Positions 1 through 64,000 of a stretch of 64,000 nucleotides of DNA are shown piece after piece; positions within the stretch are counted from its first letter, which is position 1, and the number at the start of each line of letters is the position of its first letter. The notes beneath the pieces were generated by a model. It was not told the origin of the DNA. It saw only the letters and a list, made by a program, of their open reading frames with translations, and did no database searches. A program made the translations under genes and the position numbers. The DNA comes from Pseudomonas sp. PDM16 (lineage in GTDB: Bacteria; Pseudomonadota; Gammaproteobacteria; Pseudomonadales; Pseudomonadaceae): positions 1,302,001 through 1,366,000 of the forward strand of contig NZ_JACVAM010000001.1 of NCBI RefSeq assembly GCF_014851865.1, in the 5' to 3' direction.

Positions 1-1
1 G

Positions 2-295
2 CCGATGGCCGAGCGCGACACGCCCTGCGCCTGCCCCTACTGCGAGACCACCAGCGAGCGGGTGATTCTCAGCGCTCCCGGCCTGGCCACCATGCCCGGC
101 AGCCAGCGCCGCGTGCACGAGACCAACGAGCGCTCGCGCCACGCGCCGCAGACCCTCGAAGAGTACAAGGCCAACCGCAAGCACCCGGCCGGTTGCAGCT
201 GCTGCGGCCCGAGCAAGCCGGTCGAGCGGACCAAGGCCAACCCCCATGGCCTCAAGGCCAGCCCCTCGGCGCGGCCGTGGATGATCAGCCACTAG
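2..295 (+). CDS. FmdB-type zinc ribbon protein, 5' end missing
   Basis: Small cysteine-rich protein whose beginning lies outside the window; the frame is open to the left edge, and the ATG at 5 is probably internal. The visible part has a CxCPYC pair near its start and a CSCC group near residue 65, consistent with a zinc ribbon. FmdB-family proteins of about 100 residues begin with a CPxCG knuckle just upstream of a MAERD-like stretch, so the missing part is probably only about 20 residues. It lies 28 nt before the amidase gene on the same strand, and FmdB proteins are often encoded beside amidases, which suggests a regulatory or accessory role in amide use. The tail is polar and probably disordered. 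Family assignment is fairly good; the molecular function is unknown. Confidence 0.7.
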
Positions 296-323
296 TTTCC
301 AGCCTCAACACAGGAGTTCCGTC

Positions 324-1367
324 ATGCGTCACGGCGATATTTCCAGCAGCCCCGATACCGTCGGCGTCGCCGTCGTCAACTACAAGATGCCGCGCCTGCA
401 CAGCAAGGCCGAAGTGCTCGACAACGCGCGCAAGATCGCCGAGATGATCAAGGGCATGAAGCTCGGCCTGCCGGGCATGGACCTGGTGGTGTTCCCCGAG
501 TACAGCACCATGGGCATCATGTACGACAAGGACGAGATGATGGCCACCGCCGCCACGGTGCCCGGCGAGGAGACCTCGATCTTCTCCGCCGCCTGCCGCG
601 AGGCGAAGACCTGGGGCATCTTCTCGCTCACCGGCGAGCGCCACGAGGAGCACCCGCACAAGGCGCCGTACAACACCCTCATCCTGATCAACGACCAGGG
701 CGAGATCGTGCAGAAGTACCGCAAGTGCATCCCCTGGTGCCCCATCGAGGGCTGGTATCCGGGCGACCGCACCTATGTCTCCGAAGGCCCCAAGGGCATG
801 AAGATCAGCCTGATCATCTGCGACGACGGCAACTACCCGGAGATCTGGCGCGACTGCGCGATGAAGGGCGCCGAGCTGATCGTGCGCTGCCAGGGCTACA
901 TGTACCCAGCCAAGGAGCAGCAGGTGCTGATGGCCAAGACCATGGCCTGGGCCAACAACTGCTACGTGGCGGTGGCCAACGCCACCGGCTTCGACGGCGT
1001 GTACAGCTACTTCGGCCACTCCGCGCTCATCGGCTTCGACGGCCGCACCCTCGGCGAATGCGGCGAGGAGGAGATGGGCATTCAGTACGCCCAGCTGTCG
1101 GTCTCGCAGATCCGCGACGCACGCGCCAACGACCAGTCGCAGAACCACCTGTTCAAGCTGCTGCACCGTGGCTACACCGGCGTCTACAACTCCGGCGACG
1201 GCGACAAGGGCGTGGCCGACTGCCCGTTCGAGTTCTACCGCACCTGGGTGCTGGACGCGCAGAAGGCCCAGGAGGACGTGGAGAAGCTGACCCGCTCGAC
1301 CATCGGCGTGGCCGATTGCACGGTGGGCGAGCTGCCGCACCCCGGCAAGGAAAAGGTCGCAGGCTGA
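324..1367 (+). CDS. amiE: aliphatic amidase AmiE
   Basis: Cytoplasmic nitrilase-superfamily enzyme that hydrolyses short aliphatic amides such as acetamide to the acid and ammonia. The 347-residue length matches Pseudomonas AmiE. The catalytic triad is visible: Glu59 in VVFPEYS, a lysine in the YRKCIPW stretch (near 134), and Cys166 in [10 protein letters not shown]. The start is supported by an AGGAG ribosome site about 9 nt upstream. It is followed after 3 nt by amiB, so the two are cotranscribed. The classical regulators amiC and amiR and the transporter amiS do not follow amiB here, so control must come from upstream of the window or be different. AmiE is distinguished from formamidase AmiF by overall sequence similarity, which I judge by eye. 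Confidence 0.95.
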
Positions 1368-1370
1368 GCC

Positions 1371-2402
1371 ATGCCCTTCGCCAACGACCTGCTCGAGCAC
1401 AACCGCCAGCGCCTGGCCGAAGCGGCGCCGGCCACCCTGCAGTCGCGCTTCCTGTTCGAGCCGGGCAAGGTCATGGTCCTGCTGCGCGAGCGCATCGTCG
1501 GCCAGGACGCGGTGCTGGAGCAGGTCGAGGCGCTGCTCAAGGTGGTCAAGGCCGACATCGGTGAGCGTGAGCGGCCGCTGTCGGTCAACCTGTTCATGGG
1601 CCCTACCGGCGTCGGCAAGACCGAGGTGGTGCGCCTGCTGGCCCAGGCCATCCACGGCCGAGCCGATGCCTTCTGCCGCATCGACATGCACACCCTGGCT
1701 CAGGAGCACTACGCCGCCGCGCTGACCGGCGCGCCGCCGGGCTATGTCGGCAGCAAGGAGGGCACCACGCTGTTCGACGCCGAGGCCATTGCCGGCACTT
1801 TCGGCCGCCCCGGCATCGTGCTGTTCGACGAGCTGGAGAAGGCCAGCCCCGAGGTGCTGCGCAGCCTGCTCGGCGTGCTGGAGAACGGTCGCCTGACCCT
1901 TACCGCCGGCAGCCGTACCCTGGATTTCCGCAACAGCCTGATCTTCATGACCAGCAACGTCGGCGCACAGCCGGTGCAGCGTTTGCGTGAGCGCTTCGCC
2001 CGCGGGTGGCGCAGCTGGCTGGGCCTGCGCGCTGACGAGGCCGGCGAGCGCGAGCGGGCGCTCACGCGCAGCTTTGACCCGGAGTTTCTCAACCGCATCG
2101 ACCGCATCCTCGACTTCCAGAGCCTCGACGACGACTGGCTGGAGGCGCTGCTGGAGATCGAGCTGACCAAGCTCAGCCAGCGCCTGGGTCGCCAGGGGCG
2201 CTCGCTGTGGCTGGAGGAGGGTGCGGTGGAGTGGCTGTGCCGCGCCCACGACGCCCGCTACGGCGCCCGTGCCCTGGCACGGCGGGTGCGTACCGAGCTG
2301 GAACCGGCCATCGCCGACTGCGTGCTGCAGGACCCGGCGGCGATTCGCCTACGCGCGCAAGCCAGTGATGACGGATTGCGCGTGGTGGTCGAGCACGACT
2401 GA
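1371..2402 (+). CDS. amiB: AmiB, ClpX-like AAA+ ATPase
   Basis: AAA+ ATPase of the Clp/Hsp100 type, 343 residues, encoded directly after amiE as in the P. aeruginosa amidase operon. Visible motifs are Walker A GPTGVGKT (near residue 77), Walker B VLFDELEKA, sensor-1 like FMTSNVG, and an arginine-rich C-terminal small domain (RYGARALARRVR) typical of ClpB D2 modules. It lacks a zinc finger or N domain, so it is a single AAA module. Its role with the amidase is not well established: a chaperone function, or energising amide uptake, have been considered. The gene starts 3 nt after the amiE stop, suggesting coupled translation. Confidence 0.9.
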   Translation: MPFANDLLEHNRQRLAEAAPATLQSRFLFEPGKVMVLLRERIVGQDAVLEQVEALLKVVKADIGERERPLSVNLFMGPTGVGKTEVVRLLAQAIHGRADAFCRIDMHTLAQEHYAAALTGAPPGYVGSKEGTTLFDAEAIAGTFGRPGIVLFDELEKASPEVLRSLLGVLENGRLTLTAGSRTLDFRNSLIFMTSNVGAQPVQRLRERFARGWRSWLGLRADEAGERERALTRSFDPEFLNRIDRILDFQSLDDDWLEALLEIELTKLSQRLGRQGRSLWLEEGAVEWLCRAHDARYGARALARRVRTELEPAIADCVLQDPAAIRLRAQASDDGLRVVVEHD

Positions 2403-2446
2403 GCGAACGGTTAAACTTGCGTCTTTCCGTTTCTGGTTGCTCCGCC

Positions 2447-3778
2447 ATGTCCTTCGAACCCCTCGGCCTGATCGAACCCCTGCTGCGTACCTTGGAGGCG
2501 CTCGACTATCGCGAGCCCACGCCGGTGCAGAAGCAGGCCATTCCCGCCGTGCTCAAGGGGCGTGACGTGCTCGCCGCGGCGCAGACCGGCACCGGCAAGA
2601 CCGCCGGATTCGCCCTGCCGCTGCTGCAGAAACTGACCATGGAAGGCAGCCAGGTGGCCGCCAACTCGGTGCGCGCGCTGGTGCTGGTGCCGACCCGCGA
2701 GCTGGCCGAGCAGGTGGCGCAGGCGGTGCAGCAGTACGGGCAGAACCTGCCGCTGCGCACCTACACGGTGTACGGCGGGGTCAGCATCAACCCGCAGATG
2801 ATGAAGCTGCGCAAGGGCATCGACCTGCTGGTGGCCACCCCCGGTCGCCTGCTCGACCTGTACCGGCAGAACGCGGTGCGCTTCGACCAGTTGCAGGCGC
2901 TGGTGCTGGACGAGGCCGACCGTATGCTCGACCTCGGCTTCGCCAAGGAGCTGGACGAGCTGTTCAGCGCGTTGCCGCGCAAGCGCCAGACCCTGCTGTT
3001 CTCCGCCACCTTCTCCGACGCGATCCGTCTGATGGCCAAGGAGCTGCTGCGCGACCCGCTGTCCATCGAAGTCAGCCCGCGCAACGCCGCGGCCAAGAGC
3101 GTCAAGCAATGGCTGGTAACGGTGGACAAGAAGCGCAAGAGCGAGCTGCTGCTGCACCTGTACCGCGAGCGTGGCTGGGACCAGCTGCTGGTGTTCGCCA
3201 AGACCCGCAAGGGCGTCGATGAACTGGAGCAGCTGCTGCTGGCCGAGGGCATTTCCGCCGACTCGATCCACGGTGACAAGCCGCAGCCGTCGCGCCTGCG
3301 CGCGCTGCAGCGCTTCAAGGCCGGTGAGGTGCGCGTGCTGGCCGCTACCGACGTGGCCGCGCGCGGCCTGGACATCAGCGAGCTGCCGCGGGTGGTCAAC
3401 CTCGACCTGCCGATCGTTGCCGAGGACTACGTGCACCGCATCGGCCGTACCGGTCGCGCCGGTGCCACCGGCGAGGCGGTGTCGCTGGTCTGCGCCGACG
3501 AAGTCGAGCTGCTGGCGGCCATCGAGACGCTGATCGGCCAGATCATCCGCCGCGAGGACGAACCGGGCTTCGAGCCGGATCACCGGGTGCCGCAGACCGC
3601 CCCCGGCGGCGCGGTGTTGAAGAAGCCGAAGAAGCCCAAGGTCAAGGTGATCCCCGGCGCCGGCAAGGGCAAGATCCACATGGGCAACTGGTTCGAGGCC
3701 GACGACGACAAGCCCAAGGCCAAGGCCGTGCGCGCGGTACCCAAGTTCGGCGAGAAGCCGCGGCCGAAGAAGAAGTAA
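2447..3778 (+). CDS. rhlE: DEAD-box ATP-dependent RNA helicase, RhlE type
   Basis: RNA helicase that remodels rRNA or mRNA structure. The 443-residue protein has the Q motif (PTPVQKQAI), motif I AQTGTGKT, motif II DEAD within VLDEADRMLDLGF, motif III SAT, and motif VI HRIGRTGRAG, followed by a basic lysine/proline-rich tail ending KPRPKKK, as in RhlE proteins. I chose the ATG at 2447 (MSFEPLGL) because family members start this way; an upstream TTG at 2417 is in frame but would add residues foreign to the family. It stands alone, 44 nt after amiB, and converges on the PAS gene. Assignment to RhlE rather than another DEAD-box subgroup rests on the N-terminus and tail. Confidence 0.88.
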   Translation: MSFEPLGLIEPLLRTLEALDYREPTPVQKQAIPAVLKGRDVLAAAQTGTGKTAGFALPLLQKLTMEGSQVAANSVRALVLVPTRELAEQVAQAVQQYGQNLPLRTYTVYGGVSINPQMMKLRKGIDLLVATPGRLLDLYRQNAVRFDQLQALVLDEADRMLDLGFAKELDELFSALPRKRQTLLFSATFSDAIRLMAKELLRDPLSIEVSPRNAAAKSVKQWLVTVDKKRKSELLLHLYRERGWDQLLVFAKTRKGVDELEQLLLAEGISADSIHGDKPQPSRLRALQRFKAGEVRVLAATDVAARGLDISELPRVVNLDLPIVAEDYVHRIGRTGRAGATGEAVSLVCADEVELLAAIETLIGQIIRREDEPGFEPDHRVPQTAPGGAVLKKPKKPKVKVIPGAGKGKIHMGNWFEADDDKPKAKAVRAVPKFGEKPRPKKK

Positions 3779-3785
3779 CGCCGCT

Positions 3786-3809
3786 GCGCCGACCGTTCAT
3801 GGTCGGCGC
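3786..3809. terminator. hairpin between convergent genes
   Basis: A perfect 9-bp stem (GCGCCGACC / GGTCGGCGC) with a 6-nt loop lies between the convergent helicase and PAS genes. No clear T-run follows on either side, so a role as a bidirectional terminator is inferred from position and stem strength only. Confidence 0.5.
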
Positions 3810-3817
3810 CCGCGTTG

Positions 3818-4270
3818 TTACGGCTCGCTGGTCTGGCGCAGTTGCGCCTCGGCCGCCTCGGTCATGTCGTAGATCACCATGCACACGTGCTGCACGTCGC
3901 CACCGGTGGCGGCCAGCGGCAGGATGGTCAGGTTCTGGTACATGAAGTCGGCCTGGCCGGTGATCGGTCGGTAGGTCTCGAAGCGCAGCAGGTACGGGCG
4001 TTGCTGCCACAGGCTGAAGGCACGGGTGCCCAGGCGCAGCACGGTGCCGACCTTGCGCTCGAGCCAGGGGCGGTCGATCTCGGGGAACAGCTGGAACAGG
4101 CTGCGGCCCTGCACCTGGTCGGCGCCGAGCCCTGAGTGGTTCTCCATGAAACTGTTCCACACCTCGACGCGGAAGTTGCGGTCCATCACCAGCACGCCGA
4201 CGTCCAGGCACTGGACGATGTCGAGCAGCCAGTGCAGTTCGCGCAGGTCGATCTGGGCTTCGCTGGGCAT
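3818..4270 (-). CDS. PAS domain protein
   Basis: A 150-residue cytoplasmic protein made almost entirely of one PAS sensor domain: LDVGVLVMDRNFRVEVWN begins the fold, the YRPITG and MYQNLTILPL strands close it, and the end reads VIYDMTEAAEA like the usual PAS-to-output junction. No output domain is attached. Its start lies 3 nt after the stop of the receiver-CheC gene on the same strand, so the two are almost certainly one transcript and probably one signalling unit in which the PAS protein reports a ligand or redox state to its partner. The ligand cannot be guessed from sequence. Confidence 0.8.
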   Translation of the reverse strand: MPSEAQIDLRELHWLLDIVQCLDVGVLVMDRNFRVEVWNSFMENHSGLGADQVQGRSLFQLFPEIDRPWLERKVGTVLRLGTRAFSLWQQRPYLLRFETYRPITGQADFMYQNLTILPLAATGGDVQHVCMVIYDMTEAAEAQLRQTSEP

Positions 4271-4273
4271 GGC

Positions 4274-5299
4274 TTACTCCATCAGGTACTGAATTTTGGC
4301 GGTCAGCCGGGGCACCGAGTTCTCGGTGAACAGGATCAGCAGGTCGAAGTTCACCGCGTGATCCTCCAGGCCGTAACTGATCTCCACCGCCAGGGTCTTG
4401 CGCCAGCGCGCGCCGTTGAACTGGATCAGCTCGTCGATGCTGCGTGCATGCTGGCCGAGCAGTTGCGGGTGGCCCTGGGAGAAACGGATGTCGAGCTGCT
4501 CGGCGATGCCCGATAGGCAGGCGCCGATCAGCACGCTGGCCAGATCCAGCAGCATCTCCGAGGTGGCGACATCGCCGCCAGGGCGCAGGCCGAGCAGGTG
4601 GGCGATATCGGCCACCTGCGAGTCGTGGAACAGCAGCAGCGCCTCGCCGGCAATGGCCTCGCCGACGAAGCCCTGGCACACCGCGCTGAGCTGCTCGCCA
4701 CGGTTGGCGTCGGCCAGGGCCATGTGCAGCTCGCTGGCCTCGAACAGGTTCACCGCCGGGATCGGCAGCTGCACGAATACGCCCAGCTCCTCCGCCAATA
4801 GTGCGGCGGCACGGCCCATGGCGACGTTGCTGACCTCGCGCAGGGCATCGCGGAAACCGACCTTGGTATCTACTGGGGCAGCTGGGGCGGGTACGGCTGC
4901 GGTAGCAGGCGCCGCGACATCTGCATCAGCGCTGAGCTGCAGCAGGCCGAGCTCGTCGAGGATCGCGCGCAGTTCTTCGGCCGGCGCCGGTTTGCGGATG
5001 AAGGCCAGGGCGCCCAGCTCGGTGACGCGGCGGCGCGCCTCGTCCTGCACGTCGCCGGAGACCACCAGAATGCGACAGCTGTGGCCTTCCTCCTGGACCT
5101 TGGCCAACACCTGGTAGCCGTCCATCACCGGCATGGTCAGGTCCAGCAGCACCACCTGACCCAGGCCCTGGCGGATTGCGGCCATGGCCTCTTCGCCGTG
5201 GGCGGCCTGGGTGATGGACACCGGCCAGTCGGGGGGCAGGGCGCGGATCAGCTGCTTGCGCGCCATGGTCGAGTCGTCACAGACCAGCAATGGAAGCAC
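4274..5299 (-). CDS. response regulator with CheC/CheX-like domain
   Basis: Residues 1 to about 120 form a receiver domain: acidic DD near residue 9, phosphoacceptor aspartate in VVLLDLTMPVMDGYQ, and a lysine in FIRKPAP. An alanine/proline-rich linker (about 130-145) leads to a CheC-like domain of about 190 residues beginning FRDALREVSNVAMGRAAALLAE. CheC-class proteins dephosphorylate CheY~P, so this may be a chemotaxis-linked or self-dephosphorylating regulator, but the exact catalytic residues should be checked against CheC. The start is a GTG with GGAG 6 nt upstream. The PAS gene follows after 3 nt. No chemotaxis genes are nearby. Confidence 0.82.
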   Translation of the reverse strand: MLPLLVCDDSTMARKQLIRALPPDWPVSITQAAHGEEAMAAIRQGLGQVVLLDLTMPVMDGYQVLAKVQEEGHSCRILVVSGDVQDEARRRVTELGALAFIRKPAPAEELRAILDELGLLQLSADADVAAPATAAVPAPAAPVDTKVGFRDALREVSNVAMGRAAALLAEELGVFVQLPIPAVNLFEASELHMALADANRGEQLSAVCQGFVGEAIAGEALLLFHDSQVADIAHLLGLRPGGDVATSEMLLDLASVLIGACLSGIAEQLDIRFSQGHPQLLGQHARSIDELIQFNGARWRKTLAVEISYGLEDHAVNFDLLILFTENSVPRLTAKIQYLME

Positions 5300-5395
5300 C
5301 GGATTCTCCAGATCGAGAGGGATTGCGATAGCGAAAGCATAGACGCCGCGAGAACGCCGGAGGTTTCGTGAACGCCTGGTGAGTGGCGGGTTAGG

Positions 5396-7120
5396 TCAGC
5401 GGCGCGAGTCGTGAGATTCGTAGCTGTAGGTGTTGCGCCCCGCGTTCTTGGCCGCGTACATGGCCCGGTCGGCCTGCTGCAGCAGCGATTCGATGTCTTC
5501 GCCGTCACGTGGAAAGAGGCTGACGCCCATGCTGGCCTGCACCTGCACCTCATGCCCCTCCAGCAGCATGGGCAACTGGAAGCGCTCGTGCAGCTTGTGC
5601 AGCACCGCCAACACCCGCTGCGGGTCTTCCATCTGTTCGATGAGGATGACGAACTCGTCGCCGCCCAGGCGCGCCACCGTGTCACTCTCTCGGGTGGCCG
5701 AGCGCAGCAGGGTAGCGACCGCCTGCAGCACGCGGTCGCCGACGCCATGGCCGAGGCTGTCGTTGAGCGTCTTGAAATGATCCAGATCGACGAACAGTAC
5801 TGCCAGCGGCTTTGCGCTGCGTCGGGCGGTAGCCAGCGCATGTTCCAGGCGCTCGAAGAACATGCGACGGTTGGGCAGACCGGTGAGGGGGTCGTGGCGC
5901 GCCAGGTGTTCAAGTGCGTTGCGACTCTGATTGAGTTCGTCCAGCTGCTCGAGAATTTCCTCCTGCATCTGCGCGAAGCTGCGTGCCAGCTGCCCGAGCT
6001 CGTCGTGGCGACCGGTCGGTAGGGGGCCGATACGACGTTCTCGGGAGAACTGCTCCACGGCCAGGGTGATGCTTTTCAGCGAGTGGGTCATGGCGCGCGA
6101 TGCGACGATGGCGATGCCCACTGCCAACAGACTGGACAGGATCACTACCTGGATGATGCGCTGGCCGAGGCGGTTGGTTTCCGCCAGCACATGTTCCTCC
6201 GGCTGGGCCAGGCCGAGGATGATGAAGCGCTCCGGCGTGCCGGTATTGATCCCAAGGCGGACGAAGGAGGCGACCAGATCATGCTCACTGCTGGCAGAGC
6301 GGCTTACCAGGCTGCTGTCGTTGTTGCTTTCCAGCAGGCTTGCGACTTCGGGGAATTCGTCCTGGATGAACAGTCGCCTACCCTGATCGAAACCGAAGGT
6401 GCGGCGATGGTCGGGATGGATCAGCAAGTCTCCCCAGCGGTTGCTCAGATAAACCTGATAGTGCTTCGGCAGGTCGCTCTTGAGCTGGTCGAACAATTGG
6501 TCGAGGTCGACGTTGATCACGATCAGGGCGAACACCTTGCCGTCGGCACCGAAGAGGGGAGTAGACACGTGCAGCGTCGGTTTGCCGAGGCCGGAGTGGG
6601 CCCCCAGTTCGTGATTGATGACGATGGGCGAAAGGCGTACTTCACCCGGTTGCAGGCGCAGGGTATCGAACACGTAGGCGTAGTGGCCTTTCTCTTGCAG
6701 CTTGGCATCGTCGATGCGCACCAGGCGTTTGCCATCGCGGTCTATGCGAACCTGCTCCAGGCCATGGCCGGCGGCGCTGATCAGGCGGATCTGCATGTAC
6801 TCCGAATGCACATCCATCAGCGCGCGGAACAGCTCGGCCAGATCATGCTCACTGTGCTGGCGCACCTCCTCGGCTTCGGACTCGTGCAGGTGGCGGGAGG
6901 CGCTGACCGAAGCCAGCAACAGGGCATCGCGGGACACGCCGTCGATGCTGCCGCGCAGGTTGCGCCCGAGCACCTGGGTAGCGGTGAGCAGGTCGCGCTC
7001 GGCGGCCTTGAGCAGTGTGGTGCGGCTGCTGCTGTAGGAGTAGTAGCCGGTGAGGCCGCAGACCAGCACGCCGAACAGGGCGAGCAGGCAGCCGAGCTTG
7101 AAGGCGATACCGAATTTCAT
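5396..7120 (-). CDS. membrane diguanylate cyclase with periplasmic sensor and HAMP
   Basis: Makes the second messenger c-di-GMP from GTP. The 574-residue protein has an N-terminal membrane segment (about 8-28), a large periplasmic Cache-like sensor region (about 30-310), a second membrane segment (VVILSSLLAVGIAIVA), a HAMP linker, and a GGDEF domain with intact RLGGDEF and an RESD inhibitory site five residues before it, so it should be active and product-inhibited. I use the ATG at 7120 (MKFGIAFKLG) because it overlaps the stop of the binding-protein gene in an ATGA; the longer upstream frame would run into that gene. Translational coupling suggests the binding protein feeds ligand information to the periplasmic domain. 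Confidence 0.9.
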   Translation of the reverse strand: MKFGIAFKLGCLLALFGVLVCGLTGYYSYSSSRTTLLKAAERDLLTATQVLGRNLRGSIDGVSRDALLLASVSASRHLHESEAEEVRQHSEHDLAELFRALMDVHSEYMQIRLISAAGHGLEQVRIDRDGKRLVRIDDAKLQEKGHYAYVFDTLRLQPGEVRLSPIVINHELGAHSGLGKPTLHVSTPLFGADGKVFALIVINVDLDQLFDQLKSDLPKHYQVYLSNRWGDLLIHPDHRRTFGFDQGRRLFIQDEFPEVASLLESNNDSSLVSRSASSEHDLVASFVRLGINTGTPERFIILGLAQPEEHVLAETNRLGQRIIQVVILSSLLAVGIAIVASRAMTHSLKSITLAVEQFSRERRIGPLPTGRHDELGQLARSFAQMQEEILEQLDELNQSRNALEHLARHDPLTGLPNRRMFFERLEHALATARRSAKPLAVLFVDLDHFKTLNDSLGHGVGDRVLQAVATLLRSATRESDTVARLGGDEFVILIEQMEDPQRVLAVLHKLHERFQLPMLLEGHEVQVQASMGVSLFPRDGEDIESLLQQADRAMYAAKNAGRNTYSYESHDSRR

Positions 7121-8151
7121 GGCGCCTCCACCAGCGGCGGGCGTTCGCCGGACAGGATGCGCTCCCACAGGTGCGCGCGGCGGTCCGCGTCCTCCACGGG
7201 CCGCAGCCAGATCAGGCGTCCGGCCACGTCGGTCCCCTCCGGCTCTTCGATGGTATTGGACAGGCCCTGGCGCTCGACCAGGGCACGGCTCATCGGCGGC
7301 TCCAGGGTGAAATCGATCCAGGCTTCGGCGAGCGCCACGTCACGGGCACCGCGGCTGATTGCCCAGCAGTCCAGCCACGCCAGTGCTCCCTCGCGCGGAA
7401 TCACGTAGCCGACATCTGCGCCGGCATCACGAATCTGCTTGAGCTGCTGGCGGCCGTAGTTGGCGAACAGCAGCGCCACCTGGTGCTCCTTGAACAGGCT
7501 GGCGGCCTCCTCGGGCAACGAGTAGAAGGTCAATACGTTGCGCCGCAGGGCGATCAGCTGTTCGGCCAGCGAAGAGAAGTCGTCGGCGTCGATGCGGAAC
7601 GGATCACGCCCGCGTGCCTGGCTGGCCAGGGCGAAGTTGTGGCTGCTGCCATTGAAGGCCAGCACCCGGCCACGCCACTGCGGGTCCCACAGGCTGGTGA
7701 TGGATTGCGGCGGACTGGGAAACTGGCTGCGATCGTAGATCAGGCCCATTTCCGAGTAGGTATAGGGCACGGCGTAGACCTTTCCGTCGTGGCTGATACC
7801 AGGAATCTTCGGATAGTCACGGAAGCGCCAGAGCTGGCGCGTGGTGTTGGCGATGCGCGAGGGTTGCAGGGGCTGGAGCAGCCCCTGCTCGATGTAGTGG
7901 TCGATCTCGGCGGTATTGGCGGCGATCAGGTCATAGTCGCTGCCGCCGTTGGCGCTCAGCTTCTCGCGAAGAGCGTCGTCGTTGCCGACCAGTGTGACTT
8001 CCACCCGCACGTCGTGGCGTTTCTCGAACTCCGCCACCAGGTCTGGGTCGGCGTAGCCCGGCCAGGTCAGCAGGCGCAATGCATCTGCACCGGAGGCGGC
8101 GCCCGGAACCAGGGGAAGCAGAACTGCGAGCAACACCAGGAGCGGGCGCAT
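7117..8151 (-). CDS. PotD-like periplasmic solute-binding protein
   Basis: A 344-residue secreted protein with a signal peptide (MRPLLVLLAVLLPLVPGAASGA) followed by the polyamine-type binding-protein fold: LRLLTWPGYADPDLVAEFEK, SDYDLIAANTAEIDHYI, and VPYTYSEMGLIYD are all typical of PotD/NspS relatives. No ABC transporter genes are adjacent. Instead its stop overlaps the start of a membrane diguanylate cyclase, recalling the NspS-MbaA pair of Vibrio cholerae, where a PotD-like protein reports polyamines to a c-di-GMP enzyme. The start is the ATG at 8151; a TTG 9 nt upstream is in frame but unlikely. The ligand is inferred only from family. Confidence 0.85.
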   Translation of the reverse strand: MRPLLVLLAVLLPLVPGAASGADALRLLTWPGYADPDLVAEFEKRHDVRVEVTLVGNDDALREKLSANGGSDYDLIAANTAEIDHYIEQGLLQPLQPSRIANTTRQLWRFRDYPKIPGISHDGKVYAVPYTYSEMGLIYDRSQFPSPPQSITSLWDPQWRGRVLAFNGSSHNFALASQARGRDPFRIDADDFSSLAEQLIALRRNVLTFYSLPEEAASLFKEHQVALLFANYGRQQLKQIRDAGADVGYVIPREGALAWLDCWAISRGARDVALAEAWIDFTLEPPMSRALVERQGLSNTIEEPEGTDVAGRLIWLRPVEDADRRAHLWERILSGERPPLVEAP

Positions 8152-8283
8152 GGGATGCAACCGAGGAGAATGAGGCGCCTACCCAGTGTAGATGACGGCA
8201 AAGTGCCCTGCAGCTCCGGCCCGGCGTTTCGCTGACGGCGTGCTAGCGTTCTTCCAGTCATTCACCGCATGTGGGAAAGCGCC

Positions 8284-9135
8284 ATGGAAGAGGGACAAGA
8301 ACTGATCACGGTGGGTACCACCAAGGTCAACCAGCTGATGGACGTGGTGGCGCAGTACGGTGCCGAATTCGCGGTGAAGATCCTGGCCGCCATCGCCTTC
8401 TGGGTGATCGGCCGCTGGCTGATCGGCTTCGCCGTCGGCCTGCTGCAGAAAGCCCTCGGCAAGCAGCGCGTCGACCCGACCGTGCTGCGCTACCTGGGCA
8501 ACTTCGTCACCGTTACCCTCAACATCCTGCTGGTGATCGGCATCCTCGGCTACTTCGGGGTACAGACCACCACCTTCGCCGCGCTGATTGCCGCGGTTGG
8601 CCTTGCCATCGGCATGGCCTGGTCGGGGCTGCTGGCCAACCTGGCGGCGGGTGGCTTCATCATCGTGCTGCGACCATTCAAGGTCGGCGACTTCGTCACT
8701 GCTGGCGGCGTTACCGGCACGGTCACCGAGATCGGCCTGTTCGTCACCGCGATCAATACGCCGGACAACGTGCTGACCCTGGTGGGCAACAACAAGATCT
8801 TCAGCGACACCATTCAGAACTACTCGCACAACGCTTTCCGCCGCGTCGACCTGACCGCGCAGCTGTCAGGAGCAGCCGACTGGAAGGGCGCCGCCGCCCT
8901 GCTCAAGCAGCGCATTGCGGCGCTGGACAACGTGCTGGCCGAGCCTGCGGTGGATGTCGAGATTCTCGAGTTCAACCTGGTCGGCCCGGTGCTAGCGGTG
9001 CGCCCGTACTGCCATACCGACCACTACTGGCAGGTCTACTTCGACACCAACAAGGTGATCAAGGACGCCCTCGGCGAGGCCGGCTTCCCGGCCCCGATGC
9101 CGGCGCAGACGGTGATCGTCCAGCAGTCGGGCTGA
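8284..9135 (+). CDS. small mechanosensitive channel, MscS family
   Basis: Inner-membrane channel that opens under membrane tension to release solutes on osmotic downshock. The 283-residue length, three predicted membrane segments (about 20-45, 60-85, 90-110) and the glycine/alanine-rich pore helix GLAIGMAWSGLLANLAAGGFII are characteristic of small MscS channels. The cytoplasmic part follows with FKVGDFVTAGGVTGTV and NNKIFSDTIQNYS. I prefer the ATG at 8284, preceded by GGGAAAG at a suitable distance, over the ATG at 8269, which lacks a ribosome site. It is a single gene diverging from the binding-protein gene. Confidence 0.92.
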   Translation: MEEGQELITVGTTKVNQLMDVVAQYGAEFAVKILAAIAFWVIGRWLIGFAVGLLQKALGKQRVDPTVLRYLGNFVTVTLNILLVIGILGYFGVQTTTFAALIAAVGLAIGMAWSGLLANLAAGGFIIVLRPFKVGDFVTAGGVTGTVTEIGLFVTAINTPDNVLTLVGNNKIFSDTIQNYSHNAFRRVDLTAQLSGAADWKGAAALLKQRIAALDNVLAEPAVDVEILEFNLVGPVLAVRPYCHTDHYWQVYFDTNKVIKDALGEAGFPAPMPAQTVIVQQSG

Positions 9136-9144
9136 GTCTGGCGG

Positions 9145-9732
9145 TTACTTCGGCTCGCGATCGACCCACTTGGGCGCGGCGGTAGGCTGCCAGGCTTCCA
9201 GACGGTCTAGCAGCTCGGCCGGGGACTCACCGACCTGCAGCATGGCGCGGTGCGGTTCGCGGACGAAGCGCTCGGCCACCAAGTGGTCGAGGAAGTCGGT
9301 CAGGCGGGCGTAGAAACCGTCGACTTCCAGCAGGCCCAGCGGCTTGGCGTGGTAGCCGAGCTGGCCCCAGGTCCAGACCTCGAACAGTTCTTCCAGGGTG
9401 CCCAACCCGCCGGGCAGGGAGATGAAGGCGTCGGATAGCTCCGCCATGCGTGCCTTGCGTGCGTGCATGCCGTCCACCACCTCCAGACGCGTCAGGCCCT
9501 TGTGGCCGATCTCGGCGCGTTCCAGACTCTGCGGAATGATGCCGATCACTTCGCCACCGGCGGCCAGGGCTGCATCGGCGACGACACCCATCAGACCGAC
9601 GGCTCCACCGCCGTAGACCAGTGTCAGGCCGCGTTCGGCCAGGCTGCGGCCGAGGTTTTCGGCGGCTTCACGGTAGATCGGACGGGCGCCGGGGCTGGCG
9701 CCGCAGAACACGCAGATGGACTTCAGGCTCAT
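9145..9732 (-). CDS. LOG family cytokinin-riboside-monophosphate phosphoribohydrolase
   Basis: A 195-residue cytoplasmic enzyme of the lysine-decarboxylase-like LOG family, which hydrolyses N6-modified or plain nucleoside 5'-monophosphates to base and ribose phosphate. The signature [17 protein letters not shown] (PGGxGTxxE) and the Rossmann start [10 protein letters not shown] are present, as is the [15 protein letters not shown] loop. The start is the ATG at 9732 ([11 protein letters not shown]), the normal N-terminus of the family; the longer upstream frame has no family support. A 27-residue ORF with its own ribosome site lies 52 nt upstream on the same strand. The physiological substrate in pseudomonads is uncertain. 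Confidence 0.9.
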
Positions 9733-9784
9733 GCCGGATGCTCCCAGAATCGAAAGGGCGCACAGGTTAACCCTGTCCGATCGG

Positions 9785-9868
9785 TCAGGCGAGCTCTTCG
9801 GGACAGGTGCCACACGCTCCTGCGGCGTAACTGGCCAGCAGGGTGCGAAGGAAGTCGTGGATGGACAT
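9785..9868 (-). CDS. candidate 27-residue peptide ahead of the LOG gene
   Basis: A short ORF starting ATG at 9868 with GGAGG spaced 7 nt upstream and ending TGA. The product begins [18 protein letters not shown] and has two cysteines arranged CGTC near its C-terminus. It lies on the same strand as the LOG-family gene, 52 nt upstream of it, so it may be a cotranscribed small protein or a leader peptide. The strong ribosome site is the main support; I recognise no family and coding status is unproven. Confidence 0.45.
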
Positions 9869-9953
9869 GGTGGCGCCTCCGATTGGGTGGGGTGCCAGGT
9901 TAGGTAGAAGTGGAACAGCAGGCCCGTTGATTGTCTCGATGGCCGCCATAGCT

Positions 9954-10847
9954 TCAGTGTGGCAGCGAGGTCAGGTCCTTGTGCGGCCGCTCGGCGAAGA
10001 AGTGATCCAGCCAGTTCCGATAGTGGGCAAGGGTGGCGGGTGGGATGTAGGCCTTCTGCGCCTCGATGAACAGGGCGATCACCTCTGGCTGGCGGGCAAT
10101 CCGGTCGATCCGGTGGACCAGTTCGGCACCCTCGGCGTTCCTGCTGCAGTAGATACCGCTGAGGTAGGGCGAGCTGGCCTCGGCCAGCGGTAGCAGGCTC
10201 AGGCCCTGGGCTAAACCCTGCTCGCGCTGCACGTACTGCACTACTTCGGCGTAGTCCAGCAGGTAGTCGATACGCCCGTGTTCGAGCATGCCGTAGAGGT
10301 TGCTGCCGGCACTGCTGGTCTGGATGCGCTGTAGTTGTGGGAGGGCCTCGGGGGCTTGCAGCAGGGGGTCGAGGATCGGACCGTAGCTGCGATCACGCAC
10401 CAAGCCGCCGCGGAGGTGGTTGTCGCGCAGGAGTTGATGCAGCGATACCTCGCCACCGGTGGTCGCGAAGCGCGGCAGGTCGTGGGTGCGTACGACCAAC
10501 TGGTGTGGCATGGCGACGAACAGGCCGACGTAATAGCCGTGCTGGTCGCGCTCGGGCGTGGGGAAGGTGGGCAGGAAGCAGCTCAGCGGCTCACGTTTGA
10601 GTTGTTCGAGGCCACGGGTGAGGTTGTTCATGCGGTAGTGGTGTCGGTACTCCGGCAGTCGTTGGACGATCTGCTGCAGCACATCGACGATGATGCCGTC
10701 GCTGGGACGGCCATCCTTCACGTTGATCAGGCCCGGCCAGGGGCTCATGTTCCAGGTCACTTCCTGGCCCCGGGACTCCGCGCGGCTGGCGAGCGATGAG
10801 CACAGCATCAGCAGGGCGAGCAAGGCGGGGAAGGAGCGAGCGACCAT
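9954..10847 (-). CDS. periplasmic substrate-binding-like protein
   Basis: A 297-residue exported protein with a signal peptide ([23 protein letters not shown]) and a family-3-type extracellular binding fold: [31 protein letters not shown] at the start, [10 protein letters not shown] in the middle, and an [11 protein letters not shown] segment before the C-terminal lobe. Such proteins form part of amino-acid uptake or sensory systems, but no permease, ATPase or sensor gene is adjacent, so it may be an orphan sensor. I take the ATG at 10847 because it gives a canonical signal peptide; an earlier in-frame start at 10901 would put 18 extra residues ahead of it. The ligand is unknown. Confidence 0.75.
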
Positions 10848-10933
10848 GGATGAAACCGCGAGGATGGATGCCTTCAGTCTAGCAAGAGCCCACCTGGTCA
10901 ACCCGTGTGCACCGTCTCAGTCGGAGCCGCGGT

Positions 10934-11569
10934 TCAGTCGCGACCCTGGCCGAGGCCGCGCCAGTGCTTGGCGCCGATGAAGATGAAACGCAGCTGCTGG
11001 GTCATCTTGGCTTCGGGAGTGAGGTGCGCGGGCAGTGCCTCGGACGGCGGGTCGATCAGCTCGGGCAGGGTGGCGAATACGGTTTTCACCACCAGGTCGG
11101 AGACTACGTCCAGCGCCGAATCGTCCAGGTGCGGCGTGCGGTGCATCAGCTTGAGGTCGGCCGCCAGGTCGTCGGTGATCTGCTGGCGCAGCCGGCCGAT
11201 GGCCTGGCGCACCGGTTGCGAGCCACCGTACTGCTCGCGAGCGAGGAAGAGGAACTGGCTGCGGTTGTCGCTGACCGCATCGAGGAAGATACGTGCGCTG
11301 GCTTCGATGATGCTGCCCATCTCGAACTGGCTACGGCGCACTTCGCGCAGGGTGCTGCGGAAGGTGGCGTCGACCTCGGCCACCAGGGCCAGGCCCAGTT
11401 CGTCCATGTCTTGGAAATGCCGGTAGAAGCCGGTCGGCACGATGCCGGCTGTGCGACTGACTTCGCGCAGGCTTAGGCTACCGAAGCCGCGGCCGCTGTC
11501 CATCAGGCTACGCGCGGCATCCATCAGGGCGTGGCGGGTCTGCTGTTTCTGTTCGGCGCGTGGCGACAT
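10934..11569 (-). CDS. desT: TetR-family repressor DesT
   Basis: A 211-residue regulator with an N-terminal TetR helix-turn-helix (SLREVSRTAGIVPTGFYRHFQDMDEL) and an alpha-helical ligand domain. It matches DesT/FabR-type proteins, which sense the saturated-to-unsaturated acyl-CoA ratio and repress desCB. It is divergent from desC and desB, as in P. aeruginosa, and two palindromic operator candidates lie in the shared intergenic region. The start ATG is normal. In the known system unsaturated acyl-CoA strengthens DNA binding and saturated acyl-CoA weakens it, so the desaturase is made when membranes are too saturated. Confidence 0.88.
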   Translation of the reverse strand: MSPRAEQKQQTRHALMDAARSLMDSGRGFGSLSLREVSRTAGIVPTGFYRHFQDMDELGLALVAEVDATFRSTLREVRRSQFEMGSIIEASARIFLDAVSDNRSQFLFLAREQYGGSQPVRQAIGRLRQQITDDLAADLKLMHRTPHLDDSALDVVSDLVVKTVFATLPELIDPPSEALPAHLTPEAKMTQQLRFIFIGAKHWRGLGQGRD

Positions 11570-11636
11570 GGCATTCGGGCGATGGCGGAATAGCGGCGCA
11601 CTCTAGCAAATGCGTTTTGCCGGCGTCGAATGACAA

Positions 11637-11658
11637 TCAGTGAACAAGTGTTGACTGA
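11637..11658. promoter_or_regulatory. DesT operator candidate 1
   Basis: A 22-bp imperfect palindrome of the pattern TCAGT-NN-ACA-NN-TGT-NN-ACTGA lies between divergent desT and desC. The arms are exact inverted repeats and fit the GAACA/TGTTxAC half-sites of the DesT family. Confidence 0.7.
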
Positions 11659-11680
11659 GATAAATGTGATCTGGCATTTT

Positions 11681-11696
11681 GTGAACACTTGTTCAC
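11681..11696. promoter_or_regulatory. DesT operator candidate 2
   Basis: A second palindrome, GTGAACACTTGTTCAC, has perfect 7-bp arms around a 2-bp centre, 12 nt before the desC start. Its half-site GTGAACA also occurs in candidate 1, supporting binding of the same repressor at both sites. Confidence 0.7.
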
Positions 11697-11708
11697 TGAG
11701 ATTGCTTC

Positions 11709-12797
11709 ATGGCCGTGTTGCCTATTTTCTTGGTTCGTTTGCTGGCGCCGTTGCTGCGACCGGTGCGTGTGCTGGTTGCGCGGCGCTGGTTGCGCGAGGC
11801 GGAAGTGGATGCGGTGCTGGCCTTGCTGCATCCGGCTTGGCGGCTTAACCGTGTCTTCGCCCGCGTGACCGGGCGCGAGTGGGTCAGTGATGACCTGCTT
11901 GCCTTGCACCTGCGCTGCAATGGCAACGCTCGGGGCTGGCTCCCTGGCCAACATGTGCAGCTGTATTTGCAGATGGAGGGTGTGCGCTATGGTCGCAGCT
12001 ACAGCCTGACCCGGGTCGGGCCTGGTGGGCGCGTCGAACTGGGCATTCGCCGCCAGCCCGCCGGGCGGCTTTCCAATCGGGTGCTCGATCACCTGCCGGT
12101 GGGCGCATGGGTGGAGCTGGGGGCTGCCGAAGGCGACTTATGCTGGCCGGAACAGGCCTCCGGTGTCGGCCTGCTGGCGGCTGGCAGCGGCATCACCGCC
12201 TTGCTTGGCTTGCTGCGCGACGCGCTGGATCGGGGCTACTCGGCACCGGTGATGCTGCTGCACTACGTGCGCGAGTCAGGGCAGCGTGCCTACCAGGCCG
12301 AGCTGCAGCAATTGATGCTGAGCCATCCCAACCTGCAGGTTCGTTGGCTACTCACCGGTCCGGATGCTTTAGTGGGCGCTCACGGCGGCCGTTTCCAGCC
12401 GGGGCATCTGCTCGGCATGGCGAATTTCAACCTGCTGGCCTGTGGCCCGGCCGGCTTCGTCGAGGCGGTACGCAGTTGCTGGGGCGGAACGATGCAGAGC
12501 GAAGCCTTCAGTCCGTTACGCCGGGTTGCCGAACCTGGCCAACCGGTGCAGCTGGACTTCGCCCGTAGTCGCCAGCAGGCAACCGGCGATAGCCACCGGA
12601 GCCTGCTGGAGCAGGCTGAGGAGCATGGGTTGCGCCCGGCCCACGGCTGTCGCCAGGGTATCTGCGCCAGTTGCACCTGCACTCTGCTCGGTGGCGCGGT
12701 GCGCGATCTGCGCAGCGGTGAAGCCTTCGCCGAGCCTGGCCAGCCCATTCGTCTGTGCGTCAGTGCCCCGTTGGGCGATGTGCAACTCGATCTTTAG
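11709..12797 (+). CDS. desC: ferredoxin reductase partner of acyl-CoA desaturase (DesC)
   Basis: Electron-transfer flavoprotein of 362 residues that passes electrons from NAD(P)H to the membrane desaturase DesB. The N-terminal part carries the FAD-binding motif YGRSYSLTRV and the NAD(P) domain GLLAAGSGITALLGLL; the C-terminal part is a plant-type 2Fe-2S ferredoxin with CRQGICASCTC and a fourth cysteine in RLCVSAP. It is the first gene of a two-gene operon behind DesT operators, with desB 10 nt downstream. No other electron-transfer genes are needed nearby because flavin and iron-sulphur modules are fused here. Confidence 0.9.
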   Translation: MAVLPIFLVRLLAPLLRPVRVLVARRWLREAEVDAVLALLHPAWRLNRVFARVTGREWVSDDLLALHLRCNGNARGWLPGQHVQLYLQMEGVRYGRSYSLTRVGPGGRVELGIRRQPAGRLSNRVLDHLPVGAWVELGAAEGDLCWPEQASGVGLLAAGSGITALLGLLRDALDRGYSAPVMLLHYVRESGQRAYQAELQQLMLSHPNLQVRWLLTGPDALVGAHGGRFQPGHLLGMANFNLLACGPAGFVEAVRSCWGGTMQSEAFSPLRRVAEPGQPVQLDFARSRQQATGDSHRSLLEQAEEHGLRPAHGCRQGICASCTCTLLGGAVRDLRSGEAFAEPGQPIRLCVSAPLGDVQLDL

Positions 12798-12807
12798 GAC
12801 TACCGCG

Positions 12808-13887
12808 ATGCGACTGGACCGTGAACTCAACGCCGTTGAACTGGATGCCTTCGCCGCCGAGCTGGATAGCCTGCGGCGCAGCACCCTGGCCGACCTGGGC
12901 GATGTCGATGCCCGCTATATCCGTCGCGTACGCACCGTTGTGCGCCTGTGCTGCTGGAGCGGCCGGGCTCTGCTGATGCTTGGCTGGTTTCCGCCCACCT
13001 GGCTGCTCGGTACCTTGCTGCTGGGGTTGGGCAAGATCCTCGAGAACATGGAGTTGGGGCATAACGTGATGCATGGCCAGTACGACTGGATGAACGATCC
13101 GGAGCTGGCTGGACGCCGCTATGAGTGGGATATCGCTGGGCCGGCCGACTTCTGGCGGCACACCCACAATCATGTGCACCACACCTGGACCAACGTATTG
13201 GGCATGGATGACGACGTCGGCTATGGCGTGGTGCGGCTGTTTCCCGAGCAACGCTGGAAGCCCTTCTACCGCTGGCAGCCGTTGTGGGTGACCTTGCAGG
13301 CGCTGCTGTTCCAGTACGCCGTGGCTATCCAGCACCTGCGCCTGGACAAGCTGTACAAGGGCAAGATCGAGGCTGCCGAGGTCAAGCCGCTGGTCCGTCA
13401 GTTCGGTGCCAAGCTGCTGCGCCAGTGGTGCAAGGACTACCTGCTGTTTCCGCTGCTTGCCGTTGTCGTCGGTGCCAACGCCATGGCGGTGCTGGCAGGC
13501 AATGTAGTGGCCAATTTGCTGCGCAATCTGTGGACCTTCCTTGTGATCTTCTGCGGTCACTTCACCGAACGCGCTGCGGTGTTCCCGAAGGAGTCGGTGG
13601 AGGGAGAAAGCCGTGGCCACTGGTACCTGCGCCAGCTGCGCGGTTCCAGCAATCTGGAAGGCGGCACGCTGTTCCATATTCTCACCGGCAACCTCAGCCA
13701 CCAGATCGAGCATCATCTGTTTCCCGACCTGCCGGCACGTCGCTACGCCGAGCTGGCGCCGCAGGTACGTGAGATCGCCAAACGCTATGGCCAGTTGTAC
13801 AACTGCGGGCGATTGTCGACGCAGTTCGCCACCGTGTTGAAACGTATCTGGATCTACCGTCTGCCTCCGACGGCCACTGCTATCTGA
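12808..13887 (+). CDS. desB: acyl-CoA delta-9 desaturase DesB
   Basis: Membrane di-iron enzyme that introduces a double bond into saturated acyl-CoA chains. The 359-residue protein has hydrophobic segments around residues 45-80 and 210-245 and the three histidine boxes HNVMH, HNHVHH and HQIEHH that bind the metal centre. The start is the ATG at 12808 (MRLDREL), 10 nt after desC; the open frame extends further upstream inside desC but only as a shadow. Expression should follow the DesT operators. It completes an aerobic desaturation pathway for phospholipid acyl chains. Confidence 0.92.
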   Translation: MRLDRELNAVELDAFAAELDSLRRSTLADLGDVDARYIRRVRTVVRLCCWSGRALLMLGWFPPTWLLGTLLLGLGKILENMELGHNVMHGQYDWMNDPELAGRRYEWDIAGPADFWRHTHNHVHHTWTNVLGMDDDVGYGVVRLFPEQRWKPFYRWQPLWVTLQALLFQYAVAIQHLRLDKLYKGKIEAAEVKPLVRQFGAKLLRQWCKDYLLFPLLAVVVGANAMAVLAGNVVANLLRNLWTFLVIFCGHFTERAAVFPKESVEGESRGHWYLRQLRGSSNLEGGTLFHILTGNLSHQIEHHLFPDLPARRYAELAPQVREIAKRYGQLYNCGRLSTQFATVLKRIWIYRLPPTATAI

Positions 13888-13907
13888 GCGAATGCCACAG
13901 GCTGGCG

Positions 13908-14036
13908 TCAGCGGATTTCGGTCAGGCTGCTGGCCGGTTTTGCTTCTACCAGTGGTGGTTGCTCCTCGCCGGGCAGGGCGAAAGCCATGTGCGACAGCGC
14001 GGTGAGTATCAGGCCGATCAGGAGTGAGTGTTTCAT
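13908..14036 (-). CDS. small secreted protein of 42 residues
   Basis: Starts at ATG 14036 behind a strong GGAGGAAG ribosome site. The first 20 or so residues (MKHSLLIGLILTALSHMAFA) form a textbook signal peptide with an AxA-like cleavage site, followed by a short polar proline-rich tail. It converges on desB and is otherwise alone. I do not recognise a family. The strong ribosome site and clean signal peptide make coding likely, and it is too short for most gene callers. Confidence 0.6.
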   Translation of the reverse strand: MKHSLLIGLILTALSHMAFALPGEEQPPLVEAKPASSLTEIR

Positions 14037-14159
14037 GGCGGGCTTCCTCCGTGGAGGATGGTTGGGGACGCCGCTCATGGTACTCGGGGCCTGGTCAGGG
14101 GGAACTCAAGCCGGCCGATAGTGCACATCGATGTTGGCGATAGCAGGCGTGTCTAGTCG

Positions 14160-14912
14160 CTACTTGAGGGTGAAAAGACAAGTCAGATAGCGGTTGCTGA
14201 AGCCATAGCGCAGCATCGCCGCGATGCGGGATATCAGATAGGCCGGGTGGCGCCGGTAGTAGTCAAGCACCGCATTGCCTACACCTTCCGATCGGTGACG
14301 CTTGGCATGATCGGGGCGGCTCGAGAACAGCCCACGAAACTCCCACCACTGGATCTGTTCCAGATGCTGCGTTCCCGGAAGCAGGCGATGCCGGCGGAAC
14401 AGGGCAAGGAAGGACCTGCGGCTGAAGTCGTGCAGGTGATGCGGGTTGCCATCCAGTGTCGGGGTAATGGGCACCGAGGCGATGACCTGTCCCCCGTCTG
14501 CCAGCAGACGAGCGTAATTGGCTATCAGGCGTGGAGGATTTGGCAGGTGCTCGATCGTTTCCAGGCTCACGATAGTGTCGAAGCAATGGTCGGCTTCGAA
14601 GTGCTCGGCATCGGCGCACAGGTAGCGCAAGTTGGGCAGCTGGTAATGACGCTGGGCGTAGGCGATGGCCGTCGGGTCGATGTCGACGCCGACGACCTGC
14701 TTTTCTGGGTGGCGTTCGGCCAGCAGGGCTGTGCCGTAGCCACAGCCGCAGGCCATGTCCAGCACGCACGCTCCGCTCAGGTGCTGTGCCGCGAACTCGT
14801 AGCGCTCCATGTGGATGCGCAGAGTTGCCTGGTCGCTGGGGCTCGCGGGGTCGAGGTCATGGGGATAGATCCTTTCGATACTGTGCATGCTTCCTGCTTT
14901 GCCCCCGTTCAT
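14160..14912 (-). CDS. class I SAM-dependent methyltransferase
   Basis: A 250-residue cytoplasmic methyltransferase of the UbiE/COQ5-like superfamily. Motif I VLDMACGCGYGTALLA, the acidic post-I VVGVDIDPTAIA, and the LETIEHLPNP motif are visible; the C-terminal part resembles enzymes acting on sugars or lipids. Its start is 1 nt beyond the stop of the YbhN-like membrane gene on the same strand, so both are cotranscribed and may act on the same envelope pathway. An alternative start at 14888 (MHSIERIY) is possible. The substrate is unknown. Confidence 0.8.
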   Translation of the reverse strand: MNGGKAGSMHSIERIYPHDLDPASPSDQATLRIHMERYEFAAQHLSGACVLDMACGCGYGTALLAERHPEKQVVGVDIDPTAIAYAQRHYQLPNLRYLCADAEHFEADHCFDTIVSLETIEHLPNPPRLIANYARLLADGGQVIASVPITPTLDGNPHHLHDFSRRSFLALFRRHRLLPGTQHLEQIQWWEFRGLFSSRPDHAKRHRSEGVGNAVLDYYRRHPAYLISRIAAMLRYGFSNRYLTCLFTLK

Positions 14913-14913
14913 G

Positions 14914-15855
14914 TCAGCTCCGCCTGTGTCGTCTCTGGCTCCACTGACCCCACTCGAAGCCGAGTACCACCAGCAGAGAAAGGGCGAAGGGTAGCAGCAG
15001 ATAGAACATGCGGAACACGATCAATGCAGCGAGAACGTCTGCCTTGGGTAGCTCGGGCATGGCGGCGAGGAACGTCACTTCCAATACCCCGAGCCCGCCA
15101 GGTGCATGGGAAAGCAGCGCCAGGGAGAAGGAGGCGAGAAATACTCCCAGCACCACCAGATAGCCCGGATTGCTCTCCCCTGGTAGAGCGAAATAAATGA
15201 TCGCCGCCGCACAGGCCAGCTCCAGCGGGCCCGCCAGCAATTGCCGGCCGACGATTCCCAGTCGCGGGTATTCGACGTGCAGCTTGCCCCAGGTCCAGGG
15301 TTTGAACTGGCGCCAGGAGCCCAGCACATAGAGGGCAACCAGCCCCAGGAGCAGAAGGCCGATGCTCACCGACAACCACGGCCCGACATCGGCCACGCGC
15401 TTGATCAGGTCGGGCTGGCATACCAGTACGGTGCCACCGGAAAGCAGCACACCAAGTGCGAAGGTGAACGAGCAGAAGACGATCAGAACGCCAATTTCAG
15501 AGGGCACCAGGCCCTTGCTCGTGTAGGCCCGATAGCGCACGACCGCTCCAGAGAACACCGATGCCCCGATGTTGTGGGCCAGGGCATAGGTGGTGAAGGA
15601 GCAGAGGGTGATGAACCACCAGGAGATTTTCTTGCCCAGATGGGCGATGGCAATGCGGTCGTACCAGGCCAGCGCAACGTAGGCACCCAGCGTGGCACCA
15701 GCGGCCATCAACCAGTTGTGCAGCGAGATCGCGTTGAGGCTGTCCTGCAATTCGTCCAGGGAGATCGTACGAATCTCCTTGTAGAGCAGATAGCAGGAAA
15801 ATACGACTGCGGCCAGACCGATGAGAGTCCAGATCCAGTCGCTTCTTTTCATCAT
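14914..15855 (-). CDS. YbhN-like integral membrane protein (UPF0104)
   Basis: A 313-residue polytopic inner-membrane protein with about eight hydrophobic segments, related to the flippase-like domain of lysylphosphatidylglycerol synthase (UPF0104/YbhN). Family hallmarks seen are the SHAPGGLGVLEVTFL motif near residue 255 and a YALAHNIGASVFSGAVVRYR stretch near 95. I chose the ATG at 15855 (MMKRSDWIW), with GGGAG upstream, over an upstream ATG at 15909. It precedes the methyltransferase. YbhN proteins affect cardiolipin or lipid handling, but the exact role is unclear. Confidence 0.8.
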   Translation of the reverse strand: MMKRSDWIWTLIGLAAVVFSCYLLYKEIRTISLDELQDSLNAISLHNWLMAAGATLGAYVALAWYDRIAIAHLGKKISWWFITLCSFTTYALAHNIGASVFSGAVVRYRAYTSKGLVPSEIGVLIVFCSFTFALGVLLSGGTVLVCQPDLIKRVADVGPWLSVSIGLLLLGLVALYVLGSWRQFKPWTWGKLHVEYPRLGIVGRQLLAGPLELACAAAIIYFALPGESNPGYLVVLGVFLASFSLALLSHAPGGLGVLEVTFLAAMPELPKADVLAALIVFRMFYLLLPFALSLLVVLGFEWGQWSQRRHRRS

Positions 15856-16027
15856 CGACGATGGCTCCCGTCTTTTTGCTGAAGGCAATCCATTGGCCAT
15901 TGGGCGCATTCGCCGGATGAATGGTCAGGCGCTGCGCAAATCGGCGTGCAGTATCACGGAGCCGGGCGCTCGGCTCAAGCCGTGCGTTTTCAGCTGGCGT
16001 AACTGGCTGTTACAGAGCGTGACGGCA

Positions 16028-18328
16028 TCAGGTGATATGTCGCGGTGCCGTACTGGGCTCCAGGCGGACGGCGATGAACTTGGAAGTGGGAGTATGGCTG
16101 CCGTCTCCCACGCTCTCCAGCGGTACCAGCGGGTTGGCTTCCGGGTAGTAGGCGGCCGCCTGGCCAGGAGGAGTGTCATAGGCGATCAGGGTGAAACCTC
16201 GCACGCGCCGTTCGATGCCATCGTCCCACTGCGACACTATGTCCACCCTTTGACCTACCTCGAAACCGAGGCGGTAAATGTCCAGGCTATTGATGAACAG
16301 CACCTCGCGCATGCCGTGCACGCCACGATAGCGATCGTCCAGTCCATACAGGGTGGTGTTGTACTGGTCGTGCGAGCGCAGGGTCTGCAGCACCAAGTGC
16401 GTGGTGTCGGCCTGGCTGCGTACCTGGGGCGGTAGAAGTTCGTCGGGCAAGGCATTGGCGACGAAGCGCGCGCGGCCACTCACGGTGTTCCAGCGACGGC
16501 TTCCGGCGGCATTACCCAGATGGAAACCACCGGGTTGGTCTAGGCGGTCGTTGAAGTTGGTGAAGCCAGGGATGGTGCTCGCGATCAGCTCGCGGATGCG
16601 ACCGTAGTCCTCGATCAGGCGCAACCATTCCACAGGGTGCGGGCCGAGCAGGGCATGAGCGATACCGGCGATGATCGCCGGCTCGGAACGCATTTCCCGT
16701 GATAGCGGGGCGAGTTGCCCGCGCGAGGCATGGACCATGCTGAACGAGTCTTCCACCGTCACGGCCTGTGGGCCACCGACCTGCAGGTCGAGATCGGTGC
16801 GTCCCAGGCACGGCAGGATCAGCGCCTGACGGCCGTGCATCAGGTGGCTGCGGTTGAGCTTGGTACTGATCTGCACGGTCAGTCGGCAGCGCTGCAGCGC
16901 GGCGTGGGTGCGCGGGCTGTCCGGCGTGGCCTGGGCGAAATTGCCACCGAGGCCGATGAACACCTTGCTACGGCCTTCTTGCATGGCGGCGATTGCCTCC
17001 ACGGTGTTGTGCCCCACCTCTCGCGGTACGCTGAAAGCGAAGTGGCGTTGCAGGGCATCGAGCAGACTGGCCGGCGGGCGTTCGTTGATGCCCATGGTGC
17101 GATCACCCTGCACGTTGCTGTGGCCGCGAACCGGGCACAGGCCGGCGCCGGGCTTGCCGAGATTGCCGCGCAGCAGCATCAGGTTGGTGATCTCCTGAAT
17201 GGTCGCCACCGAGTGTCGATGCTGGGTGATGCCCATGGCCCAGCAGGCGATCACCCGCTCGGCACGCACATAGAGGCGCGCCGCCTGCTTGATCTCGGCG
17301 CGGTTCATACCTGATTGCCGTTCGATCTGCGCCCAGTCGGTGTGCTCTACCGCAGCGATCCAGTCGCGCAGTCCGTCTGTATGCTCGGCGATGAAGGCAT
17401 GATCAATCACGCTGCCAGGAGCCTCCTGCTCCCATTGCAGGAGAAGCTTGGCCATGCCACGGACCGCAGCCATGTCACCACCCAGATGCGGACGGAAGTA
17501 GGCGCTGCTGGTCGGCTTGGAGCCGTTGCCGAGCATCTCCAGCGGGTGCTGTGGGTGCTGGAATCGCTCCAGACCTCGCTCTCTGAGCGGATTGAAGCAG
17601 ACCACACTGGCGCCACGCTCCACTGCTTCGCGAAGCGGCTCGAGCATACGTGGATGGTTGGTACCCGGGTTCTGGCCGAACACGAAGATGGCGTCGGCAT
17701 GGGCGAAATCGGCAAAGGTCACCGTGCCCTTGCCGACGCCGATGCTCGCTCCTAGTGCTACTCCGCTGGCCTCATGGCACATGTTCGAGCAGTCAGGAAA
17801 GTTGTTGGTGCCGAAGGCGCGCACCATCAGCTGATAGAGGAAGGCAGCTTCGTTGCTGGCTCTTCCGGAGGTGTAGAACTCCGCCTGATGTGGGCTCTCT
17901 AGATCACGCAGTGTATCGGCGATCAGGGTGAAGGCATCGTCCCAGGCAATGGGTACATAGCGATCACTGGTGGTGTCGTAGCGCAGCGGCTCGATCAGCC
18001 GGCCCTGGTGTTCCAGCCAGTAGTCGCTCTGCTCGCGCAATTGGGCCACGCTGTAGCGGGCGAAGAATTCTCGCCCTATGCCGCGCCGCGTCGCCTCCCA
18101 GTTCACGGCCTTGGCCCCGTTCTCGCAGAACTTCACCAGGTGATCTTCAGGCGAGTCACCCCAGGCGCAGCCTGGGCAGTCGAAGCCATGGTCCTGATTG
18201 GTCTTGAGCAGCGCCCGCAGGTTCTTGATCGGCTGTTTGCTGTCCAACCAGTGCTGGGTGACGCTGCGCAGCGCTCCCCAGCCGGCGGCAGGGCCCTGAT
18301 AAGGCTGATAGCGGGGCTCTGCACTCAT
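16028..18328 (-). CDS. formate-dehydrogenase-like molybdopterin oxidoreductase alpha subunit
   Basis: A 766-residue cytoplasmic molybdopterin oxidoreductase of the FdhF/YdeP type. It has an N-terminal cysteine region (FDCPGCAWG), the molybdopterin domain beginning RYVPIAWDDAFTLIADTL with the cofactor-pocket motifs FYTSGRASNEAAF and FVFGQNPGTNHPRM, and a C-terminal MopB-type beta-barrel domain (RSHDQYNTTLYGLDDRYRG). It lacks a second cysteine cluster or fused flavin domain, so electrons must leave through a partner not encoded nearby. The start at ATG 18328 overlaps the fdhD stop in an ATGA and has GAGGAAC upstream. Substrate is unknown; related YdeP is linked to acid resistance. Confidence 0.85.
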   Translation of the reverse strand: MSAEPRYQPYQGPAAGWGALRSVTQHWLDSKQPIKNLRALLKTNQDHGFDCPGCAWGDSPEDHLVKFCENGAKAVNWEATRRGIGREFFARYSVAQLREQSDYWLEHQGRLIEPLRYDTTSDRYVPIAWDDAFTLIADTLRDLESPHQAEFYTSGRASNEAAFLYQLMVRAFGTNNFPDCSNMCHEASGVALGASIGVGKGTVTFADFAHADAIFVFGQNPGTNHPRMLEPLREAVERGASVVCFNPLRERGLERFQHPQHPLEMLGNGSKPTSSAYFRPHLGGDMAAVRGMAKLLLQWEQEAPGSVIDHAFIAEHTDGLRDWIAAVEHTDWAQIERQSGMNRAEIKQAARLYVRAERVIACWAMGITQHRHSVATIQEITNLMLLRGNLGKPGAGLCPVRGHSNVQGDRTMGINERPPASLLDALQRHFAFSVPREVGHNTVEAIAAMQEGRSKVFIGLGGNFAQATPDSPRTHAALQRCRLTVQISTKLNRSHLMHGRQALILPCLGRTDLDLQVGGPQAVTVEDSFSMVHASRGQLAPLSREMRSEPAIIAGIAHALLGPHPVEWLRLIEDYGRIRELIASTIPGFTNFNDRLDQPGGFHLGNAAGSRRWNTVSGRARFVANALPDELLPPQVRSQADTTHLVLQTLRSHDQYNTTLYGLDDRYRGVHGMREVLFINSLDIYRLGFEVGQRVDIVSQWDDGIERRVRGFTLIAYDTPPGQAAAYYPEANPLVPLESVGDGSHTPTSKFIAVRLEPSTAPRHIT

Positions 18329-19143
18329 GGATGTTCCTCGAAGCTTGGCTCCGGACTGTAGATTCGCGGAGCGCTGTGATGGGGCAGGTGGATCAGGTTC
18401 AGGTGATGGCGTCGCGCCCAGTCCACCGTGAGGGCGGTGGGCGCGGAGAGACTGACCAGCGTGGCGAAGCCAGCGCGCACGGCCTTGTGCAGTAGCTCCA
18501 GGCTGCAGCGGCTGGTGACGACGGCAAAGCCGCCATGGGGCGCCAGTCGCAGGTGGGCCAGCGCTCCGATCAGCTTGTCCAGGGCGTTGTGTCGGCCAAT
18601 GTCTTCGCGGCATAGGCGCAAGGCACCGTGCTCGTCGACGAACAATGCACCGTGCAGCGCGCCGGTGTCCTGTGCTCGTAACTGGACTTTGGCGATGCGC
18701 TCGCGCAGGCCGGCCAGGTGGGCGGCTGGCGGTAGTGGGCGCGGTGGCAGTGCTGGCAGATTCGGCAGCGCCTGTTCCAGCGCTGCCACTCCGCACAGCC
18801 CGCAGCCGCTGGTGCCAGCCTGATGCCGGCGCTGGCGCTTGAGTGCCCAGAAGGCGCGGGAGCTGATCTGGACCTCAGCCTGAAGGGCTTCGCCGATGCC
18901 ACTCAGCGCAATATCCCGGATATCGTCGATGGAAGTCACCAGGCCTGAAGTGAGGCTGAAACCTCGAACGAAGTCTTCGAGGTCGCTGGGTGAGACCATC
19001 ATTACCGCGTGGTTCAGGCCGTTGTAGCCGACGGCCAGGGCGCATTCTTCCGCCAGCGCGGCCGCCTCGTGCACGAAGGGGGCACCGAGTTCGGTATAGA
19101 TGTAGCCACGCGGGGTGCGTGGCAGGTGGGGCACGATAGGCAT
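18325..19143 (-). CDS. fdhD: FdhD, sulfur carrier for formate dehydrogenase activation
   Basis: A 272-residue accessory protein that receives sulfur from a cysteine desulfurase and transfers it to the molybdenum cofactor of FdhF-type oxidoreductases. The conserved CxxC sulfur-carrying pair is visible in GTSGCGLCG near residue 114, and the GRHNALDKLIG, TSRCSLELLHKA and SAPTALTVDWAR motifs are typical. I prefer the ATG at 19143 over two TTG codons just upstream, because GAAGGG precedes it. Its stop overlaps the oxidoreductase start in an ATGA, so it is translated with its likely client. Confidence 0.92.
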   Translation of the reverse strand: MPIVPHLPRTPRGYIYTELGAPFVHEAAALAEECALAVGYNGLNHAVMMVSPSDLEDFVRGFSLTSGLVTSIDDIRDIALSGIGEALQAEVQISSRAFWALKRQRRHQAGTSGCGLCGVAALEQALPNLPALPPRPLPPAAHLAGLRERIAKVQLRAQDTGALHGALFVDEHGALRLCREDIGRHNALDKLIGALAHLRLAPHGGFAVVTSRCSLELLHKAVRAGFATLVSLSAPTALTVDWARRHHLNLIHLPHHSAPRIYSPEPSFEEHP

Positions 19144-19325
19144 CAACAACCCTTCTCGGTGAGGGAATGGCCCAGCCTAGGCCTATTGAAGACGTCTCGT
19201 CTAATGGTCCGTATCGGTGCCTGTCCGATGTCGTATCCGACAACAGGTGCTAAGTGCGCTCGCCCGTCTCATGCCCGCATGTGTCCACCGTGGCCTAAGG
19301 TGTGGAAGTGGTCGTGCTTTCCGTC

Positions 19326-19353
19326 CGTCGATTTCATTTCGTGGGCGTCGATC
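19326..19353 (+). promoter_or_regulatory. candidate ECF42-type promoter of the sigma factor gene
   Basis: CGTCGA at 19326-19331 is separated by 17 nt from CGATC at 19349-19353, about 70 nt ahead of the ECF gene. The same spacing and nearly the same elements occur before the DGPF gene, which suggests autoregulation by the sigma factor. The rest of the 274-nt gap upstream shows nothing else I can name. Confidence 0.5.
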
Positions 19354-19423
19354 TCTTGAGATCCTTCCGGGGGCATCCACCCGTTGATATCTCGCCGCCC
19401 CGTCCGCAATCGAAAGGCATGTA

Positions 19424-20650
19424 ATGAACGATGACCTAGAGGCAGCTCTGGAGCGCCTGTATCGCGAGGAATCGCGCCGGGTACTGGCTACCCTGATCCG
19501 CCTGCTGGGCGATTTCGACCTGGCCGAGGAGGCCCTGCACGAGGCCTTCCGCGCCGCCCTGGAGCAGTGGCCCGCGCAGGGCGTGCCTGATAATCCGCGT
19601 GCCTGGCTGGTGTCCGCTGGGCGCTTCAAATCTATCGACCAGTTGCGTCGCCAGGCGCGCTTCCAGGCCCTCGACGAGGTGGACGAGCCAGTCGGTGGCG
19701 AAGCCTGGGATGGCGAGCTGCTGGAAGATGACCGCCTGCGCCTGATCTTCACCTGCTGCCACCCGGCCCTGGCGCCCGACGCCCAGGTAGCGCTGACCCT
19801 GCGCGAAGTCTGCGACCTCACCACCGAGGAAATCGCCAGCGCCTTCCTGGCTACGCCGCCGACCATCGCCCAGCGCATCGTGCGCGCCAAGAACAAGATT
19901 CGCGATGCACGTATTCCTTATGAGGTGCCGGGCCGGCGCGAGCTACCCGAACGCCTGGAGGCGGTGCTACGGGTGGTCTACCTGGTGTTCAACGAGGGCT
20001 ACTTCGCCAGCAGCGGCGAGAGCCTGACCCGCCAGCATCTATCCGCCGAGGCCATCCGTCTCGGTCGACTGCTCTGCGAGCTGCTGCCCGAGGCCGAAGT
20101 GCGCGGCCTGCTGGCGCTGATGCTGCTGCAGGAGTCGCGCCGCGCCGCGCGCAGCGATGCCGAGGGCCAGCCGGTGCTGCTGGAGGAACAGGACCGCGGC
20201 CTGTGGGACCACGCGCTGATCGCCGAGGGCGAGGCGCAGGTGCAGGCCGCCTTCGCCTCCGGTGAGATCGGCCCTTACTGCCTGCAAGCTGCCATCGCCG
20301 CCGTGCATGCCGAGGCGCCGAGCGTGGAGGCCACCGACTGGGCGCAGATCGTCGGCCTGTACGACGTGCTGCAGGGCGCCGCGCCGTCGCCGGTGATCGA
20401 ACTCAACCGTGCCGTGGCCCTGGCCATGCGCGACGGTGCCGAGGCCGGCCTGCGCCAGGTGGAGGCCATACTCGAACGCGGCGAGCTGGGCGACTACCAC
20501 CTGGCCCACGCCGCCCGCGCCGATCTCAATCGCCGCCTGGGCCGCTGGGGCGAGGCGCGCAGCGCCTACCAGCGCGCCCTGCAACTGAGCCAGCAGGGCG
20601 CCGATCGCCTGTTTCTCGAGCGGCGTCTGGCGGAGCTGCCGAGCGCCTGA
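19424..20650 (+). CDS. ECF42-type RNA polymerase sigma factor with C-terminal extension
   Basis: A 408-residue extracytoplasmic-function sigma factor. Residues 1-80 carry sigma region 2 ([40 protein letters not shown]) and 110-170 carry region 4 ([33 protein letters not shown]). The long C-terminal half is a helical DUF6596/TPR-like extension ([25 protein letters not shown]) typical of the ECF42 group, where it is needed for activity and replaces a classical anti-sigma factor. It precedes a DGPF/YCII protein gene, which defines this group. Matching promoter-like elements lie upstream of both genes. Confidence 0.9.
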
Positions 20651-20668
20651 AAATTTTTCTCGCGGCCC

Positions 20669-20696
20669 TGTCGAATTGTCGATGCGCCGCTCGACC
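20669..20696 (+). promoter_or_regulatory. candidate ECF42-dependent promoter of the DGPF operon
   Basis: TGTCGA at 20669-20674, a 17-nt spacer and CGACC at 20692-20696 fit the TGTCGA / CGA promoter reported for ECF42 sigma factors. It lies 43 nt before the DGPF gene start and echoes the element before the sigma gene. Confidence 0.55.
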
Positions 20697-20738
20697 AATG
20701 GATGACCGCAGCGAAAAACGCTGCCAGGGAGGAGAGCG

Positions 20739-21083
20739 ATGAAATACCTGTGCCTTATCTATAGCGACGAGAAAGTCCTGCACGACTCACCGGACAGCCC
20801 GCGCGATGCCGAATGCCTGGATTACGCGCAAACCGTGCAGCAGAGCGGGCGCATGCTCGCCGCCGAACCGCTGGAGCCGGTCGCCACCGCCACCACCGTG
20901 CGCGTGCGCGGCGGCAAGCTGAGCATCACCGACGGCCCCTTCGCCGAGACCAAGGAGCAACTGGCCGGCTTCTATCTGATCGAGGCGCGCGACCTCAACG
21001 AAGCGCTGCAGATCGCCGGTGGCATCCCGGCCGCACGGGTCGGCAGCGTCGAGGTGCGGCCGGTGCGCCAACTGCAGGTCTGA
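20739..21083 (+). CDS. YCII/DGPF-domain protein
   Basis: A 114-residue YCII-related protein with the signature SITDGPFAETKEQLAGFYLIEARDL (DGPF motif) and a CLIYSDEKVL start. YCII-like domains form ferredoxin-like dimers with a possible active-site His/Asp, but the reaction is unknown. DGPF proteins are the regular genomic partner of ECF42 sigma factors, and this gene follows the sigma gene by 88 nt behind a candidate ECF42 promoter. A GGGAGGAGAGCG ribosome site precedes the ATG. Confidence 0.88.
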   Translation: MKYLCLIYSDEKVLHDSPDSPRDAECLDYAQTVQQSGRMLAAEPLEPVATATTVRVRGGKLSITDGPFAETKEQLAGFYLIEARDLNEALQIAGGIPAARVGSVEVRPVRQLQV

Positions 21084-21137
21084 GGCTTTCCCTCTTCTTT
21101 AGGGAGAAGGGCGCCACCCATCTAGGGAGGAATTGCG

Positions 21138-21911
21138 ATGAATCCTGAGTACCCGAAAATCGCCAGCCACGAGGAGTGGCTGGTCGCACGCCGCCAACTG
21201 CTGGAACAGGAGAAGGCCCTGACCCACCAGCTCGATGCGCTCAACGTACAGCGCCGCGCGCTGCCAATGGTGGAAGTCACGGCCGACTACCGCTTCACCG
21301 GCCCGGAGGGTGAGGTCGGCCTGGCCGAGCTGTTCGCCGGGCGCCGCCAGCTGATCGTCTACCACTTCATGTACCACCGCGACAAAGGCGAGGGCTGCCC
21401 CGGCTGCTCCTTCCTCACCGACAACATCGGCCACCCGGCCCACCTGCATGCCCGCGACACCAATCTGGTGCTGGTCTCCAACGCGCCACTGGCGGAGCTG
21501 GAGGCCTTCAAGCAGCGCATGGGCTGGAAGCTGCCCTGGTACTCCTCGTTCGGCAGCCGCTTCAACTACGACTTCCACGTCACCATCGACGCCAGCCAGG
21601 CGCCGGTCGAGTACAACTACCAGAACGAAGCCGAACTCAAACGCATGGGCCAGCTGGACATGGTCAAGGGCGAGCTGCCCGGCGCCAGCGTGTTCCTGCG
21701 CGATGGCGAGCAGGTGTTCCACACCTATTCGACCTACGCCCGCGGCCTGGACATCCTGATGAACGCCCACCACTTCCTTGACCTTACGCCTTTCGGTCGT
21801 GGCGAGGGCTGGGACGGCATGGCCAACCTGGAAGGCAAGGGCCTGAACTGGGTGCGCCTGCACGACCAGTACGACGGCGCCAAACCCACCAAACACGATT
21901 GCTGCGCCTGA
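21138..21911 (+). CDS. DUF899 thioredoxin-like protein
   Basis: A 257-residue protein of the DUF899 family with a thioredoxin-like fold. The diagnostic CPGCSFLTDNIGH stretch near residue 90 has a CxxC-like pair, and YHFMYHRDKGEGC precedes it; HDCCA ends the chain. It lies in the DGPF operon downstream of the ECF sigma factor, 54 nt after the DGPF gene, with GGGAGGAATTGCG as ribosome site. Its neighbours (DGPF, NTF2-like, SRPBCC) are all small proteins of unknown reaction, so a stress-response function under ECF control is inferred from context. Confidence 0.85.
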   Translation: MNPEYPKIASHEEWLVARRQLLEQEKALTHQLDALNVQRRALPMVEVTADYRFTGPEGEVGLAELFAGRRQLIVYHFMYHRDKGEGCPGCSFLTDNIGHPAHLHARDTNLVLVSNAPLAELEAFKQRMGWKLPWYSSFGSRFNYDFHVTIDASQAPVEYNYQNEAELKRMGQLDMVKGELPGASVFLRDGEQVFHTYSTYARGLDILMNAHHFLDLTPFGRGEGWDGMANLEGKGLNWVRLHDQYDGAKPTKHDCCA

Positions 21912-21928
21912 GCGCGAGGAGCGAACCC

Positions 21929-22357
21929 ATGAGCAACGTACAGAGCGAACTGAAAGCCCTGGTAGGCAGCTGGGAAGCGGCCAACCAGGCCCGTGATGTC
22001 GACGCCATCCTTGGCCACTACGCCGACGATCTGGTCGCCTTCGATGCCATCCTGCAGCTGCAGTTCAAGGGCCGCGAGGTCTACAAGGCGCACTGGAAGG
22101 CCTGCCTGGAAATGTGCCCGGGGCCGGTGACCTTCGAGGTTCACCAGCTGCAGCAGTGGGGCGAGGGCGATGTCGGCTTCGGCCACTTCCTCTGCCACTG
22201 CGGCGGCAGCGATGCCGAGGGCAACACGCACAACTGCTGGATGCGCGTGACCCAGGGCTACCGGCGCATCGGCGGGCAGTGGCGCATCGTGCATGACCAC
22301 TTCTCCGCGCCGTTCGACCCGGAGAGTGGCCAGGCGCTGTTCGAGCTGCAGCCCTGA
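21929..22357 (+). CDS. NTF2-like/SnoaL protein
   Basis: A 142-residue protein of the NTF2-like (SnoaL/ketosteroid isomerase-like) superfamily, a cone-shaped fold that often forms small catalytic or binding domains. Typical features seen are SWEAANQARDVDAILGHYADDLVAFDA at the start and YRRIGGQWRIVHDHFSAPFD at the end. I chose the ATG at 21929 (MSNVQSEL), preceded by GAGGAGCG, over the in-frame ATG at 21899. It follows the DUF899 gene by 17 nt in the ECF42-linked operon. Reaction unknown. Confidence 0.82.
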   Translation: MSNVQSELKALVGSWEAANQARDVDAILGHYADDLVAFDAILQLQFKGREVYKAHWKACLEMCPGPVTFEVHQLQQWGEGDVGFGHFLCHCGGSDAEGNTHNCWMRVTQGYRRIGGQWRIVHDHFSAPFDPESGQALFELQP

Positions 22358-22402
22358 GCCGGGTGCGGCCTCCCAGTGGAGGCCTCCAGGGAGATAACAA
22401 CT

Positions 22403-22945
22403 ATGCAAGGGAAGAGAAGCATGAGCATTTTGATGATCCTGGTATTGCTGGTCGCCGGCCTGGCCGTGTTCATCGCCACGCGCCCCGACCAGTTTCGCGT
22501 CGAGCGCTCGGCGCTGATACAGGCGCCGCCCGCCGCGCTGCAGGCGCAGATCGAGGACTTCCACCAGTGGCCACACTGGTCGCCCTGGGCCCGTCGCGAC
22601 CCGGCGATGCGGGTGGATTACGCGGGTGCCGAGCGCGGCGTCGGCGCCACCCAGCACTGGGCTGGCAACAAGGAAGTGGGCAAGGGCAGCGCGACCATCC
22701 TGGAAAGCGTGCCGGGCGAGCGAGTGCTGATCCAGCTGGAGTTCCTCGAACCCTTCCGCGCCAGCAACCTGGCCGAATTCAGCTTCCAGCCCGAGGGCTC
22801 CGGCACGCGGGTGAACTGGAGCATGACCGGCCACAACGGCTTCATCGGTAAGGCCATGGGTCTGGTGTTCAACATGGACAAGATGGTCGGCGGCGACTTC
22901 GAGCAGGGCCTGCAGCAGCTGCGTATGCGCGTGGAGGAGAGCTGA
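22403..22945 (+). CDS. SRPBCC-fold (polyketide cyclase-like) protein, membrane anchored
   Basis: A 180-residue protein with one N-terminal hydrophobic segment (SILMILVLLVAGLAVFI) followed by a START/SRPBCC-like domain: QAPPAALQAQIEDFHQWPHWSPWARRDP and VNWSMTGHNGF are characteristic. SRPBCC proteins bind hydrophobic ligands in a deep cavity. The chosen ATG at 22403 has GGGAG upstream; an ATG at 22421 with GGGAAGAG is also possible. It closes the DGPF-DUF899-NTF2 gene group, and its membrane anchor suggests it faces the periplasm or membrane surface. Confidence 0.78.
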   Translation: MQGKRSMSILMILVLLVAGLAVFIATRPDQFRVERSALIQAPPAALQAQIEDFHQWPHWSPWARRDPAMRVDYAGAERGVGATQHWAGNKEVGKGSATILESVPGERVLIQLEFLEPFRASNLAEFSFQPEGSGTRVNWSMTGHNGFIGKAMGLVFNMDKMVGGDFEQGLQQLRMRVEES

Positions 22946-22994
22946 TCGGCGTACAATCGCGCCTTTGCCATTACTGCCTGGCTAAGGAGTAACC

Positions 22995-24685
<1,691 letters not shown>

Positions 24686-24704
24686 CCGCTGGTTTCAGTT
24701 GCAC

Positions 24705-24742
24705 GCATGCCTGGGCTGGCCACCGGTCTCATCCAGGCATGC
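24705..24742. repeat. inverted repeat after the exporter
   Basis: Perfect 10-bp arms GCATGCCTGG and CCAGGCATGC with an 18-nt loop, 19 nt after the permease stop. No T-run follows, so it may be a weak terminator or RNA stability hairpin. The rest of the 362-nt gap up to the ferritin gene shows no other element I can support. Confidence 0.45.
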
Positions 24743-25047
24743 TTGATGCCTGGGTCGTTCAGCCGAACAGCGCGAGGTGATCGCCCCGTCGGCCGCAGGT
24801 GAATCCGCGTGCGAAGTTGCACTCCGCGTGGACCTTTTCAAGGAGCTTCATGCATGCGTTTCCCGCTTGAGAAAATCCTGCGGATGCAGTGATTTTCGTT
24901 ATTGCTAGAATTCCCTGCAGCCCAGTATCCATGCGGCTTTGCGCTAATGCGAATCGCTCAGGTAAGCGCGACGTTTTGTTGCTTGACCAATGTGCTTCAA
25001 GAGCCGAAGCTGCCGCCCTGAGAGATCTTTTTAGCGGGAGCCGAGTC

Positions 25048-25512
25048 ATGAAGGGCGCGACTGAAGTCGTCGATTATCTGAAGGATCTGCTGCGTGGCGA
25101 GTTGGCCGCGCGCGATCAATATTTCCTCCATTCGCGGATGTATCAGGACTGGGGCTTCGCCAAGCTCTATGAGCGGATCAACCACGAGATGGAGGAGGAG
25201 ACCCAGCATGCCGACGCTCTGCTGCAGCGCATCCTGTTCCTCGAGGCCACCCCGGACATGACTCCGAAGGCGGTGCGCCCCGGTGCTACCGTGCCGGAAA
25301 TGCTTCGCTCGGATCTCAATCTCGAATATGAGGTACGGGCCGCACTGGCCAAGGGTATAGAGCTGTGCGAGAAGCACGGCGACTACATGAGCCGCGACAT
25401 TCTGGTGCTGCAGCTCAACGACACCGAGGAAGACCATGCCTACTGGCTGGAGCAGCAACTCGGGCTGATCGACCGCATCGGGCTGCAGAATTACCTGCAA
25501 TCGAAAGCCTGA
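25048..25512 (+). CDS. ftnA: bacterial ferritin FtnA (formerly BfrA)
   Basis: A 154-residue ferritin that oxidises and stores iron in a 24-mer shell. The di-iron ligands are visible: Glu18, Tyr25, Glu51, His54, Glu94 region and Glu127-type acidic residues. The key residue 52, a methionine that holds haem in true bacterioferritins, is threonine here (EEETQHAD), which matches P. aeruginosa FtnA, once called BfrA but shown to be a haem-free ferritin. I start at ATG 25048 ([11 protein letters not shown]), behind GGGAG, because the longer frame has no family support upstream. A strong terminator follows. It stands directly before an iron-siderophore receptor. Confidence 0.9.
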
Positions 25513-25522
25513 TCGGTAAGAC

Positions 25523-25560
25523 GCATGAAAAAAGGGAGCTTCGGCTCCCTTTTTTCATGC
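25523..25560 (+). terminator. intrinsic terminator of ftnA
   Basis: Perfect 17-bp stem (GCATGAAAAAAGGGAGC and its complement) with a TTCG loop, and a T-run that forms part of the 3' arm. The A-rich 5' side would also allow termination on the other strand. Confidence 0.9.
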
Positions 25561-25724
25561 CTCGAATTCCTGCTCGATGGGATAGGAAATTCGTGTCTGC
25601 CCGGGCCCATATGCCCCATCTAAAGCCATCCGAGGAATGGAGGCAGTGAGCATGAAGAAATATGGCCTCTCGCCACTAGCAGAGTGAAATCTCATTTGCA
25701 ATTCTTTCGCAATAAGACATATCC

Positions 25725-25746
25725 GATTATTATGATAATTATTCTC
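25725..25746. promoter_or_regulatory. Fur box candidate
   Basis: An AT-rich stretch of the form GATTAT-N-ATGATA-N-TTATTC resembles the 6-1-6 Fur consensus and stands out from the GC-rich surroundings. It lies 34 nt before the TonB-dependent receptor start, as expected for an iron-repressed gene. Confidence 0.65.
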
Positions 25747-25780
25747 ACCAGCAACCTCTGAATCCCTCGGAAGCACTTTC

Positions 25781-28024
25781 ATGTCCCTGACCACCCTGCG
25801 TCATCAAGACGCCGCTGTTGTGCGCTCGCCCTTGGCCCTACGTCCGCTGGCTCTGGCTGTGCATATGCTGGCAGTCGGTACCGCCGCCGTCGCTCTGCCC
25901 GCGTATGCGGAGCAGGCCAAGACCGAAGAGGCCGTCGTTCTGGATGCCGTATCCATCACTGGCGAGGCCGAGCGCCGGCTCGATGACGTTACCGAGGGTA
26001 CTCAGTCCTACACCACGGGGGCGGCGCGTACGGCGACTCCTCTGAAGATGTCGCTGCGCGAAACCCCGCAGTCGGTCAGTGTCGTGACCCAGCAGCGCAT
26101 GCAAGACCAGGATATGCAGACCATCACCGATGTGATCAACAATACCACCGGTGTGACGCTGAACCGCTACGAAACCAGCCGCGGCCAGATCAACGCTCGC
26201 GGCTTCGAACTCAACTCGCTGATGGTCGACGGTGTGCCGACCATCTGGGAGCAGCCGTGGAGCTCTGGTGAAATCTTCAACAGCCTGGCCATGTATGACC
26301 GTGTCGAGGTTGTACGGGGTGCCAACGGCCTGATGACGGGTGCTGGTGATCCTTCCGCTTCCATCAATATGGTGCGCAAGCGCGCCAACAGTCGCGACCT
26401 GAAGGGCTCGGTGGAGCTCAGTGCCGGTAGTTGGGATACCTATGGCACCGAGGGTGACGTGTCCATGGCGTTGAACGAAGCCGGTACTGTGCGTGCGCGC
26501 CTGGTAGGCGAGTTCAACGATGGTGATAGCTGGATCGACATGAATTCGACCCAGCGCGAGACCCTGTACGGCACCATGGATATCGACCTGACCGAGAACA
26601 CCACCCTGTGGTTCGGCATGAGTCGCCAAGAGACCAAAACCGATTCTCCGATGTGGGGCGGCCTGCCAGTCTGGTATGCCGATGGCAGCAAGACCCACTG
26701 GAGTCGCTCCAAGACCACTTCCGCCGACTGGAGCCAGTGGGACAGCACCTACGAGACCTACTTCGTCAATCTGGACCACACCTTCGACAATGACTGGCAG
26801 GTGAACCTCAGCTACAACCGCGGTGAACGTACTTCCGACTCCTCGCTGCTGTATCTCTCCGGCAATCCGGGCAAGAACGGCTCGAGCGGCATGTCGTCCT
26901 TCCCTGCGACCTACAAGACCGAAACCACGCAGGACGACTACAGCCTCCGCGTGAGCGGCCCTGTTGCGCTGTTCAGTCGCGATCACGAGCTGGCCTTCGG
27001 TTACATCGACAGCCAGCAGGACTTCACCGCCGACCAGGTACCGGCCCTGAGTGGCTTTGGCGGCCTGGCCAACTTCGATAGCTACAATGGTGGTTTCCCC
27101 GAGCCGATCTGGGGCCCGCGTAGCGACTACGGCTATGGCGAGGTCGAGCAGAAGGGCATGTATGCCGCCACTCGTCTGAACCTGACCGACGATCTCAAGG
27201 TGATCCTCGGTGCTCGTGACAGCAGCTACGAGAAGAAGAGCGACGATATCTATTCCCAGCCGAGCAAGGTCGACGTCGACCATGAGATCACACCGTATGC
27301 GGGTGTCGTCTACGACCTCACCGAGAATCTCTCGGCCTATGCCAGCTACACGGAGATCTTCCTGCCGCAGTCCGTACGTGACAGCAGTGGCCAGCAACTG
27401 GACCCGATCGTCGGCGAAAGCAACGAGCTCGGCCTCAAGGCCGAGTTCTTCGATGGCCGCCTGAATACCTCCCTGGCCGTGTTCAAGATCAAGCAGGACA
27501 ATCTCGGCAAGAGCACCGGCGTGCTGATCGACCCGGCTAACCCGCAGGGCGGCTACGCCTATGAGGCAACCGAGGGTGCCACCAGCAAGGGCTTCGAACT
27601 GGAGGTTTCCGGTGAGCTGGCCGAGGGCTGGAACCTGACTGCGGGTTATACCCAGTTCAACGCCGAGGATGCCGAGGGTGACGACGTCAATACCCTGTAT
27701 CCCACCAAGCTGTTCCGCACCTTCACCACCTACCGCCTGCCGGGCATCTTCAACAACAAGCTGACCATCGGCGGTGGTGTGAACTGGCAGGACTCCATCT
27801 ACACCTACGCCACCAACCCGGCGGGTAACCGCGAGAAGATCGAGCAGGACTCCTACGCCCTGGTCAACCTGATGGCGCGCTACGAGATCACCGAGAACCT
27901 CTCGGCTCAGCTGAACGCCAACAACGTGACCGACGAGAAGTACTTCGACATCTTCGATGCCTACGGTGCCCTGACCTATGGTGCGCCGCGCAGCTTCACC
28001 GCTTCGGCTAAGTACAGCTTCTAA
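25781..28024 (+). CDS. TonB-dependent siderophore receptor
   Basis: A 747-residue outer-membrane receptor for ferric siderophores. A signal peptide runs to about residue 43 (VALPAYA), then a TonB-box-like AVVLDAVSITG, the plug domain (TPQSVSVVTQQRMQDQDMQTI, INARGFELNSLMVDGVP, MYDRVEVVRGANGLMTGAGDPSASIN) and a beta-barrel ending in the sorting signal SAKYSF with terminal phenylalanine. No N-terminal signalling (STN) domain is present, so it is a transport-only receptor. It follows ftnA, has a Fur-like box upstream and a terminator after it. The plug resembles FpvB/FhuE-type hydroxamate receptors, but I cannot name the siderophore. Confidence 0.92.
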   Translation: MSLTTLRHQDAAVVRSPLALRPLALAVHMLAVGTAAVALPAYAEQAKTEEAVVLDAVSITGEAERRLDDVTEGTQSYTTGAARTATPLKMSLRETPQSVSVVTQQRMQDQDMQTITDVINNTTGVTLNRYETSRGQINARGFELNSLMVDGVPTIWEQPWSSGEIFNSLAMYDRVEVVRGANGLMTGAGDPSASINMVRKRANSRDLKGSVELSAGSWDTYGTEGDVSMALNEAGTVRARLVGEFNDGDSWIDMNSTQRETLYGTMDIDLTENTTLWFGMSRQETKTDSPMWGGLPVWYADGSKTHWSRSKTTSADWSQWDSTYETYFVNLDHTFDNDWQVNLSYNRGERTSDSSLLYLSGNPGKNGSSGMSSFPATYKTETTQDDYSLRVSGPVALFSRDHELAFGYIDSQQDFTADQVPALSGFGGLANFDSYNGGFPEPIWGPRSDYGYGEVEQKGMYAATRLNLTDDLKVILGARDSSYEKKSDDIYSQPSKVDVDHEITPYAGVVYDLTENLSAYASYTEIFLPQSVRDSSGQQLDPIVGESNELGLKAEFFDGRLNTSLAVFKIKQDNLGKSTGVLIDPANPQGGYAYEATEGATSKGFELEVSGELAEGWNLTAGYTQFNAEDAEGDDVNTLYPTKLFRTFTTYRLPGIFNNKLTIGGGVNWQDSIYTYATNPAGNREKIEQDSYALVNLMARYEITENLSAQLNANNVTDEKYFDIFDAYGALTYGAPRSFTASAKYSF

Positions 28025-28059
28025 GGCAACACCGTTACGAGGCTCATCGCCTCGTGCAA

Positions 28060-28092
28060 GCAAAACGCCGGCCCTGGAGGCCGGCGTTTTGC
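28060..28092 (+). terminator. terminator after the receptor gene
   Basis: Fourteen-bp perfect stem (GCAAAACGCCGGCC / GGCCGGCGTTTTGC) with a 5-nt loop; the 3' arm carries TTTT. It separates the receptor from the convergent cueR gene. Confidence 0.85.
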
Positions 28093-28106
28093 TTTCTACC
28101 ATTCCG

Positions 28107-28544
28107 TCACCGCTGACACCGCGCTTCCTGGGTGCAGGCATGTCCTCCGGTCTGGCTGCCGGACTCCAGGTCCCGCAGGATAGGGCAGTCCGGGCGATGG
28201 TCTCCCTGGCAGTGCTGCACCAGTTCCCCCAGCGTGTCGCGTAGCGCCGTCAGCTCGGTGATCTTGCGGTTCAGTTCCTCGACGTGGGCCAGCGCCAGCG
28301 CCTTGACGTCGGCGCTGGCTCGGCCTCGGTCCTGCCAGAGTGCGAGCAGCTTGCCGACTTCCTCCAGCGAGAAACCGAGGTCGCGGGAGCGTTTGATGAA
28401 GGCCAACACATGCAGGTCCTGCGGGCCGTACAGCCGATAGCCACCCTCGCTGCGCCCGGCCGGCTGAAGCAGCCCGATGGACTCGTAGTAGCGGATCATC
28501 TTCGCGCTCAGCCCGCTCTGCTTGGCTGCCTGGCCGATATTCAT
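28107..28544 (-). CDS. cueR: CueR, MerR-family copper-responsive activator
   Basis: A 145-residue MerR-type regulator with the N-terminal winged helix ([26 protein letters not shown]), a dimerisation helix, and the metal-binding loop CQGDHRPDC whose two cysteines bind Cu(I). The C-terminal tail is rich in cysteine and histidine. Its start overlaps the copA stop in an ATGA, so the regulator is translated with the pump it activates. In this family the regulator twists a promoter with an over-long spacer to switch on copA under copper stress. Good agreement with CueR in length and motifs. Confidence 0.9.
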
Positions 28545-30925
28545 GGGCGTTTCTCCAGTTCGGGTTTCCAGGTGTTGAGCAGCAGGGCGTTGCTCACCAC
28601 GCTGACGCTGGACAGGGCCATGGCGGCGCCAGCCACCATGGGATTGAGCAGGCCGAATGCGGCCAGCGGGATGCCGACCAGGTTATAGACGAAGGCCCAG
28701 AACAGGTTCTGCTGGATCTTGCTCCAGGTGCGACGGCTGATGGCCAGGGCGGCGGGGACCAGGCGCGGGTCGCCGCGCATCAAGGTAATGCCGGCGGCAT
28801 GCATGGCTACGTCGGTGCCACCACCCATGGCGATACCGACATCGGCAGCGGCGAGCGCGGGGGCGTCGTTGATGCCGTCGCCGACCATGGCGACGGTGGC
28901 TCCGCCCTTCTTCAGCTCGGAGACATGGGTGGCCTTGTCCGCCGGCAGCACCTGGGCATGGATGCTGTCGATGCCCAGCGTCTTGCCCACCGCACCAGCG
29001 CTACCGGCGTTGTCGCCACTGATCAGGTGGCTCTCGATGCCCCGTTCGCGCAGCGCGGCAATGGCTTCGGCAGCGCCTTCCTTGAGGCTGTCGCCGAACG
29101 CCAGCAGCCCCAGTACTCGTACTGGTTCACTCTGCTCGATCAACCAGGATAGGGTGCGCCCTTCCGCCTCCCACTCGCTGGCCTGGCGCTGTAGTTCACT
29201 GCTCAGGCTCAGCTCGTCGAACAGGCGCTGATTACCCAGGACCAGGCTTCGGCCCTCCACCTCGCCGCGAATACCTCGCCCTGCCAGGGCTTGACTGTTG
29301 CTCACCGTCGGTACGATCAACCCTCGCTCACTGGTCGTGGCGAGCACGGCGCGGGCCAGAGGGTGCTCGCTGCCCTGCTGCAAGGCGCCCGCCAGCGCCA
29401 ATAGCTGGTCTTCATCGATGCCCGCCGTGGCCAGATGGACGATGCGCGGTCGGCCGGAGGTCAGCGTGCCGGTCTTGTCGAATGCCACCACCGAGACCCT
29501 GTGCGCCAGCTCCAGGGCTTCGGCGTCCTTGATCAGGATACCGTGGCGGGCCGCCACGCCAGTGCCGGCCATGATCGCCGCCGGTGTGGCCAGGCCGAGC
29601 GCGCAGGGGCAGGCGATGACCAGCACTGCCACCGCATTGATCAGCGCCTGTTCTGCACCGGCACCGGCCAGCAGCCAGCCGCCGAGCGTGGCAAGGGCGA
29701 TCAGCAGCACGACTGGGACGAACACCGCGCTGACACGATCCACCAGCTTCTGGATGGGGGCCTTGGCCGCCTGGGCGTCCTCCACGAGACGGATGATCCG
29801 CGCCAGTACCGTTTCACTGCCGAGTGCCGTGGCACTTACCACGAGACGGCCTTCGCCATTGATGGCGCCGCCGGTGACCTTGTCGCCCGCCGTCTTGGGA
29901 ACCGGAAGGCTTTCACCACTGATCAGGGCCTCGTCGGCCTGGCTGTGACCCTCGAGCACTTCCCCATCCACCGGGAAACGTTCGCCGGGGCGTACCACGA
30001 TGCGGTCGCCCAGGCGCAGCGCGGCTATGGCCACTTCCTCCTCGCGTCCATCCACCAGGCGGGTGGCGTGTTCGGGGCGCAGTGCTTCGAGAGCGCGGAT
30101 GGCTGCACTGGTCTGGCGTTTGGCGCGACTCTCCAGATATTTACCTAGCAGTACCAGGGCGATGACCACCGCTGAGGCCTCGAAGTACAGGTGCGGCGTG
30201 TGGTGGCCAGCGGTGGCCCACAGGTAGAGGCTGAGTCCGTAGCCGGCACTGGTGCCGAGCGCCACCAGCAGATCCATGTTGCCGCTGCCGGCCCTTACGG
30301 CCTTCCAGGCGGCGACATAGAAACGGGCGCCGAGCACGAACTGCACCGGCGTGGCCAAGGCGAATTGGACCCAGGCCGGAAGCATCCAGTGCAGGCCTGC
30401 CCATTCCGCGAACATCGGTAGTGCCAATGGCATGGCCAGCAGCAGCGCGATGATCACTGTCCAGCGCTCGCGGCGCAGAGCGGACTGTGGGTCGACCTGC
30501 GGGGCACGAACCAGCAGCGAGGCGGAGTAGCCGGCGCGAGCCACTGCGGCGATCAGTTCGGCACCATCGGTACTGTCGATCAGCTGTACATGAGCGCGCT
30601 CGGTGGCCAGATTGACGCTAGCGCTGTGCACCCCTGGCACCTTGTTCAGCGCACGTTCGACGCGGCCAACACAGCTGGCGCAGGTCATTCCTTCGATGGC
30701 CAGCTCTAGGGTGGTCAGCGGCACGTCGTAACCCGCCTGCTTTACGGCGTCGATCAGCGTTGCCAGCTGGCTGCCGCCGACCTCGACATGGGCGTGCTCG
30801 CTGGCCAGGTTCACGCTGGCGCCTATCACCCCCGGCACCTTGCCGAGGGCTCTCTCGACGCGGCCGGCGCAACCGGCGCAGGTCATGCCGCGGATGGGAA
30901 GATCGAAGGTCTGAACTGTGCTCAT
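28541..30925 (-). CDS. copA: copper-exporting P-type ATPase CopA/CueA
   Basis: A 794-residue Cu(I)-exporting P1B-type ATPase of the inner membrane. Two N-terminal heavy-metal domains with GMTCAGC (about 13-18) and GMTCASC (about 81-86) precede the membrane region. The transport motif CPC ([11 protein letters not shown]), phosphorylation motif DKTGTLTSG, and [22 protein letters not shown] are intact. Length matches P. aeruginosa CueA. It overlaps the cueR start by 4 nt. A CopZ-like chaperone gene is nearby at 31.6 kb on the other strand, so this is a compact copper-resistance locus. Confidence 0.93.
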
Positions 30926-31003
30926 GGGGCGACTCCATCGGATTCGCCCCTAGGATCAACCTTAACCTCGGGTCAAGGTCAAGTGCTTGTTCGCCGCATC
31001 GCC

Positions 31004-31465
31004 TCAATAGTTGAGTGGTGCCGGAATCAGGCGCAAGCCGACGGTATCCATGGAAATACGGTACTTGGCTACCGCGCCGGCAGTGATGTGCAATGTCTGG
31101 CTACGCAACTGCTCGAAGCGCGGCTGGCAATGGCCGCCACCGAGTTGGCCGAGGCGCACCAATATTTCTCCCGGTGGCAGGTTGAGGGTGACCGACTGTC
31201 CCTGATACAGCCGTGCCGCCAGGTTGCCCTCCAGGTACAAGCCTATGTCGCAAGGCGTGGAGACCTCCAGGCGCTCCCGGGAGACGGTCAGCACGCCATA
31301 GTCGATGGGTGCACCGAGGGTCATCGGTGCCATCGGGACTTCCGCTGGCGGCGGGGTGGGGGCAGGCGCCGGCATCTCGGTCGGCGCAGTCGCGGGTTCG
31401 GGGACCGATTCGTCCGCCAGGGCCGGCAGGCAGAGCAGGGCGAGCAGGGTAAAGGGCAAGCGCAT
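31004..31465 (-). CDS. exported protein of unknown function
   Basis: A 153-residue secreted protein with a signal peptide (MRLPFTLLALLCLPALA) and then a proline/alanine-rich low-complexity stretch (about 20-50) followed by a compact domain of about 95 residues with the pattern CDIGLYLEGNLAARLYQGQSVTLNLPPGEILVRLG, which resembles PEGA-like or DUF2846-like folds seen in surface-exposed or carbohydrate-binding proteins. I chose the ATG at 31465 with GGAGG upstream; the longer frame is an artefact. It lies between copA and the CopZ-like gene, so a role in copper or envelope stress is only contextual. Confidence 0.65.
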   Translation of the reverse strand: MRLPFTLLALLCLPALADESVPEPATAPTEMPAPAPTPPPAEVPMAPMTLGAPIDYGVLTVSRERLEVSTPCDIGLYLEGNLAARLYQGQSVTLNLPPGEILVRLGQLGGGHCQPRFEQLRSQTLHITAGAVAKYRISMDTVGLRLIPAPLNY

Positions 31466-31592
31466 GAGCAAACCTCCGAAAGCTGTTTGCAGCTTGGTCC
31501 AGGCCGGGCGCGACGACAAGTCACCGACCCTTGACCCTGACACGGTGGCAAGCTCGACACTGATGCCATCAGCCATTGATAAGGAGTACGAC

Positions 31593-31790
31593 ATGCAGAT
31601 CCTGAAAGTATCCGGCATGAGTTGTGGTCATTGTGTTCGCGCCATCACTCAGGCGCTGCGTAATGGAGATCCAGCGGCCGAGGTGCAGGTCGACCTGGGG
31701 GCTGGAGAGGTGCGAGTGGCCAGTCGCCTGAGCCTGGAGCAGATGCTGGCGGCGATACGCGAAGAGGGTTACGTCGCCGAACCCGCCTGA
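31593..31790 (+). CDS. CopZ-like copper chaperone (heavy-metal-associated domain)
   Basis: A 65-residue HMA-domain protein with the metal site MSCGHC near residue 9, followed by the usual ferredoxin-like beta-alpha-beta pattern (VRAITQALRN, VQVDLGAGEVRVAS, MLAAIREEGY). Such proteins deliver Cu(I) to CopA or buffer it in the cytoplasm. The start is the ATG at 31593 behind AAGGAG; longer frames upstream are shadows. It faces the CopA/CueR genes and is only 3 nt from the TetR-type gene's stop in convergent arrangement. Confidence 0.88.
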   Translation: MQILKVSGMSCGHCVRAITQALRNGDPAAEVQVDLGAGEVRVASRLSLEQMLAAIREEGYVAEPA

Positions 31791-31792
31791 GT

Positions 31793-32422
31793 TCAGGTCG
31801 GCGGGTTCCACTCGCGCAACAGTCCGCGCAGCTGGGCATCTATCAGTGGTGCGGTATCTTGCAGCGGGTCGAACAGTTGCTGGTCGCGGGTCCAGTCGGT
31901 GAACAGACCGACGATCTGCGCGTGCAACGCCCGGGCCGCGAGGCGCGGGGTCACGCCTTGTCGCAAGCGCTCGCGACAGGCAGGGCGAGAGAAGAGATTT
32001 TCCACCAGGTCGATGAACTGATTGATGAAGGCATTGTGCCGTTCCTCGGCCTCTCGCAACTCGTCGGTGAATTCGCAGCGATGCAGCAGGATGGTGAAAA
32101 TGCGCCGGCGCTGTTCATCAATGGCCAGGTTGGCGATCGCCTCGATGCACAGGTCCCTCAGCGACAACAGTGGGTCCATGCCCCCGCATCCACTGAGGCG
32201 CTCGGTCATCTGCTCCGTGGGCAGCCGCACCTGGCTGAGCATCTCGTGGAACAGGTGAGCCTTGTTCTCGAAGTGCCAATACACGGCGCCACGCGTCACC
32301 CCCGCGGCCCGCGCGATCTGGTCCAGGGTGCTGTGGGCCACCCCTTTTGCCAGAAACAGCTGCTCGGCAGCCGTCAGGATGGCAATGCGGGTTTGTTCCG
32401 CTTGTTCTTTGGTTCTGCGCAT
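31793..32422 (-). CDS. TetR-family repressor of an RND efflux pump
   Basis: A 209-residue AcrR/TtgR-like repressor. The helix-turn-helix is in STLDQIARAAGVTRGAVYWHFENKAHLF, and the C-terminal part has the hydrophobic ligand pocket of this group. It is divergent from the RND adaptor and pump genes, as in the TtgR/MexL type of arrangement, and a palindromic element lies in the shared region. It therefore probably represses the pump and is released by the pump's substrates. Start ATG is unambiguous. Confidence 0.87.
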   Translation of the reverse strand: MRRTKEQAEQTRIAILTAAEQLFLAKGVAHSTLDQIARAAGVTRGAVYWHFENKAHLFHEMLSQVRLPTEQMTERLSGCGGMDPLLSLRDLCIEAIANLAIDEQRRRIFTILLHRCEFTDELREAEERHNAFINQFIDLVENLFSRPACRERLRQGVTPRLAARALHAQIVGLFTDWTRDQQLFDPLQDTAPLIDAQLRGLLREWNPPT

Positions 32423-32495
32423 GGCGGGCCGGTGGAATCGGTCTAGGCTCTGTTTGGGGAACTCAGTGTAACGATTTCAGTGCCGTAATCGTTAT

Positions 32496-32513
32496 ATACA
32501 GACATTTGTGTAT
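32496..32513. promoter_or_regulatory. operator candidate for the TetR-type repressor
   Basis: ATACA and TGTAT arms separated by 8 bp form an 18-bp palindrome in the divergent intergenic region, within an AT-rich tract that probably also holds the promoters. The pattern resembles AcrR/TtgR-type operators. Confidence 0.5.
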
Positions 32514-32572
32514 GTATCTAGCATGGCACCGTCCCAAGCCCTTGCCTATTTCAAGACGTCACGGAGATGACC

Positions 32573-33733
32573 ATGCTTGCTCGCTTGTTTCCTTTCGCGC
32601 TGAAAATTCTTGCTCTGGGCATGCTGTTGGCTTCCCAGTCGCAGGCCGCCGAATCTGGTGGACAACAGCAGATGCCGCCGCCTGAGGTGGTGGTGGAGGC
32701 GGTCAAGGTCGAGTCGCTGCCATTGCAGTTCGAGTATCCGGCACGTACCGCCGGCTACCGCGAGGTCCAGGTTCGGGCCCAGGTCAGTGGCATCCTGCAG
32801 GAACGTACCTATCAGGAAGGTAGCCAGGTCAAGCAGGGCCAGGTGCTGTTCCGCATCGACCCTCGCCCATACCAGGCGGCGCTGTCGCGTGCCAAGGGCA
32901 CGCTGGCTCAGGAACAGGCGCGCTATCGGCAGACGGAGCGCGACCTCAAGCGCATCCGCGAGTTGCAGAAGAAGGGCTTCGCCAGCGAGAGCGAACTGGA
33001 CAACGCCATCTCCAACTTCGAGCAGAGCAAGGCCAACATCGAGGCAGCCAAGGCCGAGGTGCAGTCCAAGCAGATCGATCTCGACTACACCACGGTGGAG
33101 GCGCCGATCTCCGGCATCACCAGCAAGGAGACGGTCTCCGAGGGCAGCTTGATGGTGGCGGGCGACCCCAATGCCAGCCTGCTTACCCAGATTACCCAGC
33201 TCGACCCCATCTACGTCAACTTTGCCGCCCCGGATCGCGAGGTATCCAATCTGCGTAGCGGTCTGCAAAGCGGCAGCCTGGTGCGTGAAGGTGGCAAGCA
33301 GATGAGTGTCGAGATCAAGTTCGGCGACGGCTCAAGCTACCCGGTAGAGGGCAAGGTCGACTTCACCGACAGCCTGATCGACCGCAGCACCGGCACCGTC
33401 AGTGCCCGCGCCGTGGTGCCCAACCCTGATGAGGCGCTGATGCCAGGACAGTTCGTGCGCGTGGTGGTCAAGGGCATCAGCAAACCGAACGCCATTACCG
33501 TGCCGGAGCGCGCCATCTCCCAAGGTCCCAATGGCACCTTCGTTTTCGTGGTGGATGACCAGGGCATGGCCCGAGCCAGGCCGGTCAGCACCGCGCATAC
33601 CGCGGAGGGGCGCTGGGTGGTCGAAAGCGGCATCAGTGCCGGCGATCGGGTGATAGTCGAGGGCCTGCCCAAGGTGCATCCGAACGCGCCAGTGAAAGTC
33701 GTGGAGGCATCCTCCTCGACTGCTCAGCAGTAA
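32573..33733 (+). CDS. RND efflux periplasmic adaptor (membrane fusion protein)
   Basis: A 386-residue periplasmic adaptor that links an RND pump to an outer-membrane channel. The lipoyl half-motifs (VQVRAQVSGILQERTYQEGSQVKQGQVLFRIDPRPYQ and LDYTTVEAPISGITSKETVSEGSLM), the long coiled-coil hairpin between them (about 105-170) and the C-terminal beta-domain are all visible. The N-terminus is a signal peptide (LKILALGMLLASQSQA) without a lipobox cysteine, so the protein is probably soluble or only loosely membrane-bound, unlike many MFPs. I prefer the ATG at 32573, spaced 6 nt from GGAG, over the ATG at 32567. Confidence 0.9.
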   Translation: MLARLFPFALKILALGMLLASQSQAAESGGQQQMPPPEVVVEAVKVESLPLQFEYPARTAGYREVQVRAQVSGILQERTYQEGSQVKQGQVLFRIDPRPYQAALSRAKGTLAQEQARYRQTERDLKRIRELQKKGFASESELDNAISNFEQSKANIEAAKAEVQSKQIDLDYTTVEAPISGITSKETVSEGSLMVAGDPNASLLTQITQLDPIYVNFAAPDREVSNLRSGLQSGSLVREGGKQMSVEIKFGDGSSYPVEGKVDFTDSLIDRSTGTVSARAVVPNPDEALMPGQFVRVVVKGISKPNAITVPERAISQGPNGTFVFVVDDQGMARARPVSTAHTAEGRWVVESGISAGDRVIVEGLPKVHPNAPVKVVEASSSTAQQ

Positions 33734-33745
33734 GGGGCGCGTGCC

Positions 33746-36700
33746 ATGATCTCGAAGTTCTTCATCGACCGGCCGGTGTTCGCCGCCGTCATTTCCATCG
33801 TCATCATCCTGGCCGGCCTCTCGGCTATGAAGGCGCTCCCTGTCGCCCAGTACCCACAGATCCTGCCGCCGCAGGTGTCGGTGTCGGCCAGCTATCCGGG
33901 GGCCAGCGCCCAGGTCATCGCCGAGACCGTCGCCGCGCCGCTGGAGCAGCAGATCAACGGCGTCGAGGGCATGATCTACCAGCTGTCCAACTCCGCAGCC
34001 AGCGGCGCCATGAGCCTGTCGGTGTACTTCGAAGTAGGTCGCGATCCGGATCAGGCCACCATCGACGTGAACAACCGGGTGCAGGCTGCCCTGGCCAAGC
34101 TGCCGGAGGAGGTGCGCCGGCAGGGCGTGAAGGTGGAGAAGAAGTCCTCGGACATCCTTCAGGTGGTCACCCTCTATTCGCCGGATAACTCCAAGGACCC
34201 GGTGTTCATCTCCAACTACGCGCTGATCAACGTCATCGACGAGCTCAAGCGCCTGCCCGGCGTTGGCGACGTCAGCCAGTTCGGCTCCAAGGACTACTCC
34301 ATGCGCATCTGGCTACGGCCGGACAAGCTGGCCCAGTACGATCTGACGCCGACCGACGTGGTCAACGCCATTCGCGAGCAGAACTCGCAGTTCGCCGCCG
34401 GCAGCTTCGGCCAGCAGCCGCTGCAGACCGCCCAGGACTTCACCTACACCGTGACTACCCAGGGGCGCTTCAAGGACCCGAAGGAGTTCGAGAGCGTGAT
34501 CCTGCGTTCCGATCCAACGGGTGCCAGCCTGCTGCTTGGAGACGTGGCGCGCATCGAGCTGGGCGCCCAGGATTACTCCCTGGTGACCTCGCTCAACGGC
34601 CAGCAGAACGCTGCTTTCGGTGTCTATCTACAGCCCGGTGCCAATGCCCTGGATACCGCCGAGGCAGTGCAGAACACCATGGCGCGCCTGGCCAAGCGCT
34701 TCCCCGAAGGCATCACGTACAAGATTCCTTACGACACCACCAAGTTCGTCAAGGTATCCATCGAGGAGGTGATCCACACCTTCTTCGAGGCCCTGTTGCT
34801 GGTGGTGCTCGTGGTGTTCGTCTTCCTGCAGAACTGGCGGGCCACGCTGATTCCGGTGCTGGCCATCCCGGTATCGCTGGTCGGTACATTTGCCGGCATG
34901 TATGCCCTGGGCTTCTCGATAAACCTTCTGACGCTGTTCGGCATGGTGCTGGCGATCGGCATCGTGGTGGATGACGCCATCGTGGTGATCGAGAACGTCG
35001 AGCGGGTGATGAGAACGAAGAAGCTCAATGCGCGCGAAGCATCGATCGAGGCGATGGAAGAGGTTACCGGGCCGATCATCGCCATCGTTCTGGTGCTGTG
35101 CGCCGTGTTCGTTCCGGTGGGTTTCCTCGGTGGCCTGGCGGGCGAGATGTACAAGCAGTTCGCAATTACCATCGCAGTGTCGGTGGTGATCTCCGGCATC
35201 GTCGCCCTGACCTTGTCTCCGGCACTGTGCGCGTTGCTGCTGAAGCCGGACCACAGTGAGCCGGCGGCGCCGTTCCGCGTCTTCAACCGCTTTTTCGACA
35301 AGGTCACCGACGGCTATGGCGCCGGTGTGGCCTTCTTCCTCAAGCGTTCGATCATCGGCCTGCTGCTGTTTGGTGGAATGATCGCGCTGATCGTCGTGCT
35401 GTTCGCCCGGGTGCCCGGCTCGCTGGTGCCGGACGAGGACCAGGGCTATGTGATCAACGCCTACTTCCTGCCGCCGGCCGCGTCGGTCAATCGCACCGAT
35501 GCGCTGACCCACGACTTCACCGAACAGCTGATGCAGCACCCGGCCGTGCAGGACGTGGTGACCTTCGCCGGTTTCGACGTGCTGACCTTCGGCCAGCGGA
35601 CCAACGCCGGGGTGAGCTTCGTACCGCTCAAGGACTGGTCCGAGCGCACCACCGAGGAGACCGATGCGCGCAACCTGACGCATACGTTCATGGGCATGGG
35701 CCTGAAGGAGAAGGATGGCGTGGTGATGAGCTTCAACCCGCCACCCATCACCGGCATGAGCACTACCGGCGGCTTCGAGGGCTATATTCAGGATCGTGCC
35801 GGCGGCAGCGTCGAGCAGTTGTCGGAGAAGGTCCAAGCCTTTGTAGCTGCTGCGGCCAAGCGACCGGAGCTGGCCGGGGTGCAGAGCACCTTCAATGCCA
35901 GCGTGCCGCAGTACTACATTGACCTCGACCGCACCAAGGCGCGTGCCCTGGGCGTGTCGATCAGCGATGTATTCACCGCCATGCAGTCGACCTTCGGCAG
36001 CTACTACGTCAACGACTTCACCCTGTACGGCCGTACCTGGCAGGTCAGCCTGCAGTCCGAGTCGGAGTTCCGCCGCAAACCGGAGGATTTGTCGCAGGTC
36101 TATGTGCGTGCCAGTGGTGGCGACCTGGTGCCGTTGACCACGCTGATCAAGGTACGGCGCATCCTTGGTCCGGACACCTACGCCCGCTTCAACGTTTACC
36201 CGGCGGCCAAGGTGCTTGGCGGGCCGGCGCCGGGCTACAGCTCCGGGCAGGCGCTGGCGGCCATGCAGGAAATCGCCGACAAGGAACTGGGCAACGACTA
36301 CACCCTGGGCTGGATCGGTTCGGCCTACCAGGAGGTGGCGACCCAGGGCTCGGGCAGCACCGCGTTTATCTTCGGCCTGATCATGGTGTTTCTGATTCTC
36401 GCTGCCCAGTACGAGCGTTGGACCCTGCCATTGGCGGTGGTCACCGCGGTGCCTTTCGCGGTGTTCGGGGCCATTCTCGCCGTTTGGCTGCGGGGTATCC
36501 AGAACGACGTGTACTTCCAGGTCGGCCTGATCACGCTGATCGGTCTGGCGGCGAAGAACGCCATCCTCATCGTCGAGTTCGCGGTAATGCTTCGTGCCGA
36601 GGGCAAGAGCATCTTCGACTCCGCGTTCGAGGCAGCCAAGCTGCGCTTCCGCCCCATCGTGATGACCTCGCTGGCCTTCATCCTCGGTTGCGTACCGCTG

Positions 36701-36880
36701 GCCATCAGCTCCGGTGCCGGTTCTGCGAGCCGCCACTCCATCGGCACCGGGGTCATCGGTGGCATGCTCGCGGCAACTCTGCTGGCCACGTTCGTGATTC
36801 CCATGTTCTATTTACTGGTGGAATCTCTAGGGCAGAAGCTGAGTCGCAAGAAGAAGGTGGAGGCCGTGGAGCCTCACTGA
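33746..36880 (+). CDS. RND multidrug efflux pump, inner-membrane transporter (HAE1)
   Basis: A 1044-residue proton-driven RND exporter of the AcrB/MexB class. It starts [20 protein letters not shown] and has the usual 12 membrane segments in two halves separated by large periplasmic loops. The proton-relay aspartates in membrane segment 4 are seen in [17 protein letters not shown], and the [10 protein letters not shown] and [14 protein letters not shown] motifs of the second half are intact. It follows the adaptor by 12 nt. No outer-membrane factor gene follows, so the pump must use an OprM-like protein encoded elsewhere. Confidence 0.94.
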
Positions 36881-36922
36881 CCGACAACAGCCTGTGGTCG
36901 ATTGCCGGCCGATGTGATTACC

Positions 36923-36952
36923 GGGCGCCCCACGGGGCGCCCTTCGTTTTCC
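36923..36952 (+). terminator. terminator after the RND pump gene
   Basis: An 8-bp GGGCGCCC stem with a CACG loop is followed by TTCGTTTT. It separates the RND operon from the MFS exporter gene. Confidence 0.75.
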
Positions 36953-36978
36953 GGGGTGCGCCCCGTAGTGGATAACTC

Positions 36979-38166
36979 ATGAGCTTTCGCATCCTGCTGA
37001 TACTCGGCACCCTCAGTGCCTTCGGGCCCATGGCCATCGACTTCTACTTGCCGAGTTTCCCGACCCTGGCGCAGGTGTTCGGTACCGATGTCGACCATGT
37101 GCAGATGTCGCTGGCCTCTTACTTCGCCGGTACCGCCCTGGGCCAACTGATCTACGGTCCACTGGCGGATCGCTTCGGGCGGCGCAAGCCACTGGTCGCG
37201 GGCCTTGTGCTGTTCACCCTGGCGTCGCTGGCCTGTGCCCTGGCGCAGAGCCTGGAATGGCTGATCATCGCGCGCTTCGTCCAGGCCCTCGGTGGCTGTG
37301 CCGGCATGGTGATTTCGCGTGCGGTGGTGCGCGATCTGTGCGACCCGCTGGCCTCGGCCAAGGTGTTTTCCAAATTGATGCTGGTGATGGGGGTGGCGCC
37401 CATTCTCGCGCCGCTGGGCGGCGGCCTGCTGTTGCAACTTTTCGGCTGGCAGTCGATCTTCCTCGGCCTGGTGTTGTTCAGCGCCCTGTGCCTAGTGGCC
37501 GTGCTGTTGTGGCTGCCGGAGACGCGCTCGGCGGAGTTTCCCATTCAGCCTCTCAACGGTGCGGCAGGGCGTTACCTGATGCTGCTGCGCGATCGCCTGC
37601 TGATCGGCTACGGCCTGACTGGCGGCGTGGCCATGGCTGGCATGTTCGCCTATATCTCTGGCTCGCCCTTCGTCTTCATCGACCTGTATGGCATCCCGGC
37701 GGAACACTACGGCTGGCTGTTTGGCGCCAACGCCGCCGGATTCATCCTCACCGCCCAGCTCAACGGCTGGCTGTTGCGCCACCACGGTCCGAACTACTGG
37801 CTCAAGCGCACGGTGTGGGTCTACTGTGCGGCGACCTTGGCGCTGCTGGCCGTGGCGATGGCTCGACCGGAGCAGCTGTGGCCGCTGCTGATTCCGCTGT
37901 TCATCAGCACCGCCAGCCTTTCCTGCGTGCTGCCCAATGCCACCGCGTGTGCGATGGCAGGGCAGGGGGCCCATGCCGGCAGTGCGTCGGCGCTCATCGG
38001 TTCGTTGCAGTTCACGGTGGCAGCGGGTGCTTCAGGACTGGTAGGTGCGCTGCATGACGGCAGCGCACGCCCCATGGCCATGGTCATCGCCGTATGTGGC
38101 GTGATCACGGTAGTGCTGGCACTGCTCAGCGCGAGCCATGCCCGGCGTCAGTCGCTGGAGTTCTGA
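36979..38166 (+). CDS. Bcr/CflA-family MFS drug exporter
   Basis: A 395-residue 12-segment membrane exporter of the major facilitator superfamily (Bcr/CflA type). The N-terminal FGPMAIDFYLPSFPTLA, the motif A-like YGPLADRFGRRKP between segments 2 and 3, and the motif C-like ARFVQALGGCAGMVISRAVVRDL are diagnostic. Members export bicyclomycin, chloramphenicol, florfenicol or sulfathiazole; the actual substrate is unknown. It starts at ATG 36979, after the terminator of the RND operon, so it is likely expressed separately. Confidence 0.9.
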   Translation: MSFRILLILGTLSAFGPMAIDFYLPSFPTLAQVFGTDVDHVQMSLASYFAGTALGQLIYGPLADRFGRRKPLVAGLVLFTLASLACALAQSLEWLIIARFVQALGGCAGMVISRAVVRDLCDPLASAKVFSKLMLVMGVAPILAPLGGGLLLQLFGWQSIFLGLVLFSALCLVAVLLWLPETRSAEFPIQPLNGAAGRYLMLLRDRLLIGYGLTGGVAMAGMFAYISGSPFVFIDLYGIPAEHYGWLFGANAAGFILTAQLNGWLLRHHGPNYWLKRTVWVYCAATLALLAVAMARPEQLWPLLIPLFISTASLSCVLPNATACAMAGQGAHAGSASALIGSLQFTVAAGASGLVGALHDGSARPMAMVIAVCGVITVVLALLSASHARRQSLEF

Positions 38167-38173
38167 AGGCCTT

Positions 38174-38362
38174 TCAGCTCGCCGTTCGCACCGCATTGGC
38201 GTTGCGCCAGGGCAGCGGGTGGGGCGCCTTGAGCCGTTTCTGCAGCACGTCGACGAAGTCGAGTGCCTCGGCCTCGCTACGGAAACTCACGCCCTGCTGG
38301 TCCAGGCATACCTGCCAGCGGGCACCTTCGGCGGTCTTTACCTGACGAATCTGGATGTTCAT
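38174..38362 (-). CDS. small protein of unknown function, 62 residues
   Basis: A 62-residue protein starting at ATG 38362 behind GGAGG (MNIQIRQVKT), converging on the MFS gene. It has the pattern WQVCLDQQGVSFRSEAEALDFVDVLQKRL and a short basic tail, like small conserved pseudomonad proteins that lie next to transporter genes. No membrane segment or signal peptide is seen. The ribosome site and composition support coding; function is unknown. Confidence 0.65.
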   Translation of the reverse strand: MNIQIRQVKTAEGARWQVCLDQQGVSFRSEAEALDFVDVLQKRLKAPHPLPWRNANAVRTAS

Positions 38363-38429
38363 CGCAGGCCTCCACAAAAAGGGTGAAGCTCCAGTGTAGA
38401 CCTGCGGTTTCGCTTTTCCCTGACCTGGG

Positions 38430-41400
38430 TCAACCGACCGACTGGTGGTCGCTGCGCAGCCAGTGGGCCAGTTGTACGGCACTCAGCGGGCGACTGAACA
38501 GGTAACCCTGGCATTGCTCGCAGCCGAGTTGACGCAGGGCCTGCAGCTGTTCGACGGTCTCCACCCCTTCGGCCAGCACGCAGAGCTTGAGGTTGCGCGC
38601 CAGGCCGATGATGGTCGCCGCGATCTCCAGGTTGGCCTGGTCCTCCGGTACGCCACGCATGAAGCTCTGGTCGATCTTCAGCTTGTCCAGCGGGAAGCGT
38701 CGCAGGTAGGCCAGTGAGGAGTAGCCGGTGCCGAAGTCGTCGATTGCCAGGCGCAGGCCCAGGCCTTTGAGCGCGGCCAGGGTGGCCTGGGTTTGTTCGA
38801 TGTTCTCGATCAGCGCTCCCTCGGTGATTTCCAGCTCCAGGTGCTCGGCCGGCAGGCCACTGTCCTGCAGGGCTTCACGTACCTGTTGAAGCAGGTCCGC
38901 CTGGCGGAACTGGCGGGGCGACAGGTTGACCGCCAGTGTGTGCAGCTCCAGGCCCTGCTGGCGCCAGAACTGCATCTGCCGGCAGGCCTCGCGCAGCACC
39001 CAGTTGCCAATCGGCACGATCAGCCCGGTTTCCTCGGCCAGCGGGATGAACTGCGCCGGGGAGATCATTCCCTCGCTGCTGTTCCAGCGTAGCAGCGCCT
39101 CCACGCCGATAGGCTGGCCGTCACCGGCCCGCAGCAGCGGCTGGTAATGCAGCACGAACTCGTTGCGCTTGAGAGCCTGGCGCAGCTGGCCCTCCAGGGT
39201 CAGGCGAGTGTGTGCCTGCTGGGTCAGGCCCTGGGTGTAGAAGCGGAAGGTATTGCGGCCCTCCTGCTTGGCCTGGTGCAGGGCACTGTCGGCATTGCGC
39301 AGCAGGTCATCGCCGGACAGGCCATCGTCTGGGTACAGGCTTATACCGACGCTCGCGCCCAGGTAGACCTCATGCCCGCTACCCAGTGGCAGCGGGCGCT
39401 CCAGCAGCTCGATCAGCGTGCGGGCGATGCCGGCTGCCTCTTCGGGGCGCTGCAGGTTCTCCAGCACCACCAGGAATTCGTCACTGCTCAGGCGCGCCAG
39501 GGTGTCTTCATTGCGCAGGCGTTGCTGCAGCCGCCGGGCTACGGCTACCAGGAGCTCGTCTCCGACCTTGTGGCCTAGGCTCTCGTTGATGGTCTTGAAG
39601 TTATCCAGGTCGAAGTACAGCACCGCCACTCGCTCCTGGTGGCGCTGGGCATGCTCGAGGGCGTGGCCGAGGCGTTCCATGGCGTAGAGGCGATTGGGCA
39701 GGTCGGTGAGCGTGTCGAAGTGCGCCAGGTGCGCCAGGCGCTCCTGGCTGTCACGGTACTGGCTGAGGTCGGTGAAGGTCAGCACGTATTGCGGTTGCTG
39801 CGGATCGCAGTCGCGTACCCGGCTGACGGTGAGCCAGAAGGGAAAGTGCGAGCCATCCTGCCGCCGGCTGTTCATCTCTCCCTGCCAGTGGCCGCTGTCC
39901 TGGACCTTGCGCCAGAGCGTGCGGTAGCGCGCACGCTCCGGGCTGTTGCCGGGCAGCAGTGGCAGGCGGCGGCCGAGTGCCTGTTGCTGGCTGAGCCCGG
40001 TGATATGGCTGAAGGCCGGGTTGCTGGTGAGGATGCGCCGGCGGGCATCGACGATCACCACCGCTTCCTGGGTACTTTCGAATACCGTGGCGGCCTGGTG
40101 CAGGGCTCGTTCCTGCTGCTTGCGCAGGCCGATGTCCTCGACCACCGAGATGAAATAGTGCGGCTCGCCATTGGTGTGGCGTACGAGGGTGGCGCTGAGA
40201 TTGGCCCAGAGCACGCCGCCGTCACGGCGCAGATAGCGCTTTTCCAGGGTCAGCCGGGACAGTTCTCCATCCAGCAGGCGGCGGGTCTGCTCCAGATCCT
40301 CCTGCAGGTCGTCGGGGTGGGTGATGTCCTGGAAGGTCAGCTCCAGCAGTTGCTCGCGATCGTAGTCGAGCATCTGGCACAGGCGCTGGTTGACTCGCAG
40401 CCAGCGGCCATCGGGTGCCAGGTGGGCGATGCCGACGGCGGCCTGTTCGAAGGTGGCGCGGAAACGCAGCTCGCTCTGCAGTCGTTCGGCGTCCCGCTGC
40501 TGCTGGCGCACGGCGAGCCCGGCCAGGCGGGTGAATTCGGTGACCAGCTCGATATCCTCGTGGCTCGGCAGTGACGTGCGCCGGTAATAAATGCCGAACA
40601 CCCCGAGCACCTGGTTCTGGTCGTTCTTGAAGGGCAGAGACCAGCAGGAGCGCAGTCCCGCCTGGCGTGACTGTTCGCGAAACTCTATCCAATTGGGGTG
40701 GGTGCGGATGTCCTCGACGATGGTCAGTTCCCCACTGGCGGCGGCATGGCCGCAGCTCCCCAGTTCGAGGCGGGCGGGCATGCCGTCGACCGCGTCGGCA
40801 TAGCTGGCCGGCAGGCTTGGCGCTGCCAGGACGCGCAGTACGCCACCCTCCATCTGCAGGATGGACACCAGCATCTCGGGATTGATGTGTTCCAGCCGTT
40901 TGGCCATGTCGCGGAGGCTTTCCCGCAGCGGGCGCTGGGCCAGCATGCGGTCGAGCACTGCATTGCGTGCCTCTTGCAGGGCCTGGGTGTGGCGCCGCTC
41001 ATGCACATCGCCGAGGCTGCCTCGCAGCCCCAGTCCGTATTGCGGGCCGGCGGCCAGGCGCAGCATCACCCAGTGCGGCCTTCCGCTGGCATCACGCAGG
41101 CGCAGCTCGCCAAGCCAGCTGCTCTGCTGGTGCATGAGTACGGTGGACAGGTGCAGCCCGACTTCCTCCCGTTGGTCTTCCTCGACGAAGTCCAGCAACG
41201 GGCGGCCGACGCTTTCGCGGATGCTGTAGCCGGTGATGGTCTGCCAGGCCGGGTTGACGAAGGTCAATCGACCGGCACCGTCGGTGAGGAAAATCGCCTC
41301 GTGCAGCTGCTCCACCAATTCCCGGTAGCGCGCCTCGCTGGCCTCAAGTTCCTGATGCACGGCTTTTTGCTGGCCGAGGTCGATGTCCACGCAATACAGC

Positions 41401-42323
41401 TCCAGCTGGTTGCGTGTGTTGCGCAGGATCAGGTGGCTGGAGTAGACGTGCACGTTGCTGCCGTCGCGATGTTGCAGCGTCAGCTCTGCGGCGGGAATGG
41501 CCGGCCCTCCGAGCATCCAGCTCTGGATATTGGTCACCACCTGGGCGCGCATGGGCGGGGGGATGATCAGGTCTTCCAGGCGCCTGCCCATGGCGTCGGC
41601 CACGTCGTAGCCATAGAGCTGGGCGCTGGCCTGATTCCAGAAAATCACCCGGCGATCACGGTCGTAGCCCTGCACGGCGATGCGCGGCGTCTGCTCGAAC
41701 AGCTGGCGAAAGCGCTGCTCGCTCTCGCGTAGCGCCTGCTCGTCACGCTTCTGGCTGCTGATGTTCTGCACCGTGCCATGGGCACCTCCGCTCGACTCCA
41801 GTGTGCCTCTGAGCATGAGCCATACCGGTGCCTCTTCGATCGGCCTGTTCAGACGGGCATTCACCAGCAGAGGGGCACCTACCTCGAACAGAGCGTTCAG
41901 GGCGCGCTGAACGGCGCCGCGGTCGGCGGGGTGGAGCCAGGTGAGCAGATCCTCGATTTGCCCGGTGTTGTCGCTGTCCGGGCGAGCGAACAGGCGCAGC
42001 GATTCGGGGGACCAGTGGAAGCGGTCGTCGTAGTCCCAGGTGCCGAGCCCCGCATCGCGCTGCGCCTGCTGCAGCTTCAGCGCCTGTCGGCGCAGACCTC
42101 GCTCCATGTCGTGCTGGGCGCGCTGGTCGTGGCGACAGATGAGGAAGATCAACAGGCCGTTGAGGCTGATAAACAGCAGCCCCTTGACGGTCTGTAGCCC
42201 GGCATTCAAGTCGGGCGACAGGTTCAGGGCGAGCAACAGCAGGTCGCCGCAGAAAATCCAGCCGAGGCTGAACATCAGGTAGACGGCGGTGACACGTAGG
42301 GGGCGGGAGAGTGTCGGGTGCAT
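38430..42323 (-). CDS. PAS/GAF/GGDEF/EAL c-di-GMP signalling protein, degenerate GGDEF
   Basis: A 1297-residue membrane signalling protein. Two hydrophobic segments (about 12-34 and 43-64) lead to several PAS domains (about 85-190, 205-320, 325-440), a GAF-like region (about 445-600), two more PAS domains (about 615-850), a GGDEF domain with SSDEF in place of GGDEF at about 945, and an EAL domain with intact EALLRW, DDFGTGYSS and LAEGVET. It should therefore be a c-di-GMP phosphodiesterase, with the degenerate GGDEF acting as a regulatory site; an RNED inhibitory-type motif is preserved five residues before SSDEF. It is a single gene. Confidence 0.9.
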   Translation of the reverse strand: MHPTLSRPLRVTAVYLMFSLGWIFCGDLLLLALNLSPDLNAGLQTVKGLLFISLNGLLIFLICRHDQRAQHDMERGLRRQALKLQQAQRDAGLGTWDYDDRFHWSPESLRLFARPDSDNTGQIEDLLTWLHPADRGAVQRALNALFEVGAPLLVNARLNRPIEEAPVWLMLRGTLESSGGAHGTVQNISSQKRDEQALRESEQRFRQLFEQTPRIAVQGYDRDRRVIFWNQASAQLYGYDVADAMGRRLEDLIIPPPMRAQVVTNIQSWMLGGPAIPAAELTLQHRDGSNVHVYSSHLILRNTRNQLELYCVDIDLGQQKAVHQELEASEARYRELVEQLHEAIFLTDGAGRLTFVNPAWQTITGYSIRESVGRPLLDFVEEDQREEVGLHLSTVLMHQQSSWLGELRLRDASGRPHWVMLRLAAGPQYGLGLRGSLGDVHERRHTQALQEARNAVLDRMLAQRPLRESLRDMAKRLEHINPEMLVSILQMEGGVLRVLAAPSLPASYADAVDGMPARLELGSCGHAAASGELTIVEDIRTHPNWIEFREQSRQAGLRSCWSLPFKNDQNQVLGVFGIYYRRTSLPSHEDIELVTEFTRLAGLAVRQQQRDAERLQSELRFRATFEQAAVGIAHLAPDGRWLRVNQRLCQMLDYDREQLLELTFQDITHPDDLQEDLEQTRRLLDGELSRLTLEKRYLRRDGGVLWANLSATLVRHTNGEPHYFISVVEDIGLRKQQERALHQAATVFESTQEAVVIVDARRRILTSNPAFSHITGLSQQQALGRRLPLLPGNSPERARYRTLWRKVQDSGHWQGEMNSRRQDGSHFPFWLTVSRVRDCDPQQPQYVLTFTDLSQYRDSQERLAHLAHFDTLTDLPNRLYAMERLGHALEHAQRHQERVAVLYFDLDNFKTINESLGHKVGDELLVAVARRLQQRLRNEDTLARLSSDEFLVVLENLQRPEEAAGIARTLIELLERPLPLGSGHEVYLGASVGISLYPDDGLSGDDLLRNADSALHQAKQEGRNTFRFYTQGLTQQAHTRLTLEGQLRQALKRNEFVLHYQPLLRAGDGQPIGVEALLRWNSSEGMISPAQFIPLAEETGLIVPIGNWVLREACRQMQFWRQQGLELHTLAVNLSPRQFRQADLLQQVREALQDSGLPAEHLELEITEGALIENIEQTQATLAALKGLGLRLAIDDFGTGYSSLAYLRRFPLDKLKIDQSFMRGVPEDQANLEIAATIIGLARNLKLCVLAEGVETVEQLQALRQLGCEQCQGYLFSRPLSAVQLAHWLRSDHQSVG

Positions 42324-42665
42324 CCTGAACCCTCGTCATTCTCGATTACGGTCCGGCCAGGATCAGGTGGTCCTGACACCTGTGCAGTCTAGCTACTCGC
42401 TGCGCAAACGCTGCATGGCCGGTGTCTCTGTCGCAGCGCAGCTGGCAGCCCCGCTCGCTGTCATACCGGGACATATGCGCATCTCAGTCGGATCGTCGAG
42501 CGGCCTAGATCAGCATTTTCCCGTTGCGAAAAAGCGCTTTTCCTCCCAGGCAAAAGATTTGTCCTGTGTCACAAAATTGCTCATTGATTGCCCCTGTCAG
42601 GATACGGCCATAGCGCAAGGAGCGCCGCGGGCCCGAACAACTACATAAGCCAGGGGAATCTGCCA

Positions 42666-45600
42666 ATGATCCATCCAACCCTAAAACTGCCGTCCCGTTA
42701 CTGGGGGGAGCGCTCGCAGGGGAGGGGCATGCAGCTCTCCCTGGCCGCCTGTCTTGTCACAGGCCTGTTCTGTGCAGGCCAAGCGGGTGCTGTGGGTAGT
42801 CGCAGTCTGTATCCGGAGGGGTATTTCTCCGGAGAGACCGGCTACGACGCCGTACTCAATGCCAATGCCGGCCGCGCCAAGATGAATTTCACCGGCAACA
42901 TTTATGGCGGCTCGGCCATCAGCGCACGTACCTTCATTTACGTCTATGCCCTGGCGGGCGAGCGCATCCTGCTGGGGCGTAGCGGCAACGGTGGCACCGC
43001 CACCATCTATGCGCCGGATAACGACCACGGCCCAAAGGGTAACGAGGCTCCCACCGGGGGAGCTTCCTCGAACTGTTCGATTGCCTCGGGTAACGGTCTG
43101 ATCTCTAGCCGTGCGGCCGAGCTGGCCGGCCCGGGCCCCGTGGTAGGTGCGATGACATCCGACCAGTACCGTCCTTGCGCCTATTCGGTCACCCAGTCCG
43201 GCGTATACGGCGTGCTGATGAGCACAACCAACACCGAGCTGGACTACTGGGAAGTGGCGGTGCGCGCCGATGACACCAGCACAACTGACCTGTCCGGCCG
43301 TGTTTTCACCTATACCTTCGCGGGGCGGACCGGCAGTAACAACACCGATCCCAGTACCGGCGGTACGCCATATCGGTTGTATTCGACCTTCCACTACGTC
43401 ACCCAGGATGGCTACCGCTACCGGCAGCAGATGAAGGGCCTGGACCCCAACGCCTTCGCCATCTATGCCAACGCCCGCGGCTTCCTTGATGCGGGCGAAC
43501 CGCTCTACAAGAACGCGGTGGGTACTTCCGACTATCTCAACAGCGGCATCGAGGGCGGTGTGACGCTGGAGGCACCCGCCTACCCGATCTTCTTCGAGGA
43601 TATTTCCGGCAGCCAGGCGGATGCCACTCTGACGGAGCTGGGTATTCCCCTGGTTCCGCCGGAGCCGGTGATCGACAACGTCGTCTTCAGCTACCCGCCG
43701 GGCGGCACCCCTCACAGCTATGTGGGACGCGGCGGTGTCATCAGCTTCGATGCCACCGACGTGATGAGCTACCAGATCGTGATCAGCGCGGGCGGCGACT
43801 ACGATGTGGCCAACCCCCTGAACCGTGTGCTCGAAGGCTCGGCCGTGCCGGGGCGCAACGAGGTGCTCTGGGACGGTCTGGCCAACAACGGCTCGCCGGT
43901 GCCGGCCAATGCTGGTGGCACACCGTACAACTTCCAGGTGGTTGGCCGTAACGGTGAGGCGCACTTCCCGTTGCTGGATGCCGAGAAGAACTTCAACGGC
44001 GGCCCCGTCATTACCCAGCTCAACGGCCTGGGGGTGAACGGGACCACCATCTATTACGATGATCGCGCCTACAAGACCCGAGCAGGGGTAGAGGTGGGTA
44101 CCATTGCCGCGGATGGCACGCCAGAACACCTGTGCGGCGGTACTCTGGACAGCCGTCATGTTACGACGCCCGTCGAGGGCCTGAATGGCCTCGACAGCTC
44201 CTCCACTGCGGGCTACGGCACCACCTCGAACGGCGCTCCGCGCTATCCGCGCTATTGGGGCGGCAATGCCGGGAATACTGGCGGCTGCGGCAGCTCCACC
44301 GAGTTCGCTGACAAGCTGGGCCTGGACCTCTGGGTGCTGCAGAAGTCCGATCCCGAGCAGCCGGCCATGGGTATCCTGATCTACGCCAGTGCCGACGTGA
44401 CGGCTCGCGTTTCCGCGCCGACCAGCGTTGCGCCGGGCGCCCCCGTGATCGCGCAGATCGAATTCGGCAACGTCGGTTCCTCGACGGCTGCGGGCGTGAA
44501 TTACAGTGCCAACCTGCCTGGCGGACTCTCCGGTGTCAGTTGCTCCGGAGCCACCTGCAGCTACAACCCGGTCACCGGTGCAGTGACGATCTCGGGCCTG
44601 CCGCCCACCCTGACCTCCGGCCAATGGGTGCCTCCGGTGACGCTGAGCTATAACGCTCCGGCCGCCGGCAGCGCATTGATCCAAGCGACCATCGCCACAT
44701 CCAGCTCGCAGGAGCCGAACCCGGGGCATGCGCCGGATAGCGCTGGCGCCCTTACAGCAGTCGGCGTCGGCGGAAGCGTTGCCGACGTGATGGCCAGCGT
44801 TTCCGCACCTGTCCAGGCCGTGGCCGGGCAGTCGGTGAACGTACCGGTGAGCTTCCGCAACTTCGGTCCGCTGGATGCTGCCGATATCAGCTACGTGGTG
44901 CAGCTGCCGCCCGGAACCACCGGCGTGAGCTGCGGTGCACCGGCCACCTGCGGTGCGCCCGATGCTTCCGGGCAGATGCTGGTGACCTTCCCGTCGGGCA
45001 ACACCCTGGCCGCGGGGCAACAGCAGTCCTTCGTGCTGACCTACACCGCGCCATCCGTGGGCAGCACCGTGCCGGTGTCGGCTCGGGTCACTACCAGCAC
45101 CGACGAAGGTGGCAGCACCGCCAACAACAATGCCAGCGGCATGACCACGGTGATCGATCCTGGCACCGCCCTGGCCGACGTGACCGTCAGCATCTCCCCG
45201 CCTGCCAGCGCCACTGCAGGGCAGCCGGTCAGCGTGCCGGTGGTCTTCGAGAACAAGGGGCCGAACGAGGCTAGCGGCGCGAGCTACGCGGTGAGCATTC
45301 CGAGTGGCCTGACCAACGTCACCTGTGCGCCGGCGGTCTGCTCGGTATCCGGAGGCAGCATCACCTGGACCGGCCCGGCCACGCTGGGCAACGGCCAGCG
45401 CTTCAACGCGAGCTTCAGCTACACGGCACCGTCCACCGGTCCGGTGAACCACACCGCCACCATCGGCACCTCGTCCTCGGAGAGCAACACCGGCAACAAC
45501 CTGGCGTCGGCATCCACCAGCATCATCGCGCCGGACATGCGCGTCGATCTCGGTGGCCTCACCCCGCCGGCGGCACAGGTGCCCTATAACGGCAGCTTCA

Positions 45601-45980
45601 CCTGCACCAACATCGGTTCTTCCGCTGCAACCGACAACACCAGCTGCTCGGTGAGCGGTCTGCCATCGGGCCTCAGCCAGGGTGCATGCACCCTGACGCC
45701 GGGCGGTGGAGCCTGGAGCACCGGTGACGCCGTTCCGGTAGGTGGTGTGGTGACCTGTGCGGTGACCGGCACGCCGGCCGCTCCGACCAGCTCGACCACG
45801 GTAACTGGTAACACCGATACCGATGACGATGCCGACCCGAGCAACAACCAGGCGACTGTCAGCCTTGCCGTCCAGGCGACCACGGCGGCGCCGACCCTCT
45901 CGGGATGGGCGTTGATCCTGCTGTCCAGTCTGCTTGCCTTCATCGGCCTTAACAGGCCGCGGGCCAGACCTGCAGTGTGA
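42666..45980 (+). CDS. secreted repeat protein with IPTL-CTERM-like C-terminal signal
   Basis: A 1104-residue exported protein. A signal peptide occupies residues 1-42 (MQLSLAACLVTGLFCAGQAGA after a basic start), then a globular region (about 45-570), then three to four tandem repeats of about 130 residues that begin like ADVTARVSAP, ADVMASVSAP and ADVTVSISPP, resembling DUF11-type extracellular domains. The C-terminus, APTLSGWALILLSS plus a hydrophobic stretch and a final arginine cluster, matches the IPTL-CTERM sorting signal. I chose ATG 42666; an ATG at 42729 behind a strong GGGGAGGGG is an equally possible start. The 342-nt gap upstream shows nothing I can name. A terminator follows. Confidence 0.8.
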   Translation: MIHPTLKLPSRYWGERSQGRGMQLSLAACLVTGLFCAGQAGAVGSRSLYPEGYFSGETGYDAVLNANAGRAKMNFTGNIYGGSAISARTFIYVYALAGERILLGRSGNGGTATIYAPDNDHGPKGNEAPTGGASSNCSIASGNGLISSRAAELAGPGPVVGAMTSDQYRPCAYSVTQSGVYGVLMSTTNTELDYWEVAVRADDTSTTDLSGRVFTYTFAGRTGSNNTDPSTGGTPYRLYSTFHYVTQDGYRYRQQMKGLDPNAFAIYANARGFLDAGEPLYKNAVGTSDYLNSGIEGGVTLEAPAYPIFFEDISGSQADATLTELGIPLVPPEPVIDNVVFSYPPGGTPHSYVGRGGVISFDATDVMSYQIVISAGGDYDVANPLNRVLEGSAVPGRNEVLWDGLANNGSPVPANAGGTPYNFQVVGRNGEAHFPLLDAEKNFNGGPVITQLNGLGVNGTTIYYDDRAYKTRAGVEVGTIAADGTPEHLCGGTLDSRHVTTPVEGLNGLDSSSTAGYGTTSNGAPRYPRYWGGNAGNTGGCGSSTEFADKLGLDLWVLQKSDPEQPAMGILIYASADVTARVSAPTSVAPGAPVIAQIEFGNVGSSTAAGVNYSANLPGGLSGVSCSGATCSYNPVTGAVTISGLPPTLTSGQWVPPVTLSYNAPAAGSALIQATIATSSSQEPNPGHAPDSAGALTAVGVGGSVADVMASVSAPVQAVAGQSVNVPVSFRNFGPLDAADISYVVQLPPGTTGVSCGAPATCGAPDASGQMLVTFPSGNTLAAGQQQSFVLTYTAPSVGSTVPVSARVTTSTDEGGSTANNNASGMTTVIDPGTALADVTVSISPPASATAGQPVSVPVVFENKGPNEASGASYAVSIPSGLTNVTCAPAVCSVSGGSITWTGPATLGNGQRFNASFSYTAPSTGPVNHTATIGTSSSESNTGNNLASASTSIIAPDMRVDLGGLTPPAAQVPYNGSFTCTNIGSSAATDNTSCSVSGLPSGLSQGACTLTPGGGAWSTGDAVPVGGVVTCAVTGTPAAPTSSTTVTGNTDTDDDADPSNNQATVSLAVQATTAAPTLSGWALILLSSLLAFIGLNRPRARPAV

Positions 45981-45983
45981 ATC

Positions 45984-46013
45984 GAAAACGCCCGGCTTGT
46001 GCCGGGCGTTTTC
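45984..46013 (+). terminator. terminator after the repeat protein gene
   Basis: Thirteen-bp perfect stem (GAAAACGCCCGGC / GCCGGGCGTTTTC) with a TTGT loop. It lies between convergent genes and would also serve the minus strand. Confidence 0.85.
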
Positions 46014-46021
46014 TTTGGGCC

Positions 46022-47035
46022 TCAGAAACCTTCGAGCACGATCTTGCCGCGTGCCTTGCCGCTCTCCAGCAGCGTGTGGGCACGGCGCAGGTTGGCGGCG
46101 TCAATGCGGCCGAAATGCTCGCCCAGAGTGGTCTTGAGCACACCGTCGTCGATCAACTGGCTGACCCGATTGAGCAGGCGGTGCTGCTCGATCATGTCGT
46201 CGGTCTGGAACAGCGACCGGGTGTACATGAACTCCCAGTGCAGTGACAGACTCTTGCGCTTGAGCTTGGTCACATCGAGCTGGGCCGGATCGTCGATCAG
46301 CGCCAGCTTGCCCTGGGGGGCCAGGGCTTCGATCAACTGATCCAGATGCTGATCGGTGTGGGTGAGGCTGGCGACCATGCTCACCTGGTCGATGCCCAGT
46401 GCCTTCAACTGTGGCTGCAGCGGCTGGCTGTGATCGATTACGTGATGTGCGCCCAGTTCGCGCACCCAGTCCTGGGTCTCCGCGCGTGAGGCGGTGCCGA
46501 TCACGGTGAGGCCGGTGAGCTGCCGGGCCAGCTGCACGAGGATGGAACCGACGCCACCGGCGGCACCGATGACCAGCAGGCTCTGGCCGTCATCGCCCTT
46601 GCCTTCGCGCACGCTGAGGCGCTCGAACAGCAGTTCCCAGGCGGTGATGGCGGTCAGTGGCAGGGCTGCGGCGCGGGCGAAGTCCAGCGCACCGGGCATG
46701 CGTCCGACGATGCGCTCGTCCACCACGTGCAGCTCGCTGTTACCACCGGCACGGTCGATGGCACCCGCGTAGAACACGTTGTCGCCGGGGCGGAACTGCT
46801 TGACCTCGGCACCGACCTCGACCACCACGCCTGCCACGTCCCAGCCCAGCACCTTGGCCTGGCCGGCCTCCGGCGAGACGCGCTGGCGGATCTTGGTGTC
46901 CACCGGGTTGACCGAGATGGCGCGGACCTCCACCAGCAGGTCACGCGGGCCGGGTGTCGGAGCAGGCAGCTCGACATCGAGCAACGCCTCGGCATGATCG
47001 ATGGGCAGGGACTGGTGATAGGCGACGGCTTTCAT
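46022..47035 (-). CDS. zinc-type alcohol dehydrogenase/quinone oxidoreductase
   Basis: A 337-residue MDR-superfamily oxidoreductase, about the length of the zinc-binding alcohol dehydrogenase-like family. It has the N-terminal GroES-like domain (LLVEVRAISVNPVDTKIRQ, GWDVAGVVVEVG) and the NAD(P)-binding motif VIGAAGGVGSILVQLA. No cysteine cluster for structural zinc is present, and the catalytic zinc ligands are not all present, so it probably acts as a quinone or enone reductase using NADPH. It is divergent from a LysR regulator, the usual arrangement for oxidative-stress or electrophile-responsive reductases. Start ATG at 47035 is clear. Confidence 0.85.
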   Translation of the reverse strand: MKAVAYHQSLPIDHAEALLDVELPAPTPGPRDLLVEVRAISVNPVDTKIRQRVSPEAGQAKVLGWDVAGVVVEVGAEVKQFRPGDNVFYAGAIDRAGGNSELHVVDERIVGRMPGALDFARAAALPLTAITAWELLFERLSVREGKGDDGQSLLVIGAAGGVGSILVQLARQLTGLTVIGTASRAETQDWVRELGAHHVIDHSQPLQPQLKALGIDQVSMVASLTHTDQHLDQLIEALAPQGKLALIDDPAQLDVTKLKRKSLSLHWEFMYTRSLFQTDDMIEQHRLLNRVSQLIDDGVLKTTLGEHFGRIDAANLRRAHTLLESGKARGKIVLEGF

Positions 47036-47179
47036 GGGCGGCTCCTCGGATGAAAATCGGATGTACCAGCTTAGCCGGCGTACCGTGCTGGCGTTGGGCG
47101 CATGTTCGTTTAATCGATTGGCAAGAAAAACCAGCCTGCCATAGAGTCTCCTTCAATATTTCTTTGAAAATGGCCCTCA

Positions 47180-48094
47180 ATGCTGCGTCTCGATGATCTC
47201 TCCCTGTTCGTTAGAAGCGCCGAGCTGGGCAGCCTGTCGGCAGCAGCGCGCGAGCTGGACTGTTCGCCCGCAGTGGCCAGCGCCGCCCTCAAACGCCTTG
47301 AGGCCGAACTGCAGGTCCGCCTGTTGCTGCGCTCCACCCGAAGTCTGCGGCTGACGGCCGAAGGCGAGCAGTACCTGAGCCATGCCCGCGCTGCGCTGGC
47401 GAGCCTGGAGGTCGGCCGTCATCAGCTGGAGGGCGCCCGAGCAGAGATCAGTGGGATGATGCAAATCGCCGCGCCTTCAGATTTCGGCCGCAACGTCCTC
47501 CTGCCCTGGCTCGACCATTTCCAGACGGAGCGTCCGCAGATGAGCCTGCGGCTACTGCTGAGCGACCGCAACGCCGATCTGTTTCGCCAGCAGGTCGACA
47601 TCGCCCTGCGTTACGGCGAGCCGGAAGACTCGAGCCTCGTCGCCTTGCCGGTGGCGGCGGGCAATCGTCGGGTCCTGTGCGCCGCGCCGAGCTATTTCAC
47701 CCGGCATGGCAGGCCGCGCCAGCCGGAGGAACTGCTGGGTCACAACTGCCTGCTCTACATGCTCGGGGGGCGGGTACATGATCGCTGGAGCCTGGGGCAG
47801 GGCAAGCGGGCCCTGGCGCTGACGGTTTCCGGTGATCGGGTCAGCGATGATGCAGACGTGGTTCGTCGCTGGGCGGTGGCGGGGCGCGGGCTGGTGTACA
47901 AGTCGTGGCTGGATGTGGCCGACGATGTGCAAGCCGGCCGGTTGGAAGTGGCTCTGGCCGATTGGGAGGGCGAGCCGGCGCCGTTGAATCTGATCTGTGC
48001 CCATCGCGATCAGCTCAGCGGTCCGGTCCGTCTGTTGCGCGAGTTCCTGCAGGAGCGCTGCGCCGGGCTGTTGGCCCGGGCGCCTTGGCAATGA
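47180..48094 (+). CDS. LysR-family transcriptional regulator
   Basis: A 304-residue LysR regulator with the N-terminal winged helix (LDDLSLFVRSAELGSLSAAARELDCSPAVASAALKRLE) and a periplasmic-binding-like co-inducer domain. It is divergent from the oxidoreductase gene, with a 144-nt shared region (47036-47179) that probably holds both promoters and the binding site; no clear T-N11-A palindrome stands out by eye. It most likely controls the reductase in response to a small molecule. The inducer is unknown. Confidence 0.87.
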   Translation: MLRLDDLSLFVRSAELGSLSAAARELDCSPAVASAALKRLEAELQVRLLLRSTRSLRLTAEGEQYLSHARAALASLEVGRHQLEGARAEISGMMQIAAPSDFGRNVLLPWLDHFQTERPQMSLRLLLSDRNADLFRQQVDIALRYGEPEDSSLVALPVAAGNRRVLCAAPSYFTRHGRPRQPEELLGHNCLLYMLGGRVHDRWSLGQGKRALALTVSGDRVSDDADVVRRWAVAGRGLVYKSWLDVADDVQAGRLEVALADWEGEPAPLNLICAHRDQLSGPVRLLREFLQERCAGLLARAPWQ

Positions 48095-48112
48095 GCGGCG
48101 CCCGGAATCGGC

Positions 48113-48766
48113 TCAGTTGCTCTGCGGCGGAGTGAGGCCGCAACCCTTGAGAATGATGCGTTCCAGATTGCTGGCGGCCAGCTCGAAGTCGGTCTTCTTC
48201 AGGCCGTTCTTGCCAGTGAACATACAGATCTGGCTGGCGAAGTCGGCATAGTGCTGGGTGCTGCCCCAGAGCAGGAAGATCAGGTGCACCGGGTCGATGG
48301 GCTCCATCTTGCCTGCGTCGATCCAGGCCTGGAACACCGCAGCGCGCTGGCGGAACCACTCGCGGTAGTCCTGGTTGTAGTGGGCGGTCAGGTGCTGGCC
48401 GCCGCTGATCACTTCCATGGCGAAGATGCGCGAGGCCAGTGGCTGGGTGCGCGAGTATTCGATCTTGGCGCGAATGTAGCGACTCAGCGCCAGTGCCGGG
48501 TCATCGTCGACGTTGAGACTGTTGAAGGTGCTGTCCCACTGATCGAGGATGTTGTTCAGCACTGCGATATACAGCCCCTGCTTGCTGCTGAAGTAATAGT
48601 GCAGATTGGCCTTGGGCAGCCCCACCGCCTGGGCGATGCTGTTCATGCTGGTGCCTTTATAGCCGTGGCGAGCGAACTCCACTTCCGCGGCGGCGATGAT
48701 GGCTTTTTCGTTCTTCTGGCGGATGCGGCCGGCGGGCTTGCCGGTGCCGGGAGCGGCTGCTGACAT
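48113..48766 (-). CDS. TetR-family regulator, RutR-like
   Basis: A 217-residue TetR regulator with the helix-turn-helix SMNSIAQAVGLPKANLHYYFSSKQGLYIAVL and a C-terminal TetR_C_13/RutR domain (IDPVHLIFLLWGSTQHYADFASQI), very like RutR. RutR senses uracil and thymine and controls pyrimidine breakdown. The neighbours fit: the next genes catabolise beta-alanine, an end product of pyrimidine degradation. I use the ATG at 48766 (MSAAAPGTG); the ATG at 48817 is in frame but gives extra N-terminal residues. The 242 nt between this gene and bauR (48767-49008) are AT-rich and presumably hold its promoter. Confidence 0.75.
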   Translation of the reverse strand: MSAAAPGTGKPAGRIRQKNEKAIIAAAEVEFARHGYKGTSMNSIAQAVGLPKANLHYYFSSKQGLYIAVLNNILDQWDSTFNSLNVDDDPALALSRYIRAKIEYSRTQPLASRIFAMEVISGGQHLTAHYNQDYREWFRQRAAVFQAWIDAGKMEPIDPVHLIFLLWGSTQHYADFASQICMFTGKNGLKKTDFELAASNLERIILKGCGLTPPQSN

Positions 48767-49008
48767 CGGGAGGGGTCCGTACTGATAATCGGTTTTGAGT
48801 GCGAACTGATACCCCACGGCGGGTCACTAAACAACCCTCCTGCGTCAAAAACGTGTGTTATTCAGACGAAGAAGCGGTTTTGAGCGAATTTTGCCCAGAA
48901 AAGCGCCATTAAAATGTCTTTTCAGTCAGCTTTTGTCATGTTGCATGAATGGCGGAACCTTAGTGGTACGGGCGTTCCAGCATGACTGGCCAGTCCGGAG
49001 GCGGATGC

Positions 49009-49929
49009 TCAGCCAGTCTTGGCCAGCGCCTCCAGGAAGGTCTCCAGTACCAGTTGCGGACGTCGCCCCTTGCGTGTCACCGACGCCAGGGTCAGGTCAT
49101 AGAAGCGGCTGTCTGGCTTGAGCACGCGCAGGCGCCCCTGCTGTACCCATTGGCGGGCGTAGTGATCCGCCAGGTAGCCGATGTAGCGCCCGGTGAGGAT
49201 GAGGAAGGCCATGCCCTCGCGGTCCGAGGCGCTGGCCGTGCAGTTGAGCACCTGGTACTGGCTCTGGATTTCCGGGGGCAGGCGAAAGGTCGGGGCGATA
49301 GCGTCCTGGGCATTCAGGCGAGTGTCGGAGAGCTGATCGTCATCCACATAGAAGAGGGGATGGCCCACCGCGCAGTACAGCTGCGAGCGCTCGCCATATA
49401 AAGGTTGGTACTCCAGGCCGGACAGCGCATGGCTCTGCGGCACCACGCCGACATGCAGGCTGCCGTCGAGCACGCCCTGTTCCACCTCCGAAGGTGGCGT
49501 CATGCGGATCTGGATGCGCACCTCCGGGCCCAGCTCCTTGAGCCGCGCCAGCGCATGGGTGATGCGCATGTGCGGCACGGTCACCAGGTTGTCGGTCAGG
49601 CCGATGTGCAGCTCGCCGCGCAACTCGCGGTGCAGGCCGTTGACCCCGTTGCGGAAGCTCTCCAGCGCGCCGAACAGCTGCAGCGACGACTGATAGACCT
49701 CGCGGCCTTCTTCGGTCAGGGCAAAGCCGGCGCGGCCGCGCTGACACAGGCGCAGGCCCAGACGCTGCTCCAGATCGCTCATCTGCTGGCTGATGGCCGA
49801 GCGGCCGATGCCCAGCACGCTCTCGGCGGCAGAGAAGCCGCCACACTCGACCACGCTGCGAAACAGCCGCAGCAGGCGGATCTCGAAGTCGCTGACCTGG
49901 GCCAGAGGGTCGGAACGGCGGCTGCTCAT
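49009..49929 (-). CDS. bauR: LysR-type regulator of beta-alanine catabolism (BauR)
   Basis: A 306-residue LysR regulator, divergent from the beta-alanine transaminase gene exactly as P. aeruginosa BauR is from bauA. The winged helix reads FEIRLLRLFRSVVECGGFSAAESVLGIGRSAISQQMSDLEQRL and the C-terminal effector domain contains the usual two-lobe pattern. It probably activates bauA and bauC in response to beta-alanine. Start ATG at 49929 is clear. The intergenic region to bauA is 109 nt and presumably holds both promoters. Confidence 0.85.
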   Translation of the reverse strand: MSSRRSDPLAQVSDFEIRLLRLFRSVVECGGFSAAESVLGIGRSAISQQMSDLEQRLGLRLCQRGRAGFALTEEGREVYQSSLQLFGALESFRNGVNGLHRELRGELHIGLTDNLVTVPHMRITHALARLKELGPEVRIQIRMTPPSEVEQGVLDGSLHVGVVPQSHALSGLEYQPLYGERSQLYCAVGHPLFYVDDDQLSDTRLNAQDAIAPTFRLPPEIQSQYQVLNCTASASDREGMAFLILTGRYIGYLADHYARQWVQQGRLRVLKPDSRFYDLTLASVTRKGRRPQLVLETFLEALAKTG

Positions 49930-50038
49930 ATGTTTAGTCTTGGCTGAACTTAAAGTGAGAAGATTTGGATTTTCGTGACTTTATGCCCGTGGCACCTTGC
50001 ATGGCAACAAGACCCGAGTGCCGCTCTGGAGAGCCACG

Positions 50039-51385
50039 ATGAACATGCCGCAGTCCGCCACCCCGTCCCTAGCCAGCCAGCTCAAGCTGGATGCCCACTG
50101 GATGCCCTTCTCCGCTAACCGCAACTTCAAGCGCGACCCGCGCCTGATCGTCGCCGCCGAAGGCAACATCCTCATCGACGACCAGGGCCGCCGCGTGTTC
50201 GACAGCCTCTCCGGCCTGTGGACCTGCGGCGCCGGCCACAGCCGCAAGGAAATCCAGGAAGCCGTGGCCAAGCAGCTCGGCACCCTCGACTACTCGCCGG
50301 GCTTCCAGTACGGCCACGCGCTGTCCTTCAAGCTGGCCGAGAAGATCGCCGACCTGCTGCCGGGCGAGCTCAATCACGTGTTCTTCACCGGCTCCGGCTC
50401 CGAGTGCGCCGACACCGCGGTGAAGATGGCCAAGGCCTACTGGCGCCTGAAAGGCCAACCAGCCAAGACCAAGTTCATCGGTCGCGCCCGTGGTTACCAC
50501 GGCGTGAACATCGCCGGCACCGCCCTGGGCGGCATCGGTGGCAACCGCAAGATGTACGGTCAACTGATGGACGCCGACCACCTGCCGCACACCCTGCAGC
50601 CGGGCATGGCGTTCACCAAGGGCATGGCCGAGACCGGCGGCGTGGAGCTGGCCAACGAGCTGCTCAAGCTGATCGAACTGCACGATGCCTCCAACATCGC
50701 CGCCGTCATCGTCGAGCCGCTGTCCGGTTCCGCCGGCGCGCTGATTCCGCCGAAGGGCTACCTGGAGCGCCTGCGCGAGATCTGCACCCAGCACAACATC
50801 CTGCTGATCTTCGACGAAGTGATCACCGGCTTCGGCCGCATGGGCAAGTGGAGCGGTGCGGAATACTTCGGCGTCACCCCGGACATCCTCAACGCCGCCA
50901 AGCAGATCACCAACGGTGCCATCCCGCTGGGCGCGGTCGTGGCCTCCAAGGAGATCTACGACACCTTCATGCATCAGGCCATCCCTGAGCACATGATCGA
51001 GTTCACCCACGGCTACACCTACTCGGCCCACCCGGTTGCCTGTGCCGCCGGCCTGGCCACCCTGGAGCTGCTGGAGAAGGAAAATCTGATCCAGCAGTCC
51101 GCTGACCTCGCGCCGCACTTCGAGAACGTCCTGCACGGCCTCAAGGGCAGCAAGCACGTCATCGACATCCGCAACTGCGGCCTGGTCGGTGCCCTGCAAC
51201 TGGCCCCGCGTGACGGCGACCCGACCATCCGTCCGTTCGAGGCCGGCATGGCCCTGTGGAAGGCGGGCTTCTACGTGCGCTTCGGTGGCGACACCCTGCA
51301 GTTCGGGCCGACCTTCAACACCAAGCCGGAAGAGCTGGACCGCCTGTTCAACGCCGTTGGCGACGTGCTGAACAAGCTCGACTGA
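50039..51385 (+). CDS. bauA: beta-alanine:pyruvate aminotransferase BauA
   Basis: Class III PLP-dependent aminotransferase of 448 residues that converts beta-alanine and pyruvate to malonate semialdehyde and alanine. The N-terminal LRDAHWMPF-like segment (LDAHWMPFSANRNFKRDPR), the class III core (FTGSGSECADTAVKMAKAYW), the DEVITGFGRMG region and the PLP lysine in NAAKQITNGAIPLG are typical. I chose ATG 50039 (MNMPQSATP), behind GGAGAGCC, because it aligns with P. aeruginosa BauA; a longer frame from 49997 is open but unlikely. It is divergent from bauR and followed by bauC. Confidence 0.93.
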   Translation: MNMPQSATPSLASQLKLDAHWMPFSANRNFKRDPRLIVAAEGNILIDDQGRRVFDSLSGLWTCGAGHSRKEIQEAVAKQLGTLDYSPGFQYGHALSFKLAEKIADLLPGELNHVFFTGSGSECADTAVKMAKAYWRLKGQPAKTKFIGRARGYHGVNIAGTALGGIGGNRKMYGQLMDADHLPHTLQPGMAFTKGMAETGGVELANELLKLIELHDASNIAAVIVEPLSGSAGALIPPKGYLERLREICTQHNILLIFDEVITGFGRMGKWSGAEYFGVTPDILNAAKQITNGAIPLGAVVASKEIYDTFMHQAIPEHMIEFTHGYTYSAHPVACAAGLATLELLEKENLIQQSADLAPHFENVLHGLKGSKHVIDIRNCGLVGALQLAPRDGDPTIRPFEAGMALWKAGFYVRFGGDTLQFGPTFNTKPEELDRLFNAVGDVLNKLD

Positions 51386-51432
51386 CAGGCAACTTCCTTC
51401 CCCTCTCCCTGTGGGAGAGGGAGCTTGATCGA

Positions 51433-51513
51433 GTAGGGTGGATGCCGCGGTTCGCATCCACCAGACCGGCAACCCCAATTTGCGGTGGATGAACAAGGCG
51501 TCATCCACCCTAC
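51433..51513. repeat. palindromic repeat between bauA and bauC
   Basis: An 81-bp element bounded by 12-bp inverted repeats GTAGGGTGGATG and CATCCACCCTAC, with two inner hairpins built from the same GGTGGATG/CATCCACC blocks. A related shorter element lies at 56528-56580. It sits within the bau operon, so transcripts of bauC would carry it upstream; a further C/T-G/A hairpin lies just before it. Such elements are short interspersed palindromes of pseudomonads, not genes. Confidence 0.7.
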
Positions 51514-51535
51514 GTGATACCAACGAGGAGTTTTC

Positions 51536-53032
51536 ATGAGCACCGTCGCCCACTTCATCAATGGCGAAATCGTTCTGCGCAATGGCCGTACCGCCCAGGT
51601 CTTCAACCCGTCCATCGGCGAGCCGGTGCGTCAGGTCGAGCTGGCCGACCGCGCTACCATTCAGGCTGCCATCGACGCCGCCAAGGCCGCCTTCCCGGCC
51701 TGGCGCAACACCCCGCCGGCCAAGCGCGCCCAGGTCATGTTCCGCTTCAAGGTCCTGCTCGAAGAGAACAAGGACAAGATCGCCGCGATGATCAGCGAAG
51801 AGCATGGCAAGACTCTCGAAGACGCCGTCGGCGAACTCCAGCGTGGCATCGAGAACGTCGAGTACGCCTGTGGCGCTCCCGAGCTGCTGAAGGGCGAATA
51901 CAACCGCAACGCCGGCCCGAACATCGACAGCTGGAGCGACTTCCAGCCGCTGGGCGTGGTCGCCGGTATCACCCCGTTCAACTTCCCGGCCATGGTGCCG
52001 CTGTGGATGTACCCGTTGGCCATCGCCTGCGGCAACTGCTTCATCCTCAAGCCGTCCGAGCGCGACCCGAGCTCCACCCTGTTCATCGCCCAGCTGCTGC
52101 ACGAAGCCGGCCTGCCCAAGGGCGTGATCGGCGTGATCAACGGCGACAAGGAAGCGGTGGACGCGCTGATCGAAGCGCCGGAAGTCAAAGCCATCAGCTT
52201 CGTCGGCTCCACGCCGATCGCGGAATACATCTACACCGAGGCCAACAAGCGCGGTAAGCGCGTACAGGCCCTGGGCGGCGCCAAGAACCACGCCGTGGTG
52301 CTGCCGGACGCCGACATCGACAACACCGTCAACGCCCTGATGGGCGCGGCGTATGGCTCCTGCGGCGAGCGCTGCATGGCCATCTCCGTGGTGGTGGCCG
52401 TGGGTGACCAGGTTGCCGATACCCTGGTGGCCAAGCTGACCCCGAAGATCACTGCTCTGAAGATCGGTGCCGGCACCTCCTGTGGCCTGGACATGGGGCC
52501 GCTGGTCACCGGCGCGGCGCGTGACAAGGTCAAGGGCTACATCGACGCCGGCGTGGCGCAAGGCGCCAAGCTGGTGGTCGACGGCCGCGGCATCTCGGTC
52601 GCAGGCAACGAGGCAGGCTTCTTCGTCGGCGGCACCCTGTTCGACCACGTCACCCGCGACATGAGCATCTACCAGGAAGAGATCTTCGGCCCGGTGCTGT
52701 GCATCGTCCGCGTCGGCAGCCTGGAAGACGCCATGCAGCTGATCAACGATCACGAATACGGCAACGGCACCTGCATCTTCACCCGCGACGGTGAGGCCGC
52801 ACGCCTGTTCTGCGACGAGATCGAAGTCGGCATGGTCGGCGTCAACGTACCTCTGCCGGTGCCGGTGGCCTACCACAGCTTCGGCGGCTGGAAGCGCTCG
52901 CTGTTCGGCGACCTGCACGCCTACGGCCCGGACGGCGTGCGCTTCTACACCAAGCGCAAGACCATCACCCAGCGCTGGCCGCAGCGCGCCAGCCACGAGG
53001 CGGCGCAGTTCGCCTTCCCGAGCAACAGCTGA
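51536..53032 (+). CDS. bauC: malonate/methylmalonate-semialdehyde dehydrogenase BauC
   Basis: A 498-residue CoA-acylating aldehyde dehydrogenase of the MmsA/BauC family that converts malonate semialdehyde to acetyl-CoA, the step after BauA. Family features are the active-site cysteine in [17 protein letters not shown], the NAD-binding [29 protein letters not shown], and [32 protein letters not shown]. The start ATG 51536 has GAGGAG upstream. The 150-nt gap from bauA holds a palindromic repeat. Assignment to bauC rather than valine-pathway mmsA rests on its place beside bauA. Confidence 0.9.
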
Positions 53033-53042
53033 TGTAACCCGA

Positions 53043-53069
53043 GGGCCGGTCGCAAGACCGGCCCTTTTT
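53043..53069 (+). terminator. terminator of the bau genes
   Basis: Nine-bp stem GGGCCGGTC / GACCGGCCC with a GCAA loop followed by TTTTT, 10 nt after the bauC stop. Confidence 0.9.
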
Positions 53070-53109
53070 GTTCTGTTTTACGCAGTAAACCAGCCGCGCG
53101 GGCGCGGCG

Positions 53110-53215
53110 TTGGTGCAGTAACTCGCAGGCGTCCTGCCGGCGGGAAACGGCACCCCTTGGGTGAGCGGGTTCACGGTTATTGTGACCCGGTAGCCCGCTG
53201 TCCCAAGGGCAGCCC
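53110..53215. repeat. strongly structured intergenic region, possible RNA
   Basis: Within the 357-nt gap after bauC, nested inverted repeats are conspicuous: CCTTGGG (53155-53161) with CCCAAGG (53202-53208), AGCGGG (53164-53169) with CCCGCT (53194-53199), and TCAC with GTGA at the tip. GCAGG/CCTGC and other GC-rich short arms precede it. It could be a small RNA or an mRNA leader, on either strand; no promoter or T-run was recognised. Confidence 0.35.
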
Positions 53216-53249
53216 ACTTCAATTAAACAGAACCGACATAGGGTTGAGC

Positions 53250-53345
53250 GAGCTAGAGAAGAACAAGGCAGAAACGGCTGAGGACGCGGAGTTTACGTGT
53301 TGTAAATGAGCAGTCCGAAGCCGCTTCTAACGCAGTTTTTCCGAC
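53250..53345. repeat. short interspersed repeat with inverted arms
   Basis: The arms AGAAACGGCT (53270-53279) and AGCCGCTTCT (53319-53328) and an inner TTTAC/GTAAA pair form a symmetrical element just ahead of the amidotransferase gene. The core GTTTACGTGTTGTAAATGAGC-like stretch resembles a repeat I associate with many pseudomonad intergenic regions. Confidence 0.45.
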
Positions 53346-53389
53346 GCGCAGCCGACCCTAATAGGTTCTCAGAAGAGGACACCCTTGCA

Positions 53390-54169
53390 ATGACTAAACC
53401 CATGATTGGCCTTCCCCTGTGCCGCTGGCAACTGACTGACCGCGACATCGGCTGGTTTCATCTGGTGGGCGAGAAATACATTCAGTCCGTCACCGGCTTC
53501 GGCGCCTTCCCGCTGATGATCCCGGCCTTCGGCGACGACCTGGACATGGAGACCGTGCTCGACAGCGTCTCCGGCATCATGTTCGGCGGCTCCCTGTCCA
53601 ACGTGCACCCCAGCTTCTACGGTGACGACCATCCCGGCCTTGGCCTGGCCGACAAACCCCGCGACGCCACCGTGCTGCGCCTGATGCGCGCCTGTATCGA
53701 CCGCGGCATTCCCTTCCTCGGCATCTGCCGCGGCGTGCAGGAACTCAACGTGCTGTACGGCGGCACCCTGCACCGCGAAGTACACAACGTGCCGGGCCGC
53801 CTCGATCACCGCGAGGTGAAGGACGTACCGGACAACGTGGCCTACGGCCCGATCCACGGCGTGACCCTCACTGAAGGCGGTGTGCTGCACCAACTGCTTG
53901 GCGAACGTGAACTGCGCGTCAACTCCCTGCACGGCCAGGGCATCGACCGCCTCGGCGAAGGGCTACAGGTGGAGGCGGTGGCCGAGGACGGGCAGATTGA
54001 GGCGGTCAGTGTGATTGGCGCCAAAGCGTTTGCCGTGGGGGTGCAGTGGCACCCGGAGTATCGCTATTGGGAGAAGGACGATTACAACGCGCTGATTGGG
54101 GCGTTTCATGAGGCGGCGAGGGAGTATCAGAAGACTAAGATCACCGGGCGGCCGGAGTTGGTAGCCTGA
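53390..54169 (+). CDS. gamma-glutamyl-gamma-aminobutyrate hydrolase-like amidotransferase
   Basis: A 259-residue class I glutamine amidotransferase-type hydrolase of the PuuD/SpuA family, which cleaves gamma-glutamyl-GABA in polyamine breakdown. The nucleophile cysteine is in LGICRGVQELN near residue 115, and the histidine and glutamate in VGVQWHPEYRY. I start at ATG 53390 (MTKPMIGLPL) since earlier in-frame ATGs would add foreign residues. It follows the bau genes, so it may extend the beta-alanine/GABA pathway, though its own promoter is likely in the 320-nt gap. Confidence 0.88.
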   Translation: MTKPMIGLPLCRWQLTDRDIGWFHLVGEKYIQSVTGFGAFPLMIPAFGDDLDMETVLDSVSGIMFGGSLSNVHPSFYGDDHPGLGLADKPRDATVLRLMRACIDRGIPFLGICRGVQELNVLYGGTLHREVHNVPGRLDHREVKDVPDNVAYGPIHGVTLTEGGVLHQLLGERELRVNSLHGQGIDRLGEGLQVEAVAEDGQIEAVSVIGAKAFAVGVQWHPEYRYWEKDDYNALIGAFHEAAREYQKTKITGRPELVA

Positions 54170-54180
54170 TGTATCGTGTA

Positions 54181-54209
54181 AGGCCCGCTTTTTTGGCGGG
54201 CCTTTTTTT
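54181..54209 (+). terminator. terminator of the amidotransferase gene
   Basis: Eight-bp stem AGGCCCGC / GCGGGCCT followed by TTTTTT. It ends exactly where the AT-rich deaminase gene stops on the other strand. Confidence 0.88.
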
Positions 54210-56049
54210 AAGCTTGAAGTTCGGCTAGTTGATTTTTCAATCGCTCAAGCTCCTCGCGGAGCTCTGTGTTTTCTTTTTCTAGTATCTTTGTTCTGGCAGC
54301 TTTTTTGTTTGCGTTGCCCGGTATTGATAGTAGTGTTTCGAGCTCGTCTTTGTAAGGCATTATTGGCTGGTAAAGTTGATGATAGGCTCTGCCAACAGCT
54401 CCCCTGTAAAGCTGCAGTTCTGGGCTTTGGCTTCCCACTAAAAGCGTGTGTTTAGTGGCAATTCCTGGGTATGGATCAATGTATATGATTTTGCTGATGC
54501 CAAGCTGGTAGGCTTTCTTTGAGCAAAGCTCGCAGGGGCTAGCTGTGGTGAAAAGAATTCCATTCCGTAGCTTCATCCCACCGTGCTTTGCAATTTGAAG
54601 AAACGCATTCTCTTCTGCATGTAGGGAGCGCGTATGTACCTGGTTCTTCTCGCCGTCAATTTCGTTTTGTAAGTCTTTAAAGCAAAATGATAAATTTCGA
54701 CCATTCAGTAGATTTGATTTTCTTAAATCATTAAATTTTCCGTGCAGCGTTTCTCTGAATTTACTGTCGTTCCTTTCGTACTCACTATATGCGTATGTAT
54801 CCTGCCCGAGCAGTAAGTCTTCAGCGTTTCTGAGCAGGCATGGCACTTGCCCTTGTGGTGTGTTATTCCATCCGACGGACTTGACGGAATATTCTTCGTC
54901 AGTTACGGCTGCACCAACCTGCCTTGATATACAGCCAGAGCTTTGCTTGACCGTATAGGCAATTTGCATACAGCTTTCTAGTGACGTGGGCATAACCAGG
55001 CCTGGATGTTGTATCAAGGAAACATACCAGGCGAGCTGACATTTAAGCTCAACGTTGTTGAATTGCTCTTTTCTGGGGTTGTGTACATGTATGTCGGATA
55101 TTTCAATGCACTTCTGTATGTTTTGAGAGATAAATTTGTTGTATCCGATAAGTTTGTTTGGATATTCCTTTTCGTCCAGCTCTTTTATTTGGGATTCGGA
55201 GAACTTGTGTGTGCTGCGAAGATGTGTGAGCCTATTTTCGTTTTCTGTATTTATTGATACTAAGTAAAATCCGGCATATCGCTCTTTGAAGAATATTGCT
55301 TCGTATGGATTTCTGATGGCATCTATAACTATGAAGCATGATTCATTGTTTTTTCTGGCAGTATGGTGTGCTGCTTTTATTATTTTGTTTATGGTTCGTG
55401 GGAAATGGAAGACTTTTGAGTCGTCAAATTTTGAGCTATTGGCATGGCCGGACGCTCTAATATTGTCTCCGGCTCGCTGATAGATTTTTGTATATGCGTC
55501 AAGAGACAATTTTTTAAGAGTGTCTCGTATTTTGTTTGAGAAGATCGGCAATCTATTGAAGTAAAGGGCGAAGGCGAAGTCTTGTTTTTCTTCTATTTCT
55601 TTGAGTGTGGTTTCTGGGCTATTAAGATATTTTGATATTTCTATGTGAAATTTGTCGTATTCCTCTTTGATTTCTTTCATGGTCTCGGATACGACAGGTA
55701 TTTCTCGATCTATTACATCTGAAATGAAGCGGCAAAACTCTGGAAAATTCAGTGTGAGGATGTATCTTGTTATCACGGTTCTTACTTGCAGGCATTTGAA
55801 TGGCTGCCACCGATTCCCAATAAATTTTTTGATTATGCGATGCTTTCTAAGCTCATTTTTTGTTATTCCTGCGTAGGCGTTCTCTGGTAGTTCAATAGAC
55901 GCTCCGCAAAGAATTTCTGCTGAAGTAGAGCAGCCGGAACCCGTTCTTCCTGTCAAGCCAATGACGACAAATCTTTTATTCTCTTTATAAACGCTTTCAA
56001 TTGCTCTCGATGATGGATTTCCTGAGAGCTCTGGCATGTTGTTTTCCAT
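54208..56049 (-). CDS. AvcD-like dCTP/dCMP deaminase with N-terminal P-loop domain (anti-phage)
   Basis: A 613-residue two-domain protein. The N-terminal part has a P-loop GLTGRTGSGCSTS at about 31-43 and resembles a nucleoside-kinase-like domain. The C-terminal part is a deoxycytidylate-type deaminase with the zinc-site His477-Ala-Glu479 in HAEENAFLQI and PCELC (Cys506, Cys509). This is the architecture of AvcD/dCTP deaminase defence proteins, which deplete dCTP/dCMP on phage infection. The last 36 residues form a charged leucine-rich coiled coil. The gene is markedly AT-rich compared with all neighbours, so it was probably acquired. The start could be M1 or M5 (56037), which has a GGA at a better distance. 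Confidence 0.85.
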   Translation of the reverse strand: MENNMPELSGNPSSRAIESVYKENKRFVVIGLTGRTGSGCSTSAEILCGASIELPENAYAGITKNELRKHRIIKKFIGNRWQPFKCLQVRTVITRYILTLNFPEFCRFISDVIDREIPVVSETMKEIKEEYDKFHIEISKYLNSPETTLKEIEEKQDFAFALYFNRLPIFSNKIRDTLKKLSLDAYTKIYQRAGDNIRASGHANSSKFDDSKVFHFPRTINKIIKAAHHTARKNNESCFIVIDAIRNPYEAIFFKERYAGFYLVSINTENENRLTHLRSTHKFSESQIKELDEKEYPNKLIGYNKFISQNIQKCIEISDIHVHNPRKEQFNNVELKCQLAWYVSLIQHPGLVMPTSLESCMQIAYTVKQSSGCISRQVGAAVTDEEYSVKSVGWNNTPQGQVPCLLRNAEDLLLGQDTYAYSEYERNDSKFRETLHGKFNDLRKSNLLNGRNLSFCFKDLQNEIDGEKNQVHTRSLHAEENAFLQIAKHGGMKLRNGILFTTASPCELCSKKAYQLGISKIIYIDPYPGIATKHTLLVGSQSPELQLYRGAVGRAYHQLYQPIMPYKDELETLLSIPGNANKKAARTKILEKENTELREELERLKNQLAELQA

Positions 56050-56141
56050 TTATTTATTACCAGTTTTTTTGAGTTGATTGTCGCGAGTGAGAGGTTTTTT
56101 GCAGCTATGTGTAGCGCCTTGGCAATGCTTTTCGCCTTTCC
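56050..56141 (-). other. AT-rich leader upstream of the deaminase gene, possible antitoxin RNA
   Basis: In Vibrio cholerae a small RNA, AvcI, encoded just 5' of avcD, keeps the deaminase inactive. Here the same position holds a short AT-rich tract with homopolymer runs (CAAAAAAAC, GCAAAAAACC on the minus strand) before the repeats begin. I see no promoter or terminator that proves an RNA; the assignment is purely by position. Confidence 0.25.
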
Positions 56142-56354
56142 GGCGAGTCACTTTCTCTTTGCTTGTGCAAAGAGAAAGTAACCAAAGAGAAAGCACACCC
56201 GACATCCGGGTCTCGCTGCGCGAGACTTCCTTCGTTCCATCATTATTGCTCCAGGGGCCCGCCGCGAAGGGCCATCCCTGGCCCATCGCGGCTCTCGCGG
56301 CATCCATGCCGCTCAACCCCTTACGCAACGATTCCACTCAGCCTCCTGACGGGA
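56142..56354. repeat. long repeat copy A (inverted relative to copy B)
   Basis: About 213 nt beginning GGCGAGTCACTTTCTC and passing through CATCCGGGTCTCGCTGCGC and CATCCATGCCGCT; a related copy runs on the opposite strand at 56641-56874. Together they bracket shorter palindromes in a 1.1-kb gene-free stretch between the deaminase and GNAT genes. Confidence 0.7.
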
Positions 56355-56425
56355 CTCGGTCCCGGCCCTACCTGTTGGCGCAAGGGCGGCAGTGTGGTGT
56401 TGGCGTTTGAGTTCGTTTTACCGAT

Positions 56426-56522
56426 GGTTCCCACGCTCTGCGTGGGAACCCCTCCTGGGACGCTCTGCGTCCCGCAGACGCGGAGCGTCTGTGGATGCAT
56501 GCCCACGCGGAGCGTGGGAACG
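56426..56522. repeat. cluster of GC-rich palindromes
   Basis: Consecutive hairpins: GGTTCCCACGCTCTGCGTGG-type (56426-56450), GGGACGCTCTGCGTCCC (56457-56473), AGACGCGGAGCGTCT (about 56476-56490) and CCCACGCGGAGCGTGGG (56502-56518). They share a CGCTCTGCG/CGCGGAGCG core and look like short interspersed palindromes. Confidence 0.75.
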
Positions 56523-56527
56523 ATCGA

Positions 56528-56580
56528 GTAGGGCGGGTGAAACCCGCATGGATCGGCTGCGCGGGTTGCATCCGCCCTAC
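56528..56580. repeat. palindromic repeat, second copy of the GTAGGG family
   Basis: A 53-bp element bounded by GTAGGGCGGGTG and CATCCGCCCTAC with an inner AACCCGC / GCGGGTT hairpin. The preceding GATCGA matches the flank of the element in the bau operon (51433-51513), so both belong to one family. Confidence 0.7.
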
Positions 56581-56640
56581 GGCGAGGCATACCGGCAGCT
56601 CCGAGCGGCTTGAAACTCAAAACCTGCATGCGCGCAAACT

Positions 56641-56874
56641 CCCCGTCAGCAGGCCGAGCGGAGGTGTTGCGTAGGGGGACGAGCCGCATGGATGCGGCGA
56701 GAGGACTAGGCGTCCCAGCATAAAGGGCCATGGAGGGTCCTTGTAAGCCGGCCCCCGGAGCGGCACCGGAGGGAGGGAAGTCGAGCGCAGCGAGACCCGG
56801 ATGCCGGGGTGTGTTTCTTTGCTTACTCTTCTTTGCACCGGGCGGCGATCCGCAAGCAAAGAAAGTAAGTCGCC
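56641..56874. repeat. long repeat copy B (inverted relative to copy A)
   Basis: On the minus strand from 56874 it reads GGCGACTTACTTTCTTTGC, then CATCCGGGTCTCGCTGCGC and later CGCATCCATGCGGCTC, following copy A with point differences and small indels. The two copies lie in opposite orientation. Confidence 0.7.
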
Positions 56875-57151
56875 CAGCAGGGCGAAACCATGGCGCCAGG
56901 CACCTTCAACAATGAGCGAGCGCACCGCATGGGGCGGCACCAGAGCAGTCCATTGGCGAGGAATCGTGGCAGCGAAGGCCATGAATGCATCCTTGCAGTT
57001 CGATGCCCCGACCATACTTCGAATGCTGGCCCAACGCCATAGTCTCTGGCTTGGTCAATTTGTCGCGACATTCACTCGACGACCACAGCCGGAAAATCCA
57101 GGCATGATGCCGCGCTGGTTTCTCTTGCCGCGCACAGACCAAGGACTCCCC

Positions 57152-57610
57152 ATGCCCACGCTCGACTGGCTCCGCAACCACCCCCAACACTGCGCACAAC
57201 TGGGCGAGTGGCTCTACCGCCAATTCCCCTACGAGTTCACCGAACAGCCGCTGGCCGACTGGCAGGCCGAGTTCGCTGCCGGGCAACACAATGGCGAGTG
57301 GGACATGCTGATCGCCCAGGAAGACGGCGAGCTGCTCGGGAGTGCCGGGCTGGCACGGGATGACCTGCCGCAACGCCCCGAGCTGGGGCCCTGGCTGGCC
57401 TGTGTGTACGTGCGCCCGGAGGCACGTGGCCAGGGCCTGGCCGAACAGTTGATCGAGGCGATCTGCACCACCGTCGGGGAGCGTGGCCACGCGCGACTCT
57501 ACCTGCACACCCATGACCGCGCCGACTATTACGCCAGGCGCGGCTGGACGTTGCTGGAGCGGTTTGAAAGCTGGGGTGCGCCGCAGCACCTGATGGTGCG
57601 TGAGCTGTAG
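57152..57610 (+). CDS. GNAT-family acetyltransferase
   Basis: A 152-residue GCN5-related acetyltransferase. The acetyl-CoA binding motif ACVYVRPEARGQGLAEQLIEAI and the C-terminal RLYLHTHDRADYYARRGWTLLER, with the conserved aromatic, are typical of small amino-group acetyltransferases. The ATG at 57152 (MPTLDWLRNHP) gives a normal family N-terminus; the much longer open frame upstream runs through the repeat region and is not coding. It is a lone gene after the gene-free stretch. Substrate unknown. Confidence 0.82.
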   Translation: MPTLDWLRNHPQHCAQLGEWLYRQFPYEFTEQPLADWQAEFAAGQHNGEWDMLIAQEDGELLGSAGLARDDLPQRPELGPWLACVYVRPEARGQGLAEQLIEAICTTVGERGHARLYLHTHDRADYYARRGWTLLERFESWGAPQHLMVREL

Positions 57611-57825
57611 GGCCGCTGCCCTGGCAGGCCGAGCGACTTGTGGTGAGACGCTGCTATGCCTCTACCGCTCGTTGGTCGCTACGGGCCGAGGCCCTGTAGC
57701 GGGCTGCCGGCCACTAGGGCGCCCATAGGCCGCCGCTAGGCTCGACCATTCACCGTGACGCTGATGGCAGCCAAACCTCGCCGATCAGCGCTACAACTCG
57801 CTATCTCCGGATTCGAGGAATGCCA

Positions 57826-58263
57826 ATGCAGGCCCCCAGTCAGAAACGCCTGTTCCAACTCTCCAGCCTGGTCGCTCTCGGTGGCTGGGGCGTTCTCATC
57901 TTCCTGCCGGGATGGGCACAGGGGCCCGGCGTGGTGCTGGGCGTGGCGGTGTTGCTGCTCTGCGTGCTCTACGGCATCAGCCTGTACCTGGCCATGACCA
58001 GCCGCGGCGAGCGCAGCATGGGCAAGCCGGGCTTCTTCACCCTGCGAGGGGTGCTGGCACTGTTCAGCAACCCGAAGGCAGTGCTGGCGGGATGGATTCA
58101 TATCCTGGCGTTCGACCTGCTGGCCGGTCTGTACATCCAGCAGCAGGGCGTGGCCCAAGGCATCGGCCACCTCTGGCTGGTGCCGTGCTACCTGCTGGCG
58201 CTGATGTTCGGCCCGCTGGGCGTGCTGCTGTTTCTTCTGATCGGTTTCCTGCACAGGCTCTGA
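57826..58263 (+). CDS. ABA4-like (DUF4281) membrane protein
   Basis: A 145-residue polytopic membrane protein with about four hydrophobic segments. The motif WIHILAFDLLAGLYIQQQG followed by LWLVPCYLLALMFGPLGVLLFLL matches the DUF4281/ABA4-like family. In plants ABA4 is needed for neoxanthin synthesis, but the bacterial role is unknown. I favour ATG 57826, with GAGG 7 nt upstream, over ATG 57820. The 215-nt gap before it shows nothing I can name. Confidence 0.78.
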   Translation: MQAPSQKRLFQLSSLVALGGWGVLIFLPGWAQGPGVVLGVAVLLLCVLYGISLYLAMTSRGERSMGKPGFFTLRGVLALFSNPKAVLAGWIHILAFDLLAGLYIQQQGVAQGIGHLWLVPCYLLALMFGPLGVLLFLLIGFLHRL

Positions 58264-58338
58264 GCCGCCGTGGCGAATCCGGCCGCCGCTGTTGGGCGCC
58301 ACCCTCGATCACCTTCGCTATCGCATCCGCGATGCGGG

Positions 58339-58707
58339 TTAGCGCAGGCTCAGCACGCTGCGCTCCGGCTTTTCCGGGTCGTAGTACACCTTTACTTTCT
58401 TCCGCGCCGGATACTGGGCCAACTCGTTCTTGGCGGTTCCCTCCGTGCGGTATCGATTCGGGCGGATGCGTAGGCGGTTACTGCTGTAGTGGGTTCCGTT
58501 CGCTGAGTACGAATACAGGACGCGCACCTCATGCACCTGATCACGGCCGCCGAATTTGGTCGAGGTTTCGAGGGTGCTGAAGATGTGGGATTCGATGATG
58601 ACCCCCTGGGTAGTGGGCCAGTCCCTCGAGTCGTCCATCTCCATCGCCTGCTGGATGCCGAAATACATCACCACGGCGAAGACCGCCGCATACAGCAGGT
58701 ACTTCAT
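58339..58707 (-). CDS. DUF3592-like small membrane protein
   Basis: A 122-residue protein with one N-terminal membrane segment (MKYLLYAAVFAVVMYFGIQ) and a small beta-rich domain of about 95 residues (WPTTQGVIIES, VRVLYSYSANGTHYSSNRLR, YPARKKVKVYYDPEKPERSVL) typical of DUF3592. It converges on the DUF4281 gene. I use ATG 58707, which starts the membrane segment; a longer start at 58770 is possible but adds a polar lead. The role is unknown; DUF3592 proteins occur in many bacteria. Confidence 0.72.
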   Translation of the reverse strand: MKYLLYAAVFAVVMYFGIQQAMEMDDSRDWPTTQGVIIESHIFSTLETSTKFGGRDQVHEVRVLYSYSANGTHYSSNRLRIRPNRYRTEGTAKNELAQYPARKKVKVYYDPEKPERSVLSLR

Positions 58708-58927
58708 TGGTTGTGCCACAACAGAAGCAGAGGGGGCATGGTTTCCATCCTTGGATCGGGCGCGACGCATCGGGACGGCGAAGCTAACTCAGTGCTCGGG
58801 CACGGCACAAGGCTGTAGTGCACGATGCCTATGGGCTGAATTTACCGAGGCTCTTTCCCTATACTCAGGCTTTATGGCCCATGGCCACTGCCTGGGCCGT
58901 TGAGGCCCGCCGCCAGGATCACGAGCA

Positions 58928-60745
58928 ATGTTGTGGATTCGCTGTCTGCTGTGCCTGTTGATGCTTTCCGTCCCCGGAGCCTCGTTGCTCGCGGCGTCCG
59001 TTGTACTGGGGCCAGGCAGCAGCGGCCAGGGCCTGAATGGCCAGGTCGATCTGCTGGAGGACCCTTCCGGAAAGCTGGGTATCGCGGACTTGCAGCGCGC
59101 GGATGTGCAGGCCGGTTTCCGTCCGGCCGATGGGCGCGAGAGCGCCGGGCGCTCCCCCAGTGCCTGGTGGCTGCGCGTCACTCTGCAGAAGGGGACCGAC
59201 GCACCTGCGCGCTGGTGGCTGGAGCTGGGCGGCATGCTGGTGCTCGATGCACGGTTGTATCTGCCGGACGGCCAGGATGGCTGGATCGAGCGGGTCAGTG
59301 GCGAGCGTGTGCCGTTCGCCGAGGGGCGTGACTATCCGTATCGGCGCGGCCTGTTCGAGTTGCCGGAGCTGGGTGACCAGCCGCTGACGATCTATGTGCG
59401 CAGCTACGATCCGGCGGGCAATCTCTTCCCCCTGCGCATCTGGCAGCTCGGCGACCTGCAGTTGATGAGCGGTGAGGAGAACTTCACCTACGGCCTGATC
59501 TACGGCGTGGTGCTGGCGCTGCTGCTGTACAACCTGTTCATCCTCTTCAGCCTGCGCGACCGGGCTTACTTCTGGTACGTGCTGACCACGGGTTGTTCGC
59601 TGCTGATGATGCTGGCCATGTCCGGGCATGCGCAGCAGTACCTCTGGCCGAATATCGCCACGCCGGTCTGGCTGGATCGCATGACGATGCCGTCGCTGTG
59701 GAGCGTGTTGCTGATGCGCTTCACCATTGCCCTGCTGTCGCGCCCCGGTGGTTCGCCCTGGCCGACGCGGGTGCTCAACGTGGTGTGTGGGCTGTACGGC
59801 GTCGCCATCCTGATCAATGCCCTGGGCATGCGCCATGAGGCGTCTCTGCTGATTGCCCTGCTGCCGGTACTGACCATGCCGATCGCACTGGGCTGGGCGG
59901 CCTTGCGTAGCTGGCAGGGCTTCGTGCCGGCGCGCTTTTACCTGATCGGTTACGGCTTCGTGCTGGTCAGTGCGGTGATTCTGCTGTTGCGTGCCGGCGG
60001 GGTGATTCCTCCGCTGCCACTGATCGGCTACTTCTTCCCTCTGGCCGTATCGCTGGAGGCCATCCTGTTCTCCTTTGCCCTGGCCTATCGCATCCAGATG
60101 CTGCGCCAGGAGAAGGCCGTGGCGTTGCGACTTGCCGACCGCGAGAAGAGTGCGCGCCTGGAGCAGATACAGCGCAGCGCCGAGGAGTTGCAGGGCGCGG
60201 TGGAGCTGCGTACTGCCGAGCTCGCGGACGCCAACCGCCAGCTGCAGCATGCGGCCTTCCATGATTCGCTGACCGAGCTGCCGAACCGTCGCTACCTGCT
60301 GGAGCGCCTGGATGCGGCGATGGCGGACAGCCTTCGGCGTGGCGAATCGCTGGCTCTGCTGTTGCTGGACCTGGATCACTTCAAGCCGATCAACGACCAG
60401 CATGGGCACGATGCTGGCGATTTCGTCCTGCGCGCGCTGGGGCAACGCCTGCAGGCGCACCTGCGGCGCGGGGATTTCGCGGCGCGCCTGGGCGGGGACG
60501 AGTTCGCCGTGCTGGTGACGGGGCCGGGGGTGAAGAGCGAGCTGCCGCAGATCGTGGAGCGCCTGCTGCAGGCGCTGAACCAACCGGTGGAATATGGCGG
60601 TGTGTCGCTGCTGGTGGGCGTGAGCATCGGCACGGCCCGTTTCCCGGACGATGCCGACCAGCTGACCGAGTTGTACAAGGCCGCCGATTCGGCTTTGTAC
60701 CAGGCCAAGCAGCTGGGGCGCGGCACATACGTGATCATGCAGTAG
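58928..60745 (+). CDS. diguanylate cyclase with 7TMR-DISM sensor
   Basis: A 605-residue membrane diguanylate cyclase. An N-terminal signal and periplasmic 7TMR-DISMED2 carbohydrate-binding-like domain (about 25-175) precede seven hydrophobic segments (about 185-390), a coiled linker rich in Glu/Gln/Arg (about 395-440), and a GGDEF domain with intact ARLGGDEFAVLV and a preceding RRGD inhibitory site. It should be active. Such sensors respond to extracellular or periplasmic sugars or other ligands. Its start at ATG 58928 is the first of the frame. It is a single gene. Confidence 0.9.
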   Translation: MLWIRCLLCLLMLSVPGASLLAASVVLGPGSSGQGLNGQVDLLEDPSGKLGIADLQRADVQAGFRPADGRESAGRSPSAWWLRVTLQKGTDAPARWWLELGGMLVLDARLYLPDGQDGWIERVSGERVPFAEGRDYPYRRGLFELPELGDQPLTIYVRSYDPAGNLFPLRIWQLGDLQLMSGEENFTYGLIYGVVLALLLYNLFILFSLRDRAYFWYVLTTGCSLLMMLAMSGHAQQYLWPNIATPVWLDRMTMPSLWSVLLMRFTIALLSRPGGSPWPTRVLNVVCGLYGVAILINALGMRHEASLLIALLPVLTMPIALGWAALRSWQGFVPARFYLIGYGFVLVSAVILLLRAGGVIPPLPLIGYFFPLAVSLEAILFSFALAYRIQMLRQEKAVALRLADREKSARLEQIQRSAEELQGAVELRTAELADANRQLQHAAFHDSLTELPNRRYLLERLDAAMADSLRRGESLALLLLDLDHFKPINDQHGHDAGDFVLRALGQRLQAHLRRGDFAARLGGDEFAVLVTGPGVKSELPQIVERLLQALNQPVEYGGVSLLVGVSIGTARFPDDADQLTELYKAADSALYQAKQLGRGTYVIMQ

Positions 60746-60798
60746 CGATAGAAGGCGCGTCTCCGAATGAAGAAGCCCCGCATCAGCGGGGCTTCGAC

Positions 60799-61146
60799 TT
60801 ACCAGCGATAGTCATGGTGACGGTGGCGCGGGTGATGCCGCCAGGGCTTGTGGCGCGGCGGCGGTGCCGGCACGTAGTACACCGGGCCAGGGGTGTAGTA
60901 GACGGGCGGCGGCTGGTAGTAGACGGGACGGGGTTGGTAGTAGACCACCTGCGGCGGCGGAGCCTGGTAGACCGGAGCGGGCTCGTAGGCGCGGCCGGGG
61001 CGCTGGCTGGCCAGTACGCCGCCGATGATGGCACCGACCGCGACACCCGCGGCCACATCGCCGCCGTCCGCTGCTTGTGCCTGCTGCTCGCCGACCAGCG
61101 CGAGGCTGGCGATCAGGCCGGTGATGAGGGGGATGCGCGAAAGCAT
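60799..61146 (-). CDS. secreted glycine-zipper protein with Pro/Tyr/His-rich tail
   Basis: A 115-residue exported protein: signal peptide (MLSRIPLITGLIASLALVGEQQAQA), a short glycine zipper (GVAVGAIIGGVLA), then repeats of VYYQPxP/VYYTPGP, and a histidine/arginine tail (HKPWRHHPRHRHHDYRW). The repeats look like those of small cell-envelope proteins, and the His-rich end could bind metals. The start is ATG 61146 behind AGGAG; a longer frame upstream is not supported. No family name is given. Confidence 0.75.
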   Translation of the reverse strand: MLSRIPLITGLIASLALVGEQQAQAADGGDVAAGVAVGAIIGGVLASQRPGRAYEPAPVYQAPPPQVVYYQPRPVYYQPPPVYYTPGPVYYVPAPPPRHKPWRHHPRHRHHDYRW

Positions 61147-61309
61147 GGTCGAGACTCCTGTGGGGGAACCGGTTCTCCGGTCAATGTCTTCGACTGCCAG
61201 GCGAGACGGGCATTTCAAGGGGCAGTGTAAAACCTGTGTAAACGCGTGACCGTGTGTCCGATTGACGTCTGTGTTAGGTTGCGCCCCCGCCAATTCAAGG
61301 AGTGAAAAC

Positions 61310-62233
61310 ATGGCTCGTCTTAGCCGCCTGTCCACCGCCATTCTGCTCGGCCTCTGCGTATCCGCCTGGGTGCCTGTGAGCCAGGCCTATGACAGGATTC
61401 AGCCGCCGGTGAATCGAGCCGCGCAGTCGTTGCCTGACATGCGCGGCCAGGCACATGTGGGCAACCTGGCGGCTTCGGCGCGGACCTCGCCGGCGCTGGA
61501 GGCGTCGCTGCGCGACTACGCACAGCTGGCTCGGCGCGGCGAGCAGATCCGCCGACTAGACGAGGTGGTGAGTGCCTGGGCGGCCACCGCGACCTACCAG
61601 CCCTCGACTCAACTGCTGGCCGAACGCGCGGGTGTCTCCTATCGGCAGGGCCAGGCCGATGATGAGAAGGCGCTCGCTGCCCGCGAGATCGTGCACCGTA
61701 TCGAGGTGCTGGAGGCCTTCACCGGCAAGTCGTTCTTCTCGTTCGTGTCCAGCGAGCCCCGTGCCGATGGTGGGCAGGTGCTCAACTACAAGGCAGGTGC
61801 CATCTCGCAGCGTATCGAACTGGCACCGGGTGAGGCATTGCAGGATGTGCAGCTGGTCATTTCGCCCAACCAGCGGCGGCTGCTGGACAACTCCTACTAT
61901 GCGCTGACCGGTTCGCTGTATTGGGGCACTCTGCTTCAGGCGCGCCTGGAGCCCTATCTGCGGACCATCGACATGTCGATACCGTCGTCCGGGAAGCTGG
62001 ACACCCGCGGCATGGTGGCGGCGTTCGAGAAGCAGGCCCAGGTCGATCCGGTCAAGGCACTGGGTGACCTGCAGGATCTGCTGGCGGTGGCGCCCAAATC
62101 GTTCACCGACGGTACGGGCCTGGTCGAGCTGCGTGATCGGCTGGCAACCGAGGTGCCGGTCGAACATACCGACGACTATGTCGCCGATTTCGGGCCGGAC
62201 GTCAGTAAGCTGATTCCGCGCAGCAAGTCCTGA
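61310..62233 (+). CDS. exported standalone copy of a domain found in giant adhesin/RTX-type proteins
   Basis: A 307-residue exported protein with a signal peptide (LSTAILLGLCVSAWVPVSQAY). Its main part has a pattern I associate with repeated segments of very large pseudomonad adhesin or RTX-like proteins: LDEVVSAWAAT, VLEAFTGKSFFSF, LLDNSYYALTGSLYWGTLLQARLEPYL, and KALGDLQDLL. Those domains usually occur once inside a multi-thousand-residue chain; here one is free-standing and secreted. Start ATG 61310 has a strong AAGGAG. Function unknown; the family link is by recall and should be checked. Confidence 0.6.
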   Translation: MARLSRLSTAILLGLCVSAWVPVSQAYDRIQPPVNRAAQSLPDMRGQAHVGNLAASARTSPALEASLRDYAQLARRGEQIRRLDEVVSAWAATATYQPSTQLLAERAGVSYRQGQADDEKALAAREIVHRIEVLEAFTGKSFFSFVSSEPRADGGQVLNYKAGAISQRIELAPGEALQDVQLVISPNQRRLLDNSYYALTGSLYWGTLLQARLEPYLRTIDMSIPSSGKLDTRGMVAAFEKQAQVDPVKALGDLQDLLAVAPKSFTDGTGLVELRDRLATEVPVEHTDDYVADFGPDVSKLIPRSKS

Positions 62234-62366
62234 GGCCGCTGAAGGCTGCCTTCCGAAATCGCCATCGATTGCCCCTTCGGAGGCATGGCTCACGGTGAGC
62301 CCTGGGCTTTTGCGCTTTACTGCATGCCGATAGGTCTGTCAGTAGACGCAGGAGCGAGGCCAGCCG

Positions 62367-63086
62367 ATGAGGTGGATGGTTGCCAATTGGAGCGGACTTG
62401 CCGTGGTGCTGATGGCACTGTGCATGGCCGGTTGCTCCGGGCGCCTGGCGCACGAGAGCATCGTCAGCAAGAGCAGCGAGCCCAGGGCGGGGGAGCTGCT
62501 GCAGAGCGACGTGGACCGCATGGCGACGCTGGCCATGCGCGACAATCTGAACAGCCTCTACCAGCTGATGAGCAAGCTGTATCAGCGCAACCCGCAGGAG
62601 TGGCGCAAGACGGGGTTGGCCAGTCGGGCCGAGGCGGAGCAGGCGATTCACCTGGCCATCGAGAGCAACCAGCCGCTGCCCCATCTCGGCGGCCGCCGCG
62701 ATGTGGCAGCGCTCAGCTATGCCCTGGGTGCGGATTTCCAGGGTGACCGGGTCGGCGCCTTCATCTACGCCCTGGGCAGCATGCTGGTGACCGCCCACGG
62801 GGGGCGCACCGAGTTCTACCTCACCGACTCCTTCGATGCCCAGTTCATCTACAACGCTGCGCGCAATATCGAGAAGGCGGCCTGGATGCTCAGCCAGCGG
62901 CGTGACGCCAAAGGGCGCCCACTGCTGCTGTCCAACGAGGGCAGCAATCTCAGTTATGCGGTGGAGTTCGGCAAGATGACGGCCCGGCTGGACCTGCTCA
63001 CCCATGTGCTGGAGGAGCGTTATCGCAGGCTCGGCGTCAACTACGCGCAGAGCCTGCTGTTCCTCAACTTCCTGCCGGTGCAGTGA
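62367..63086 (+). CDS. conserved lipoprotein of unknown function
   Basis: A 239-residue lipoprotein: a hydrophobic signal ends in the lipobox LCMAGC. The mature part is largely helical, with LLQSDVDRMATLAMRDNLNSLYQLMSKLYQRNPQEW near the start and no recognised enzyme motif. It is probably anchored in the outer membrane, facing the periplasm. It follows the exported domain protein by about 130 nt on the same strand, so the two may be related or cotranscribed. Start ATG 62367 has GAGG at a suitable distance. Confidence 0.75.
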   Translation: MRWMVANWSGLAVVLMALCMAGCSGRLAHESIVSKSSEPRAGELLQSDVDRMATLAMRDNLNSLYQLMSKLYQRNPQEWRKTGLASRAEAEQAIHLAIESNQPLPHLGGRRDVAALSYALGADFQGDRVGAFIYALGSMLVTAHGGRTEFYLTDSFDAQFIYNAARNIEKAAWMLSQRRDAKGRPLLLSNEGSNLSYAVEFGKMTARLDLLTHVLEERYRRLGVNYAQSLLFLNFLPVQ

Positions 63087-63104
63087 CGCTCGGGAGCGTG
63101 GGGG

Positions 63105-63446
63105 TCAGACCTTGCGCACGAATTCCGACTTCAGCTTCATCGGGCCGATGCCGTCGATCTTGCAGTCGATGTCGTGGTCGCCGTCGCACAGGCGGATGTT
63201 CTTCACCTTGGTGCCCACCTTGACCACCAGCGAGGTGCCCTTGACCTTGAGGTCCTTGATCACGGTGATGCTGTCGCCGTCCTGCAGCAGGTTGCCGACG
63301 GAGTCCTTGATCACGCGTGCGTCATCGCCCGAGTCTGTGGCGGCGGTGGCCGACCATTCGTGAGCGCATTCCGGGCAGACGAGCTGGCTGCCGTCTTCGT
63401 AGGTGTATTCGGAGTTGCACTTCGGGCAGGGGGGCAGGGTGCTCAT
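63105..63446 (-). CDS. yjdM: PhnA-like zinc ribbon protein YjdM
   Basis: A 113-residue protein starting [31 protein letters not shown], the zinc ribbon of PhnA/YjdM proteins, followed by the PhnA C-terminal domain with [27 protein letters not shown] and [22 protein letters not shown]. The family was once linked to phosphonate use but its real role is unclear. It is a single gene converging on the lipoprotein gene. ATG 63446 has GAGGAC upstream; a longer frame is a shadow. Confidence 0.88.
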
Positions 63447-63578
63447 GACGGTCCTCGGTCGAACGGAAAAGCCGCATATTGTATAGGGCTTTGTGGCCGT
63501 CGTGGGCGATTGGTCGAACCGAAGGCGCTGCCGTGCCGTCCCACCTTGCAGGAGGAATGCTCGAAAACGGGAGGAGGC

Positions 63579-64000
63579 ATGGCATTCATCGACCTGCGCG
63601 GCGTTTCCTGGTGGACCATCGCACGGGGCACGGTCACCGACTTCATCGGTGACGAGCTGCCCATCTACGCGTCGGCTCTGGCCTTTCAGTTGTTCTTTTC
63701 GCTGTTCCCCTTCCTGCTGTTCCTCATCGCCCTGATCGGTGTGCTGGATGCGCAGCCTATCTTCGACTGGCTGCACCAGCAGGCGGAACTCGTGCTGCCG
63801 CAGGAGGCACTGGGGCTGGTCGACCCGGTGATCGCCCAGCTGCAGACCCAGCAGGCAGGCCTGTTTTCCATCGGTATCCTGCTGGCGCTATGGACCGCGT
63901 CCTCGGCGGTGCGCTCGACCATGGCGGCGATGAACCGCGCCTATGGGGTGGAGGACGGGCGCCCCGCCTGGAAGCTGGTGCCGCTGTCGTTGCTTTACAC
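63579..64000 (+). CDS. YihY/BrkB (UPF0761) membrane protein, 3' end missing
   Basis: Start of an inner-membrane protein of the YihY/BrkB family, once annotated as ribonuclease BN. The visible 140 residues contain the family pattern [30 protein letters not shown] and [35 protein letters not shown]; at least two hydrophobic segments are present. The ATG at 63579 has GGAGG directly upstream. The rest of the gene lies beyond the window. Function is uncertain, and BrkB family proteins are not known to be nucleases. Confidence 0.87.

Follow-up and report, generated by a model that had tools for sequence, protein, structure and literature searches.

A small cargo slot bounded by puuD and a palindromic repeat in Pseudomonas, probably occupied at present by an AvcD-type anti-phage dCTP deaminase gene

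Introduction

AvcD is a deaminase that acts on both dCTP and dCMP and is inhibited by a labile RNA, AvcI; when phage cause transcription to arrest, AvcI is lost, the deoxycytidine (dC) pool falls and phage yield drops (PMC10511110). AvcI and AvcD make up the type III toxin-antitoxin system AvcID, reported in V. parahaemolyticus (PMC10511110) and V. cholerae (PMC9455884). In P. aeruginosa, a dCTP deaminase has been reported in cDHS2, one of two places (cDHS1 and cDHS2, with medians of 26 kb and 6 kb) that lie beside tRNA or ssrA and hold exchangeable defence cargo between fixed flanking core genes (PMC10250203). A third described element that bears on the present locus is the TwoAYGGAY RNA (RF01731), which has a core of two hairpins; its published description lists it as a probable RNA that is neither cis-regulatory nor a riboswitch (PMC2864571), whereas Rfam types it as cis-regulatory.

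Here we describe a gene of Pseudomonas sp. PDM16 that lies in a 64,000-nucleotide stretch of chromosomal sequence, the whole of which we refer to as the window. Its product resembles the anti-phage dCTP deaminases, and thus the toxin part of AvcID, in a nearly whole-length profile match, an N-terminal P-loop-like motif and C-terminal HAE and PCxxC motifs. Unlike the AvcID loci, the gene has only about 80 nt of leader of its own before a dispersed repeat begins, and an Rfam scan of 54100-57200 gave no antitoxin family. The place of the gene recalls cDHS1 and cDHS2 in its fixed core flanks and exchangeable cargo, but the slots described here measure 0.1-2.7 kb (1.0-2.2 kb at puuD), mostly hold one gene and adjoin a palindromic repeat. 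In turn, the arms of this repeat match TwoAYGGAY only in part, the match lying within a longer, covarying arm that occurs in inverted pairs and in several copies. Genomic-island hotspots (PMC12629846) are of another type than these slots; the main text of that report contains no word beginning "palindrom" and does not use the term "inverted repeat". In a literature search that left most subscription journals outside its reach, we found no account of palindrome-bounded single-gene defence slots.

Results

An AT-rich gene next to puuD very probably encodes an AvcD-type deaminase

The gene, hereafter avcD, is an intact open reading frame of 613 codons, from its ATG start through its stop, and is single-copy in its own genome (Table 1). 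A sequence-only reading had described it as a transferred, AT-rich one-gene island, and its composition bears out the contrast with its surroundings: its GC content is 41.3% overall and 42% at third codon positions, compared with 63-66% and 80-91% in five in-frame neighbour genes. Similarly, ATA makes up 52% of its Ile codons and AGA/AGG 59% of its Arg codons, and in a 1-kb GC profile the two kilobases that cover most of the gene (54001-56000) have values of 0.474 and 0.384, against 0.574-0.697 in the 62 others. As had been proposed, a terminator-like hairpin bounds the gene on one side and long inverted repeats bound it on the other; a hairpin was seen by eye at the equivalent place in most of the relatives inspected. 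No transposase or integrase was found, either by eye among the ORFs listed for 48000-62000 or in a Pfam scan of four proteins (that of avcD and those of its surroundings), in agreement with the earlier statement that no mobilisation gene is seen. The convergent neighbour, which belongs to the Peptidase_C26 family, scored 183 bits against the NCBIfam gamma-glutamyl-GABA hydrolase model, below the cut-off of 266, and is called puuD-like here.

Table 1. Positions of the avcD gene and of the features that surround it in the window.
Feature	Coordinates	Strand	Remarks
puuD-like core gene, Peptidase_C26 family	53306..54169	+	3' end forms one border of the slot
Terminator-like hairpin	54180..54204	+	between the convergent puuD and avcD genes
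avcD-type anti-phage dCTP deaminase gene (very probable)	54208..56049	-	613 aa; ORF, profile searches, alignments
Short 5' leader of avcD	56050..56129	-	own sequence of only ~80 nt before the dispersed repeat
Cargo-proximal arm A of palindromic element	56130..56354		begins ~80 nt upstream of the avcD start codon
Rfam RF01731 TwoAYGGAY core match	56255..56319	-	42.0 bits; gathering score 43
Shorter palindrome between the arms	56422..56526		also matched in L071 and L073
Distal arm B	56641..56887		inverted copy of arm A
GNAT acetyltransferase, core gene beyond the palindromic element	57152..57610	+	start picked by eye within ORF 56801-57610

PADLOC assigned the protein to one family, dCTPase PDLC02373 (E=3.8e-142), with a match that spans residues 15-606 and model positions 142-552 of 630. 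The NCBIfam model for anti-phage dCTP deaminase (NF041025) was matched over its full length (1-437) with 395.5 bits (E=2.9e-118), 4.5 bits under the curated cut-off of 400, which is a naming threshold and marks no biological feature. We counted this narrow miss against the AvcD assignment, so that it is PADLOC, together with the zinc residues and the alignment, that carries the name. The zinc domain of cytidine/dCMP deaminases (PF00383) was above its Pfam cut-off, and both the translation and the alignments place the zinc deaminase residues where they had been predicted: H477 and E479 in HAE at 477-479, and C506 and C509 in PCELC. None of H477, A478, E479, C506 and C509 varies between the window protein and its homologues from Pseudomonas ACN8, Vibrio, Pantoea and ETEC plasmid p58. 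The Pantoea and p58 proteins are annotated as anti-phage dCTP deaminases and are 46% and 23% identical to the window protein; the latter value was also counted against the AvcD assignment.

The predicted P-loop held up in part. The motif GLTGRTGSGCST is present at residues 31-42 and is conserved among homologues, but the Walker A lysine is absent: C40 stands in its place, as does a cysteine in all 18 aligned homologues, and no Pfam P-loop family reached its cut-off in this protein. At its other end, the window protein has a C-terminal tail that is missing from five aligned Pseudomonas copies of 47-50% identity. The AlphaFold model, made from seven sequences, is poor (mean pLDDT 60.6), so the assignment stands without structural confirmation. 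Together, the family profiles, which extend the case beyond the motifs, indicate that the gene product is very probably an AvcD-type anti-phage dCTP deaminase.

The space between puuD and the repeat holds different genes in different relatives

We compared 16 puuD loci: the window, seven first relatives and eight further loci. In the first seven relatives, homology through puuD ends 30-42 nt before the end of the stop codon and resumes in the repeat region, where L070, L071, L073 and L074 match arm A, L068 and L072 match the distal arm, and L069 matches parts only. Between puuD and the repeat, six of these seven carry other genes of 40-50% GC, and the seventh (L069, from G193) has a second puuD-like gene instead. 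Over the whole set, the repeat is present at 14 of the 16 loci, window included, at 1.0-2.2 kb from puuD; one of the two loci that lack it is on a 3.5-kb contig. An 800-bp stretch flanking the repeat falls below 50% GC in 11 of the 14. Cargo ORFs were listed for 12 of the 16 loci, and in every one of the 12 their reading direction is away from the repeat, a count that leaves out one 84-aa ORF of L100. By blastp, the cargo ORFs of this slot are unrelated to one another, with the exception of two KAP ATPases, those of L072 and L099. The one-gene island thus recurs, and across the 16 loci the same core genes flank different defence cargo in different genomes, as at a hotspot.

The cargo-side arm of the window is 94-99% identical to those of L070, L071, L073 and L074, compared with 87-92% for puuD, and 85-89% identical to those of four more distant loci, compared with 82-87% for puuD. 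The distal arm of L071 is equally alike (96%), and at a second slot, beside nrdB, the arm is mostly less alike than nrdB. The raised identity of the cargo-side arm is as expected if exchange took place through the arm, but it is not general, as the distant loci and the nrdB slot show.

Half of the scanned cargo proteins match defence families

Cargo ORFs were taken from the 36 of 61 repeat elements that had a flank below 55% GC; the flank of one (L130) had no ORF. Four of the 44 ORFs were dropped as small or antisense (L096, L100, L103, L134), leaving 40. Thirty of these were given to PADLOC and the window's own was scanned separately; the scan left out nine, comprising second or short ORFs of L072, L096, L097 (two), L139 and L143 (two) and the ORFs of L131 and L146. 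Counting all slots, 15 of the 30 proteins had a PADLOC match at 1e-20 or better. At 1e-15 the count was 16 of 30, compared with one of 40 core ORFs from the same loci (Fisher P=8e-7; the 40 are part of 79 non-redundant ORFs), a comparison to be read with the caution that generic AAA ATPases match many PADLOC models. The 15 matches at 1e-20 were to PDC-M02A and PDC-M02B (both in L070, as two genes), PDC-S08 (a 5'-nucleotidase), PDC-S20 (in two copies, of which one is broken), PDC-S46, PDC-S06, Orf5/HEC-06 (GmrSD), a type IV REase (Mrr), HEC-04, PD_DExK, AriAB (twice), AriA/Old and a CBASS cyclase adjoining a Cap15 gene.

When the 44 cargo ORFs were compared all against all, six related ORF pairs emerged, from four locus pairs. 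In 28 of 35 loci, no more than 150 nt separate the repeat from the first cargo ORF. Cargo at the nrdB slot reads towards the repeat in eight of nine loci; the ninth, L137, is not tied to the far flank. In one relative this slot is filled by a compact CBASS pair, consisting of cyclase and Cap15 effector (L139:5946-7654). We also observed that L103:3923-4888 (Mrr-type) and L214:4085-4963, which come from two genomes and have opposite orientations relative to the repeat, are alike in their first residues; the two proteins are perhaps the same cargo at different slots.

The repeat arms form a covarying structure

The arms of the palindromic element are about 225 nt long, and between them lies the shorter palindrome of Table 1, which we take to be of the REP/REPIN type. 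The genome to which the window belongs (G000) has the repeat at six places, the five besides the window being L094-L098 on contigs C40, C22 and C3. Neighbours of these copies include an AAA ATPase at L094, a PDC-S46 protein at L095 and, at L097, AT-rich DNA that adjoins nrdB. On the minus strand of L097, at 4122-4607, a 161-aa ORF lies beside short palindromes like the one at 56422-56526; we presume that it resembles a REP-associated tyrosine transposase. By eye, a motif near GGAAAAnGGGACAGATTTATTTTC is found about 30-60 nt outside several arms (L073, L098, L130, L138, L139 and L146).

From an alignment of 57 of the 86 full arms, a fold of 49 pairs was predicted, 29 of which keep their pairing through changes on both sides. 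Under this structure, pairing is kept in 97% of cells, and the arms reach a covariation score of 0.315, where shuffles give 0.130 and slid partners no more than 0.084, with the structure having been derived from the same sequences that were scored, which favours it. Further pair types show no excess (46, against 46.1 in shuffles). By these measures the repeat arms covary; an arm may act as RNA or in the form of folded single-stranded DNA. The TwoAYGGAY core was matched by the window arms and others at 39.8-45.6 bits, over model positions 45-113 only. A match was found in five of eight loci scanned by E-value, and one of 12 other loci (L117:5341-5406, 45.6 bits, again to a partial model) exceeded the gathering score. 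Among 229 genomes of the class, 14 contain matches, own genome included, and several of these hold many copies.

Cargo accompanies the repeat at a few places in one clade

In the first set, 28 of 61 elements had one 800-bp flank below 50% GC and none had two; about 2% of 205 control windows were that low. The 61 elements amount to repeated looks at few places, and counted by place such a flank occurs at seven of 18, and in the majority of species at four of 18. The places with an AT-rich flank are dominated by puuD (11 of 14 loci) and nrdB (9 of 9). A replication stated beforehand, on fresh loci of G122, G239 and G283, did not bear out the link and gave an AT-rich flank at one of 14 loci with both flanks, a count from which fragmented drafts may hide some, and at three of 21 when loci cut by contig ends were included. 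In five distant genomes with 24 TwoAYGGAY sites, inspection by eye found clearly AT-rich neighbouring DNA at two, both in G490 (two of eight) and none of them among the eight of G357; in G418, itself of 45% GC, one flank is 37-40% at four of five sites. With places, fresh loci and distant genomes giving these counts, we dropped the rule that each repeat copy has an adjoining defence gene. There are two strong and several weaker cargo slots beside the repeat, in one clade, and a causal role of the repeat in cargo exchange is a candidate only.

The strongest alternative is that repeats and cargo are unrelated and accumulate in the same neutral stretches that follow core genes. The 11 of 18 first-set places at which no species examined has a flank below 50% GC speak for such a coincidence, as do the fresh loci and the distant genomes, G418 among them; the seven of 18 places, set against the control windows, speak against it, together with the short distance from repeat to first cargo ORF and an orientation that is fixed per slot (12 of 12 at puuD, eight of nine at nrdB). 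On balance we give this alternative an even chance. The opposite proposal, which we put forward tentatively and consider rather doubtful, is that in one Pseudomonas clade a structured inverted-repeat element with TwoAYGGAY-type arms would act as a docking or exchange arm. Single defence genes (such as avcD, CBASS, PARIS-like AriAB, Mrr and GmrSD), which bring no mobile-element enzyme of their own, would replace one another, always in the same orientation, in the space that runs from the element to the 3' end of a core gene.

The repeat takes the place of the leader found in the closest relatives

The closest relatives, from ACN8, RIT623 and G144 (loci L031, L032 and L002), have in common a leader of about 190 nt, in which ACN8 is 71-75% identical to the others over 151-191 nt and in which an AvcI-like antitoxin could lie. 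We found no match to this leader in the window, where the foldable repeat arm occupies the place upstream of avcD at which it would be. With the relatives' leader missing, the control of the enzyme is unexplained, and we counted this against our main reading. By eye, the shared leader includes a stretch that is also found behind puuD in other species, and thus it need not be AvcI. An Rfam search over 54100-57200 returned no antitoxin family. The repeat itself was rejected as an avcD-specific AvcI antitoxin, because the same arm adjoins unrelated cargo at the same slot. Finally, a crude promoter scan of 54100-57000, tuned to sigma-70, gave two promoter-like sites, neither of them on the avcD strand.

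A second alternative is that avcD survives as a remnant, either unregulated or silent: when the repeat was joined to it, both the antitoxin RNA and the promoter would have been removed, and the protein would be unmade or independent of AvcI. The lost leader and the outcome of the promoter scan both point this way, but that scan is crude, the shared leader may not be an antitoxin at all, and the frame is intact and under strong purifying selection, although most of this selection predates the present junction. We consider a remnant unlikely.

The gene is patchily distributed, probably transferred, and maintained

Of the 298 genomes of the genus, 12, counting its own, carry long AvcD matches (at least 47% identity); 16 further genomes of the genus have a match of at most 30% identity, and a sample of 368 other genomes from the class yielded no match at E<=1e-60. 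Close named relatives include those of Pseudomonas sp. ACN8 (89-90%) and RIT623 (87%), and the G144 copy is 88% identical; the other Pseudomonas copies among the 12 genomes are at 47-57%. Copies from Cupriavidus, Marinobacterium and Vibrio are more alike than the latter, at 61-62%, and these, the patchy distribution and the base composition support the earlier claim of transfer. Upstream of the Vibrio intestinalis avcD gene, a sequence in L035 resembles by eye an integron attC site, and that copy may be a gene cassette.

Compared with its ACN8 homologue, avcD has a dN of 0.065 and a dS of 1.75 and is thus maintained under purifying selection; compared with RIT623, dN is 0.073, and dS could not be computed. 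We rejected carriage of avcD by a phage or virus, since none of the 665 matching phage records had a place that covers 80% of the AvcD query (the best place among the matches listed covers 60%) and a scan of viral contigs with six peptide patterns gave no AvcD relative. It is very improbable that avcD encodes a housekeeping or salvage dCMP deaminase and is AT-rich by chance, and this reading was rejected on profile scores: the zinc domain does align with dCMP deaminases, which are the nearest solved structures by sequence (PDB 1vq2, E=1.6e-11), and with phage genes, several of them annotated as dCMP deaminase, but the matched PDB proteins have 138-193 residues against the 613 of AvcD, the best matches are not confined to housekeeping enzymes (ComEB reaches 33.8 bits, against a cut-off of 219.45), the defence profile is matched over nearly the whole length, and the gene occurs in few genomes of its genus.

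Discussion

Taken jointly, our results make it quite likely that the gene was acquired horizontally, that it encodes an AvcD-type anti-phage dCTP deaminase and that it now fills a small cargo slot between puuD and the repeat. Under this reading, a phage that shuts down host transcription would trigger AvcD, whose C-terminal zinc deaminase domain would most likely turn dCTP and dCMP into dUTP and dUMP; the dC pool would then run out and phage replication would fail. Substrates, activation and defence are attributed here by analogy with published AvcD work in Vibrio and E. coli.

As for its place, avcD would be the current occupant of a slot bounded by the 3' end of puuD on one side and by a structured palindromic repeat on the other, where mostly other AT-rich genes, many of them defence-like, are found in related species. 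That these genes share the same slot and the same orientation fits homologous exchange through the conserved flanks, and the cargo may have been replaced by recombination of this kind.

The gene itself is one more dCTP deaminase, a diverged member that is useful for asking how the enzyme is restrained without the usual leader. The place matters more than the gene: puuD and nrdB mark small, mostly one-gene defence slots of high turnover. Because no strong PADLOC match was obtained for 15 of the 30 scanned occupants, these slots are a compact source of candidate anti-phage genes. If the repeat does take part in exchange, the movement of lone defence genes in the absence of transposases would have an explanation, and an RNA motif to which no function has been assigned would gain a role.
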